Virus record (IMG/VR): IMGVR_UViG_3300043449_000686
Coordinates: 1 to 40,228 of that record
Strand: one strand, 5' to 3'
Source: a virus
DNA: 40,228 bases
In this document: positions 1 through 40,228 of the stretch, in pieces
How the letters are laid out: the number at the start of each line of letters is the position of its first letter
Numbering within the stretch: position 1 is the stretch's first letter
Notes under the pieces: model-generated
Database searches by the model: none
What the model was told of the DNA's origin: nothing
Seen by the model: only the letters and a program-made list of their open reading frames with translations
Translations under genes and position numbers: made by a program

Positions 1-306
1 CTAATCGGCAGCACTGGTGCGACATGGCCTTACTACAGAACCTTTACGACGGTTGGGGCAGCGCTCATCACAAACCAAGGCTCCACTACCAATCAGCTCG
101 CCGCCAACGCCGGGCCTCCGCTGTCCTCGTTTGTGATTTCAACGCAGTCCTACATACCAGCGTCTTATGTGGACACTTCAGCCCCGTGGGACATGACGTT
201 TGAGTGGGGGGCGCAGATTGCCAACACCGGGGCACTCACCAACACCTTTTGCCGCCGGTTCCAAGTCATTGTCACGCTTCCGGCTGATACGAGGGTGAGC
301 CAATGA
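1..306 (+). CDS. 3' end of an unidentified protein (partial)
   Basis: Frame 1 is open from the first base of the window to the TGA at 304-306, giving 101 residues with no start codon, so the gene begins to the left. The sequence is rich in Thr, Ala, Gly, Asn and Ser with few charged residues and reads like a beta-rich virion protein (for example ITNQGSTTNQLAAN and FEWGAQIANTGALTNTF). It ends in a TGA that overlaps an ATG (ATGA at 303-306). Its position just before the lysis cassette suggests a tail or capsid decoration protein. I do not recognise the family. Confidence is high that it is coding and low for any role. Confidence 0.7.
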   Translation, partial: LIGSTGATWPYYRTFTTVGAALITNQGSTTNQLAANAGPPLSSFVISTQSYIPASYVDTSAPWDMTFEWGAQIANTGALTNTFCRRFQVIVTLPADTRVSQ

Positions 307-345
307 CCCGCTTCGCCCTCATCGAAAACGTCACACAATTTAACT

Positions 346-603
346 ATGTCACAAGACTCTTACGATCCAAACAGTGTGGACTCGCAACTGACAGAAATAA
401 AAACAATCCTTAAAGGGCATGTTATTGAAACTAAGGAATACAGGAAACGTAAAGATGCAGAAGACTCAAAACTCACTGCGCGAGTTTCGGCTCTTGAAGG
501 TGACAAAAAGAAACTCCTCGGGTTTGTTGCTGGAGTCAGTGCTGCATCAGGTGGAATTGGAGCTTTCGTAGCAAAGTATTTCGGTGGTAGTAGTGGTCAT
601 TAA
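346..603 (+). CDS. Small membrane-anchored helical protein, possibly lysis-associated
   Basis: This 85-residue protein starts at an ATG 40 nt after the preceding stop. Residues 10-57 are charged and heptad-like (SQLTEIKTIL, then SKLTARVSALEGDKKK), consistent with a coiled coil. Residues 57-77 (LLGFVAGVSAASGGIGAFVA) form one Gly/Ala-rich membrane segment near the C-terminus. This layout resembles the XhlA-type or haemolysin-like membrane proteins next to phage holins, but there is no strong sequence match that I can see. It lies directly upstream of a two-helix holin candidate, and its last 20 codons overlap only the upstream alternative start of that gene. I infer a membrane role in lysis; a tail-associated protein is an alternative. 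Confidence 0.6.
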   Translation: MSQDSYDPNSVDSQLTEIKTILKGHVIETKEYRKRKDAEDSKLTARVSALEGDKKKLLGFVAGVSAASGGIGAFVAKYFGGSSGH

Positions 604-634
604 CGACAAACAAGAAGAAAGAAAGGTAATAAGC

Positions 635-832
635 ATGAAAAGCTGGAAAACATCTGCAACTGGTATCACTGCAATCATCGCCGCTGTTGCTGGGGCGTTG
701 AATCTGATCTTCGATAACAAGCCCGAAACCAATCCTGATTGGACTGCTGTTATCTCCGCTGTGACTGCTGGTGTTGGTTTGATCTTCGCCCGTGACAACA
801 ATAAGACGTCTGAGGATGTCAACGTGAAATGA
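635..832 (+). CDS. Holin-like protein with two membrane segments
   Basis: This 65-residue protein has two predicted membrane helices, at about 8-26 (ATGITAIIAAVAGALNLIF) and 36-52 (WTAVISAVTAGVGLIFA), joined by a polar loop with two acidic residues. The polar C-terminal tail ends DVNVK. I chose the ATG at 635 over the upstream in-frame GTG because GAAAGG at 621-626 sits 8 nt before it. Size, topology and position beside spanin genes fit a class II holin, which forms lesions in the inner membrane to trigger lysis. Its stop overlaps the inner spanin start (ATGA), implying coupled translation. Function is inferred; no experiment-linked homologue can be named from sequence alone. Confidence 0.65.
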   Translation: MKSWKTSATGITAIIAAVAGALNLIFDNKPETNPDWTAVISAVTAGVGLIFARDNNKTSEDVNVK

Positions 833-1086
833 GTGTCACTGCTGCAATCCTTACTTTGTTAGGGATTGTAGTCCCTTTTATCCTTTGGCTTGCTCGCCGA
901 AGGATTGACAAGTCTGAGACAAGAGAAGAAATCCTACGGAGGTATGAAGAAGAGTCTCGTAAAGCAATTGGCCGGGCTGATGTTGATGCTGTCAACCGTC
1001 AGCTTGATGAGCGGTTGCGCCAGCTTAATCGTAATACCATCGGACAAGGAAGTGACTCGAATCTTAAAGGGGCAAATAAGCCCTAA
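829..1086 (+). CDS. Inner-membrane spanin (Rz-like)
   Basis: This 85-residue protein begins with one membrane segment (residues 4-22, TAAILTLLGIVVPFILWLA), followed by RRR and a long charged helical region (EEILRRYEEESRKAIGRA, VNRQLDERLRQLN). This is the usual layout of an i-spanin: N-terminal anchor plus periplasmic coiled coil. A lipoprotein gene begins inside it in another frame (944) and continues past its end, exactly as in Rz/Rz1 pairs. Together they would bridge the periplasm and fuse inner and outer membranes in the last step of lysis. The start overlaps the holin-like stop (ATGA). The call rests on topology and gene embedding rather than on sequence identity. Confidence 0.75.
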   Translation: MSVTAAILTLLGIVVPFILWLARRRIDKSETREEILRRYEEESRKAIGRADVDAVNRQLDERLRQLNRNTIGQGSDSNLKGANKP

Positions 1087-1180
1087 AGACGGTTATCTTG
1101 TTCCTGATGCCCGAATGCTGGAGATTCTCGACGCGATTGGTGAACGTGAAATAAAGACACGAAAGATTGTAACGGAATGA
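944..1180 (+). CDS. Outer-membrane lipoprotein spanin (Rz1-like), partly embedded in the i-spanin gene
   Basis: This 78-residue protein has a textbook lipoprotein signal: basic n-region MKKSLVKQ, hydrophobic stretch LAGLMLMLSTVSL and lipobox MSGC with the lipidated Cys at residue 25. The mature part is about 54 residues, polar, with a charged C-terminus (EREIKTRKIVTE). The reading frame is +1 relative to the i-spanin for its first 143 nt. I chose the ATG at 944 because it gives the complete signal peptide. A GGAGG at 938-942 is only 1 nt away, so initiation may depend on coupling. The stop overlaps the next start (ATGA at 1177-1180). The product would sit in the outer membrane, which implies a Gram-negative host. 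Confidence 0.78.
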   Translation: MKKSLVKQLAGLMLMLSTVSLMSGCASLIVIPSDKEVTRILKGQISPKDGYLVPDARMLEILDAIGEREIKTRKIVTE

Positions 1181-1638
1181 TAACTACTCTTGATGTCATT
1201 AAAGCTCTGATTGTCGAGGCGGATCAGTATCCTCGATATCCCTACATGGTCAGAGCATATGACGTTTTTGTCTTCTCTAAAGATTTCATTGAAGATGATT
1301 GGAATGATTTCTGGAGGAAATGGAAGTTTGCAAATGACTTCGTGTATGTGCCGGGCAGTGGGATGTGTGAGGAGTTCTCACTGGAAGCAATCACGAAATT
1401 CTTGCGAAGTAATCGCAAACGTGATCCAAAAGCTAATGTTACTGCTGGAGCTTTTGAAGTTCGGATGTCGATTGGTGATAAGCCTGTCAATGCAGTGTCG
1501 GATGGTGGTCATGATACAGTCATAATTGCGGTAACAAAAGATCAACAAACCATTGAACTATATGTTTGGGAACCACAAAACGAACGTTGGTGTTTGCTTG
1601 CTGATGCTGATTGTGTGTTGCATGATGTCTTCCTGTAA
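1177..1638 (+). CDS. Cysteine-peptidase-fold protein (Map66/lectin-like phage family), candidate lysis enzyme
   Basis: The 153 residues show the pattern of a phage family loosely called lectin-like or Map66-like. FVYVPGSGMCEEFSLEAI places Cys64 followed by two Glu, GGHDTVIIAVT gives His112, and YVWEPQNERW gives Glu132 and Gln134. A Cys...His...E/Q order is that of papain-like or transglutaminase-like folds. The gene overlaps the o-spanin stop by 4 nt and lies in the lysis cassette, where an endolysin would be expected. No canonical lysozyme, amidase or endopeptidase is visible elsewhere in the window. It may therefore be a peptidoglycan peptidase, but a structural or host-directed role is equally possible. 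Family assignment is moderate; enzymatic role is inference. Confidence 0.55.
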   Translation: MITTLDVIKALIVEADQYPRYPYMVRAYDVFVFSKDFIEDDWNDFWRKWKFANDFVYVPGSGMCEEFSLEAITKFLRSNRKRDPKANVTAGAFEVRMSIGDKPVNAVSDGGHDTVIIAVTKDQQTIELYVWEPQNERWCLLADADCVLHDVFL

Positions 1639-1684
1639 GACTACTGAAGCACTAGTTGTGCCTGAAGTTCCTGTCGCACGTTAA
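1562..1684 (+). CDS. Tiny lipoprotein overlapping the preceding gene in another frame
   Basis: This 40-residue frame begins inside the preceding gene and ends 2 nt before the next start at 1687. The sequence reads MFGNHKTN, then VGVCLLMLIVCCMMSSC, then a short polar tail ending VPEVPVAR. It has a charged n-region, a hydrophobic core and a lipobox-like MSSC, so the mature lipopeptide would be only about 16 residues. ATG codons at 1604, 1622 and 1625 are alternatives, but only 1562 gives a full signal peptide. No clear ribosome binding site is present. It could be a second o-spanin-like or lysis-accessory lipoprotein. That the frame runs past the upstream stop to fill the gap exactly supports it. 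Confidence 0.45.
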   Translation: MFGNHKTNVGVCLLMLIVCCMMSSCKTTEALVVPEVPVAR

Positions 1685-1686
1685 TC

Positions 1687-2889
1687 ATGAGCACTCAAAC
1701 GATTACAGACTGGTTGACGTTCACGCCCGCAGGTGTGATACGCAAAGCTAAGGCATACATTGATTTGCCTGCGTTTTCGTATGCTTCGCAAGGGACTGCT
1801 GGTCAAGCATCTATAATCGTTGCTCAATTTAACTTTTCTGCCTCACGTAACTTTTACTTGCTTACGCGCCCCGCGAAGCCGACTGGAGTGAACTACGGAC
1901 TCTGTATTCGTTATCGCGTCGGAAACACAGTTTACCGTTACAAGTTGTGGGAAGACTCTTCATTCATTCTTGGAGGAGTTTCACTCTACAACAAAGAGTT
2001 GATCAAAGCGAACTTCGTTCTTGAAGTTTGGAATTTTGCAGGCAGTGCAAGTTCGCAGGCGAGTGCATTGCGAATGATCACAAGCGTGAGGTCAATGCCC
2101 ACAAATCTGCGTAGCATTGCGGATTATGCGCTTGCGGTTGGGGCGGAGTTTACGAACTTACAGAATATCAATCCAACACTTCCAGCTACTCCATCTCACA
2201 GGTGGACTTGTGATGGTGCAGATACCACAGTTCCTTGGACTGATTCAATCGCTGGCGTTCAGTTTTCAACTGCTGGCTCTGTGGGAACTCCAACGGCTCC
2301 GTATTTAGAATCTCCAGATTCTACGTGGTTGCGTGGGCGTTGGAAATTCACTGACGGTTCTGCACGTAACTTTTATACTACCTTTCCATATTCGACTTGG
2401 GACGGTATGATGTTGTATGTTGTTGGGGCTGTCACTTTAGGTGGAGCTTTGCAGCGCACTATGCTTCGGATGACAAACTTCTTTGATATGGCTGTCGGGA
2501 ACACTGATCAGTTGCGCTGTGGTCAGAACTCAGGCTTCTTTGACCAGACAATCCCAGATAGCCTCCCTCATATTTTCTCTGTTGGCCGTCTTGCAAGCCC
2601 TTTCACATTCATGAATGGAAGGATTGATGAGCTTGGAGGTGGTAGTTCTAGCGACGCATCAATCACTCCTGTGACTGGTTCACTTGATTTTGCACTTGCC
2701 ACTGAAAAAACTGGACTAAATGATGGTCGATTAGACATTGCAGAGGTTTTGATTTTCAAGGATCGTTTTGAGGCTCAAGGTTCAGCTTTTGATCTTGCTG
2801 TTCAAAAGTATCTTAATTGGTATCATTTTGGCACTGTGACATTCCCTTTCACTTTTGACACCGGGTCAGCATGGTTGGATAACGCATAA
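1687..2889 (+). CDS. Tail fibre or receptor-binding protein with LamG-like domain
   Basis: This 400-residue protein has a beta-rich N-terminal part (about 1-130) and a C-terminal concanavalin A/LamG-like jelly roll (about 165-385). The hallmark end of such domains is present at about 349-378: LDIAEVLIFKDRF followed by a helix leading to LNWYHFG, matching the usual pattern of (I/L)AEvliydraLs...YLn.Kyg. The loop GRIDELGGGSSSDASI resembles a ligand-site loop. LamG-like domains bind sugars or proteins, so adhesion to the host surface is likely. It starts 2 nt after the tiny lipoprotein stop and is followed by a second fibre-type gene 6 nt downstream, so both probably belong to the adhesion apparatus. 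Confidence 0.65.
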   Translation: MSTQTITDWLTFTPAGVIRKAKAYIDLPAFSYASQGTAGQASIIVAQFNFSASRNFYLLTRPAKPTGVNYGLCIRYRVGNTVYRYKLWEDSSFILGGVSLYNKELIKANFVLEVWNFAGSASSQASALRMITSVRSMPTNLRSIADYALAVGAEFTNLQNINPTLPATPSHRWTCDGADTTVPWTDSIAGVQFSTAGSVGTPTAPYLESPDSTWLRGRWKFTDGSARNFYTTFPYSTWDGMMLYVVGAVTLGGALQRTMLRMTNFFDMAVGNTDQLRCGQNSGFFDQTIPDSLPHIFSVGRLASPFTFMNGRIDELGGGSSSDASITPVTGSLDFALATEKTGLNDGRLDIAEVLIFKDRFEAQGSAFDLAVQKYLNWYHFGTVTFPFTFDTGSAWLDNA

Positions 2890-2895
2890 CAAATT

Positions 2896-4026
2896 ATGAA
2901 AAAGAAATTGGCAGCAGTATTCTTCGGAACTTATCTTGCCTCTCTAGGCATTATGATCGCAGCAGATGATTTCATCAAGGGCGTTGATTTCACTGGTGCA
3001 TCAAGTTTTTCACCATCACAGTTGAATCAATTGGTGGATAATGCTTCGCCGGGCGCTTATCGTGGTATTGTGATATTCACGAACTCTGCACCAACAGCAG
3101 CCTACGGACGATACATTTGGCTCAACTGGAGCACCACTGTTCCTGAACTAAAGGTTTATTCGACGAATGGTGGTGGCTGGAGTAACATCACTGCAACGGC
3201 GACGATTGCGGATGGGAGTATTACTGCTGCGAATCTGGCAAGTGGAAGTGTTATTACGTCCAAGATTGCTGCTGGAAATGTTACTGCCGATGAACTCGGG
3301 ACTGGCAGCGTGATCAACAGTAAGATTGCTGCACAAGCTGTAGCTGGAACGAACATCTTTGACGCCACAATCACCAGCACCAACATTGCCACTGGCACGA
3401 TTCAAAGCGCGAACATCGCCAATGCTGCAATCACTGGCAATCTTATCGCTCCTGGAGTGATTGGCACTTATATGCTCACGAATGGTTTTTCGCTGGCTGG
3501 ATCGAACATTGCAAATGGAACGATTACAAGTCAGAATGTTGCAAATGGTGGGATTGCGCTGACTAACTTAGCTACAACAGCTGCAACGACATATTCTAGT
3601 TTAATCTATAACGGCAGTTCTTTAGCTTATGATTATCCAGTGGTGAAGTATGAAACTAACGCTTCAATGCCTACAGTAGCAAACGTGACGCATACAAATC
3701 TAGCCGGGGCTGGAACATTTACACACAGCCTTGGTGGTGTTCCTCACATAGTCAGGATTGTGTTGGTGAATAAAGCTAACACTGGAAGTGGCGGATATTC
3801 TGTTGGTGATGAGATTGGGATTGAAAGCCTAAGTGCTGTTGGACAACGCTACCATAAAGCTCTGTATGTTCCTTATGCAGATTCAACAAAAGTTGATTTG
3901 TTTTGGTATAGAGAGGATACTTATAGTTACATTAACAAAGGGCATACGGCAACTGTTACGTGTTCTGGTGCTGTCTTAGCTGCTGACTGGGACTTCAAAA
4001 TCATCGCCATCCGATTTAAGTATTAA
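2896..4026 (+). CDS. Repeat-rich tail fibre protein with a signal-peptide-like N-terminus
   Basis: This protein has 376 residues. About residues 95-225 consist of short imperfect repeats of the type GSITSxxIAxG (TIADGSITAANLASGSV, SKIAAGNVTADELGTGSV, TITSTNIATGTIQSANIA), typical of trimeric phage fibre shafts. The C-terminal 110 residues (FTHSLGGVPHIVRIVLVN, GYSVGDEIGIES, then IIAIRFKY at the end) resemble the globular tip or knob of tail proteins. Oddly, it begins MKKKLAAVFFGTYLASLGIMIAADD, which looks like a Sec signal peptide of about 23 residues; virion fibres are normally cytoplasmic. No good Shine-Dalgarno sequence precedes the ATG. A fibre is most likely; a secreted or surface-anchored adhesin made during infection is the alternative. 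Confidence 0.65.
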   Translation: MKKKLAAVFFGTYLASLGIMIAADDFIKGVDFTGASSFSPSQLNQLVDNASPGAYRGIVIFTNSAPTAAYGRYIWLNWSTTVPELKVYSTNGGGWSNITATATIADGSITAANLASGSVITSKIAAGNVTADELGTGSVINSKIAAQAVAGTNIFDATITSTNIATGTIQSANIANAAITGNLIAPGVIGTYMLTNGFSLAGSNIANGTITSQNVANGGIALTNLATTAATTYSSLIYNGSSLAYDYPVVKYETNASMPTVANVTHTNLAGAGTFTHSLGGVPHIVRIVLVNKANTGSGGYSVGDEIGIESLSAVGQRYHKALYVPYADSTKVDLFWYREDTYSYINKGHTATVTCSGAVLAADWDFKIIAIRFKY

Positions 4027-4040
4027 ACAAGATTTAATCT

Positions 4041-5057
4041 ATGCTCCTCGACATCCTCACAGAAGTTGCTCAAGAGCTAGGTCGCTCTCGTGCTGACTAC
4101 AATGATCGCAAACTTATGGTTGCTCAGATCAATCTGGCAGCCAAGGAAATTTACGATACTGATGACATTCTAGGGTGTGAGCGTGAGCAAGTGTTTAACA
4201 TTGGAACAACTGACCAACAGATCACTCTTCCATCGTATGTCGGTGAAGTCATGGGTGCTCGCAACTATGACACTCGCTCAAATATTCAACAGGTTGACAT
4301 GCGCCCTAGATATGCGCGGAGCGGATGGAAGAAACCGTTTCAACAATGGCCGTATCTGCAATGGCGCAAGAAGGGCAACACGCCTGTTTGCCGTAATCTT
4401 GTTGACGAGGCTGCGATAACGGTTTCACTACCTGATGGTGTTGTAGCAGAGCGTGATTTCACTGTCTCGATTACTGGATCGAATGAGCAGTCATCACGTG
4501 TTATGGACACAGTTTCGTTTGCTGTTGGCGACAACACGAAGACAACCACGAAGTTCTTTAGCGACATCGAATCAATCGTCAAGAACAAGGACATCGACTA
4601 CGATTTGAACGTGACGGATGTGGGCGGTAACACTGTTGCACAAGTTCCGAACACACAACTCAATTCGAGTTATCTTCTCATTCAAGTTCTTGATCGCCTC
4701 GAAACGAATAATCCCGCAGCACTCGCTGAAGTCCTCTACAAACCTCGATTCCGTCCGATGGTGTTGGACACTGATGTGTTCACTGCTGGTGAAGCATATG
4801 ACAAGTGCATCTTCTGGAAAACGATGGCATTCTTCTATGCGAAGATGGAAGGAAAAGAAGATCGTGTGCAGATGTTTGACATGAAGAGTCAATCCTTGCT
4901 CACGAATCTTATCGCATCTGCTGCTGGAAACATTGAGATGGAAGTTGACTTTGGTCGTAATGGCGTTATGGAAGCGTTCAAATACGCCGAATATGACGCC
5001 GCAGTTCGTAGCCCTCAAGACATCCGTTTGCCAGGTTCTTGCTTCACCCCACAATGA
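4041..5057 (+). CDS. Head-to-tail connector / tail tubular A-like protein
   Basis: The 338 residues start LLDILTEVAQELGRSR and continue with a helical segment (MVAQINLAAKEIYDTDDIL), a beta segment ITLPSYVGEVMGARNYD and a long C-terminal part with a helix-rich end. This order matches the adaptor or tail tubular A proteins of short-tailed phages, which dock under the portal. The neighbour downstream is a nozzle-like protein, and such genes are normally adjacent. Its stop overlaps the next start (ATGA at 5054-5057). Identification rests on layout and neighbour, with weak sequence resemblance. Confidence 0.5.
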   Translation: MLLDILTEVAQELGRSRADYNDRKLMVAQINLAAKEIYDTDDILGCEREQVFNIGTTDQQITLPSYVGEVMGARNYDTRSNIQQVDMRPRYARSGWKKPFQQWPYLQWRKKGNTPVCRNLVDEAAITVSLPDGVVAERDFTVSITGSNEQSSRVMDTVSFAVGDNTKTTTKFFSDIESIVKNKDIDYDLNVTDVGGNTVAQVPNTQLNSSYLLIQVLDRLETNNPAALAEVLYKPRFRPMVLDTDVFTAGEAYDKCIFWKTMAFFYAKMEGKEDRVQMFDMKSQSLLTNLIASAAGNIEMEVDFGRNGVMEAFKYAEYDAAVRSPQDIRLPGSCFTPQ

Positions 5058-8005
5058 GCGCCTCCCTCACATTCCTACAGAATTCGTTTGTTGGCGGTCT
5101 TAACCAACAGATTGATGGCTCGCGTTTGCAGTCAAATGAATACGGCTTGCTCGTCAATGGACGTTCTCGCTTTGACACAATTGAGCAGATTACGAATCCT
5201 GTAAATGTGACGGCGTCGGGCTGGACAAAGGTGCAAGGTGGATATGCTGCTGGCACTTTTCTGCTGGTGTTTGCAGACGGAAAAGCTTACTACAGGGATT
5301 TTGGAGCTGCATCGTCTGTGTTCACAGAAATTGTTGGATTCCAGATGTCTTCTACAGTGGATGTTATTTATGCTTGCCTTGTTCCATCGAGCACAATCAA
5401 CGGAATTCGTAAACTGGATGCAGCACTCAAATCCGTCGAAGGTCCAATCCTACTGACTGGAAATTCTACTCCGTCTCCACAAGCCATTATTGTTCAAGAC
5501 GGAATCAATCAACCTTGGATTATCTTCCCGAATGGAACAGCACGTGTCTCACAAAACTACAACCAATGGACCGTCGATAATCGTGAGTATATTCCGATGG
5601 GAAAACAGATGCTATGGCATGATGGCATCTTGTATATCGTTTCTGTGGATGGTTTGCAAATTTATCGCTCTGTCACTGGACGTCCTATGGACTTCATGGT
5701 TATCATCAAATCGGATGCTAACAAAGAAGCTTCTGAAACGGATGGTGGAGCGGCGGCGATAAGTCACAAAGTTGACTACTCTCCGATAACAGCGATTGGA
5801 ACGTTGAATTCTCCTGAGGGCGACTTCTACGTTTCAACTGCTCGCACGTCATACTCGATTCGTCCTACGTTCGACATCACGCCCTATGGTGAACCTTACT
5901 TCTCGAACTTCTCATTGTTCACCACTGGCGCAGTAAATCAATTTTCTCTGTGTGATATTCTCGGCGACTACGCTGTGATTGACTACAGTGGTATTCGCAG
6001 CTTCAATGCAGTTCAACAGTTTCGCATTGAAGGACGTAACGCCCCGTTTTCGTCCAAGATCAGCAAGCTTCTCGCTGGCATCAGGCAAGAATCGCCAGCG
6101 TCAATTACATTCGACAACTATGGATTGTTTTCTGTTGAGACGGTGTTCGGGCAAGCAATCATGGTGTTCGATACACTCACTCGCCAGTGGACTTCACTGG
6201 ATTTGTTTGACGAGTTGAAGTATGTCACGATCAAGATGTTCGCTGAAGTCAAGACTTCTAGCACTCGTCGTCTGTTCGCTATCACAGACAACAATGTCTA
6301 TGAACTTTATGCTGAATATGGTCCTGTAGCACAGGTTGGATATTATTCGCCAGAATTTAGCTCCACTGATCCCGGCATCTGTCACAAACCTGTTCTAGTG
6401 CAGATGTCGTTTCTCGATGTGCTCACAAATGGTTCGTGCTATCTTACCTTGCTTAGTGATGAGCAAGCTGGAACACGTATGCGTCGTCCTGTAGGATTTG
6501 TCAATGCGCCTGTAGCATACGCTTATCCTCCACTCACGTCTCGCAACTCAGATAAGACTCGTGAAGTTTCGTTCTATGTGTTTGACTCCGCGAGAACGTC
6601 GTGGAAGACTGGTTTGTATGTTCAGTGGTCATTCACTGGAAAGCTAGGATCAATCAAGATGATTGCAAATCCTGAGCAGATTCCTGTATCAATGCAGCAA
6701 CAGATGGCGACGGATAATTTGTCAGTGATTGCTATTTCTGTGATGGCCTCGGAACCGGGCGGAACGGTTAACATCTTCGGAACTGGATTAGCAGGGTCGT
6801 TGACTGGATCAGCAGGGTCGTTGACTTGTTTGCGGATTAACGGAACTGAGATATCGGCTTATACAGTAATCTCCGATAACTGGATTCAAGTCACACTGCC
6901 ATCGACATGGACTTCTGGTGAGCCTGTCATCACAGTTGAAGTTTGCACTGAGTCTGAGACATTTGCATTTTCGATGCTTAGCTCGTCTGTTGCGTTGAGT
7001 GACAATCCAGATTATTCACGTTACTATACTTCACCAGAAGTTGTGAATAATGCTGGCGAGAATGCTTACGATGTGATTTCGGCTGGATTGCGGAATGCTG
7101 CTGAGAACGCTTCTGCTTCCTCTGCTCCAACTGATCCTGTTGCAAACTCTGGTCCTCAAACTGTTCCTAGCCCGGCTCCCGCTACAACAAGTTCATCCAA
7201 TTCAATCTGCACTAATACACTTGGCACCAGTGCGATTCAAAGCGGAAGGCCTGTAACGATTCCGATGGTTCTCGGTGGAACTAGCACTCCAACATCCGCG
7301 ACTGGATATTTGGTTGACGTTTCGTCGATGATTCCTCTCGCTGAACGCACCCATGTTGTTGATGGTGTCACGATCGTTGCACGTATTGAGTTCTTGTTCC
7401 AGACAAACTCTGACGGATCATTCACGTTCCTTGGTGCATTTACGAATGAATTGCCATACGACTTTGCTGCAAGTTTAGCAGTGAACACTCCGAATGGATT
7501 GCGTGTGTTGTCAAACGATTACTCTAACATTTCATTCAGAGGTCGTAGTTTCTGCATGCTGAACAACGGAAGTAGTGTTCCAGAGCCAGCTCCAGAGCCT
7601 GATCCTTGTGATAGCAGTTATCCTGATACAATTAACATAGAGTTAGCAGCTATGTCTGTTGACACAGGAGCTGCTTCGATGAATGATCCATTTGTTACTC
7701 TAACAAAAACAAATGTCGGAGGTTTAATTCGGTATTCTGGTTATGGAGGAGATTTTACATTCACAGGACTTGGAGGATTTCACACAAACGCTACGATATT
7801 GTATCGAAAAGACTATCCCGGTTATGAAAGTTCTTGGGTTCTTGATGTTACATTTGATACAGTTCCTGCTGGAAGTGCGAATGGTATAGGTGTAGTTGAG
7901 GCTGAATTGATTGATGCATGCAATCCTCCTGACTTAGCGTATCCAGTTTCTCCTATAGGTCACATTACTGGATCACTGGACGTTGTTTATATCACAATCT
8001 CATGA
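5054..8005 (+). CDS. Tail nozzle (tail tubular B-like) protein with extra C-terminal domains
   Basis: This is a 983-residue protein if the ATG at 5054 is used; I prefer it to an upstream TTG because it overlaps the previous stop. The N-terminus FVGGLNQQIDGSRLQSNEYG and the following beta-propeller-like repeats (FADGKAYYRDF, DGILYIVSVDGLQIY) are typical of podovirus nozzle proteins that close the tail channel. About residues 554-640 look like an IPT/TIG fold (VNIFGTGLAGSLTG, RINGTEISAYTVISDNWIQV). A Ser/Ala/Pro linker (683-716) and a PEPAPEPDP linker (about 843) separate further beta domains. Usual family length is roughly 500-800 residues, so the C-terminal 300-400 are an extension, possibly for adhesion. 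A 21-bp tandem duplication lies at 6782-6823. Its stop overlaps the next start. Confidence 0.6.
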   Translation: MSASLTFLQNSFVGGLNQQIDGSRLQSNEYGLLVNGRSRFDTIEQITNPVNVTASGWTKVQGGYAAGTFLLVFADGKAYYRDFGAASSVFTEIVGFQMSSTVDVIYACLVPSSTINGIRKLDAALKSVEGPILLTGNSTPSPQAIIVQDGINQPWIIFPNGTARVSQNYNQWTVDNREYIPMGKQMLWHDGILYIVSVDGLQIYRSVTGRPMDFMVIIKSDANKEASETDGGAAAISHKVDYSPITAIGTLNSPEGDFYVSTARTSYSIRPTFDITPYGEPYFSNFSLFTTGAVNQFSLCDILGDYAVIDYSGIRSFNAVQQFRIEGRNAPFSSKISKLLAGIRQESPASITFDNYGLFSVETVFGQAIMVFDTLTRQWTSLDLFDELKYVTIKMFAEVKTSSTRRLFAITDNNVYELYAEYGPVAQVGYYSPEFSSTDPGICHKPVLVQMSFLDVLTNGSCYLTLLSDEQAGTRMRRPVGFVNAPVAYAYPPLTSRNSDKTREVSFYVFDSARTSWKTGLYVQWSFTGKLGSIKMIANPEQIPVSMQQQMATDNLSVIAISVMASEPGGTVNIFGTGLAGSLTGSAGSLTCLRINGTEISAYTVISDNWIQVTLPSTWTSGEPVITVEVCTESETFAFSMLSSSVALSDNPDYSRYYTSPEVVNNAGENAYDVISAGLRNAAENASASSAPTDPVANSGPQTVPSPAPATTSSSNSICTNTLGTSAIQSGRPVTIPMVLGGTSTPTSATGYLVDVSSMIPLAERTHVVDGVTIVARIEFLFQTNSDGSFTFLGAFTNELPYDFAASLAVNTPNGLRVLSNDYSNISFRGRSFCMLNNGSSVPEPAPEPDPCDSSYPDTINIELAAMSVDTGAASMNDPFVTLTKTNVGGLIRYSGYGGDFTFTGLGGFHTNATILYRKDYPGYESSWVLDVTFDTVPAGSANGIGVVEAELIDACNPPDLAYPVSPIGHITGSLDVVYITIS
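6782..6823 (+). repeat. 21-bp in-frame tandem duplication
   Basis: Two 21-bp units, 6782-6802 and 6803-6823, differ at one base (t/c at 6789/6810) and are followed by ACT of a third. They encode the repeated heptad TGLAGSL / TGSAGSL inside the IPT/TIG-like domain of the nozzle protein. This is consistent with recent slippage in a loop. Confidence 0.9.
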
Positions 8006-8376
8006 CCATCTCCAACGTCATCGACTTCATCAATGAGCAACGCGAAATCAGAGGAGCACAAAGAGTTTGTCGAAACTGGTCAGATGCTCAGCTGGTTTCG
8101 TCGATCCAGAAAGCCATCGCAGAAGAAAGCTTTGGATGGGTTACGGAAGGAGATCGAATCACAGGCGTTTGTTGGGGAACGAAACGTGACAGTGAGAAGG
8201 TTCTTTGGGTTGAGCAGGTAGTTTGTGCAAACAAACGCGCTCTAGCACACTTAATGCTCTTGTTCTGTCATAAGTATCCTAACTGGACGATTGAAGGGTT
8301 GCGCAAAAAGCGCGATGAACTTCGCAAAAAGCATTTTACTCGGATTCAACGGATGACAACTTTAACTCAGTTATGA
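8002..8376 (+). CDS. GNAT-like small protein preceding internal virion proteins
   Basis: This protein has 124 residues. The pattern of an N-terminal helix, the strand ITGVCWGTKR, the strand VLWVEQVVCAN, the helix ALAHLMLLFCHKYP and a basic C-terminus (GLRKKRDELRKKHFTRIQR) resembles a degenerate acetyltransferase (GNAT) fold found in phage genes just before internal core proteins, as with T7 gp13. The acetyl-CoA loop is not clearly conserved, so it may be structural rather than enzymatic. It overlaps both neighbours by 4 nt (8002-8005 and 8373-8376), so it is tightly coupled to them. Confidence 0.4.
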   Translation: MTISNVIDFINEQREIRGAQRVCRNWSDAQLVSSIQKAIAEESFGWVTEGDRITGVCWGTKRDSEKVLWVEQVVCANKRALAHLMLLFCHKYPNWTIEGLRKKRDELRKKHFTRIQRMTTLTQL

Positions 8377-9284
8377 TGATGTTCAACTCCACATTTCGCA
8401 TTCTTCGCGGAGGCGATCCTGCGCCAGCTTCTGCTGGTGAAACGACTGCAAATCAAATGCAGGCGTTGATCACTAATTTGCCAGAGTTGACTCGTGTCAC
8501 TGGCGAGAACATTCTACCGTTTGAGCAAGCTCGTTTGGATGCGAGCAAAGCAATCTCTCCACAAGAGAATGCTCTCGCGTTACAGTTGTATCAGCAATTC
8601 GGTCCCGCGCTCAACGCTCTCGGAATGCAGATTGCTGGACAGAATCAGCAAGCGACTGTCGCAAATGATGCTGGTGCGCTGAATGCAGCGAGCAATGCAG
8701 GGCTTGTGGACAAAGCACTAGCGTTGCAACGTCAAGCTGATCCTGAGTATTACAAGATGCGGGAAGGGATTGGTGCCGGGGCGAATCGTTTGATGCAGTC
8801 GTTTGAGGGTGATGGCGGAATGCTGTCACCTACGGAACTCGAACAGATTTCTCGTGGATTGAATCGCACGAATGTTCGTTCTGGAGTGAATAACGTCGGA
8901 TCACCTACTGCTGGAGTTGTGAATGCGATGCAGTTTGGTGAGGCTGGAAGGCAGCGGAAGTTAGGATTCCAGAATTCGTTAAGCAGTGCTCTAGCGTCAA
9001 CCGCTAACGCGATGGCTGGAACGAAGTCTGGATTTGATCCGTTCCAAGTTGCAACCGGGCGTTCTGCTTTTGCCCCGAACACAGGAGAGAATAAGTTCCA
9101 AGGAAATGCTCAAGGACTTGGGCAAGCAACCCTTGGGCTAAGCAACAATCTGCTACAACAGACTGGTGAGAATGCTCGTCAGTATAACCAACTCAACGCT
9201 CAGCGTCGTGATAGTCTTGATCGTTTCAGTTCGACGTTCGGGACGGTGATGAATGGTATTGGCGCTGTTATGGGTCCAGGTTAA
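8373..9284 (+). CDS. Internal virion protein A candidate
   Basis: The 303 residues are rich in Ala, Gln, Asn and Gly with long helical stretches (QARLDASKAIS, ENALALQLYQQFGPALNAL, NDAGALNAASNAGLVDKALALQRQ). A Gly-containing, moderately hydrophobic C-terminus (FGTVMNGIGAVMGPG) could touch membranes. Such low-complexity helical proteins encoded directly before a second helical protein and a giant protein are the ejectosome (gp14/15/16-type) trio of short-tailed phages. The gene begins ATGATGATG; the first ATG overlaps the upstream stop. No enzymatic motif is visible. Assignment is by position and composition. Confidence 0.5.
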   Translation: MMMFNSTFRILRGGDPAPASAGETTANQMQALITNLPELTRVTGENILPFEQARLDASKAISPQENALALQLYQQFGPALNALGMQIAGQNQQATVANDAGALNAASNAGLVDKALALQRQADPEYYKMREGIGAGANRLMQSFEGDGGMLSPTELEQISRGLNRTNVRSGVNNVGSPTAGVVNAMQFGEAGRQRKLGFQNSLSSALASTANAMAGTKSGFDPFQVATGRSAFAPNTGENKFQGNAQGLGQATLGLSNNLLQQTGENARQYNQLNAQRRDSLDRFSSTFGTVMNGIGAVMGPG

Positions 9285-9304
9285 TTTTAATAAAGGATAA
9301 ATTT

Positions 9305-10801
9305 ATGGCCAGAGAACAACGTGGCGGTCAAGTCAACGCCCCAATCGCAATTCGCAGTTCGGGTTCACGAAAGACCAAGTCTTCCAGCGGTGGAGCAACT
9401 CCTGAATACGAGATGCTCACCACTACAACTCCTGCTGATCCAGAGTTAAATCCTACTCCTACCGGTGAGCCAACAATCACAGAAGCTCAAGGGCGATTGA
9501 TTGGGTTTACTGATGATCGTGGAGGATTCCGTAAATTCATTGACACAATACAGGGAGTTCCATCTACTGCCAGTGTGATGAATAATTCTCTCGCTTTGCA
9601 GCGAGAAGGAATGGCCGGTGAACTTGCGAAGTTGAAAGCGATCGCTGCAATTGAGGGACAGAATGCGTTGGCCTTAGAACGTTTGCGACTTGAAACGCCT
9701 TACAACTTAGCTCAAAAGTCTCTCCTTGCTCGCGCTAATTCATGGAATCCTACCTATCAGCAGCTAGTGGAGGCTTCGGAGTCTGGTAATGATTTGAATA
9801 CTCTAGAAGGCAAGGTTGCTGAACTGGAACGTCAGATGAAGATGCGTGATGATCAACAACAGCATCTATATAAAGTCAAGATTATTGATTCTACTGCTGA
9901 TGCTGCTGTTGGACAAACTGCTGGCATACTGTCTGGAAATCGTCAGGACTACGGACCAGCTGCTCTAGCCAGAGCTAAAGCTTCTGAAGGTGAAAAGCAA
10001 GCAGCGTCTGAACTTGCAATACAACGCACAACTGCTGAAAAGGCTTATAGAACTGCCAATCCAAACGCTGTAAACGCTGCACTTGGGGCTACTATTCAAA
10101 AGCCGATTCGTGACGCGGTTAAAGAAATGCAGGTCACTGTTCCAGAAAACTCTGCTGTGATGCAATTGGGTTTGAATCCTAATTCTGGATATTCTCCAGA
10201 AACTGTTGGAATGTATATCGGAGGTTATGAAGATTCAGTTCCTACTGGCCAGATTGGGCTTGATGGTAAGCCTATCATGATCAAGAGGCGTCAACCTCCT
10301 GTGTCAGTGGATAATCAAACAGAAAGGATTCGTGCTGAATTGAATGCTGCACGAGGGAAATCTGTATCACGCAATCCAGTTGCTGCTGGGCAGTTTTATG
10401 ATGTTGGCAATCAGGGTGTTGTGAGAGGTGGACAATCACAGCCTGCTGCTCCTCGCGTTGCTCCTGTTACGACGGCTGTGCCACAGGCAGGTGGCTTTGT
10501 TCCAGCTATTGGTCGTGCTGCAAACTCAGCACTACAGCCTTTTGGTTCCATTGGACAAGCTGGTTATAGCACTATTCGTGGCCTTGGAGATTTGATTTAT
10601 AAAGATCCAGAAGGCAGTCCTGAAAGGGAAGCTAAACTTCAGGATGATGCAAAGATGTATGAGATGTTTCAGAAATGGAGAAACTCAAAAGTCACTGATG
10701 TGTTTGGAGGTCAACCAAAGCAGACCACCGCTGACACTGGTGGCATAAGCGACAGCTTCATGAAAGCAATCAACACGATCAAGCGTGAACTTTCTCGCTA
10801 A
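9305..10801 (+). CDS. Internal virion protein B candidate
   Basis: This 498-residue protein starts at an ATG preceded by AAAGGA with 8 nt spacing, one of the best ribosome binding sites on this strand. The N-terminal 60 residues are disordered (Gly/Ser/Thr-rich). Residues about 90-250 are helical (NSLALQREGMAGELAKLKAI, LEGKVAELERQMKMRDDQQQ). The C-terminal part has Pro/Ala/Val-rich linkers and ends in a basic helix (FMKAINTIKRELSR). I see no catalytic motif. It is likely the second ejection (internal core) protein, made in step with the giant gene that begins 5 nt after its stop. Confidence 0.5.
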   Translation: MAREQRGGQVNAPIAIRSSGSRKTKSSSGGATPEYEMLTTTTPADPELNPTPTGEPTITEAQGRLIGFTDDRGGFRKFIDTIQGVPSTASVMNNSLALQREGMAGELAKLKAIAAIEGQNALALERLRLETPYNLAQKSLLARANSWNPTYQQLVEASESGNDLNTLEGKVAELERQMKMRDDQQQHLYKVKIIDSTADAAVGQTAGILSGNRQDYGPAALARAKASEGEKQAASELAIQRTTAEKAYRTANPNAVNAALGATIQKPIRDAVKEMQVTVPENSAVMQLGLNPNSGYSPETVGMYIGGYEDSVPTGQIGLDGKPIMIKRRQPPVSVDNQTERIRAELNAARGKSVSRNPVAAGQFYDVGNQGVVRGGQSQPAAPRVAPVTTAVPQAGGFVPAIGRAANSALQPFGSIGQAGYSTIRGLGDLIYKDPEGSPEREAKLQDDAKMYEMFQKWRNSKVTDVFGGQPKQTTADTGGISDSFMKAINTIKRELSR

Positions 10802-10806
10802 TCTAT

Positions 10807-13800
10807 ATGCCCACTCCCTTAACTCAAGACGAGATTGACGAGTATATCAAGCTCAAAGGATTTGATCCTTCTGAGGCTACTCTCAACACATTCACAGGAG
10901 AAGTTACACCAAAGGTTAAAATTCAACCTGCGCTGTCAACTCCTACTACAGCGGAGCCATCGAAGAAGGAAACGTTCCTTCGATCTGCTGCACTGAGTCT
11001 TGGTCCGTCTGCTGCATCACTTCCAGTTGGTGCTGCTGTTGGTATGAAAGCGGCTGCAATGTCAGCCCCACTTGCTGCCGTTCCACTTATCGGCCCGGCA
11101 CTGCCTCCAATAATCGGAATTGGTTCCGGTCTTATTGCTGGTGGACTTGCTGGAATGGGAGCGGGAGCAGTGCAACAGAAAGTTCTCGAACAGTCGCAGA
11201 CCGGGCAGGAATTCTTGAATCGTGCTGCATTAGCTCGTGAAGCGAATCCGATCACGTCTGCTGTGGGTGATGTGGCTGGATCTATCTCAGGCGTGCGCCC
11301 TAGTCCTAAAATGATGAAGGATGCTTTCTATGCACTCACAGGAGCAGAACGCGCTGCTGGTGCTGGATTAGCAAACAAACTTATGCATCCAGCAGTGCAA
11401 GAGATAGGAATCTCTGGAGCACTTGGTGGTGGAATGAGTGCTTACGAAGACATTCAAGAAGGCAAGGACGTTAATGTCGGTAAGGCTTTGGTGAACACAA
11501 TCGGACAAGGTATAATGTCCAATGTGCATCCAGTTTTGTCTCGCAATGTTCCCGGTCTTCGCGGAACATCATATACCGGACTGCCGGGCGCTGAACCTAG
11601 GCAGGATATGTTTGTTACTGAACGAACTGTCAATCCTGTTGAACCAACTCCAGAAGCTCTCAATGCGATTGCTGCTGAACGTGCTGGATTGGGATTGAAG
11701 CTGGATGCAATCGAAGCATCGATGAAGGACGTATCCGATAAAGTCCGCCTCAAACAACTTCAACGTGAGGCGAAAATCAAGCTCGCTGAGATCGACATCA
11801 AGAACAAAGAACTCGAAGCCCGCGAACAAGTTCTCCGCGAGAAAGTCACGTTTGAGGCTTCACCTGAGAATGTCGCTTGGGCTGAACAGATGGCACGAGT
11901 TAAGGGAGTGACAGATTTCGAGGCTGCTCCTACTGGAGTGCTGAAGAGTGATTCCGGACAGTCCTATGGCGAATTTACGATTGGTCCAGATGGAAAGCGT
12001 TCCATTCGTGCTAGCACTACAGCGGCGGAAGAAGGACCAAAAGGTGAAATCACGACCACATTGCCTGAAGGTATGATTCAGGAGCGTGGTGCTGAAGGAT
12101 CGACTGATCCATCGACTTACATTGGACCACGTGCTACGACACTGGTGCATGAGAATTTTCACAATGATTTTGTGAATATGATCAGATCTGAGAAGCCGGC
12201 ACAACGGAAGATGGGAAGTCAAATTTTAACTGCGGTAGAGAGGTCACCAGAATTCACAGAATGGAAATCAAAGCTCAGCCCCGAAGCCCTCGCAAAAATG
12301 CCTGATCCTGTCGAGGAGCTTTACACTATCGAAGCATCAAAAGAATTCTTCCGTGACCCTGAGAACAAGTCTCGGACGTGGAGTGGTGAACGCAAAGCAT
12401 TAGCCCGACTACAGAAAGGAACTGGAACTCTGCAAGATGCGGTGCAAATCGGACTGATGAAGTTTCGGTATGATCGCGGACTGAATGCGAACTTGGCGAA
12501 TGCAGGTGCGACGGGCGCGAAGGCTTCACTTGCGAGTGATGTGAGTGCAGAGATTGCACGACGTGAGAAGAATCCAGAGATGGAGCAAATGCAGTTTCCG
12601 AAGACTGCCCAAGAAGGAACTCCATTGAGCAAGTTCTTGCGTGATAATCAGGAGTTACCGAAAGACACATTTCTTCCGAAGAAGGGTCAGATGGAGATGC
12701 GATTGAGTCAGCCCGCTCCTGTCACGAAACTTGGCTCCACAACTAACCTCACGATCACGACCGAAGAGAATCCTCTCAAGAGAGAGTTCTTCAGGAAGTA
12801 TCCGTTGCTGACCGTTATCCCAGCCAACAGGTGGTCTAAGTCGCATTTAGCTGAGTTATTTGGCGTTGACATCCGTAGCATCAATGATTTCGAGGCCCGG
12901 TTCAAGGCTGAAAACAAGACTGCTCCAGACTGGCAAGACATCATCGACAAGGGACAATACAACCCGAAGACTCAGCCAAAGATGGAACGTAACGCAGAAG
13001 GTAAGATGCGTGCAGTGCGGGACGAGGAAGGTAATGCTGTGTTGAGCGATCGTCCGATGAAGAACGTGATCACGGATTTCACGCCAGATGCTGTGCGTGT
13101 GATTGAGAAGGGCGTGCAGCGGGCGATTGAGCCAATGAAGGGAGTTGGACATGGAACTCGCAGAGCAATGATTCGCGCACTGGAAAGTGGCGATAACATT
13201 GAATTTGGTGCTGATGTGGATTACACGAAGATGCTCACGAATCGTGTGATACAGAATCTTTCACAACAGGGTGTGAGTGTTGAGGGTGGTAAGACTGGAA
13301 ACAAGAATCTGTTCATGTCTGCTGCTCGTGAAACACAGCGACTGCTTCGTCAGGATTATATGGCTTTGCGTGAAGCAAAGGAAGATGCTTTTCCAAAGCT
13401 CAAAGCTGAACGCTTGAATCGTGGAAAGGTGGTAGCTGAGAGTGATAACAGCGTGAAAGCTGACGAGATCAGAAAGTTAATCAACGATAACTTCAAGAAG
13501 TTTGATGCTGATGAGATTGATAGTGATGTGTATGAATCAGTATTGAACACACAAGAAGCTAAACTTAAAGAGCTTGGATACAGTCGTGACGAAATCATGG
13601 ACATTGTCGAGGACGCAGAATCTCCTGAGTTCTCAGTGGAGAAAGTTCTGCCTCGCACAAAGCGCCCTGTTGAGGATGATGTGGAAGAGGAAGTGGGCAC
13701 TGTGCGTGAGGAACGTGATGAAGATGGAGCTGGAGATGACGACAGTGAAACGAGTTATTCTCTTCCAGCTTCTCGTATCTCGATCCCTCCAGTGGATGAA

Positions 13801-16800
13801 ATCTTCGTGACTGATGTCCAGAAACAGTTCGATCTCGAACGTCCTTATGGACTACAGCCCTCGAAAGATGGTAAGTTTGCGTCTTCTGACATTCTCGCTA
13901 AATTCCGCAACACTCCGAAAGTTGAGCAAGAGTTGCTTGGCAAGCCATTTACTGATTGGCTCACTGTGCGTAGTCGTGTAAGTCCTGCTGAAGTGCAGGA
14001 ATGGTTGGAGAAGAATGGTCCGAAAGTGGAGGTTGTGAATTATGGGATGGAAGGACGAGTGAGTGAGGCGAAGAAGGAATACGATAGGATGACGCATGAG
14101 TGGTATGAGAAGCTGTCTGACTACGAACAGAAGCAAATGCGTCCAGAAGACAGAAAAAACTTGCCTGAAGAAAAGCGATCTACAGCTAAAAAATACTGGG
14201 ATTTAATGGAGGCTATTGCAAAAGAACCAAAAGATACATCTCCCCGCGCAACCTCCTACTACAACACTGTCTCCGCCTTCGACACCAATCAGCCAATGTC
14301 TGAGTGGACTGCTACGCGTAGTAAGAAGAATGTGCAGAGGGTGGATGTGGTGATACCAGAAAAAGATAACAGTGGTGATATACGCGAACTGCTAAAGAAA
14401 CAGAACCCAGACTATAGCGATGCACAAATAGAAGAATCTGTGCGCTATATGGCCAATAAAAAAGAGCCTCTCTGGCAACCCGACAACCTCCACGAAAACC
14501 TTCCCAACACTCTCGGATGGGCGATGATACAGTATAAGGATGGTCCGAATGGCGAACGTGTGGCGGTGATTGTGGAAGCACAGAGTAGGTGGGGGCAGGA
14601 TAATAGAGCATCACAAGAAAGAAATAAAAAACTTTATAATGAAGCCTTAAAAGAAGGATTAGATGCTCTTGAGAGCGCTGATACTATCTATAAGACTCGT
14701 GGTGGTATGTCTTGGCTACAAAAGAATGGTGGTAAGAATAATGTATCTAATATGGCATTCAGTGAACAACATCCTGAATATGCTGCAATAGTAAAAGATT
14801 TACCGGGTGGAACTCATCCTATTACTCCTGAGATTAGAGCTAGACTTAAAGATGCAGCTGAAAAATATGCTAGAATGATGGTTAATCATGTAGCATCAGA
14901 AGCGCTTAAGCAAGGGCATGGTGTTATAGACCACCCCCTCCTAGCAGACACCAATCGTCTAATCCTCAAAGCTACAATTGATCAAGCGCGTAAAGAAGGT
15001 GCAACGCATATCATGATCTCGGATGCGGAGACTGCGATGATCACGGAGAAGTTGGATAGTGGAACTAAGTTTGTGTTTCTGGACACCGACAAAATCACAA
15101 ATAAGAGTCTGTTGCGCCAATTACGTAACATTGAGTATACCAAAGTCGAAAAACTAAACGAAACTTTCCTCGATTCAATAGCTGACAAAGCTGAGTGGGA
15201 AGCTGCCATAATAAAAGAAGAGCTTGATATTCCTCGCCTCGAAGGCTTCCGCTTCAACTACGATAGCTCTTACTTCCTCAAAGATGCCGAAGGAAATCCA
15301 TTAACCAACAAAGGATTCACTTCATCAGATGATGCTATACGTTATGCAGAGAATGTTCTCCATCTCAAGCCAGCGTCTAAGTATCCAAAGGATTGGAAAG
15401 GCCCTCGTGACGAGTCAGATTACACAGTTGTTCAAGGCGATTTGCCGTCCATTGCCGCTGAACTAACTGGCACCAAAGGCGAACGCGTGAGTTTAGGAGA
15501 GCATAAGAATGCTATGGATGTAGATAGTAGCACTGGTGAAAGCTATGGCAGTAATGTGCCCCGCACCGACCTCGTCTTCACCAATCCAGACGGCACCCCG
15601 AAGACAGATGTGTCCGGCATGATGTTCGACATCTCTGCTCCAGCTTCACGTCGTGAAGCAGGCGAGAAGTTCACACTCGGTGGTCGTAGATTCTCCACTC
15701 CGTCTGCTCCCTCTTCTTTGCCTCCCTCTTCCACCGCTGAAGATCGCACCAAACAAGGCTTCATCGAAGCAATCGCTCCACAGTTCTACAAGGTGAAAGA
15801 CGTTCAAGTCCGTGAGGCAATGCTGAACATGGACACGCAACGTTCGATGTATCTCGGGCGTTGGCACTATGAACCGATTAACGAGTTTCAGTCGAAGTTC
15901 GGCGGTATCAAAGAAGATCGTCTCAATACGATCTATGATCGCGTTCTCGAAACGTATCGTGACAAGAAGAAATCACTCGTCACTTCTGGCCTAACTCCTG
16001 AAGAAGTCTCTGCTGCGAAGTTCCTCAACGAGAACATCTTCCGTGAAGTTCGTAAGACTCAACGTGACTTGAACATGAAGGTCGAAACTCGTGATGGTTT
16101 CCGTCGTGAGGCTGCTCTGTCTCCGTGGTATGTTCCTGAGATGCTGAACGAGAAAGCGATGAAAGCCTTCACGAAAGGCGAGGAATCTGCTACAGCAAAT
16201 CACTTGATGGACATATGGGCTGATCACGTTGTGAAGGAATCGAAGGGAACTGTTACGAAGAACGAAGCTCTGAGTGAAATCCAAAGCTATGTCGCAGCAA
16301 TTGGTGAAGGCGGAAGACGTGGAACGGAATTCGGTGCGCTTCGTAAAGCTGCTGGATATGGTCTTCCGAAAGAGATGCGTGAGCGTAATCTGCTTCGCGT
16401 TGCGCAGCGTTATTCTCGTCGTGCTGCACAGGATGTTGCACGATTCCAGCATCTTGAAGTTCCAGAGTATGTTCGTGAGCGTCTCGCACTTCCTGATCCT
16501 GATACTGGCATCGCTACTCATAGCAAATCATTGCTGCATCTCGAAGAAGTTCGTGACGCGATGAAGTTTGTGAATAACTCATTTGAGATTTATCACTCGC
16601 CCCGAATCGCTGCATTTGCACGGATGGTCACAAACGGTATTCTTGGTCCGCTCGCTGGCATTCGAGACTTTGCCACGATTCCAGCCAACATTGCGCCTTA
16701 CGTCAAGGTTGGAGACATCGGCACAGTGTTCAAGTCATTGTTCGATGCTCGACGCGATTGGCAGAAATCCCTGAAGCTGGGCGCTAGGACTGGATTAGAT

Positions 16801-18054
16801 CCAATGTTCTCTGTTGACACAATTACTACGATCGACAAAACAACGTATGCATTCAATGTTGCATCTGAGATGCTGCGTAAATGGCAAGGTCGTGACGCAA
16901 TCGAACAAGTGAATCGTGTCTGGACTTACAGCATCGGTAAAAATCTCGCGGAGAAAGCAGTGCTCGAAGGTAATACCGAATTCCTCAGCAAGTTCGGTCG
17001 TCTAGCGAAAGATGCGAAGACTGGTAAATACAACACTGATGTGATCGCGAAGAACTTCGTTGATCGAGTTCAAGGAACTTATGGCGGTGCTGGATTACCT
17101 TCTTCTGCTGTGGATGGAATGGCTGCTCCGTGGTTTTCACTTGCGCGATGGAGTCTTGAAAAGTCGAATGTTATCTTCCAAGATGTGATCAAGCCTGCTT
17201 ATCGCAGTGAAAATCGTAAGATCGCTCCGTTGTTACAGTATGCTCTCGGTGCTTACTTGACCGGAGAGATGATTGACTCACTCGTGCAAGAGATCAATGC
17301 CGGAAAGAAATCGAACATCCCAACATACAGCGAACTCGCTGCTGCCGATGCGGATGCTGAATCCTATGTCGCGAAACTTGTGAATGTGATGCAACTCGGA
17401 TCATTTGCAGGCATGGCGGGCGATACGCTCAAGATGGCGATGGATGTTTATCGTGGTGAGAATCCTCGTGGTTTCAGTGTTCCTGCTGCTACGTTCATCT
17501 CCGAAGGTGTTGGTGACACTCTCGTGAACTTCACTCGTGCTGTTCGTGATGGCACTGATCCACTGGATGCCGCTGGAATTCTGATGCAGGAACTGTTGCG
17601 AACGCAAATCCAGACTGCTCGCCTCGTCATGAACGCTGTAGATTCTGAAGAAGTGGATCGGAAGAATGCTCTCCGCGACTTACGTCTGTATAAACAGATG
17701 CGTGGTGAATTCATTCCGACCGACTTCCCTCAGGCTAATCCAGCAATGCGCCCTGAAGAACGAGAACTGAAGCGGGCTAATACTCCAGAAGAAGCTCGTG
17801 AAGTCCTACCTCGTGTGGTCCGTAACTTGATGGAACAGCACAAAGATAATCCTCGTGAGTTGCGTAAAGCACTCGACCGACTGAAAAAGAACTCCTTCCA
17901 GACATTCCCGAATCCAACGAATGATCCGGTCGAAGCGCAGCAATACTACAAGTATCTCGTCGATACACTTGGCCCTGTAGAAGCAAGAAAACGTCTGGAT
18001 GAATATATCACCCAAACGTCTCTCAACCGGGCTAAGTCTGCTGCTATCCCTTGA
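10807..18054 (+). CDS. Giant polyvalent internal virion protein with metallopeptidase-like and EIQSDW/HPL-type domains
   Basis: This protein has 2415 residues. In order: a Gly/Ala-rich hydrophobic segment (about 61-122, PLIGPALPPIIGIGSGLIAG) that could insert in membranes; a charged coiled coil (about 282-352); a zincin-like domain with HENFH at 448-452 and a possible third ligand in EELYTIE (503-509); an acidic linker (about 958-982); a domain with VEAQSRWGQ (from 1256) and HPLLADTNRLILKATIDQA (from 1376) that matches the EIQSDW...HPL...AIKrAi pattern of large polyvalent protein domains; then about 900 mostly helical residues. Such giants are ejected with phage DNA and carry several activities. 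No lysozyme or transglycosylase motif is visible. A low-GC island sits at 14600-14925. It ends 11 nt inside the facing gene. Confidence 0.72.
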   Translation: MPTPLTQDEIDEYIKLKGFDPSEATLNTFTGEVTPKVKIQPALSTPTTAEPSKKETFLRSAALSLGPSAASLPVGAAVGMKAAAMSAPLAAVPLIGPALPPIIGIGSGLIAGGLAGMGAGAVQQKVLEQSQTGQEFLNRAALAREANPITSAVGDVAGSISGVRPSPKMMKDAFYALTGAERAAGAGLANKLMHPAVQEIGISGALGGGMSAYEDIQEGKDVNVGKALVNTIGQGIMSNVHPVLSRNVPGLRGTSYTGLPGAEPRQDMFVTERTVNPVEPTPEALNAIAAERAGLGLKLDAIEASMKDVSDKVRLKQLQREAKIKLAEIDIKNKELEAREQVLREKVTFEASPENVAWAEQMARVKGVTDFEAAPTGVLKSDSGQSYGEFTIGPDGKRSIRASTTAAEEGPKGEITTTLPEGMIQERGAEGSTDPSTYIGPRATTLVHENFHNDFVNMIRSEKPAQRKMGSQILTAVERSPEFTEWKSKLSPEALAKMPDPVEELYTIEASKEFFRDPENKSRTWSGERKALARLQKGTGTLQDAVQIGLMKFRYDRGLNANLANAGATGAKASLASDVSAEIARREKNPEMEQMQFPKTAQEGTPLSKFLRDNQELPKDTFLPKKGQMEMRLSQPAPVTKLGSTTNLTITTEENPLKREFFRKYPLLTVIPANRWSKSHLAELFGVDIRSINDFEARFKAENKTAPDWQDIIDKGQYNPKTQPKMERNAEGKMRAVRDEEGNAVLSDRPMKNVITDFTPDAVRVIEKGVQRAIEPMKGVGHGTRRAMIRALESGDNIEFGADVDYTKMLTNRVIQNLSQQGVSVEGGKTGNKNLFMSAARETQRLLRQDYMALREAKEDAFPKLKAERLNRGKVVAESDNSVKADEIRKLINDNFKKFDADEIDSDVYESVLNTQEAKLKELGYSRDEIMDIVEDAESPEFSVEKVLPRTKRPVEDDVEEEVGTVREERDEDGAGDDDSETSYSLPASRISIPPVDEIFVTDVQKQFDLERPYGLQPSKDGKFASSDILAKFRNTPKVEQELLGKPFTDWLTVRSRVSPAEVQEWLEKNGPKVEVVNYGMEGRVSEAKKEYDRMTHEWYEKLSDYEQKQMRPEDRKNLPEEKRSTAKKYWDLMEAIAKEPKDTSPRATSYYNTVSAFDTNQPMSEWTATRSKKNVQRVDVVIPEKDNSGDIRELLKKQNPDYSDAQIEESVRYMANKKEPLWQPDNLHENLPNTLGWAMIQYKDGPNGERVAVIVEAQSRWGQDNRASQERNKKLYNEALKEGLDALESADTIYKTRGGMSWLQKNGGKNNVSNMAFSEQHPEYAAIVKDLPGGTHPITPEIRARLKDAAEKYARMMVNHVASEALKQGHGVIDHPLLADTNRLILKATIDQARKEGATHIMISDAETAMITEKLDSGTKFVFLDTDKITNKSLLRQLRNIEYTKVEKLNETFLDSIADKAEWEAAIIKEELDIPRLEGFRFNYDSSYFLKDAEGNPLTNKGFTSSDDAIRYAENVLHLKPASKYPKDWKGPRDESDYTVVQGDLPSIAAELTGTKGERVSLGEHKNAMDVDSSTGESYGSNVPRTDLVFTNPDGTPKTDVSGMMFDISAPASRREAGEKFTLGGRRFSTPSAPSSLPPSSTAEDRTKQGFIEAIAPQFYKVKDVQVREAMLNMDTQRSMYLGRWHYEPINEFQSKFGGIKEDRLNTIYDRVLETYRDKKKSLVTSGLTPEEVSAAKFLNENIFREVRKTQRDLNMKVETRDGFRREAALSPWYVPEMLNEKAMKAFTKGEESATANHLMDIWADHVVKESKGTVTKNEALSEIQSYVAAIGEGGRRGTEFGALRKAAGYGLPKEMRERNLLRVAQRYSRRAAQDVARFQHLEVPEYVRERLALPDPDTGIATHSKSLLHLEEVRDAMKFVNNSFEIYHSPRIAAFARMVTNGILGPLAGIRDFATIPANIAPYVKVGDIGTVFKSLFDARRDWQKSLKLGARTGLDPMFSVDTITTIDKTTYAFNVASEMLRKWQGRDAIEQVNRVWTYSIGKNLAEKAVLEGNTEFLSKFGRLAKDAKTGKYNTDVIAKNFVDRVQGTYGGAGLPSSAVDGMAAPWFSLARWSLEKSNVIFQDVIKPAYRSENRKIAPLLQYALGAYLTGEMIDSLVQEINAGKKSNIPTYSELAAADADAESYVAKLVNVMQLGSFAGMAGDTLKMAMDVYRGENPRGFSVPAATFISEGVGDTLVNFTRAVRDGTDPLDAAGILMQELLRTQIQTARLVMNAVDSEEVDRKNALRDLRLYKQMRGEFIPTDFPQANPAMRPEERELKRANTPEEAREVLPRVVRNLMEQHKDNPRELRKALDRLKKNSFQTFPNPTNDPVEAQQYYKYLVDTLGPVEARKRLDEYITQTSLNRAKSAAIP

Positions 18055-19648
18055 CGAACTGAATCGACGACACGCCCTTCACAGTTCCATCAATCATAAG
18101 AGCACGCAGTTTCTGAAGTTCTGGTAGTGGAGTATCCCTCTCTACCAGAACTTTTCCATTTCTACCCCATCGAATTCGTTTGTCGAGCGACGGATGCACA
18201 ACTCCACGTGACTCCGCAAACGCACGATCCGAAGCGATTTCGAGTTGGTCTTCAGCAGCATGATTCGGAGGCAGTCGGTAGTATTGAACCTTGTCCTCCT
18301 CACTCGTGACAAGTTTTCCAGTCGTCACCATATACTGCACAATCTCCTGCAAGTCAGCAGTCTTCGCCTCGGTGTAGAAGTTGCTTAACAAATCCTTAAA
18401 CGTCACAGGCTCATTAGCCCGCACGACTAGGAACCGCACGATGTTGCGTGCAATGTTTGCAAATGGATTCTTTGATGCAACCTGCAATGCCAAGTGCATA
18501 TACTTCTCAGTGTTCTCAAGGAACTCCAGTGCTTTGATACAAGTCTCAATTGGAATCACCATCTCTGTCGAATCCGCAAAGTGCATTGCCATGATCAACT
18601 TCACAAGATGCACACGTTTGCGTCCATAATAGGAGATCAGCTTTGAATCCTTATTGATGCGTGAGTGATTGTGAATGTTCTCATACCAATACTTCATGTA
18701 TTCTTCAGCGTCTGGTGCGAGCTTAACTTCACCGTAGAGTGTAGCAAGTTTCCGCATCCATGACAGAAGTTGAGCTTTTGCCATGATCTGTTCTAGTGAC
18801 ATCTCGGAGATGTTCCACTTTTGGAATCGATTCGCGAACGCAAAAACGAAGATGGACCGGGCTGACATACCGCCATTGATGATTGAATCATCGAACGCTT
18901 CTTCCATGTAGTCTGGAGTTGTGCCCGCCAAGAAGTTCACGCACACTTTCGTGACCATGTCTTTACCCATGTTCTTCGTGCGATACTCGTAACGATCTTT
19001 GCAGTCATATCCTTCGAGCAAAAAGTTCACGATGTTCTCCGTGTTCTTCTTGAGCAAGTTCGATAACTCTGTGCTCATCATCGCCATCGTGTTGTGCGTG
19101 TATAACCCTTTCTTCGATGTGCCATTACGAATCGTCTCAAACGAAACCATCCGTGTCGAACGTGCCATGTCGTGAATCAACTGCTCATACGTAGTGCAGT
19201 CTGCGCCGGAAGGAAACAATTGCAAGTGATTATCCTCATCCTCTTTCTGCTCATTCCGCTTCGATGCGTTCGGAAGTAGCATGTTACCACTGACATCTTG
19301 GTGATGGTCGTGCGCCGTTGTGCCGCCTAGCAAATCAGCAGGAACGATTCGTTTGAAGATGCTGTCGGCGTCGAATGGACCTTTGTCTTTGAGTTTGTGC
19401 CATTCGAGAAACTGCTTTACCGGGCCAATCGTGATGCTCTTACCGATGCCGGGATCAGCTACGAGAAACACGTAGAGGTTAGGATACAATGGACGCTCTG
19501 TGCTTCCCCACCACACACGACGTTGTAAGGATGCAGAGATCATCCAATAGAATGACCAGTCAATAAATGCATCTGGAGCTTCTATCGATTTGAGATAGAA
19601 ACGCCAGCGTTCGAGGTTAGTTACTCCGCTTGGTGTTAGAGTTGACAT
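18044..19648 (-). CDS. DUF3987-type P-loop ATPase (replicative helicase/primase-associated)
   Basis: The 534 residues carry a Walker A motif VADPGIGKS at 63-71 preceded by WWGSTERPLYPNLYVFL, the characteristic context of DUF3987 proteins (ATPase found alone or fused to phage primases). Later segments (MMSTELSNLL, VCVNFLAGTTPDYM, INGGMSARSIFVFA) match Walker B/sensor-like strands of the same family, in which MS.ElsnfL and GtTP are recurrent. The last 100 residues look like a winged-helix region (FLVVRANEPVTFKDLLSNFY). It is the last gene of the minus-strand operon. Its start overlaps the polymerase C-half stop by one base (TAATG). The probable role is a motor at the replication fork. Confidence 0.65.
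   Translation of the reverse strand: MSTLTPSGVTNLERWRFYLKSIEAPDAFIDWSFYWMISASLQRRVWWGSTERPLYPNLYVFLVADPGIGKSITIGPVKQFLEWHKLKDKGPFDADSIFKRIVPADLLGGTTAHDHHQDVSGNMLLPNASKRNEQKEDEDNHLQLFPSGADCTTYEQLIHDMARSTRMVSFETIRNGTSKKGLYTHNTMAMMSTELSNLLKKNTENIVNFLLEGYDCKDRYEYRTKNMGKDMVTKVCVNFLAGTTPDYMEEAFDDSIINGGMSARSIFVFAFANRFQKWNISEMSLEQIMAKAQLLSWMRKLATLYGEVKLAPDAEEYMKYWYENIHNHSRINKDSKLISYYGRKRVHLVKLIMAMHFADSTEMVIPIETCIKALEFLENTEKYMHLALQVASKNPFANIARNIVRFLVVRANEPVTFKDLLSNFYTEAKTADLQEIVQYMVTTGKLVTSEEDKVQYYRLPPNHAAEDQLEIASDRAFAESRGVVHPSLDKRIRWGRNGKVLVERDTPLPELQKLRALMIDGTVKGVSSIQFVKG
18116..18153 (+). terminator. Long inverted repeat, likely terminator of the rightward transcript
   Basis: A perfect 12-bp stem AAGTTCTGGTAG (18116-18127) / CTACCAGAACTT (18142-18153) with a 14-nt loop is followed on the plus strand by TTCCATTTC, so four T in a row end and follow the stem. 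It lies 62 nt past the giant gene stop, inside the 3' coding end of the facing gene. On the minus strand the tail is TTCAGAAAC, which is poorer, so rightward termination is favoured. It could act in both directions. Confidence 0.55.
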
Positions 19649-20673
19649 TATAGCTTTATCTCTTTCAGTCCTGTTGGATTCTTCTTCTCATGCCAAGGTG
19701 CCCAATTACTCCCAATTGACGCCTCACTTCGCATACGAAACTTCTCGCCCCGTGGTGCTGTCATCTCGATCTCTATGAACTCCTTCATCTTCTTGGCGAT
19801 TCCTTCGATCTCTCCTGTAGGAGCCTGCACCAAATACGAATCATGGCAGTTATTGAGTATGACCGAGCTAGGCGAATTAGCTTCGATCCATCGTTGCATC
19901 TCCACAACCGCAAGGTTCGTGATGCAACCAACAGTAGATTGAGGAATGAAAGCATATGCTTCTTTGGGGTCAGTTACGAGTGAGCAAAACTTACGAGGAT
20001 AACCAAACAGATTACGGAGTTCACCTTTCTGTTCCAACGTATTCATCACGAGACGATGGAAGATATGGAGTTCAGGAAACGCTACATCACGATACGTAGA
20101 GAGAAACTTGTCAGCTTCTGCACGGGTGATGACGACTTTACCTTCTGACTTTTCGAGTAGGTTCTGCTGGAATGTATTACCCATGATGCCGTAATTCCCG
20201 CTATGGCATGTCTGCTTGTAGAAATAATAATACCGTGTCGAAGTTTGTGGAGAGTTATCTGACGCTGCCACAGCTTTCGCAAACGATGGCCAGTTAGGAT
20301 GATTCTTTAGCTCAGCAATTTTTATGCTGGAGAACTCCTTAACCATTGGAAACTGTTTCATCCAATGCTCTGGAAAGAACACACCGATATAGACGTGAGG
20401 TTTGATACCGTTTAGGAACAGATCACGAAACCTACCTGGTGGGCAGAGATAAGCAACAATCAAAGCCTCTGCGCCTGATTGGTCTACTTGGCAGAACGAG
20501 CATCCTTCGTCAGCAATGAATAACTTACGCAAAGACTTCTCGATATTTTGACAATTAGTGCCATACTCGGGACCATACGCACTAGATTGTTTTTTGCTTT
20601 TTGCAAATAACTTGCCAGAGCCAAGACGAAAGGTGTTTGTTCTAGCCAACCGAAAGCAGGTTGTTACACGCAT
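19648..20673 (-). CDS. Family A DNA polymerase, C-terminal (palm/fingers) half of a split gene
   Basis: The 341 residues hold all three polymerase motifs: motif A FCQVDQSGAEAL (catalytic Asp64, Glu69), motif B with RYYYFYKQTCHSGNYGIMG (Lys153, Tyr161, Gly162) and motif C NNCHDSYLV (Asp278, with Ser instead of the usual Glu after HD). The first residues VTTCFRLARTNTFRLGS correspond to the T.TGRL region that follows the thumb in intact Pol I enzymes, so the protein begins exactly where the N-half gene (22157-23704) stops. It has no exonuclease. Its ATG lies inside the last codons of the HNH gene (ATGCGTGTAA). The two halves presumably assemble into one enzyme. An inactive remnant is unlikely, because the key residues and the reading frame are intact. 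Confidence 0.88.
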   Translation of the reverse strand: MRVTTCFRLARTNTFRLGSGKLFAKSKKQSSAYGPEYGTNCQNIEKSLRKLFIADEGCSFCQVDQSGAEALIVAYLCPPGRFRDLFLNGIKPHVYIGVFFPEHWMKQFPMVKEFSSIKIAELKNHPNWPSFAKAVAASDNSPQTSTRYYYFYKQTCHSGNYGIMGNTFQQNLLEKSEGKVVITRAEADKFLSTYRDVAFPELHIFHRLVMNTLEQKGELRNLFGYPRKFCSLVTDPKEAYAFIPQSTVGCITNLAVVEMQRWIEANSPSSVILNNCHDSYLVQAPTGEIEGIAKKMKEFIEIEMTAPRGEKFRMRSEASIGSNWAPWHEKKNPTGLKEIKL

Positions 20674-21245
20674 AAAACATCCCTTTTATACTCTTTTACA
20701 GCAGCCGCAGCCTGAGCCTCAGTTTTGAATGATCCCAAGTAAACTTCTTTACCTTTTGAGTTATTCCATACACTTGCTTGCCACAAGCCTTTATTAAACC
20801 TGTAACACTTTCCGTCAGTCCTAACTCTTCTGTTATTAGACTGTTCTTTAGCTGTTGCCCATCGACAATTAGACGGTTCATAGTTACCCTCATTGTCTAT
20901 TCTATCTATGGAGTGAAATTTTGAAGGCTTCGGTCCCATGTCTATGTAGAACATTTCAAAACTATCTAGCCAACTCTGACAAACAGTTATACCACGGCCT
21001 CCATATTGTGGATATTTATTACAATTTTTATTTACACAACGATCTACCATGTGACTCCAGTTTTTATATTCTGGTTTTGCTGTGTTTCCATTGGCAGTTC
21101 TTTGCATACAACCGCAACTTTTAACTGTCTTATGTTTTACATTACCCCATTTTGATCTAGCTACAGAACCACAATGGCATATAAACAGATAGTATGAAGC
21201 AGTTTTTAATAGCTTCGTTGAAATTTCATCTATTAAAGTAAGCAT
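20664..21245 (-). CDS. HNH homing endonuclease with AP2-like C-terminus, inserted between polymerase halves
   Basis: The 193 residues start with a Zn-knuckle region (CHC at 23-25, SCGC at 43-46), followed by the phage HNH core: WSHMVDRCVN, YGGRGITVC, FHSIDRIDNEGNYEPSNCRW (from 110) and QSNNRR. His111 and the Asn residues at 121-138 are in place. The C-terminus (GLWQASVWNNSKGK, YLGSFKTEAQAAAAVKEYK) resembles an AP2-like DNA-binding domain. These enzymes cut target DNA and spread by homing. The gene is clearly richer in A/T than its neighbours and has no Shine-Dalgarno sequence (leader TTTAATTGAATT), both signs of recent arrival. Its last codons overlap the start of the polymerase C-half by 10 nt. 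Confidence 0.9.
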   Translation of the reverse strand: MLTLIDEISTKLLKTASYYLFICHCGSVARSKWGNVKHKTVKSCGCMQRTANGNTAKPEYKNWSHMVDRCVNKNCNKYPQYGGRGITVCQSWLDSFEMFYIDMGPKPSKFHSIDRIDNEGNYEPSNCRWATAKEQSNNRRVRTDGKCYRFNKGLWQASVWNNSKGKEVYLGSFKTEAQAAAAVKEYKRDVLCV

Positions 21246-21269
21246 AATTCAATTAAATAGTGTATCTCA

Positions 21270-21695
21270 TCACAGTGCCCTCATCCTATAATCAACTTGG
21301 TAATCCGTAACATGCTTTGCGATGAACTCACAAATCAACGCATAACTCTTTGGCGCTCTCGTCTTCAATGGACCAGACCATGTTGACTTTCCTATCGTTG
21401 GATCACACACAACGTGTTGTGGTTTCATGCTGTCAATCTTGTGTCGAATGTCACCTTCGTAGGAGCCATTGAGGTGATCACGTAAGATGTCCAGAAACAG
21501 GTTGTCATTCCAGAACGAGATCTCATCCATGCAGGGTTTCATCTTTACCGGAACGCGGAAGATGTTCTGCAAACGTGCATACGGGGCAGCTTCTCCAATA
21601 TGATCAGCGGGCTTGAGAGAGTCACCAAAGATAAATAGCACGTTAGGCTGTGACTTGACGTAGTTGACGGTAAGTTCGGGAGGGATGTTAAACAT
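21270..21695 (-). CDS. DUF7831 / macro-domain-like protein
   Basis: This 141-residue protein starts MFNIPPELTVNYVKSQ, then NVLFIFGDSLKPADHIGEAA, then RVPVKMKPCMDEISFWND. The pattern of nVLfvFGDNl...GgqA...Nai.vptK.....syf.D is typical of a small phage/bacterial family (DUF7831) whose fold is thought to resemble nucleotide- or ADP-ribose-binding macro domains. I chose the ATG at 21695 because AAGGA lies 8 nt before it and because it overlaps the upstream stop by 8 nt (ATGTTTAA); a start at 21761 would overlap by 74 nt. It lies between the polymerase halves. Function is unknown; binding or removal of an ADP-ribose-type signal is one possibility. Confidence 0.6.
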   Translation of the reverse strand: MFNIPPELTVNYVKSQPNVLFIFGDSLKPADHIGEAAPYARLQNIFRVPVKMKPCMDEISFWNDNLFLDILRDHLNGSYEGDIRHKIDSMKPQHVVCDPTIGKSTWSGPLKTRAPKSYALICEFIAKHVTDYQVDYRMRAL

Positions 21696-22164
21696 GAAAG
21701 ATTCCTTTGTGGTTTGGTCCCCAATAAAACCAAGCATAATCTTTACTGTCCGTCTTTCCATCTTGTGTGAAACATGGGCGTTTGCTCAAGATCATCAATG
21801 CATCTGGTTCATTCTTCTTGAACCAAGCAGCACGAGTTTGCGAAGCAAGGAAATTCAACGGCAACAGCATAATGACTTCAGGACTATGGAGCATGGCATG
21901 TTGCACAAATTGAAATGCCCAGAGGAATGGAGGATTTGTAATGATGCCTTCTCTGTATGTTGTGTCTTTCAGGAAGTCAACTTTGGTTGTGCGTATATCA
22001 TCAGCAGTTACACTATATCCATGCTCTTCTAGCACATTTACGATAGCCTTGTCTCCAGCTGCACATTCATGCCATGTCTTACCATGTGCTACAAATGTAA
22101 CGATGCTAAGAATTGCATCCCTTGGAGTTGGATAAAAATCGTAGGGGTTTCTTGGTTTAGACAT
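21688..22164 (-). CDS. Small SAM-dependent adenine methyltransferase-like protein
   Basis: The 158 residues begin MSKPRNPYDFYPTPRDAI, the usual opening of phage N6-adenine methyltransferases. HECAAGDKAIV (33-42) is the SAM-binding motif I, with a DxxxxD-like acidic strand TADDIRTTKVDF. TNPPF (76-80) is the catalytic NPPY-type motif IV. IMLLPLNFLASQTRAAWF follows as in dam-like phage enzymes. The family is often longer, so this is a compact version. The start overlaps the polymerase N-half stop (ATGTCTAA), and the stop overlaps the next gene. It lies inside the split polymerase locus. It may protect phage DNA from restriction, but the target site cannot be read from sequence. Confidence 0.65.
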   Translation of the reverse strand: MSKPRNPYDFYPTPRDAILSIVTFVAHGKTWHECAAGDKAIVNVLEEHGYSVTADDIRTTKVDFLKDTTYREGIITNPPFLWAFQFVQHAMLHSPEVIMLLPLNFLASQTRAAWFKKNEPDALMILSKRPCFTQDGKTDSKDYAWFYWGPNHKGIFHV

Positions 22165-23704
22165 AAGCTTTCTCCGGCCAACTGTTAATTCCTGCAAGGA
22201 AGGATGTTTCCTTTTTCACGCCCGCATACCGCAATCGCAAATCAATTACTGGATTCTCTATCCCGCTCTTCGCCAACGCGAGCTTCATTTTCAACATCGC
22301 TCCAGCATCACACGCAGGCTCACCTGAGAGCGTTTTATACGGCACTTTGTAACCGAGCATTGTGTAGAAATACTTCGCTGCTTGTTTATTCGACGACATC
22401 AAACTCGCATCACTCTTACCTTTGACCAAATCGAATGCCACATCTCCTACGAGCATCTTCGCTATCCGTTGTAGCTGCATCATGTATCGATCATTCTCTG
22501 ATACGATATTCCGTAGCGTTTCCTCATCCATCTTCATGCCCTTCAGTGTCGCTACCAAATAAGGATAAATCATCGACTGACCTTGCTCGATTGACGCCTT
22601 CAATCCGCTATCGTTCGCACACTCCCTGTCAAACGCGGACTTCAACACTCGCATCGCATACACATCTTTCGCGTTATACAACCACAACTGTCGCTCTTGA
22701 TCCATACTTCGAGGATCAAACACGCCTTCATCTTTGTGATATGCTTCATCAGTCCACAAGGATAAGCAATGCCCCAGCGATTTCTCAGCCTCAGGATAAC
22801 ACCGATTGTGCGAGATCATCGTGTCATACAGACGCTTACCAAACGGAACACGATAATTGTGTGCTAACACCAACCAATCAAATCCGTGACCGTTGTGCGA
22901 CACAACGAGATTATCTCGCATCGCTACAGACAGAGCACGTAGTATTTGTGACATGACAGTTGGCTCATACGCCAACGTAAAATCATATCGCCTAAACGGG
23001 ATGACATAGGCTGGTTCACCAGCACCTTCAAAGCAGAATCCAATGCACGTGAGCGTTCTGTCGAAGGTAGTTTCGATGTCCAGATAAAGTGTAGTGCCCT
23101 TTGTGCTTTGTAAAAGTGAGACAACCTGTGATCCAGAAGGATAGAGAATAGGGCTTGGTTGTGTGGTTCGGCTAAGTCCTTGCCGTAGAATGCGTCCCGA
23201 TTTCTTGACATCGCATTCAGTCCAGAACTTGTAGTTCTGCCTTCGTGTCGAACCCTTGTGGCCTTTAGCTTCGTCATCGTCAGCGGTTTCAGAATCTTCA
23301 CGAGGTCCACTGTGGTGTGGATTAAGTCGGGCTTCATAGTTTTGCAAATCGTAACAGTCTTGAGGAAAGAAGGAAGAGAGATAGACAATTCCGTTCTTGA
23401 TGTGAGGCGAACCCCGCTGTTCGGAAAGGGAGTGCTCGGGGCTAAAGAGCTTTTGTTGAGCAGCTTGCCCCAAGCACAACACAACTTTCGTATCCGCGAG
23501 CAATGGATCTTCTACGTCCATCGTGCGAATGTCACATTGGAAACGATTCAGCCCTATTCCGCGCAGTGCCGTGTCACAAAACCATGTTCCAGCATTACCC
23601 GAAAGCAATTGACGAAAGTCGAATCGTGAAGGATTCGACAGCACAATCGTCAATCCCTTATACGGGAGTTTCGGAGGGTGATGGAATGTTTTAGGAGTGG
23701 GCAT
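22157..23704 (-). CDS. Family A DNA polymerase, N-terminal half: UDG-like domain, 3'-5' exonuclease and thumb
   Basis: This protein has 515 residues. About 15-120 looks like a uracil-DNA-glycosylase-type fold (KVVLCLGQAAQQKLF, then SLSEQRGSPHIKNGIVYLS). About 200-360 is a DnaQ-like exonuclease with ExoI LYLDIET (Asp209, Glu211), ExoII NGHGFDW (Asn271, Asp276) and ExoIII YNAKD (Tyr343, Asp347). About 370-515 is the start of the polymerase thumb (LMSSNKQAAKYFYTMLGYKV, YKTLSGEPACDAGAM, RLRYAGVKKETSF). It then stops at WPEKAYV, just before the region that opens the C-half gene at 20673. Proofreading acts on the strand made by the other half. It starts within TAATG of the small membrane protein upstream. 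Confidence 0.85.
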   Translation of the reverse strand: MPTPKTFHHPPKLPYKGLTIVLSNPSRFDFRQLLSGNAGTWFCDTALRGIGLNRFQCDIRTMDVEDPLLADTKVVLCLGQAAQQKLFSPEHSLSEQRGSPHIKNGIVYLSSFFPQDCYDLQNYEARLNPHHSGPREDSETADDDEAKGHKGSTRRQNYKFWTECDVKKSGRILRQGLSRTTQPSPILYPSGSQVVSLLQSTKGTTLYLDIETTFDRTLTCIGFCFEGAGEPAYVIPFRRYDFTLAYEPTVMSQILRALSVAMRDNLVVSHNGHGFDWLVLAHNYRVPFGKRLYDTMISHNRCYPEAEKSLGHCLSLWTDEAYHKDEGVFDPRSMDQERQLWLYNAKDVYAMRVLKSAFDRECANDSGLKASIEQGQSMIYPYLVATLKGMKMDEETLRNIVSENDRYMMQLQRIAKMLVGDVAFDLVKGKSDASLMSSNKQAAKYFYTMLGYKVPYKTLSGEPACDAGAMLKMKLALAKSGIENPVIDLRLRYAGVKKETSFLAGINSWPEKAYV

Positions 23705-23886
23705 TAGCGGATGGATTCAATAGATACCTTACCTTGCTTCAGTAGTTCCATTCGGAATTCGTGTTGCCTTTTGTTTAATATGTAGACCATCGTGCAGATG
23801 TAGATTAAAGCTACTACTATGGCAGCAAATATAACTGAACCGGCATGATCCTCACAAACAGAAAGAAATTCACGTAGTAGTTTCAT
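23704..23886 (-). CDS. Small single-pass membrane protein
   Basis: This 60-residue protein (MKLLREFLSVCEDHAG) has one membrane helix at about 17-37 (VIFAAIVVALIYICTMVYIL), followed by a basic cytoplasmic-type tail (NKRQHEFRMELLKQGKVSIESIR). I chose the ATG at 23886 over a GTG-type start further upstream, which would lie in the hairpin of the intergenic region. It has no purine-rich ribosome binding site; the leader is ACTTTCCTTTTAT. Its stop is coupled to the polymerase N-half start (TAATG). A role in anchoring replication to the membrane would fit the position but is speculative. Confidence 0.55.
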   Translation of the reverse strand: MKLLREFLSVCEDHAGSVIFAAIVVALIYICTMVYILNKRQHEFRMELLKQGKVSIESIR

Positions 23887-23899
23887 ATAAAAGGAAAGT

Positions 23900-24050
23900 G
23901 TCCCGATCTCACACCGACTGCTCGGGACCACACAGGTTGTTATGTTGGAGTTCTAGCTCAGTATCTCTGTTCAGAACACTCCAGTCTGAACTCACTTAGG
24001 GCTTTCTCATTAGTGGCTTATATGCCTTAAAAGCTTCCCAGTCCTTTGGG
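23900..24050 (-). promoter_or_regulatory. Structured intergenic region with serial hairpins
   Basis: The 180 nt between the ssDNA-binding-like gene and the small membrane protein gene contain a GC-rich hairpin GTCCCGA (23900-23906) / TCGGGAC (23922-23928), a second perfect 7-bp stem GTTCAGA (23969-23975) / TCTGAAC (23985-23991) and a weaker CCCA/TGGG hairpin (24037-24050). On the minus strand the first is followed by ACTTTCCTTTTAT, so it may terminate or attenuate transcription into the polymerase genes, ending 14 nt before their first start codon. I found no tRNA fold here. Confidence 0.4.
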
Positions 24051-24066
24051 CACACATAACAATAAT

Positions 24067-24642
24067 TTACAACGTCTCGCTGCGGGCGGGAAGCTGAACG
24101 CTTGACGCTTCAAGCAACTGGATCAGCACACAGTTGTAACCCTTCACTTCACTACCATCTTCCATGCGAATAGGGTCAGCTTCGTAAGGAGTCTTGCCAG
24201 CCGCAATCTCTGCGTCAGTCAAGTCCTTGCGCTGAACATATTCCTCTGCACCACAGATGGCGTTCGCAACCTTACCCTCGAATGCCTTGGCATAAGGTTC
24301 GAGATCATCAGGATCAACGCCCGGCTCGATGCCGAACATATCCTGAGTGTTGAACAAGCGATCGTTCTTCTTCGCATCGCTCGGATCCGTATGAACCACC
24401 ATATACGTGGGCCGCAGTTCGATACCAGCGATTGACACTGGTTTGCCAGCAACCTCAATCTGGTCAGGACGGGCGATCTCCCAGATCAACTTGATCATGG
24501 GCTTACCACTCGTCTTGCTGACCTCAGCAGTAGCCTTCTTACAACGGACAATGTAGTTGTCCTTTGGAAGACGCTGATTGCGGGCGAGGTTGCTAACGGA
24601 TGCGTTGGACGCGTTGGCTTGGGGTTTCAGTATGTTACTCAT
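24067..24642 (-). CDS. Probable ssDNA-binding / recombination accessory protein
   Basis: The 191 residues have a disordered Asn/Ser-rich N-terminus (about 1-24) and then an OB-like core: DNYIVRCKKATAEVSKTSGK, PMIKLIWEIARP, IAGIELRPTYMVVHTD. This follows the style of DUF669-type phage proteins, which bind single-stranded DNA. The C-terminal part carries EGKVANAICGAEEYVQ and ends NCVLIQLLEASSVQLPARSETL. I chose the ATG at 24642, directly after a 40-nt stretch that on the minus strand contains only A and C; an upstream in-frame start would put that tract inside the protein. Its neighbour two genes upstream is a Sak4-like ATPase, and such pairs usually work together in strand annealing. Confidence 0.55.
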   Translation of the reverse strand: MSNILKPQANASNASVSNLARNQRLPKDNYIVRCKKATAEVSKTSGKPMIKLIWEIARPDQIEVAGKPVSIAGIELRPTYMVVHTDPSDAKKNDRLFNTQDMFGIEPGVDPDDLEPYAKAFEGKVANAICGAEEYVQRKDLTDAEIAAGKTPYEADPIRMEDGSEVKGYNCVLIQLLEASSVQLPARSETL

Positions 24643-24682
24643 TTGTTTTGTTTTGTTTGTTTTGTTTTTGTTTTGTTGGTGT
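24643..24682 (-). promoter_or_regulatory. A/C-only leader upstream of the ssDNA-binding-like gene
   Basis: All 40 bases before the ATG at 24642 are A or C on the minus strand (built from CAAAA and CAAA units), with no Shine-Dalgarno sequence. Such a leader cannot pair with itself and would leave the start codon open. A similar (AAAC)7 tract precedes the next gene upstream. Confidence 0.75.
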
Positions 24683-24697
24683 AGGTCACCACCCATC

Positions 24698-24714
24698 AAC
24701 CTCAACGTGAGGTT
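24698..24714. repeat. Perfect 7-bp palindrome at a gene end
   Basis: AACCTCA-ACG-TGAGGTT covers the stop codon of the small zinc-finger gene. It is not followed by a T-run on either strand within a few bases, so it is a protein site or mRNA-protecting hairpin rather than a classical terminator. Confidence 0.5.
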
Positions 24715-24923
24715 AAATTGTTTATGTCATGTCCGACTGCTTTATGCAAAAATGGAGATTCTCCAAATGTAGTGTAAAGATGATGCACAGCTATTGACTT
24801 TACGCATGTATCACAGAATGGTTTGATGTCTGTTCCATGAGTTTTAGTGTGATGCATCCATAGAATGGAGATTGGTGTTACTTCAAATAGTCGACCACAG
24901 TGATAGCAGATTTTATCATTCAT
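24702..24923 (-). CDS. Small zinc-finger-like protein
   Basis: The 73 residues have two CxxC pairs: CYHC at 6-9 (KICYHCGRLFEV) and CDTC (PFCDTCVKS), with HH and HTKTH between them, so Zn binding is likely. The family is unknown to me. It is preceded by (AAAC)7 instead of a Shine-Dalgarno sequence. It lies between the Sak4-like gene and the ssDNA-binding-like gene, 33 nt after the former. A role in nucleic-acid binding is plausible but not shown. Confidence 0.6.
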   Translation of the reverse strand: MNDKICYHCGRLFEVTPISILWMHHTKTHGTDIKPFCDTCVKSIAVHHLYTTFGESPFLHKAVGHDINNLTSR

Positions 24924-24924
24924 A

Positions 24925-24952
24925 GTTTGTTTGTTTGTTTGTTTGTTTGTTT
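24925..24952 (-). repeat. (AAAC)7 microsatellite leader
   Basis: On the plus strand GTTT is repeated seven times, ending 1 nt before the start codon (24921-24923) of the small zinc-finger gene. In the leftward transcript this is (AAAC)7, a U-free unstructured leader that fills nearly the whole gap after the Sak4-like stop. Changes in copy number by slippage could tune expression. Confidence 0.9.
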
Positions 24953-24956
24953 GGTT

Positions 24957-25682
24957 TTACAGCTGCGTATAAATCTGTTTCCATGCATTCTCGACACTCA
25001 TGTCGAACGACTTCGCTTTCAAGTGAGCGCATCTCGCTCCACAGTTAATCGTCTCCGACGACTCAAAGTTAATCATCAACTGTTTCGTAGTCTGGTGACG
25101 ATACATATATCCTATCCCATCCGCTCGTGAACACGCAATCTGCTTGATCTTGCCTGTCAAATCCAAGTCCTTCGACGACACCACAGTGTCAGCCTTTGAG
25201 TCCTTGCCTCCCAGCAACTTCTCGCGTAAGTGTCCAACAAGAATCACATGTTTTGCCATTGGCCTAACCAACGAAAGAACTTCATCAAAGGCTTTCCGCA
25301 ACCAGAAATAACCACTACCCTGCGGTAACTCAAGGACTGACTTTCCTTCAAACGATTTACCAATAACAGACTTACGATACTCTCGTGTCGCGTGGAGTTC
25401 ACACCAGTCCTCAACCCTTGTGATCGTGTCAATAGCAACGACCTTGTATGGGCATCCAGCTTTGACGATTGTTGACGACAACTCAGCAAGTTCAGCAACA
25501 CTGTTAATTTTAATCTTAAGGGCCGAAGCATAATCACTCCCATCTTCCGTATCGACAATCAAACAATCAGGCAGTGAACTCAGGATTGTAGTCTTCCCCA
25601 CTTTAGGAGGACCATAGAGAAGTAGAAGTTTAGGATCGACATGGACTGGTGGTGTTGGTATTGTTGGTAATGTTATTGGCAT
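24957..25682 (-). CDS. Sak4-like RecA-fold ATPase (single-strand annealing/recombination)
   Basis: The 241 residues open with a Pro-rich leader and then LLLLYGPPKVGKTTILSSLP, a Walker A at 24-31, followed by CLIVDTEDGSDY as in phage AAA_24/Sak4 proteins. VVAIDTITRVEDW is Walker B-like, HVILVGHLREKLL is the usual histidine strand, and DLTGKIKQIACSRADGIGYMYR closes the RecA-like core. Sak4 proteins are short RecA relatives that promote annealing together with a phage SSB; a candidate SSB lies two genes downstream. It overlaps the preceding gene by 10 nt. Confidence 0.75.
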   Translation of the reverse strand: MPITLPTIPTPPVHVDPKLLLLYGPPKVGKTTILSSLPDCLIVDTEDGSDYASALKIKINSVAELAELSSTIVKAGCPYKVVAIDTITRVEDWCELHATREYRKSVIGKSFEGKSVLELPQGSGYFWLRKAFDEVLSLVRPMAKHVILVGHLREKLLGGKDSKADTVVSSKDLDLTGKIKQIACSRADGIGYMYRHQTTKQLMINFESSETINCGARCAHLKAKSFDMSVENAWKQIYTQL

Positions 25683-25885
25683 GTGTTTATGATTTTACAG
25701 AATTTGTTTGGGTGACGTTTCTTAAAATCCTCAAAACTAACAAGGTCAACCTTAGCATTAGGATCTCCAGAAGATTCAACTTGAATAGAGAACCCTTCAC
25801 CCTTAAAAGGGTAACCGTCAAGGACTTCTTGTGAAGCGTGAGCTACAAAAACAATGCAACCATGACGTGATGGTAAAGTTTTCAT
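25673..25885 (-). CDS. Unidentified 70-residue protein
   Basis: This short soluble protein starts MKTLPSRHGCIVFVAHASQE and continues with a beta-rich middle (GFSIQVESS) and a basic C-terminus (FEDFKKRHPNKFCKII). I recognise no domain. It is very likely real: its start is coupled to the kinase stop by one base (TAATG at 25885) and its end overlaps the Sak4-like start by 10 nt, the same close packing as in the rest of this operon. Confidence 0.6.
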   Translation of the reverse strand: MKTLPSRHGCIVFVAHASQEVLDGYPFKGEGFSIQVESSGDPNAKVDLVSFEDFKKRHPNKFCKIINTCQ

Positions 25886-26400
25886 TAGATTAATTTGAAA
25901 TAGTTCTTGACAGCATCCACGATTTGACGCTCAAGCCGGAGCTTGGTTTGATCATTCGCAATGTGCATGTCAACGAAGATTTTGTCTTGTTCGACTTCGG
26001 ATGAATGCGTATCACCAAGGTCGAGGCCGGGGCGAGTAATCCGAATGAGCTTGCCACCTTTACGTTTGATCCATTCGGATTCGTTTAGGAAGCGACAGTC
26101 AGTGATCACGACGAGTTCAGTCTCTTTCGGAAACACATACGAGTCAGCTTTCATCAACCAGTAGTCCTCACTCTGACTTCTGCGCCACACTCCAAACTCT
26201 TGCAACAGCTTACGGAACGGAGAAAGATTCTTGTGTGTATTCAGCAAGTTCAGATCCGCTCGTAAGAACTCACAGATCTCTGTCTTCAGTGCATCCGCGA
26301 AAGCCATGCGATACACACGATTTCCGAACGCAGCCTTGAGCGCATCAAAGGCTGTATCTTTTCCTGACTGTTTCTTACCGACTAGTCCTAGGTATTTCAT
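25885..26400 (-). CDS. Deoxynucleoside monophosphate kinase
   Basis: The 171 residues begin MKYLGLVGKKQSGKDTAFDAL, a P-loop at 8-16 of the kind seen in phage dNMP kinases. The pattern continues with YRMAFADALK, RKLLQEFGVW (LLQ.fG), VVITDCRFLNESEWIKRKGG, LIRITRPGL and DTHSSEVE, all typical of this family. It would phosphorylate dNMPs to feed phage DNA synthesis. It overlaps the nuclease gene upstream by 4 nt and the small gene downstream by 1 nt. The length is a little shorter than T4 gp1 but normal for the compact family. Confidence 0.82.
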   Translation of the reverse strand: MKYLGLVGKKQSGKDTAFDALKAAFGNRVYRMAFADALKTEICEFLRADLNLLNTHKNLSPFRKLLQEFGVWRRSQSEDYWLMKADSYVFPKETELVVITDCRFLNESEWIKRKGGKLIRITRPGLDLGDTHSSEVEQDKIFVDMHIANDQTKLRLERQIVDAVKNYFKLI

Positions 26401-27326
26401 ATAGATAGTGGATCGTATTTCTCTTTCACAAATGCTGACCGCAAGAACATATCGTGCTTCTCACGTGTGTTAGATGCGCACGCCTCAAAGAATGCACAAG
26501 CCCTACCATAACCATCAGACTCACATGCAGCATTAAGCATACCCTCACGTGGAAACTCATGGCCCGGCGGCTTATCCAACTGTTGACACAAAGCAAAGAG
26601 TTGCAGATGAAACTCAGTTACGCGATCATCATCGAACGTGAACAGATCGGAGGTTTGATACTTGATCTTGGTCGCATCTTTGTGGATAAACACGCCCTCA
26701 ATAAATGCACCGCGCCGGGGCGCATTGAGCCACATCTGCGCGAGTTGTGATTCAGGACGTAGCTTACAGACTTCAGTCAATCCGATGTAGTAATACATGA
26801 GTTGCACTGACAAACGATACTTGTTGAAATACTCCTCGACTTTGAATGCGCTCGTTGTCTTGTAATCCCGTAACGCTATTGTTCCCTCATTCGTCTTATG
26901 GATACAGATGTCATCCACCGTTCCACACAGAATGACTTCCACATGCTCACCACTGTAGTATGGCACAGCCCATGGAAGTTCTACGAGGGCTTCTTTCCCT
27001 ATCCATACCGTTTCCCAATCCGAGTTCTCCATTGCCCACATTGAACACAACATTCGGAAGTAATTGAAATCGTCAAGGAAATCCTTTCCGTATTTCGTAT
27101 ACATGTTCGGATGGCGATCACGTGCAGCCCATCCCTTCTTCGTTGCGCTGTTAAGTTCCTGTCCGTTGACACGATACTCCGCAACGAAATCGTGGAAGCA
27201 AGTTCCAAACACGATGTCATTCGGAATGAGCTTCTCGCTGTAACCTTCGAGCACGTAACACAACCGTCGTTTGCAAGATGCCTTGCGTAGTGCTGATGAA
27301 TTCAGCATGATGATTCTTTTGGGCAT
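26397..27326 (-). CDS. PD-(D/E)XK nuclease of the RecB/Cas4 type
   Basis: This is a 309-residue protein. LNSSALRKASCKRR with Cys18, then GTCFHDFV (His45), then CGTVDDICI (Asp138/139), then ALRDYKTTSAF (Asp154 and Lys156) followed by YRLSVQLMYYYIG (the Q..Y motif) give the complete RecB-like nuclease signature. A Cys-rich C-terminus (ACESDGYGRACAFFEAC) may hold an Fe-S or Zn site together with the N-terminal Cys, as in Cas4-like proteins. I chose the ATG at 27326, which follows the upstream stop after 1 nt. It would act with the Sak4-like and SSB-like proteins in recombination or end processing. Confidence 0.82.
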   Translation of the reverse strand: MPKRIIMLNSSALRKASCKRRLCYVLEGYSEKLIPNDIVFGTCFHDFVAEYRVNGQELNSATKKGWAARDRHPNMYTKYGKDFLDDFNYFRMLCSMWAMENSDWETVWIGKEALVELPWAVPYYSGEHVEVILCGTVDDICIHKTNEGTIALRDYKTTSAFKVEEYFNKYRLSVQLMYYYIGLTEVCKLRPESQLAQMWLNAPRRGAFIEGVFIHKDATKIKYQTSDLFTFDDDRVTEFHLQLFALCQQLDKPPGHEFPREGMLNAACESDGYGRACAFFEACASNTREKHDMFLRSAFVKEKYDPLSI

Positions 27327-27327
27327 A

Positions 27328-27612
27328 TCAGTTCTTCTTTCCGTGTAACAACTCACGCATCGCTAGAAACTTTTCATCCGTCATCTCCGCAAAGTCTATG
27401 TTCTTAATCATAGATCGAACGCCCGCCGACTGCTTCACCGCCTGAGTCTTGACCTTGCTACTTACACCAACGCGAGGCAGCAACATTCCTTTGGTGGACT
27501 CAACGGCGGGGCGAGTGAACTTGAAGTATGGCTCTAACATCTTCAGAAGTTCAGCATCTGGAATTGCTTCCAGTCCAGATGCAGGCAGATCGAGAAGTTG
27601 TTCGATGGTCAT
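27328..27612 (-). CDS. Unidentified 94-residue basic protein
   Basis: The protein starts MTIEQLLDLPASGLEAIPD and has a central Lys/Val/Ser-rich stretch (SSKVKTQAVKQSAGVRS) and a charged C-terminal helix (MTDEKFLAMRELLHGKKN). No domain is recognised. It overlaps the preceding gene by 4 nt (27609-27612) and is followed 1 nt later by the nuclease start, so it is probably co-translated and may be a nuclease partner. Function unknown. Confidence 0.6.
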   Translation of the reverse strand: MTIEQLLDLPASGLEAIPDAELLKMLEPYFKFTRPAVESTKGMLLPRVGVSSKVKTQAVKQSAGVRSMIKNIDFAEMTDEKFLAMRELLHGKKN

Positions 27613-28268
27613 GCTCCAGTCTTCTCCCTCCTGATGTGCAAGTTATACGAATCCAGTGTCACCACTTTCATCGGATCACCTAGCATTCCTGCCGACTCAA
27701 CCAATGCCTTCACAGTCTCTTGATCCTCCGGTGCAAGAAACACACCATCATTGATTCGCAACTCCACCTTATCCGAATTCTCCATCAACTCATTCACCAG
27801 TGGACGCCACTCAACAGTCACAACATCACGCACAGCAAATGCATCATGCCGAACTAGTGCTTCACGCAACACAGATTGTTGACGCCCATAGTTCATCGCA
27901 TTCTCTTTGAAGCACAGAACCACAGATCTTGGAGTCTTGCGCAACACAACCTTAGCCCGCAATGCATCCAATTGTCCGCCCACATCCAGCATGTCAACTG
28001 CATACGTGAAAGATTGTTGCACCCGTTGATACACAGTGTTGAGTTTCTCTCCATGAGTAGGAGCAAACTCGATGTCTGTTTTCTTCTCAAGCATCTTCAC
28101 GAGATGTGGAAGAATCGCCTTGCCATATTCGACTTTGTAGTAAGTCGGACGTGAGCCATTTGCATAGCGTGATTTGGGGCCAGAAGGTTTAGGTGCAATT
28201 GTTCCACGTTGCGTATCCTCTGGAACATTGCCACTCAAGAAATCCTTTGCATCAATAGCGTTACTCAT
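27609..28268 (-). CDS. Unidentified 219-residue protein downstream of a -24/-12 element
   Basis: The protein starts MSNAIDAKDFLSGNVPEDTQ, with AAGGA about 8 nt before the ATG at 28268; a longer start at 28301 would lack a ribosome binding site. It is soluble and mixed alpha/beta, with a basic segment at about 20-45 (PKPSGPKSRYANGSRP) and charged helices (ILPHLVKMLEKKTD). No family recognised. The sigma-54-like element at 28285-28300 would start RNA only about 6 nt before this ATG, so either the promoter serves a nearly leaderless message or it is not functional here. Confidence 0.6.
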   Translation of the reverse strand: MSNAIDAKDFLSGNVPEDTQRGTIAPKPSGPKSRYANGSRPTYYKVEYGKAILPHLVKMLEKKTDIEFAPTHGEKLNTVYQRVQQSFTYAVDMLDVGGQLDALRAKVVLRKTPRSVVLCFKENAMNYGRQQSVLREALVRHDAFAVRDVVTVEWRPLVNELMENSDKVELRINDGVFLAPEDQETVKALVESAGMLGDPMKVVTLDSYNLHIRREKTGA

Positions 28269-28284
28269 ATCGTAAATCCTTATC

Positions 28285-28300
28285 AGCAGGATGTATGCCA
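28285..28300 (-). promoter_or_regulatory. Sigma-54 -24/-12 element 1
   Basis: On the minus strand the sequence is TGGCATACATCCTGCT, with GG and GC exactly 10 nt apart as sigma-54 requires (consensus TGGCAC-N5-TTGCW). It lies directly downstream of the activator gene. It differs at only 3 of 16 bases from element 3. The expected start of RNA is near 28274, very close to the ATG at 28268, which weakens this copy. Confidence 0.5.
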
Positions 28301-28320
28301 CATTTGTATGTGCTCATATA

Positions 28321-29199
28321 TCAGAGTGAATCAATACCCAACACTTGCTTTCGGAGGAACCAATGTTGAAGCTGACGGATGTTACCTCTGAGTTCAGCAC
28401 GTCGACTGAACAAATGTTCAGCATCCTCTTCCGTTCCACCATACAGTTTCGCCAACAACTTGAAGTCTTCGAGACAGCGTTCACGTATGGGTTTGAGTTC
28501 CACTTCAAACACAGCAAGACGGAAATACAAATCCATACGGAACTCTTGATCATTGACCGCTGACCACAGATGTTTGTGTGTAGCACTCACGAATCGACAG
28601 GAGATTTCTTCGTCAGCATTCGATCCAACACGACGGACCACTTTGTTCTGGATTGCACGTAGCAGCTTCGGTTGCATCGGCTTGGGAAGATCACCGATTT
28701 CATCCAGAAAGATTGTGCCATCTCGTGCTTCCTGCAACAGTCCCGGTCTGTCGGTATATGCGCCAGTGAATGCACCCTTGCAATGACCGAATAGTTCGGA
28801 CTCGATCAAGTTCTCACTGATTGCTGCACAGTTGATAGCTACGAACTTCCCGAAGCGAGTATTGTGCAACGCTCTGGCGATGAACTCTTTACCAGTTCCA
28901 CTCTCTCCTTGAATCAGAACAGGATGATTCAGTGGAGCTAGTTTCTTGATCTGTTCTTTCATGTTGAGCAAGTCTGGATCGGCAGTGACAAATCGATCAA
29001 GCCAAGCCATAGATGGCTGACCGGGCTGGACTGTTGGTGAAGCAGGCGGAGCCTTAGGGATTTGCATGGTCATCTGCCGGGCTTCACGATCGGAGATGAT
29101 TGACTCTGCACGCAACATGTTGATCCGTTCACGTTGTGATGGACCAGACATTGCTGCACGGAACCTACGCATCTCTGCTGCTTTTTCTTCTGATGTCAT
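28321..29199 (-). CDS. Sigma-54-dependent transcription activator (NtrC-type AAA+), without sensor or DNA-binding domain
   Basis: The 292 residues carry a full activator core: Walker A GESGTGKE (98-105), the sigma-54 contact loop GAFTGA (142-147, in ESELFGHCKGAFTGAY), Walker B GTIFLDEIGD (161-170), the arginine-finger region FRMDLYFRL (220-228) and the lid RGNIRQLQ (271-278). The GAFTGA loop is intact, so it should be able to open sigma-54 promoters. The first 75 residues show no receiver, GAF or PAS domain, and the protein stops about 14 residues after GNIRQL, so the usual Fis-type helix-turn-helix is absent, with no frameshifted remainder downstream. It overlaps the upstream gene by 4 nt. 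It is likely made in the ligase operon and activates the sigma-54-like elements at 34872 and 35579. Confidence 0.9.
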   Translation of the reverse strand: MTSEEKAAEMRRFRAAMSGPSQRERINMLRAESIISDREARQMTMQIPKAPPASPTVQPGQPSMAWLDRFVTADPDLLNMKEQIKKLAPLNHPVLIQGESGTGKEFIARALHNTRFGKFVAINCAAISENLIESELFGHCKGAFTGAYTDRPGLLQEARDGTIFLDEIGDLPKPMQPKLLRAIQNKVVRRVGSNADEEISCRFVSATHKHLWSAVNDQEFRMDLYFRLAVFEVELKPIRERCLEDFKLLAKLYGGTEEDAEHLFSRRAELRGNIRQLQHWFLRKQVLGIDSL

Positions 29200-29519
29200 A
29201 TTAGTTGGAGTTGAGGAGTGGATTGAGGTTTCTGACGTTGACGTTTGTTGTTTCCTGGCTTTTCGTTACCAAATATTCTAGCACACCATGCTGACCATAG
29301 TGAGTGCGCCCGGTTTCCATAGAATGTTTCCGTTCGACGTGATCCGAATTCAAATGTCACGTAGAATCTCCAGTGATCAGCTTGTGACAGCGAGCGTTTC
29401 TCATGCATCGGCACACCAAGATATGTTGGGACAGGAGGCAGTGCTGTGCACCTCATGCCGAACTCATTCTCCCAGCCTTTCGTAGCGATGGAGACTTTCC
29501 GCAAATCAATGACTCTCAT
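29196..29519 (-). CDS. Unidentified 107-residue protein
   Basis: The protein starts MRVIDLRKVSIATKGWENEF and includes HWRFYVTFEFGSRRTETFYG and a strongly basic C-terminus (NEKPGNNKRQRQKPQ), suggesting nucleic-acid contact. No domain recognised. It overlaps both neighbours by 4 nt, at the ligase end (29516-29519) and at the activator start (29196-29199), so all three are probably translated together. Confidence 0.6.
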   Translation of the reverse strand: MRVIDLRKVSIATKGWENEFGMRCTALPPVPTYLGVPMHEKRSLSQADHWRFYVTFEFGSRRTETFYGNRAHSLWSAWCARIFGNEKPGNNKRQRQKPQSTPQLQLI

Positions 29520-30412
29520 AGAGATACATCGTGAGGGTTACGGAATCGCTTAAATACAGGACAGCGGGGCGCTTCTTTCACACCGCACTTTTGTGATTCG
29601 TATTCGACTATACGACCCTGTAATGAAGCACGTTCACTCCAGAGTTTAGCACGCAAGTCAGCATCAAATCCTGTGCCGATACTGAACGCGACATTCGTGT
29701 CAATGTCTCGCACTAACAGTGACCCTAGCGTTCCCGCTGGAATCTTACCGCTCTTCTTATGTGACCGTTTCGATAACCCCAGTTCCGACTGGAATGCAGC
29801 GTTCGTGTTCGTCATCTGCTCCACTGCACACAACACAATCGCTTTACCTGTGACCATTGGTTTCCATTTCACCATCTCCTGCTTCGTCATTGTGGATTGA
29901 CCGCACTTGTAGAAAGATTCTGGACAGCGAAGAACGAGGCCTTCATGTTTGTATGCAATAGACAGGTCATATAGATCTTGCAGTTCTTTTCTGCTGTGAC
30001 ACATGTTGTAGTATGCATGCACTACATTAAGTAATCCAGCACAGCGACCATACAAAAGTTCATGATCAAGATACCGCTGCCTCTCTCGAAAGCATGTATT
30101 ATCTACAGCCCAATCAAATACGTGATACTCAATAGCACTTGCATCAGCATCCTCAGTCATCACGATGGATTCGATATCTTGGAATGGCATTCTATACTTG
30201 AACAGTTCGCCATCAAACCCATTCGGAATGATCGGATTCTCAACCATCGCTCGCAACTGCCTATTCACAATCGGCTTCATCGACTTCGACAATGCCTTGC
30301 CATCTACCTTGATACACCGGATTCCATCCCGTTTGAATCCAGCGTAAACTGGAAGACGAATGTCATCAAGTGATGTCATTGTTACTGCCCGCATTGGTCT
30401 TGTGATTTTCAT
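29516..30412 (-). CDS. ATP-dependent DNA ligase
   Basis: This 298-residue protein has the nucleotidyltransferase motifs in order: motif I YAGFKRDGIR with the likely adenylated Lys27, motif III FDGEL (67-71) with YHVFDW nearby, motif IV EGLVLR (157-162) and motif V VKWKP (181-185). A C-terminal OB-like part follows (GTLGSLLVRDIDTNVAFSIG, then LRAKLW). I chose the ATG at 30412, which has AGGA 8 nt upstream inside the end of the helicase C-half gene; longer in-frame starts would add a Met/Arg-rich tail. It seals nicks in newly made or repaired phage DNA. It overlaps the next gene by 4 nt. Confidence 0.85.
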   Translation of the reverse strand: MKITRPMRAVTMTSLDDIRLPVYAGFKRDGIRCIKVDGKALSKSMKPIVNRQLRAMVENPIIPNGFDGELFKYRMPFQDIESIVMTEDADASAIEYHVFDWAVDNTCFRERQRYLDHELLYGRCAGLLNVVHAYYNMCHSRKELQDLYDLSIAYKHEGLVLRCPESFYKCGQSTMTKQEMVKWKPMVTGKAIVLCAVEQMTNTNAAFQSELGLSKRSHKKSGKIPAGTLGSLLVRDIDTNVAFSIGTGFDADLRAKLWSERASLQGRIVEYESQKCGVKEAPRCPVFKRFRNPHDVSL

Positions 30413-30416
30413 AATG

Positions 30417-31634
30417 TTATTCCTGTTCTTCATCCTCTTCCTCATCCACATCTGCACCACCACTATCATCCACAATCTCTGTCACTTTGTTACCCTCACT
30501 ATCGAAGCTCACCTTGTGATTCTCTGCTGCGTCAACAATACAGTCTTCCCATGACTCACGTTGACGCACCACCTCTCGCAAACAACGCAACTTCTGTGAC
30601 ACCTTGTCAGCGATGTGTTCCTCAATGGTTCCTTTGAAGAACACCATCGTCTGAATCGTTTCGGACAGAGACGTCAAGCGCGGAGCACGACCGAGTCCTT
30701 GCACAAGTTCGATTGCGGAATAACACGGGGCGATGATTGACTCTCGCGGTAGCAGGTCTGGCTTACAGTGGTGCAGACTCAATCCCACACCACCCGCTTT
30801 GAACGTGAACAAACAGATCTTGCTCTTGCCTTCTTGAAACCTATCAATCTCTTCCTGTCGTTGAGTCTTCGATTGCGTTCCGAGTTGCATGTTTTGCAAA
30901 TCATCAGCAGTGATAGTCTTGAGTCCAGCTTGTGTGAGCTTAGCCCGGTCGTCCAGTTCCTGTGACAAATCCACAGTGCTCACAACCTTGCTCTCGTCAC
31001 TATCGCTCACTACACACAGTCGCACGTTTAGCGCTTTCAACAGTTCAAGATCCTCTGGCGAAAACAACTTGAACTTAGACTCAGGTATTCGTTTCTCCTT
31101 CAGCTTCACCTTACCATCACTCGTGAACATACCACCCATACCACCCCAGATGATACTGATGTCACTGCGTTTGTATCCATGCTTGTTCATCAGCACTTTG
31201 ATTGTAGCGGCGATAGACTCCTTGAACTTATACGCTACTACTGCTGCTTTACCACGCGAACAGATGTCATGAGCCATGTCAGCAACATCCTCATGTCGAA
31301 TGAGTTCAGCACTCTGCGAGAACTTCATCATTGCGACGAGCTTCTGAAACGTGCCAAGCTCTTTCATACCGCCCTTGATCAGTTCCATCTCACGTTCATA
31401 TCGTTCCCATGTGAACTTGTATTGCTCGCGTTGTTTGTCATTGCGGAACTCGATAAGTTTGACCCGATTGCGGGCAGGGAACTTAGCCTTCACACCCTTG
31501 ATGTCAATGATGTAAGGCTTCATCGCCTTGATCAATCGCTCCATTGCGGGCGGATCGTAAGCATCAACGGATGCGGGCGCTGCGATTGTTGCTGACCACG
31601 TAGGCCAGACTGCGTTTGTTATGTGGCCGTTCAT
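30417..31634 (-). CDS. SNF2-type helicase, C-terminal motor half of a split gene
   Basis: The 405 residues hold only the second RecA-like lobe of a SNF2-family helicase: motif IV region AAVVAYKFKESIAATIKVL, motif V FTFKAGGVGLSLHH (277-289), motif VI QGLGRAPRL (312-320), then VFFKGTIEEHIADKV. It opens with TNAVWPTWSATIAAP and MERLIKAMKPYIIDIKGV, which in intact phage SNF2 helicases follows the SATP motif. That motif ends the separate gene at 33173-34216. No Walker A is present, so alone it cannot be an ATPase. The C-terminus is very acidic (DVDEEEDEEQE). It starts 1 nt after the preceding stop and ends 4 nt before the ligase start. Confidence 0.82.
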   Translation of the reverse strand: MNGHITNAVWPTWSATIAAPASVDAYDPPAMERLIKAMKPYIIDIKGVKAKFPARNRVKLIEFRNDKQREQYKFTWERYEREMELIKGGMKELGTFQKLVAMMKFSQSAELIRHEDVADMAHDICSRGKAAVVAYKFKESIAATIKVLMNKHGYKRSDISIIWGGMGGMFTSDGKVKLKEKRIPESKFKLFSPEDLELLKALNVRLCVVSDSDESKVVSTVDLSQELDDRAKLTQAGLKTITADDLQNMQLGTQSKTQRQEEIDRFQEGKSKICLFTFKAGGVGLSLHHCKPDLLPRESIIAPCYSAIELVQGLGRAPRLTSLSETIQTMVFFKGTIEEHIADKVSQKLRCLREVVRQRESWEDCIVDAAENHKVSFDSEGNKVTEIVDDSGGADVDEEEDEEQE

Positions 31635-31635
31635 A

Positions 31636-32031
31636 TTACAGATCTAGTTTACCTTTGATGATGTCACGTTCAGTTTGCTCCAGAGCCTTGATCATGGGGA
31701 GAGGGTTAGGTTTATATCCGAGACGCTTGTTATAATAAGCATGAAATGGTGATTGTTTTTCATCAGCATCATCAGACTCTTCATCACAAGGAACATTGCC
31801 TCGTGACATATAGAGAGAGCATGTAGCGCAGTTGCTATGACGCAAACACAAAGAACAATTCGCGTTACTTGGCGTAGGTAATTCTGCTCGCGTCACATCA
31901 TGCTTCTTCAAGCTCTCTTCCGTCAACCCCCTCCATTTACGGATCGAGTGTTGCACTGCTTCAAGCTCAGATGTAACTGCATGAGATGCAGGCACTGGCA
32001 TGAATTCTTCCATCCATGTTTGTAGGCTCAT
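31636..32031 (-). CDS. Cys-rich 131-residue protein in the helicase gap
   Basis: The start is MSLQTWMEEFMPVP; the ATG at 32031 overlaps the upstream stop (ATGA) and has AAGGA 8 nt before it. A cluster of cysteines (CSLCLRHSNCATCSLYMSRG, then PC) with three CxxC-like pairs suggests a metal site, as in a group of uncharacterised phage proteins that share the ending CxxCPL. The C-terminus (KPNPLPMIKALEQTERD) is helical. It lies between the two halves of the SNF2 helicase. Function unknown. Confidence 0.6.
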   Translation of the reverse strand: MSLQTWMEEFMPVPASHAVTSELEAVQHSIRKWRGLTEESLKKHDVTRAELPTPSNANCSLCLRHSNCATCSLYMSRGNVPCDEESDDADEKQSPFHAYYNKRLGYKPNPLPMIKALEQTERDIIKGKLDL

Positions 32032-32348
32032 AGTTTTATTCCTTTCACCTTGCATAGTGCGATGGTTCGTTGTTGCCATGAGGCGTGCGCTGCGGCGCGT
32101 CCATTTCCACACTCAAGGTATAGGGTTTCGATATATTTGTTAATATAAAGTTCAGCATTCATACTCTCTTCCACCATCCAACAGAGATGGAGGAGTTCCG
32201 TGTCGAGGACTTCTTTGTAATTACCTGCTGAATACTTAAAGACTGGTCTCCAAAATAAACCAGCATCACCTTGTGGAGAACCATTGCATATAATGTCCGG
32301 CAACATCTTCGCGAGTGCCTGCTTTAGTTGTGTGTCTGTGAATTCCAT
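32028..32348 (-). CDS. Unidentified 106-residue protein in the helicase gap
   Basis: The protein starts MEFTDTQLKQALAKMLPDII. It is helical, with a Trp/Cys-containing core (LHLCWMVEESMNAELYINKY) and a C-terminus that resembles short phage proteins of unknown role (RAAAHASWQQRTIALCKVKG). It has no ribosome binding site that I can see (leader TTTTAATCT) and is coupled to the next gene by ATGA. No domain recognised. Confidence 0.55.
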   Translation of the reverse strand: MEFTDTQLKQALAKMLPDIICNGSPQGDAGLFWRPVFKYSAGNYKEVLDTELLHLCWMVEESMNAELYINKYIETLYLECGNGRAAAHASWQQRTIALCKVKGIKL

Positions 32349-32361
32349 AGATTAAAATTAT

Positions 32362-32562
32362 TCAATCCAAATTATCTACCCATATCCCCGCATCCCTCAA
32401 AATAGCAAGACTAATTTGATAATCAGACTCTAGCCGCTTTTCTTCATTTCGGGCAACTTGCGCGGCGTGCTTTAGAGCATCTTGCTGAATTTGCTTAACA
32501 AGCACAACCCATTCAGTCCTAAATGGCAGATTAGGACGCAACCATAATTCTGCATTTTTCAT
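32362..32562 (-). CDS. Small phage protein with an IQxDAL helix (paralogue 1)
   Basis: The 66 residues have the central helix VKQIQQDALKHAAQVAR, a pattern seen in many small phage proteins of unknown role and shared with the neighbouring gene (VNQIQLDAMREGMRRAATI). The ending is DAGIWVDNLD. It lies in the helicase gap with short spacers on both sides. The two are probably a tandem duplication that has diverged. Confidence 0.6.
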   Translation of the reverse strand: MKNAELWLRPNLPFRTEWVVLVKQIQQDALKHAAQVARNEEKRLESDYQISLAILRDAGIWVDNLD

Positions 32563-32569
32563 AATTAAA

Positions 32570-32839
32570 TTACTCTAAATCTTTCTCAGTTAGTTGTTCT
32601 GCGGCGGAGAGGATTGCTTGCTTACGTAGCACTAGTGCATCACATACTAGTTTATGTAGATACACGGTCCCGTTCTTGTCTAGTATTGTTGCCGCCCTCC
32701 GCATGCCTTCACGCATAGCGTCGAGTTGGATTTGATTGACGGTGTCAAGGTCAAGATTGTCATAGTCTCTCCAATCCGCGCCTTCAGTAGTTCCTGCTTC
32801 TTTTACCCATTCTTCTGCTGATTTCATTTTCATACTCAT
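32570..32839 (-). CDS. Small phage protein with an IQxDAM helix (paralogue 2)
   Basis: The 89 residues start MSMKMKSAEEWVKEAG, a common opening for small phage proteins, and contain VNQIQLDAMREGMRRAATIL, resembling the helix of the next gene downstream. In-frame ATGs at codons 3 and 5 are alternative starts. Its first ATG overlaps the upstream stop (ATGA at 32836-32839). Function unknown. Confidence 0.6.
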   Translation of the reverse strand: MSMKMKSAEEWVKEAGTTEGADWRDYDNLDLDTVNQIQLDAMREGMRRAATILDKNGTVYLHKLVCDALVLRKQAILSAAEQLTEKDLE

Positions 32840-33087
32840 ATATTATATCTCCCGTTCACTCCTGCATCATACCAACCGTAAGGTTCCACTACAGGTGATC
32901 CAACATCAGCCCGGCGACGGAGTCCAGATGTATGTTTCCGTTTCAAATCCATCCCTTCGATGTCGTAGCAGGGCTTACAAACCGGAGTGTTGTGCTTCAT
33001 CTTAAACATTGGTTTGCCACAGTAACACAACCTGACTTTCGGTTTCGGCCCTCGTTTCTTTTGTAGATGTTTGGGTATTCTTGGCAT
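32836..33087 (-). CDS. Zinc-ribbon-like basic protein
   Basis: The 83 residues begin MPRIPKHLQKKRGPKPKVRL, a strongly basic tail with an AT-hook-like RGPKPK, followed by CYCGKPMFKMKHNTPVCKPC, which offers a Zn site (CxC...CxxC). DNA or RNA binding is likely. It lies in the helicase gap. No family named. Confidence 0.62.
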   Translation of the reverse strand: MPRIPKHLQKKRGPKPKVRLCYCGKPMFKMKHNTPVCKPCYDIEGMDLKRKHTSGLRRRADVGSPVVEPYGWYDAGVNGRYNI

Positions 33088-33102
33088 AGCATACGCATGT
33101 AG

Positions 33103-33168
33103 TTACCACAACAATGCTTTAATAAGGCTATTACGCGCTTTTGCTTGGTGTTTGTTTAGGTTTTTCAT
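33103..33168 (-). CDS. Possible 21-residue basic peptide in the helicase gap
   Basis: A short frame of 22 codons starts 4 nt after the helicase N-half stop and reads MKNLNKHQAKARNSLIKALLW, a basic amphipathic helix. No Shine-Dalgarno sequence, but reinitiation after the helicase stop is possible. It fills most of the 85-nt gap. It could equally be untranslated spacer; weak support. Confidence 0.25.
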   Translation of the reverse strand: MKNLNKHQAKARNSLIKALLW

Positions 33169-33172
33169 ATGT

Positions 33173-34216
33173 TTATTCAGTTCCCATCTCCGCTCTCGTT
33201 GCAACACAGAAACATTTCGCTTCACATACACGCATGAAGGGTGTTGCACTCGAAAAGATCTGCACTATCTTGGATGCTTCTTTGCCATGCGTGAGTTCGT
33301 TCACGTCATTCAACGCCTGAGCTATCCGTGATTGAATCGAATCAACGTTCTTCAGAATCTGTGACTCATCCCAGATTACTAGACGAGGGATGTTACGTGG
33401 ACGCCATGTGAACAGCGTGTGCTCTTGTCCAGAGATGACCACCGTCTGTTCCGCTACGAACACCTTGCCGATATTCGCACGTAACTGCTCGATGTTTGTC
33501 ACCATGCACAGCATATCATCTACACCAAAACATTGTTCCAATACTCGCTTCGTCTGCTCAACAATCGAGGCTTTCGTCACGTATAAAACTGGCCACATTG
33601 CCCGTGAGTCATCGAAATATCCTAAACGTTTGAGTGCGGCAATAGCAGCACCGAGCATATACGTCTTACCGTATCCAGTGCCAGCGAGCAGCAAGTTTGC
33701 ACGGTGTTTGTGGATGTGCAAGTTGCGAACTATCTCTTTAGCCTTGCGGATTTGGAATGGAAATGGAATTACTTTTGGATTGGCTTCGAGTTCTGGCAAG
33801 TCGATTGTGATTTCTTCTTCGGTGTCAGAGGACTCAGCAGCAGGTGCAGTCGTGGTTGGAACACTGATTACAGTCTCCTCCTTCTGAACCACAGGCTCCG
33901 CAACTTTAACCTCAACTCTAGACTGCTCACTTACTACTGCCTTCGCTTTACTCGCAAGCAACTCACGTCCCTGCAAAATCAACGCCGTAAGTTCATCATG
34001 TGTGATCAGTTTGTTTTCTCGCCCGGCTCTGTCTATTCCTAACGTGTCACACACCGTGAACAAGTCTTGCGACTTGCCCATCCTGTGCATGAAACGAATC
34101 CGTTGTGCAGTTCCTTCGTATTGTTTCTGTAGGAACGCCAACTTCGCGGCTTCAGTCTGTGCACCAAACGTGCGTTGACTGTGCCATCCTTTAGGTTTGA
34201 TTAGTGGAGTGCTCAT
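33173..34216 (-). CDS. SNF2-type helicase, N-terminal motor half of a split gene
   Basis: This is a 347-residue protein. After about 145 residues of basic and Val/Glu/Thr-rich sequence come Q-motif-like PFPFQIRKAKEIV, Walker A LAGTGYGKTYM (178-185), LYVTKASIVEQTKRVL (motif Ia), Walker B RLVIWDESQILKN (DESQ at 283-286) and motif III FSSATPFMRV (321-330). It then stops at RAEMGTE. The second motor lobe is missing here but is encoded intact at 30417-31634, 1.5 kb downstream. A DExx-box ATPase cannot translocate without lobe 2, so the two products must associate if it is active. It follows a small membrane protein gene by 10 nt. Confidence 0.83.
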   Translation of the reverse strand: MSTPLIKPKGWHSQRTFGAQTEAAKLAFLQKQYEGTAQRIRFMHRMGKSQDLFTVCDTLGIDRAGRENKLITHDELTALILQGRELLASKAKAVVSEQSRVEVKVAEPVVQKEETVISVPTTTAPAAESSDTEEEITIDLPELEANPKVIPFPFQIRKAKEIVRNLHIHKHRANLLLAGTGYGKTYMLGAAIAALKRLGYFDDSRAMWPVLYVTKASIVEQTKRVLEQCFGVDDMLCMVTNIEQLRANIGKVFVAEQTVVISGQEHTLFTWRPRNIPRLVIWDESQILKNVDSIQSRIAQALNDVNELTHGKEASKIVQIFSSATPFMRVCEAKCFCVATRAEMGTE

Positions 34217-34226
34217 TCGTGATGGA

Positions 34227-34364
34227 TTACGAGAAGATAGAAGACGTCAAGTGCACAAGTAATGCTGGTTCATGCTGATTGATATGCACAAACCAAACTG
34301 ACAGAACTAGTAACGCGAACGCGAACATCCACTTCAATGTGGTTTTGATTATTTCGTGGTTCAT
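34227..34364 (-). CDS. Small membrane protein
   Basis: The 45 residues (MNHEIIKTTLKW) have one membrane helix at about 12-28 (WMFAFALLVLSVWFVHI) followed by a polar tail. The ATG at 34364 lies 4 nt after the previous stop; an earlier in-frame start would add Arg-rich sequence inside the upstream gene. Function unknown; it precedes the helicase N-half. Confidence 0.5.
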   Translation of the reverse strand: MNHEIIKTTLKWMFAFALLVLSVWFVHINQHEPALLVHLTSSIFS

Positions 34365-34368
34365 AACA

Positions 34369-34821
34369 TCATTTCTCATTCTCCAGTCCCAACGACATCT
34401 CAATCCGTTTCGCTTTCGCAATCAACAGCTTCGGGTTGTTGCACATCGGCATCATCATCTTCTCAGCTTGTGCTCTATCGCCCGGAAACACCTCCAGATA
34501 AAAGTCCATCACCACCTTCTTCGCGTGCTGATACTCCAACTCCTGTTCCATCAATTTCTTTTTGCGCTCTTCATCCACGAGAGTCTTCGTGTAAGACTTG
34601 TTCCATTCCGCTCGACGCCAAATACAAATCTCGTTACGCTTGTTCACATTCAGGTGGAACATCTTGTGTGCTGGATCAGCATCAACGAGTGCTGTCACTA
34701 GAGGGTGTAGAACGCTGTCAACAATCTCACACTCGCTCATTGGATTTGCACGTGTGATTAGTTCAAGAAGTATTGACGTTGGTATTGTGCAGAGACTCAC
34801 CTCTGAAGATTGATTATCCAT
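34369..34821 (-). CDS. Unidentified 150-residue helical protein, first gene after a sigma-54-like promoter
   Basis: The protein starts MDNQSSEVSLCTIPTSILLE. It is highly charged and helical (RAEWNKSYTKTLVDEERKKK, EQELEYQHAKKVVMDF), with a Met-rich patch (EKMMMPMCNNP). An internal Met at SECEIVDSV is an alternative start. The A/C-rich leader (ATACAACACACGAT) has no Shine-Dalgarno sequence. The -24/-12 element at 34872-34887 would start RNA near 34861, about 40 nt upstream, so this gene and the helicase, ligase and activator genes behind it may be under sigma-54 control. Family unknown. Confidence 0.62.
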   Translation of the reverse strand: MDNQSSEVSLCTIPTSILLELITRANPMSECEIVDSVLHPLVTALVDADPAHKMFHLNVNKRNEICIWRRAEWNKSYTKTLVDEERKKKLMEQELEYQHAKKVVMDFYLEVFPGDRAQAEKMMMPMCNNPKLLIAKAKRIEMSLGLENEK

Positions 34822-34871
34822 ATCGTGTGTTGTATTTTTGTGCTGTATCCTACTATATATCTTTGTGTTAT

Positions 34872-34887
34872 AGCATCTTCTGTGCCA
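34872..34887 (-). promoter_or_regulatory. Sigma-54 -24/-12 element 2 (best match)
   Basis: The minus-strand sequence TGGCACAGAAGATGCT has a perfect -24 box (TGGCAC), exact GG-N10-GC spacing and TGCT at -12. It sits in the gap between a strong terminator (34907-34939) and the gene starting at 34821, with predicted RNA start near 34861. An alternative sigma-70 reading (TTCACT, 18 nt, TATAAC) overlaps it and cannot be excluded. Confidence 0.6.
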
Positions 34888-34906
34888 AGCAGTGAAGTAA
34901 ATAAAA

Positions 34907-34939
34907 TGGCCGCTGAACTCTTGTGAAGTCCAACGGCCA
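34907..34939 (-). terminator. Strong leftward rho-independent terminator
   Basis: In the minus-strand RNA a 13-bp stem (TGGCCGTTGGACT / AGTTCAGCGGCCA, two G-U pairs) with a 7-nt loop is followed by TTTTATTTACTT. The two G-U pairs are C-A mismatches on the plus strand, so the hairpin is specific for leftward transcripts. It lies 46 nt beyond the stop of the gene at 34985-35455. Confidence 0.88.
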
Positions 34940-34984
34940 CTTGATTACTCAACTTCTGGTGAAGTGAAGTAATGTATCGAACGA

Positions 34985-35455
34985 TTACTTCGCCCGACGC
35001 TTGAGTTCGAGACGGATCTCGAACGCTTCCTCTTCCTCTTCCGGAGTGGTGTTCGCCTTGAGCATGATCTCCATGAAGCGCTTGCGCAACTGAGAGGTAG
35101 GCACACGCTCTTCGATGACACCATCAGCCCACTGCTGGAGCTGATCCATGTCGAGTCCATCAAGACTCGTGTATTTCTCACCAAGCAGGTTCTCAGTGTT
35201 GTTCCGGCCAGCCACATTGAAGTGACTCTCGATCAACGAACGAACCAGTTCGAGGCCAGCAGCCTTGACCAGATTCGAGTCATCGAGGGCGTTGAAGTTG
35301 AGGGTCACGTAAGGAACGCCCTTGTTCTGACCCTTCAGCACGAACTTCTGCTGAAGAGGAACCTTGACGCCATTACGATTGCCCATCATCGACGCAAACG
35401 GATCAACGATTTCGGACTCTTGCTGCTCTGCGGTTTGTGTATTAGCTTCGCTCAT
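34985..35455 (-). CDS. Unidentified acidic protein in its own transcription unit
   Basis: The 156 residues start MSEANTQTAEQQESEIVDPF, then KVPLQQKFVLKGQNKGVPYV, NFNALDDSNLVKAAGLELVR, and a charged helical end (TTPEEEEEAFEIRLELKRR). No domain recognised; soluble and mainly helical after residue 60. It is the only gene on this strand with its own promoter candidate (35579-35594), 5' hairpin (35513-35558), U-poor leader and strong terminator (34907-34939). That combination suggests a product needed in large amounts, for example a DNA-binding or host-takeover protein. Confidence 0.7.
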   Translation of the reverse strand: MSEANTQTAEQQESEIVDPFASMMGNRNGVKVPLQQKFVLKGQNKGVPYVTLNFNALDDSNLVKAAGLELVRSLIESHFNVAGRNNTENLLGEKYTSLDGLDMDQLQQWADGVIEERVPTSQLRKRFMEIMLKANTTPEEEEEAFEIRLELKRRAK

Positions 35456-35512
35456 GTTATGTTGTCTTTCGTTTCTTCTGGCCGCTTCTGTTTCTTGTTT
35501 TGGTTTGTGTTT
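35456..35512 (-). promoter_or_regulatory. U-poor, A/C-rich leader
   Basis: The 57 nt before the ATG at 35455 contain one T on the minus strand and are mostly A and C with some G (for example ACAACATAAC just before the start). There is no clear Shine-Dalgarno sequence. The segment directly follows a 10-bp hairpin. Confidence 0.6.
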
Positions 35513-35558
35513 GAAGATAGTGCAATGGAAGCGTCCAGATTCACACTACACTATCTTC
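35513..35558 (-). promoter_or_regulatory. 5' leader hairpin
   Basis: A perfect 10-bp inverted repeat, GAAGATAGTG (35513-35522) and CACTATCTTC (35549-35558), spaced by 26 nt, begins about 10 nt after the predicted sigma-54 start near 35568. It would form at the very 5' end of the message and could protect it from decay. Confidence 0.6.
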
Positions 35559-35578
35559 GAGATCGCATGTTATACCTT

Positions 35579-35594
35579 AGCTGGTGGTATGCCA
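35579..35594 (-). promoter_or_regulatory. Sigma-54 -24/-12 element 3
   Basis: The minus-strand sequence TGGCATACCACCAGCT has exact GG-N10-GC spacing and matches element 1 at 13 of 16 bases. The -12 box has AGCT rather than TGCA/T. It lies in the 284-nt gap upstream of the gene at 34985-35455. Confidence 0.55.
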
Positions 35595-35630
35595 GAGGTG
35601 TGGAGGGATTTGTTAATATCCTCATTGCAA

Positions 35631-35654
35631 CCCACAGGATAGTGTGCCTGTGGG
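35631..35654. promoter_or_regulatory. 8-8-8 palindrome upstream of element 3
   Basis: CCCACAGG-N8-CCTGTGGG is a perfect palindrome 63-86 nt upstream of the predicted RNA start. No T-run follows on either strand, so a terminator is unlikely. The position suits an activator or host-factor binding site (enhancer), although the phage activator itself has no DNA-binding domain. Confidence 0.55.
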
Positions 35655-35739
35655 CTGACTGAATATATTAGTGACGCATAGTGTTACGTGAGTTCTCCTT
35701 TCTTGTTAGCGTTCATGAGGCGCTGACAGATCATGATGC

Positions 35740-35931
35740 TCAGTCCTTCAATCCTCTTTGTTTGCGCGTGCGCCGGGCTAGTGGATTAGGTCCAAGAATT
35801 CGTTTCGCTGCTGCTGCGATTTCACGTGCAGTGCTGGCAATTTCTCCGCGTTTAATGAAGATTGTTTCTCCTTCTGCGGAAGAAGGTTGCGCTGTAAGGC
35901 GTTCAAGACGTCGTGATAGATCGGATCTCAT
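35740..35931 (-). CDS. Unidentified 63-residue basic protein
   Basis: The protein starts MRSDLSRRLERLTAQPSSAE and contains EIASTAREIAAAAKRILGPN and a basic end (ARRTRKQRGLKD). It is helical and Arg-rich, so nucleic-acid binding is possible. It follows the next gene upstream by 22 nt. No family recognised. Confidence 0.5.
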   Translation of the reverse strand: MRSDLSRRLERLTAQPSSAEGETIFIKRGEIASTAREIAAAAKRILGPNPLARRTRKQRGLKD

Positions 35932-35953
35932 ATGAATAAGCGTTCAGACTGAC

Positions 35954-36166
35954 TTAACGAACATACTTCCGATAATACTCCTCACGTCCGAATCCATTCA
36001 GAAAGTCACGCTGTTCCTTGAGTGATGGCCCCGGAAACTTGCGATTATTGGCGTGCTTCGTGGTGGATTCGCGTTCGCGTGATGGAGTAGGAGAGATTGC
36101 AATTGGAATCTCTTGTTCCGGTTGCGCGACTACAGGCTCCGTTACTTCCATGGTTGGTGTATTCAT
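35954..36166 (-). CDS. Unidentified 70-residue protein, mostly disordered
   Basis: The protein starts MNTPTMEVTEPVVAQPEQEI with a Pro/Glu/Thr-rich first half, then a basic half (KHANNRKFPGPSLKEQRDFL, GREEYYRKYVR). No domain. The A-rich leader (AACAAATAACAGTAAT) overlaps the end of the previous gene. Probably real because of its place in the operon. Confidence 0.5.
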   Translation of the reverse strand: MNTPTMEVTEPVVAQPEQEIPIAISPTPSRERESTTKHANNRKFPGPSLKEQRDFLNGFGREEYYRKYVR

Positions 36167-36173
36167 ATTACTG

Positions 36174-36527
36174 TTATTTGTTGTTTTGTTTCTCTAACCA
36201 AATCTTACGTCTCCGAGAGTATTCTATTTCTAATTCTAGACAACGACTACGATCCTTACCAAAAACGTCACCGTCACATATACAGTTTAACAATTCCATT
36301 GTTAGAGGAATGGTTTCAAGATCAATAGCAGGAATACCATTTGAAACATAGTTGAATTTAGGTGATGGTGGTAATGATTCTTTTTTCTGTTTAACTGGAA
36401 TCAAAACTTTAACAGGCTTTGCACGATCAATCTCTTCTCGTTCAAAGTCACGACCTCTAGTTTTGAAGCCGGATAAACGGTCAGCAGCTTCTTTGTATGT
36501 TTCAGTCAATGTGTATGGCATAAGCAT
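36174..36527 (-). CDS. Unidentified 117-residue protein
   Basis: The ATG at 36527 (MLMPYTLTETYKEAADRL) lies inside the last codons of the preceding gene; the ATG two codons later and an upstream TTG are alternatives. The protein is basic and helical at both ends, with ETIPLTMELLNCICDGDVFG in the middle and SRRRKIWLEKQNNK at the end. No family recognised. Confidence 0.55.
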   Translation of the reverse strand: MLMPYTLTETYKEAADRLSGFKTRGRDFEREEIDRAKPVKVLIPVKQKKESLPPSPKFNYVSNGIPAIDLETIPLTMELLNCICDGDVFGKDRSRCLELEIEYSRRRKIWLEKQNNK

Positions 36528-37057
36528 GTTAAATCTTTGGATGGCCAAATGTAGGGCAGTGTTGTTGGCTCAGTCCATTTGAATTGAGAATAATAATCGA
36601 AATCCTTCCGAAGAAGATTGCTGCGATGTGAGGCGTGAAAGGATTCGTTGCCGAGCCATGGAGGGTAGTGATACAATGGATATTGAGGATCAAACTTGAT
36701 GTTACGAAGTTCAATTTCAAGGTTATTTGTCCACAACATCATGTTGCATATCTTTTCGGTGCAAGTGTCTGCGAATCCTCTGCAACGCCATTCATAGCAA
36801 CAATGACATGCATAAAGGGCAAGAGCTTGTTCATACCCCTTCCACATCTGCACTGCTGGATGATTATACCATGGGGTTTTGCGGTGAATAGCAACAGTAT
36901 CTCCAGTTCGTCCATCTACTTTCTGAATGACTTCTGTTGGACCCTTAGCGAGAGTCTTCAAAATCTGCAAACACTCGACTCGTTGCTTGCCAAGTCGTTT
37001 GTTGTCGAGAACACGTGCTGATTCGGTGAAGGATGGATAAGGTAGGAAAGTTTGCAT
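36506..37057 (-). CDS. Pyrimidine-dimer DNA glycosylase-like protein (MSMEG_6728/DenV-type)
   Basis: The 183 residues start MQTFLPYPSFTESARVLDNK and continue with RLGKQRVECLQILKTL, NHPAVQMWKGYEQALALYA, PPWLGNESFHASHRSNLLRK and PYIWPSK, all hallmarks of the family related to T4 endonuclease V (DUF1722/MSMEG_6728-like pattern LDn.RLgkQR.E...hP...MW.Gy...H.SHrs.LlrK). Such proteins are predicted to bind or cut damaged DNA, protecting the phage genome from UV. Thr2 or the early basic residues may act as the nucleophile region. It has no clear ribosome binding site and overlaps the next gene by 22 nt. Confidence 0.78.
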   Translation of the reverse strand: MQTFLPYPSFTESARVLDNKRLGKQRVECLQILKTLAKGPTEVIQKVDGRTGDTVAIHRKTPWYNHPAVQMWKGYEQALALYACHCCYEWRCRGFADTCTEKICNMMLWTNNLEIELRNIKFDPQYPLYHYPPWLGNESFHASHRSNLLRKDFDYYSQFKWTEPTTLPYIWPSKDLTCLCHTH

Positions 37058-37071
37058 CGGGACTGAAGGTG

Positions 37072-37200
37072 TTAAGTTTTAGGTCGTTGACGCTCTTTCA
37101 GAAGTGGTTTGAGTTGTTGAATTTCTGACAGATTCTTTTTTGTTTGTGCGCTACGAAATAACTCAAATAAGCGCGTTCTGATTTCTTTAATTGATTTCAT
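37072..37200 (-). CDS. 42-residue basic helical protein
   Basis: A short frame starts at the ATG at 37200 (MKSIKEIRTRLFELFRSAQT) and ends KERQRPKT. It is strongly basic and helical. It fills the space between two genes almost exactly (12 nt and 14 nt spacers), which supports it. No ribosome binding site of note. Function unknown. Confidence 0.5.
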   Translation of the reverse strand: MKSIKEIRTRLFELFRSAQTKKNLSEIQQLKPLLKERQRPKT

Positions 37201-37212
37201 AATGTAATAGCG

Positions 37213-37473
37213 TTATTTCAACGAAGTCACTGGCACTGACATCTTATGTGTCCCGCTCCCACGCCCCGTATATTTCCCATACGGAACATATCGACGATAG
37301 TTCGCATGTTCCGCCTCGGACATGACCATTAGTGTCGGGGCTGTTTTGTGGGCGTAATTCATGTCACCTTTGTAACGCTTCACTGTGCGGTCAGCGCAAG
37401 AGAAACAGATGGTGAGGGACAATTTAATACGAGCGGGTTCGATTGGATTATTGCAGAGGGTGCAGTTAGACAT
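37213..37473 (-). CDS. Zinc-ribbon-like 86-residue protein
   Basis: The ATG at 37473 gives MSNCTLCNNPIEPARIKLSL, then TICFSCADRTVKRYKGD: two CxxC pairs (4-7 and 23-26) form a likely Zn ribbon. The C-terminus is basic and aromatic (YRRYVPYGKYTGRGSG). The pattern of CxxCxxxI...CxxC...V.Ry.GD.~.~hKTa resembles small phage regulators of unknown role. A longer frame upstream would overlap the small membrane protein gene and is not preferred. Confidence 0.6.
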   Translation of the reverse strand: MSNCTLCNNPIEPARIKLSLTICFSCADRTVKRYKGDMNYAHKTAPTLMVMSEAEHANYRRYVPYGKYTGRGSGTHKMSVPVTSLK

Positions 37474-37511
37474 AAAAAGAGAAATTGACCTTAACACAGG
37501 GTTGAATAACA

Positions 37512-37673
37512 TCAAAAGCACGCAATCACGAATATCACACCAAATCCGATGATTCCGCACAGAATCACCGCAACATCGTGAAGAAGTTGTTCACATCGTC
37601 GCTTGCTGCTGACACCGCGATAGGGCGCTGAGATTACGTTGATTATCTCTCGGAGGGTTATCATAATGTGCAT
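37512..37673 (-). CDS. 53-residue single-pass membrane protein
   Basis: The frame from the ATG at 37673 reads MHIMITLREIINVISAPYRG, a basic stretch (SSKRRCEQ), and then a C-terminal membrane segment at about 34-52 (VAVILCGIIGFGVIFVIAC). A second ATG at codon 4 is an alternative start. It fits the gap between neighbouring genes (10 nt before it, 38 nt after). Function unknown. Confidence 0.5.
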   Translation of the reverse strand: MHIMITLREIINVISAPYRGVSSKRRCEQLLHDVAVILCGIIGFGVIFVIACF

Positions 37674-37683
37674 TTCTTTTCTG

Positions 37684-38028
37684 TTATATCGCTAAGCTTT
37701 GTGCTCTAAAATCTTGCACAAGAACTTTGAAGTCATTCCAAAGTCTTTCGTTACCTGTCGCGTCATTAGATAGCTTTTCAAGTAGCACTTTCATCAATGC
37801 TACTCTGCGTGACGGTCTCCACGAAACAGGAGGCCGAGCTAGTGATGTTACCAACTTCAAGCGTTGTGCCTCATTCAAATGCTTTTCTGCGTCAGGTAGA
37901 TATGGGAATAAATCCTTGTTTATCAGTTTCTTGAGGGCGTTGTAACCTTTTTCGCGTGCCTGCTCAAATTCCGCTACACGTTGCGTATGTTTCAATCGTC
38001 TTTCACGAAAGTATTGTGATGCTTTCAT
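37684..38028 (-). CDS. Unidentified 114-residue basic helical protein
   Basis: The protein starts MKASQYFRERRLKHTQRVAE and has a long charged helix (FEQAREKGYNALKKLINKDL) and a second half with RPPVSWRPSRRVALMKVLLE. Purine-rich AAAGGAAA lies about 13 nt upstream. No domain recognised. Probably intracellular and nucleic-acid or protein binding. Confidence 0.55.
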   Translation of the reverse strand: MKASQYFRERRLKHTQRVAEFEQAREKGYNALKKLINKDLFPYLPDAEKHLNEAQRLKLVTSLARPPVSWRPSRRVALMKVLLEKLSNDATGNERLWNDFKVLVQDFRAQSLAI

Positions 38029-38055
38029 AAGTTGTTTATTTCCTTTCTTTTTCTC

Positions 38056-38274
38056 CTAATTCTCCATCCACAAATTCACTTTTGCTCCATGAACCACTTC
38101 ACCAGATTCTTTCATCACATCCACAGTCCGACTCACCAACATAATCGCATTGATTGTGCCAGATGATGTATGCACTACTACACTGTGCATGTCACCAAAT
38201 ACTGTTCGCACGTTGAGACTCAAACGTGCGAACGCCTTCAGCGACATAAATGGCCAACTGTCTTTGTTATTCAT
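38056..38274 (-). CDS. Unidentified 72-residue protein with a strong ribosome binding site
   Basis: The protein starts MNNKDSWPFMSLKAFARLSL and continues with a beta-rich part (VRTVFGDMHSVVVHTSSGTI, NAIMLVSRTVDVM). The GAGGAGGTG upstream of the ATG is the best Shine-Dalgarno match on this strand, suggesting strong translation. No family recognised. Confidence 0.6.
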   Translation of the reverse strand: MNNKDSWPFMSLKAFARLSLNVRTVFGDMHSVVVHTSSGTINAIMLVSRTVDVMKESGEVVHGAKVNLWMEN

Positions 38275-38297
38275 ATTAGTTGCTCACACCTCCTCAC

Positions 38298-38510
38298 TTA
38301 TTCCGCACCGAACACGACCGGGCTATCGCCCAGCTTCTTCACAGCATCTTTCTGCTGTTGCAGAAACGATTCGAAAGGAACATCACTGAAGTTCCTTTTG
38401 ATAACTTCATCCACAAAGGCTTGAATATCCTTTCGCGATTGGAAAGGAATCGCACCCTCACAAGCACACAAAGCCGCTTCCAACGCAAGAATCCGTTCAA
38501 TTTTGGTCAT
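38298..38510 (-). CDS. Unidentified 70-residue helical protein
   Basis: The protein starts MTKIERILALEAALCACEGA and continues FQSRKDIQAFVDEVIKRNF and FESFLQQQKDAVKKLGD. It is entirely helical by inspection. GAGGAAAG precedes the ATG by about 9 nt. It lies 23 nt before the next gene. Function unknown. Confidence 0.55.
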   Translation of the reverse strand: MTKIERILALEAALCACEGAIPFQSRKDIQAFVDEVIKRNFSDVPFESFLQQQKDAVKKLGDSPVVFGAE

Positions 38511-38565
38511 AATTTATCTTTCCTCTTCAAGCCTCTTTACAATCTTCTCGCCCTCTTCGAGGGTA

Positions 38566-38766
38566 TTATTCGTCCTTCTTCTTCAAAGGAAACTTCTGTT
38601 TGTCAATCGCTTCCCACTTATTACGAAACAAACAGATTTGACAGATGATGATAGGCTCATCACACAATCCAGTCGGGATAACTTGAAACATCACATCACC
38701 TTCTTTGAATGGGTGCTTACCATAGCACAGTTCACATTCATTATTCCAAGGATTTTCTGTAATCAT
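38566..38766 (-). CDS. Zinc-finger-like 66-residue protein
   Basis: The protein starts MITENPWNNECELCYGKHPF, then GDVMFQVIPTGLCDEPIIIC and QICLFRN: CxxC pairs at 11-14 and near 42-45 make a Zn site likely, in the style of small phage proteins that begin with a treble-clef-like knuckle. AAAGG lies 3-7 nt before the ATG. It is the first well-supported gene after the candidate promoter at 38891-38918. Confidence 0.55.
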   Translation of the reverse strand: MITENPWNNECELCYGKHPFKEGDVMFQVIPTGLCDEPIIICQICLFRNKWEAIDKQKFPLKKKDE

Positions 38767-38784
38767 AGCCTTTCTTTCTTCTTT

Positions 38785-38970
38785 CTATTTCTTCCCTCTC
38801 CAATACCACAAATCAATACTTACCATCATCTCATAAACCAATCTCACAATTCCCTCTCTGTTTATTCTCTCTATATTATATATATAACATAGTATATAAA
38901 AAGCCCTATTGACGTCAGAAAGCGCATTTCCAGATTGATTTGGATTATACGCAACGCGTATTTCCTCCAT
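38785..38970 (-). CDS. Possible 61-residue protein at the start of the small-gene run
   Basis: The frame starts MEEIRVAYNPNQSGNALSDV with a good AGGGGTG 4 nt before the ATG, and ends DLWYWRGKK. Against it, the middle of the frame covers the very AT-rich stretch at 38860-38905 that looks like a promoter, and an overlapping frame is also open. I rate gene and promoter as competing readings. Confidence 0.3.
   Translation of the reverse strand: MEEIRVAYNPNQSGNALSDVNRAFYILCYIYNIERINREGIVRLVYEMMVSIDLWYWRGKK
38891..38918 (-). promoter_or_regulatory. Candidate leftward sigma-70 promoter
   Basis: On the minus strand CTGACG (38918-38913), a 16-nt spacer and TATACT (38896-38891) match the -35 and -10 boxes at 4 and 5 of 6 bases. 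AT-rich sequence follows. It would start RNA near 38883, about 117 nt before the zinc-finger-like gene. It conflicts with a coding reading of 38785-38970. Confidence 0.3.
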
Positions 38971-39047
38971 TTATCACCCCTCGTATCCAAACACAAAAGT
39001 CCTTTTGAATCTTCCACGTCATTTACACGCGAAAAACTCAAAGGGAC

Positions 39048-39070
39048 TTCCGCTTCTGTCACAAGCGGAA
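39048..39070. terminator. Terminator-like hairpin in the non-coding region
   Basis: A perfect 8-bp stem TTCCGCTT (39048-39055) / AAGCGGAA (39063-39070) with a 7-nt loop. T-rich sequence follows on both strands (TCTTGTTTAATTT on plus; CCCTTTGAGTTTTT on minus), but neither T-run is immediate, so direction and function are uncertain. Confidence 0.4.
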
Positions 39071-39680
39071 ATCTTGTTTAATTTCGATGCGTTCGAGACG
39101 CAAGGAAACGCACGTTCTGCAGACCATTCGGAGTGTTAGCTTTCAGCTTCGCGCTATTAAGTCGCAGAGATTTATTTAAGCCGAAAGGCAATCCTACCGT
39201 CCAAAACGTGCTACGTGGTTTGTGCGTTTGAAGTTACAAACGTTCGTTGTCTGGCTTACGTTGTATTTAAGAGGATTATTTCTTGGCTGATTAACGGACG
39301 CCGTAGCGACACGTCAGCTTTTACAGTTACAAACGATCCTGGAAGCGTTGGCGAATTCAAACGCGAAAAGCAACGGTTTGGACGTTGCACTAGCGACGGA
39401 CCTGAATCCATCACTTCCATGAGAGAATAACTAGCTTTTTACCAATGGCAAGTTTGCGCGAATGCTTCGCGTCTTTGTAAAGAAACTTGACTTTCGTTTT
39501 ATTTCTTCCATCCTCCCTACAGCGTGATGTTGGCCAGAGACTATCTAGGCACGAAACCACGCGGTCAATTTTTGACCTTAACTCGCAAGCGATTGGCAAC
39601 TTGGCACCGAATTTGCCAGCCCGTGAGGGAGGCTCGTATCGTGCTACCTTGCTACCTTTCGCCGATATGTCTAAAGAAAT

Positions 39681-39726
39681 AGGCTGGATTCGACCTAGGC
39701 TGGCATTACCTAGGCCGGACAAGCCT
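39681..39726 (+). repeat. Three tandem 15-16 bp iteron-like repeats
   Basis: The units are TAGGCTGGATTCGACC (39681-39696), TAGGCTGGCATTACC (39697-39711) and TAGGCCGGACAAGCC (39712-39726). They share TAGGCYGG at the start and CC at the end. Head-to-tail spacing of one and a half helical turns is typical of initiator or repressor sites. They lie directly beyond the stop of the gene at 39732-40157. Confidence 0.6.
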
Positions 39727-39731
39727 ACATC

Positions 39732-40157
39732 TTACTTGTTCGTTGGGGCTTCTACCGCACAGAATGCGGTCAAATATTCGCGCACAGCATGGGGCAAAGC
39801 TTCGATGCCAAAGCGAATTTCAGTGTCAATCTGCATCTTGCCGTCAGTGTCGCGCCATTTGCACTCGCTTGCCCGGCGATAGTTGTCTAGCTTGCACAAG
39901 ACAATGTATGCCCGGACAGCGCGGACATTGTTTTCAGGATTTATGCACTCTTCAGTTGCACCGCTAGCGCGTGCGCTTGCGCTCTTAGACGTGACTCGCC
40001 CGCCGCCCTTGACGTTTTCCGCGTCAAGTCGCCATTGGAGTTGTCCAAGTTCTTGTTTTAGGCCGTTCCAAGCGACTTGGTCCTTAGTTTCATCGCCAGT
40101 CAAGGCGATGAAGTATCTAAAACGATCAACAGTGGATTTGACTTGTGGTGGTAACAT
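39732..40157 (-). CDS. Unidentified 141-residue protein at the right edge
   Basis: The protein starts MLPPQVKSTVDRFRYFIALT, with helical sequence NGLKQELGQLQWRLDAEN, a flexible Gly/Ser/Ala-rich middle (GGGRVTSKSASARASGATEE) and RAVRAYIVLCKLDNYRRASE. No family recognised. Its leader is (AC)11 on the minus strand, ending 4 nt before the ATG, with no Shine-Dalgarno sequence. Base composition is richer in G+C than the small genes further left. Confidence 0.5.
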   Translation of the reverse strand: MLPPQVKSTVDRFRYFIALTGDETKDQVAWNGLKQELGQLQWRLDAENVKGGGRVTSKSASARASGATEECINPENNVRAVRAYIVLCKLDNYRRASECKWRDTDGKMQIDTEIRFGIEALPHAVREYLTAFCAVEAPTNK

Positions 40158-40161
40158 ATAG

Positions 40162-40183
40162 GTGTGTGTGTGTGTGTGTGTGT
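40162..40183 (+). repeat. (GT)11 dinucleotide microsatellite
   Basis: Eleven GT units precede the start codon of the last gene; in the leftward transcript this is (AC)11. It is enclosed by an inverted repeat ATAGGTGT (40158-40165) / ACACCTAT (40201-40208), so the tract could also form a large loop. Confidence 0.9.
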
Positions 40184-40228
40184 CTTAGTCTTTACTGACT
40201 ACACCTATCTCAGGAAATCTTCTCCCTA

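Follow-up and report, generated by a model that had tools for sequence, protein, structure and literature searches.

Two neighbouring phage genes likely encode the separate lobes of one SF2 motor

Introduction

Phage enzymes encoded in two genes have been described in several systems. The split nrdA of phage Aeh1 is fully active, the 43A and 43B products of the split gene 43 of Aeromonas phage 25 co-purify with polymerase activity, and a subunit of T4 topoisomerase is split in two genes; the breaks in nrdA and topoisomerase contain homing endonuclease genes (PMC2988022). In jumbo phages, reconstitution from separate proteins was proposed for DNA polymerase III alpha and RNA polymerase (PMC7824862). 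An SF2 motor broken between its two RecA lobes was not found in the limited set of open-access literature searched. Such motors close their two lobes on bound ATP, and a tether within a single chain normally connects these lobes.

Here we analyze a 40,228-nt stretch of virus DNA (positions 1 to 40,228 of IMG/VR record IMGVR_UViG_3300043449_000686), referred to as the window. A sequence-only reading of the window had proposed that an SNF2-type helicase is split there between its two motor lobes.

Results

The two halves of the helicase

The proposed halves are encoded by the following genes:

33173-34216, minus strand: N half (lobe 1, SF2/SNF2-like motor), 347 aa; Walker A, Walker B, and SATP
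30417-31634, minus strand: C half (lobe 2), 405 aa; motifs V and VI and an acidic C-terminal tail

The Walker A, DESQ, and SATP motifs attributed to the N half in the sequence-only reading are all present: Walker A is GTGYGKT (G181-T185), Walker B is WDESQ (D283-E284), and motif III is FSSATP, with SATP at S323-P326; the protein ends in ...CFCVATRAEMGTE*. The C half, starting with MNGHITNAVWPTWSATIAAP, has no Walker A, in agreement with that reading, and its ORF contains the lobe-2 motifs V (GGVGLSLHH, 281-289) and VI (VQGLGRAPRLTS, QGLGRAPR), the key residues of the latter being Q312, R316, and R319.

A search of 50,697 reference phage records returned no match to the N half, remote SNF2-like helicases only for the C half, and no close relative of either; a scan of bacterial and archaeal genomes also found no relative. 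Relatives were found among IMG/VR contigs. The first split ones were L004, L003, and L009, whose N halves share 76% (L004) and 56% (L003) identity with that of the window and whose C halves share 88%, 64%, and 67%, respectively. The N half of L009 lies beyond the contig end, and its split was deduced because the C half is immediately preceded by a small, unrelated ORF. Scans with motif VI and a relaxed motif V added L067, L068, L073, and L074, and in each of them the break lies in the same loop.

Intact relatives and position of the break

Motif V of the C half, converted to a degenerate DNA pattern and scanned against IMG/VR, returned 33 loci, four of them on contigs of split relatives identified beforehand. 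The remaining loci belong to the same helicase at ~30-47% identity, and the non-split ones with the whole gene visible have a single ORF of 576-782 aa. Further scans yielded unbroken genes in L066, L070, L071, and L072. More than 20 intact single-gene relatives of ~520-800 aa, many of them syntenic, thus cross the break point in one ORF, as illustrated by L031 (...FISATPFTRVSEAKCFAVSTRKDIS-KMLGLPHGAQ-LSNSTWPTYASSIAYP...).

Alignment with the intact proteins places the window N half up to a variable-length loop and the start of the C half directly after it. As read from this alignment, the break removes the variable loop that connects motif III to lobe 2, with no other loss, which bears out the proposals that the motor is divided between its lobes and that the ends of the halves are continuous with intact helicases. 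In an AlphaFold model of intact L031 (pLDDT 79), the break falls in loop 346-361, between helices 335-344 and 366-374.

The gene pair and the intact gene are also syntenic, both lying upstream of ligase, g107, or sigma-54-type AAA genes. Downstream neighbours shared by split and intact genomes are the ligase (in many), g107, the sigma-54-type AAA gene, and a PD-(D/E)XK gene. The synteny anchor in the window is:

29516-30412, minus strand: ATP-dependent DNA ligase; downstream neighbour in L004 and many intact genomes

The sigma-54 gene of the window (28321-29199, minus strand) encodes a stand-alone sigma-54 activator AAA+ domain (Sigma54_activat, E 2e-60) with a GAFTGA loop, and it keeps its place near the helicase in most relatives.

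Recurrence and age of the split

Eight distinct phage contigs, the window included, have their break at this loop between motif III and lobe 2; they belong to three deep lineages. The seven other contigs come from different assemblies and show both halves in six cases; in every contig with both visible (7/7), the two genes are co-directional neighbours. The distance between them is 11 nt in L073, where the halves are in different frames, 86 nt in L067, 251 nt in L004, 384 nt in L074, 1,049 nt in L068, 1,538 nt in the window, and 1,998 nt in L003. A single 914-aa frame reported by a tool for L074 was rejected, as the DNA shows stops and separate ORFs. Since the arrangement recurs in seven other contigs from different assemblies and is syntenic with the intact gene, it is not due to chance. 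The split is real and conserved, not a local accident.

In the phylogenetic tree, the window, L004, L003, and L009 form one clade (100/100), L067, L068, and L074 form a second (99/99), and L073 stands apart on a long branch. A first tree had suggested one split clade, a picture superseded by at least three deep split lineages once L067, L068, L073, and L074 were added. The best tree has three changes, although a single clade of all eight was not rejected (p-AU 0.377), and some intact outgroups sit on long branches. The split is old, resulting from one ancient event or from up to three at the same loop.

Selection and retained residues

Every split genome has full-length ORFs for both halves where these are visible. 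The dN/dS values were 0.06-0.11 for the N half and 0.05-0.16 for the C half, rough ratios given the saturated dS, and both halves are under strong purifying selection. Using 80 columns invariant in the main intact clade, we found that split genomes keep 86-95% (N) and 82-95% (C) of the residues, while the intact outgroups L070 and L071 keep 81-90% (N) and 78-81% (C). Residues invariant across intact and split rows are, in lobe 1, G181, G183, and K184 of Walker A, D283, E284, S323, A324, and P326 and, in the C half, Q312, R316, and R319. In SF2 enzymes, ATP bound to lobe 1 is acted on by arginines that motif VI of lobe 2 supplies; the retention of these arginines thus argues for continued contact between the halves.

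Family assignment

Typical SF2 lobe-1 motifs (GTGYGKT, DESQ, and SATP) occur in the window N half and are conserved in the split N halves, with matches to the Pfam DEAD and ResIII domains (E 4e-6). Lobe 2 has motifs V-VI with arginine fingers (GGVGLSLHH and QGLGRAPR) and matches Pfam Helicase_C weakly (E 4e-4). The usual SF2 arrangement of both lobes in one chain is seen in the intact relatives, as opposed to two ORFs here. The best PDB fold matches of the intact L031 model were SNF2 motors (ISWI, Sulfolobus SNF2, Chd1, and Rad54; E about 5e-13), and the window C-half model, of moderate quality (pLDDT 69.6), matched the folds of INO80, Rad26, and Rad54. A PDB sequence search with the N-half profile gave a chance match only, and defence-system models gave only weak helicase-domain matches.

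The SNF2-type label of the sequence-only reading thus holds for the fold and, by profile, for lobe 2. It does not extend to the lobe-1 sequence, which had no match to the Pfam SNF2-related domain at E up to 1, nor to motifs I, II, and VI (G.G.GKT, DE.Q, and QGLGR..R), which are non-canonical for SNF2. The pair is best called an SF2 motor of SNF2-like fold.

Content of the gap

Between the C half and the N half lie 1,538 nt (31635-33172), which, as had been noted, hold five small genes and a tiny frame:

33103-33168, minus strand: 21-codon frame MKNLNKHQAKARNSLIKALLW; absent in L004, L003, and L073
32836-33087, minus strand: protein Z, 83 aa, Cys-rich and basic (CxC...CxxC, RGPKPK); 63-66% identical among the window clade
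32570-32839, minus strand: 89-aa cargo ORF of the QIQLDAMREGMRRAA family
32362-32562, minus strand: 66-aa cargo ORF
32028-32348, minus strand: 106-aa cargo ORF; homologues outside the helicase in intact L028, L037, L040, and L051
31636-32031, minus strand: ~131-aa Cys-rich cargo ORF (CSLCLRHSNCATCSL)

The 21-codon frame is probably unimportant. Several gap ORFs are joined by ATGA start-stop overlaps, and no endonuclease family was recognised among those of the window. The family of the 89-aa ORF is also present in the L003 gap and, by eye, in the L068 gap, and it occurs outside the helicase in L004, L048, and L052. A homologue of the ~131-aa ORF is positioned upstream of the C half in L003 and upstream of the N half in L004. 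The gap is empty in L073, contains a 27-aa putative membrane peptide in L067 and protein Z only in L004, and holds several ORFs each in L068, the window, and L003. As the cargo differs between relatives, is found elsewhere in some, and is absent in L073, the gap behaves like any other intergenic site, and the split does not depend on the genes inserted there. The idea that the small genes belong to the split consequently fell, given their variation between relatives and the 11-nt gap of L073.

Protein Z directly follows the N half in the window, L004, and L003, the three genomes with this stretch visible, has the conserved end VEPYGWYDGGVNGRYN, and its gene shares an ATGA overlap with the next one. 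Searches of Pfam, PHROG, NCBIfam, and PADLOC assigned it to no family, and it was found in the window clade only. Ribosomes could read through in frame from the N half into protein Z in L004 and L003 but not in the window. Protein Z was also considered as a lost segment of the helicase and rejected in this role, since intact proteins have only a short loop at this place and no stretch resembling Z was found in them. Protein Z could conceivably derive from a degenerate endonuclease.

In three split genomes, the C half is immediately preceded by a tiny ORF with the look of a small membrane peptide (L067: 4158-4244, minus strand; L085: 2620-2727, minus strand; L009: 10-159, plus strand), and the three are mutually dissimilar.

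Split polA and other genes of the window

A family A DNA polymerase is also distributed over two window genes, with a 1.5-kb gap between them:

22157-23704, minus strand: polA N-terminal part, 515 aa, RNase_H_2 exonuclease-like
19648-20673, minus strand: polA palm part, 341 aa, DNA_pol_A

In 14/14 records checked, including intact-helicase genomes, the palm part has an ORF of its own, usually of 333-385 aa, with a 518-aa frame reported for one record. Gaps in relatives are ~410-690 nt where measured and differ in content; no Rfam intron was found in the polA gap. A 193-aa ORF in the window gap (20664-21245, minus strand) resembles, by eye, an HNH/AP2-type homing endonuclease and has no Pfam match at E 0.01.

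Elsewhere in the window are a predicted protein of 2,415 aa (10807-18054, plus strand), perhaps an internal virion or injection protein, and a pyrimidine dimer DNA glycosylase family protein (36506-37057, minus strand; Pyr_excise, E 1e-23).

Discussion

The two neighbouring genes encode lobes 1 and 2 of one SF2 motor, and it is very probable that their products assemble into a two-chain motor, whose physical assembly, ATPase/translocase activity, and cellular role we infer. Lobe 1 (33173-34216) and lobe 2 (30417-31634), neighbouring and co-directional, would be translated separately, with the break at the variable loop that lies between the helix following motif III and the helix opening lobe 2. 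By binding both DNA and each other, the two proteins would bring the motif-VI arginines of lobe 2 to the ATP that Walker A/B of lobe 1 hold and so complete the site, and the resulting two-chain translocase could serve the phage replication/recombination module. Once the halves had become separate cistrons, their boundary would act as an intergenic site into which small phage genes could move. The ATP site is thus probably completed between two polypeptides, which fits the lack of an intron match, of an intein-sized extension, of decay, and of a second helicase in the searched records, together with purifying selection and the conserved motif-VI arginines.

Joining of the halves at the RNA or translation level, by a self-splicing intron, ribosomal bypass, or frameshift, has some appeal, since introns are common in phage replication genes, the gap in polA of the same genome contains the HNH/AP2-like ORF noted by eye, and the L073 halves are only 11 nt apart in different frames. 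We consider it very unlikely. Intron-type joining, an objection raised in the sequence-only reading itself, found no counterpart in Rfam, group I/II models giving no match in the gaps of the window, L004, or L003, even at E 5; the gaps moreover range from 11 to 1,998 nt, differ in content, and include other ORFs and several ATGA overlaps, and splicing would probably leave a loop shorter than that of the intact relatives. For L073 only, a frameshift may fuse the halves; no canonical slippery heptamer was seen there by eye. Trans-splicing by a split intein has a negligible probability: inteins of this kind occur in replication proteins of phages and bacteria, but in all contigs the homology to the intact helicase extends to ~5-20 residues from where the N half ends and resumes ~2-20 residues into the C half, leaving no room for intein parts, and the sequence refutes this candidate.

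That the gene is broken and decaying, with the fragments as relics, is scarcely credible, even though intact relatives exist. Full-length ORFs persist in every split genome with dN/dS of 0.05-0.16, catalytic motifs are kept as well as in intact outgroups, and the split is conserved across very divergent lineages. In addition, the records of the window, L004, L003, and L009 contain no second match to the helicase profile, and as virus records may be fragments, a second copy elsewhere is possible for the window. Separate cistrons could also allow different amounts of the two products and hence separate functions, for example nucleotide binding by lobe 1 on its own and DNA binding or regulation by lobe 2. 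This is improbable, given the invariant Q312, R316, and R319, which by general SF2 knowledge act on lobe-1 ATP, and the constant co-directional neighbourhood in the seven contigs with both genes visible. Assembly of the two products into one motor is the reading we retain. A more specific version, which we regard as doubtful, is an obligate heterodimeric SF2 motor that has stayed stable across deep divergence of the phages and whose lobes can be dosed separately or swapped; within the window clade, protein Z might bridge or regulate them.

A natural, long-lived untethered motor would indicate that the tether is dispensable in evolution and would offer a system for how lobe coupling, directionality, and processivity depend on it, with the intact orthologues as natural controls. 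Together with the presence of polA in two genes in the same phages, it points to a lineage tolerating or favouring broken replication enzymes.

The nearest systems are the intact relatives (IMG/VR contigs in L026-L057, L066, L070, and L071), which share the motifs of the window, ~30-47% identity across both halves, and, in many, the order of ligase and sigma-54-type AAA genes, but form one polypeptide with the loop between motif III and lobe 2 unbroken. SNF2-like phage helicases such as Microbacterium phage Pumpernickel gp111 and those of Gordonia phages align with lobe 2 by profile (prob 98.3, E 1.7e-14), whereas they are single chains and align weakly with the window lobe 1. Aeh1 nrdA, phage 25 gene 43, and T4 topoisomerase resemble the window motor as phage enzymes in two genes, the enzymes themselves being different; as for nrdA-type split enzymes, intact relatives exist and both halves are complete and under selection. 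The breaks in nrdA and topoisomerase carry a homing endonuclease, unlike the helicase gap, which has no recognisable endonuclease and in one case spans 11 nt. Jumbo-phage DNA polymerase III and RNA polymerase are likewise catalytic enzymes proposed to form from separate phage proteins, although neither is a helicase and the Pol III pieces are encoded far apart.
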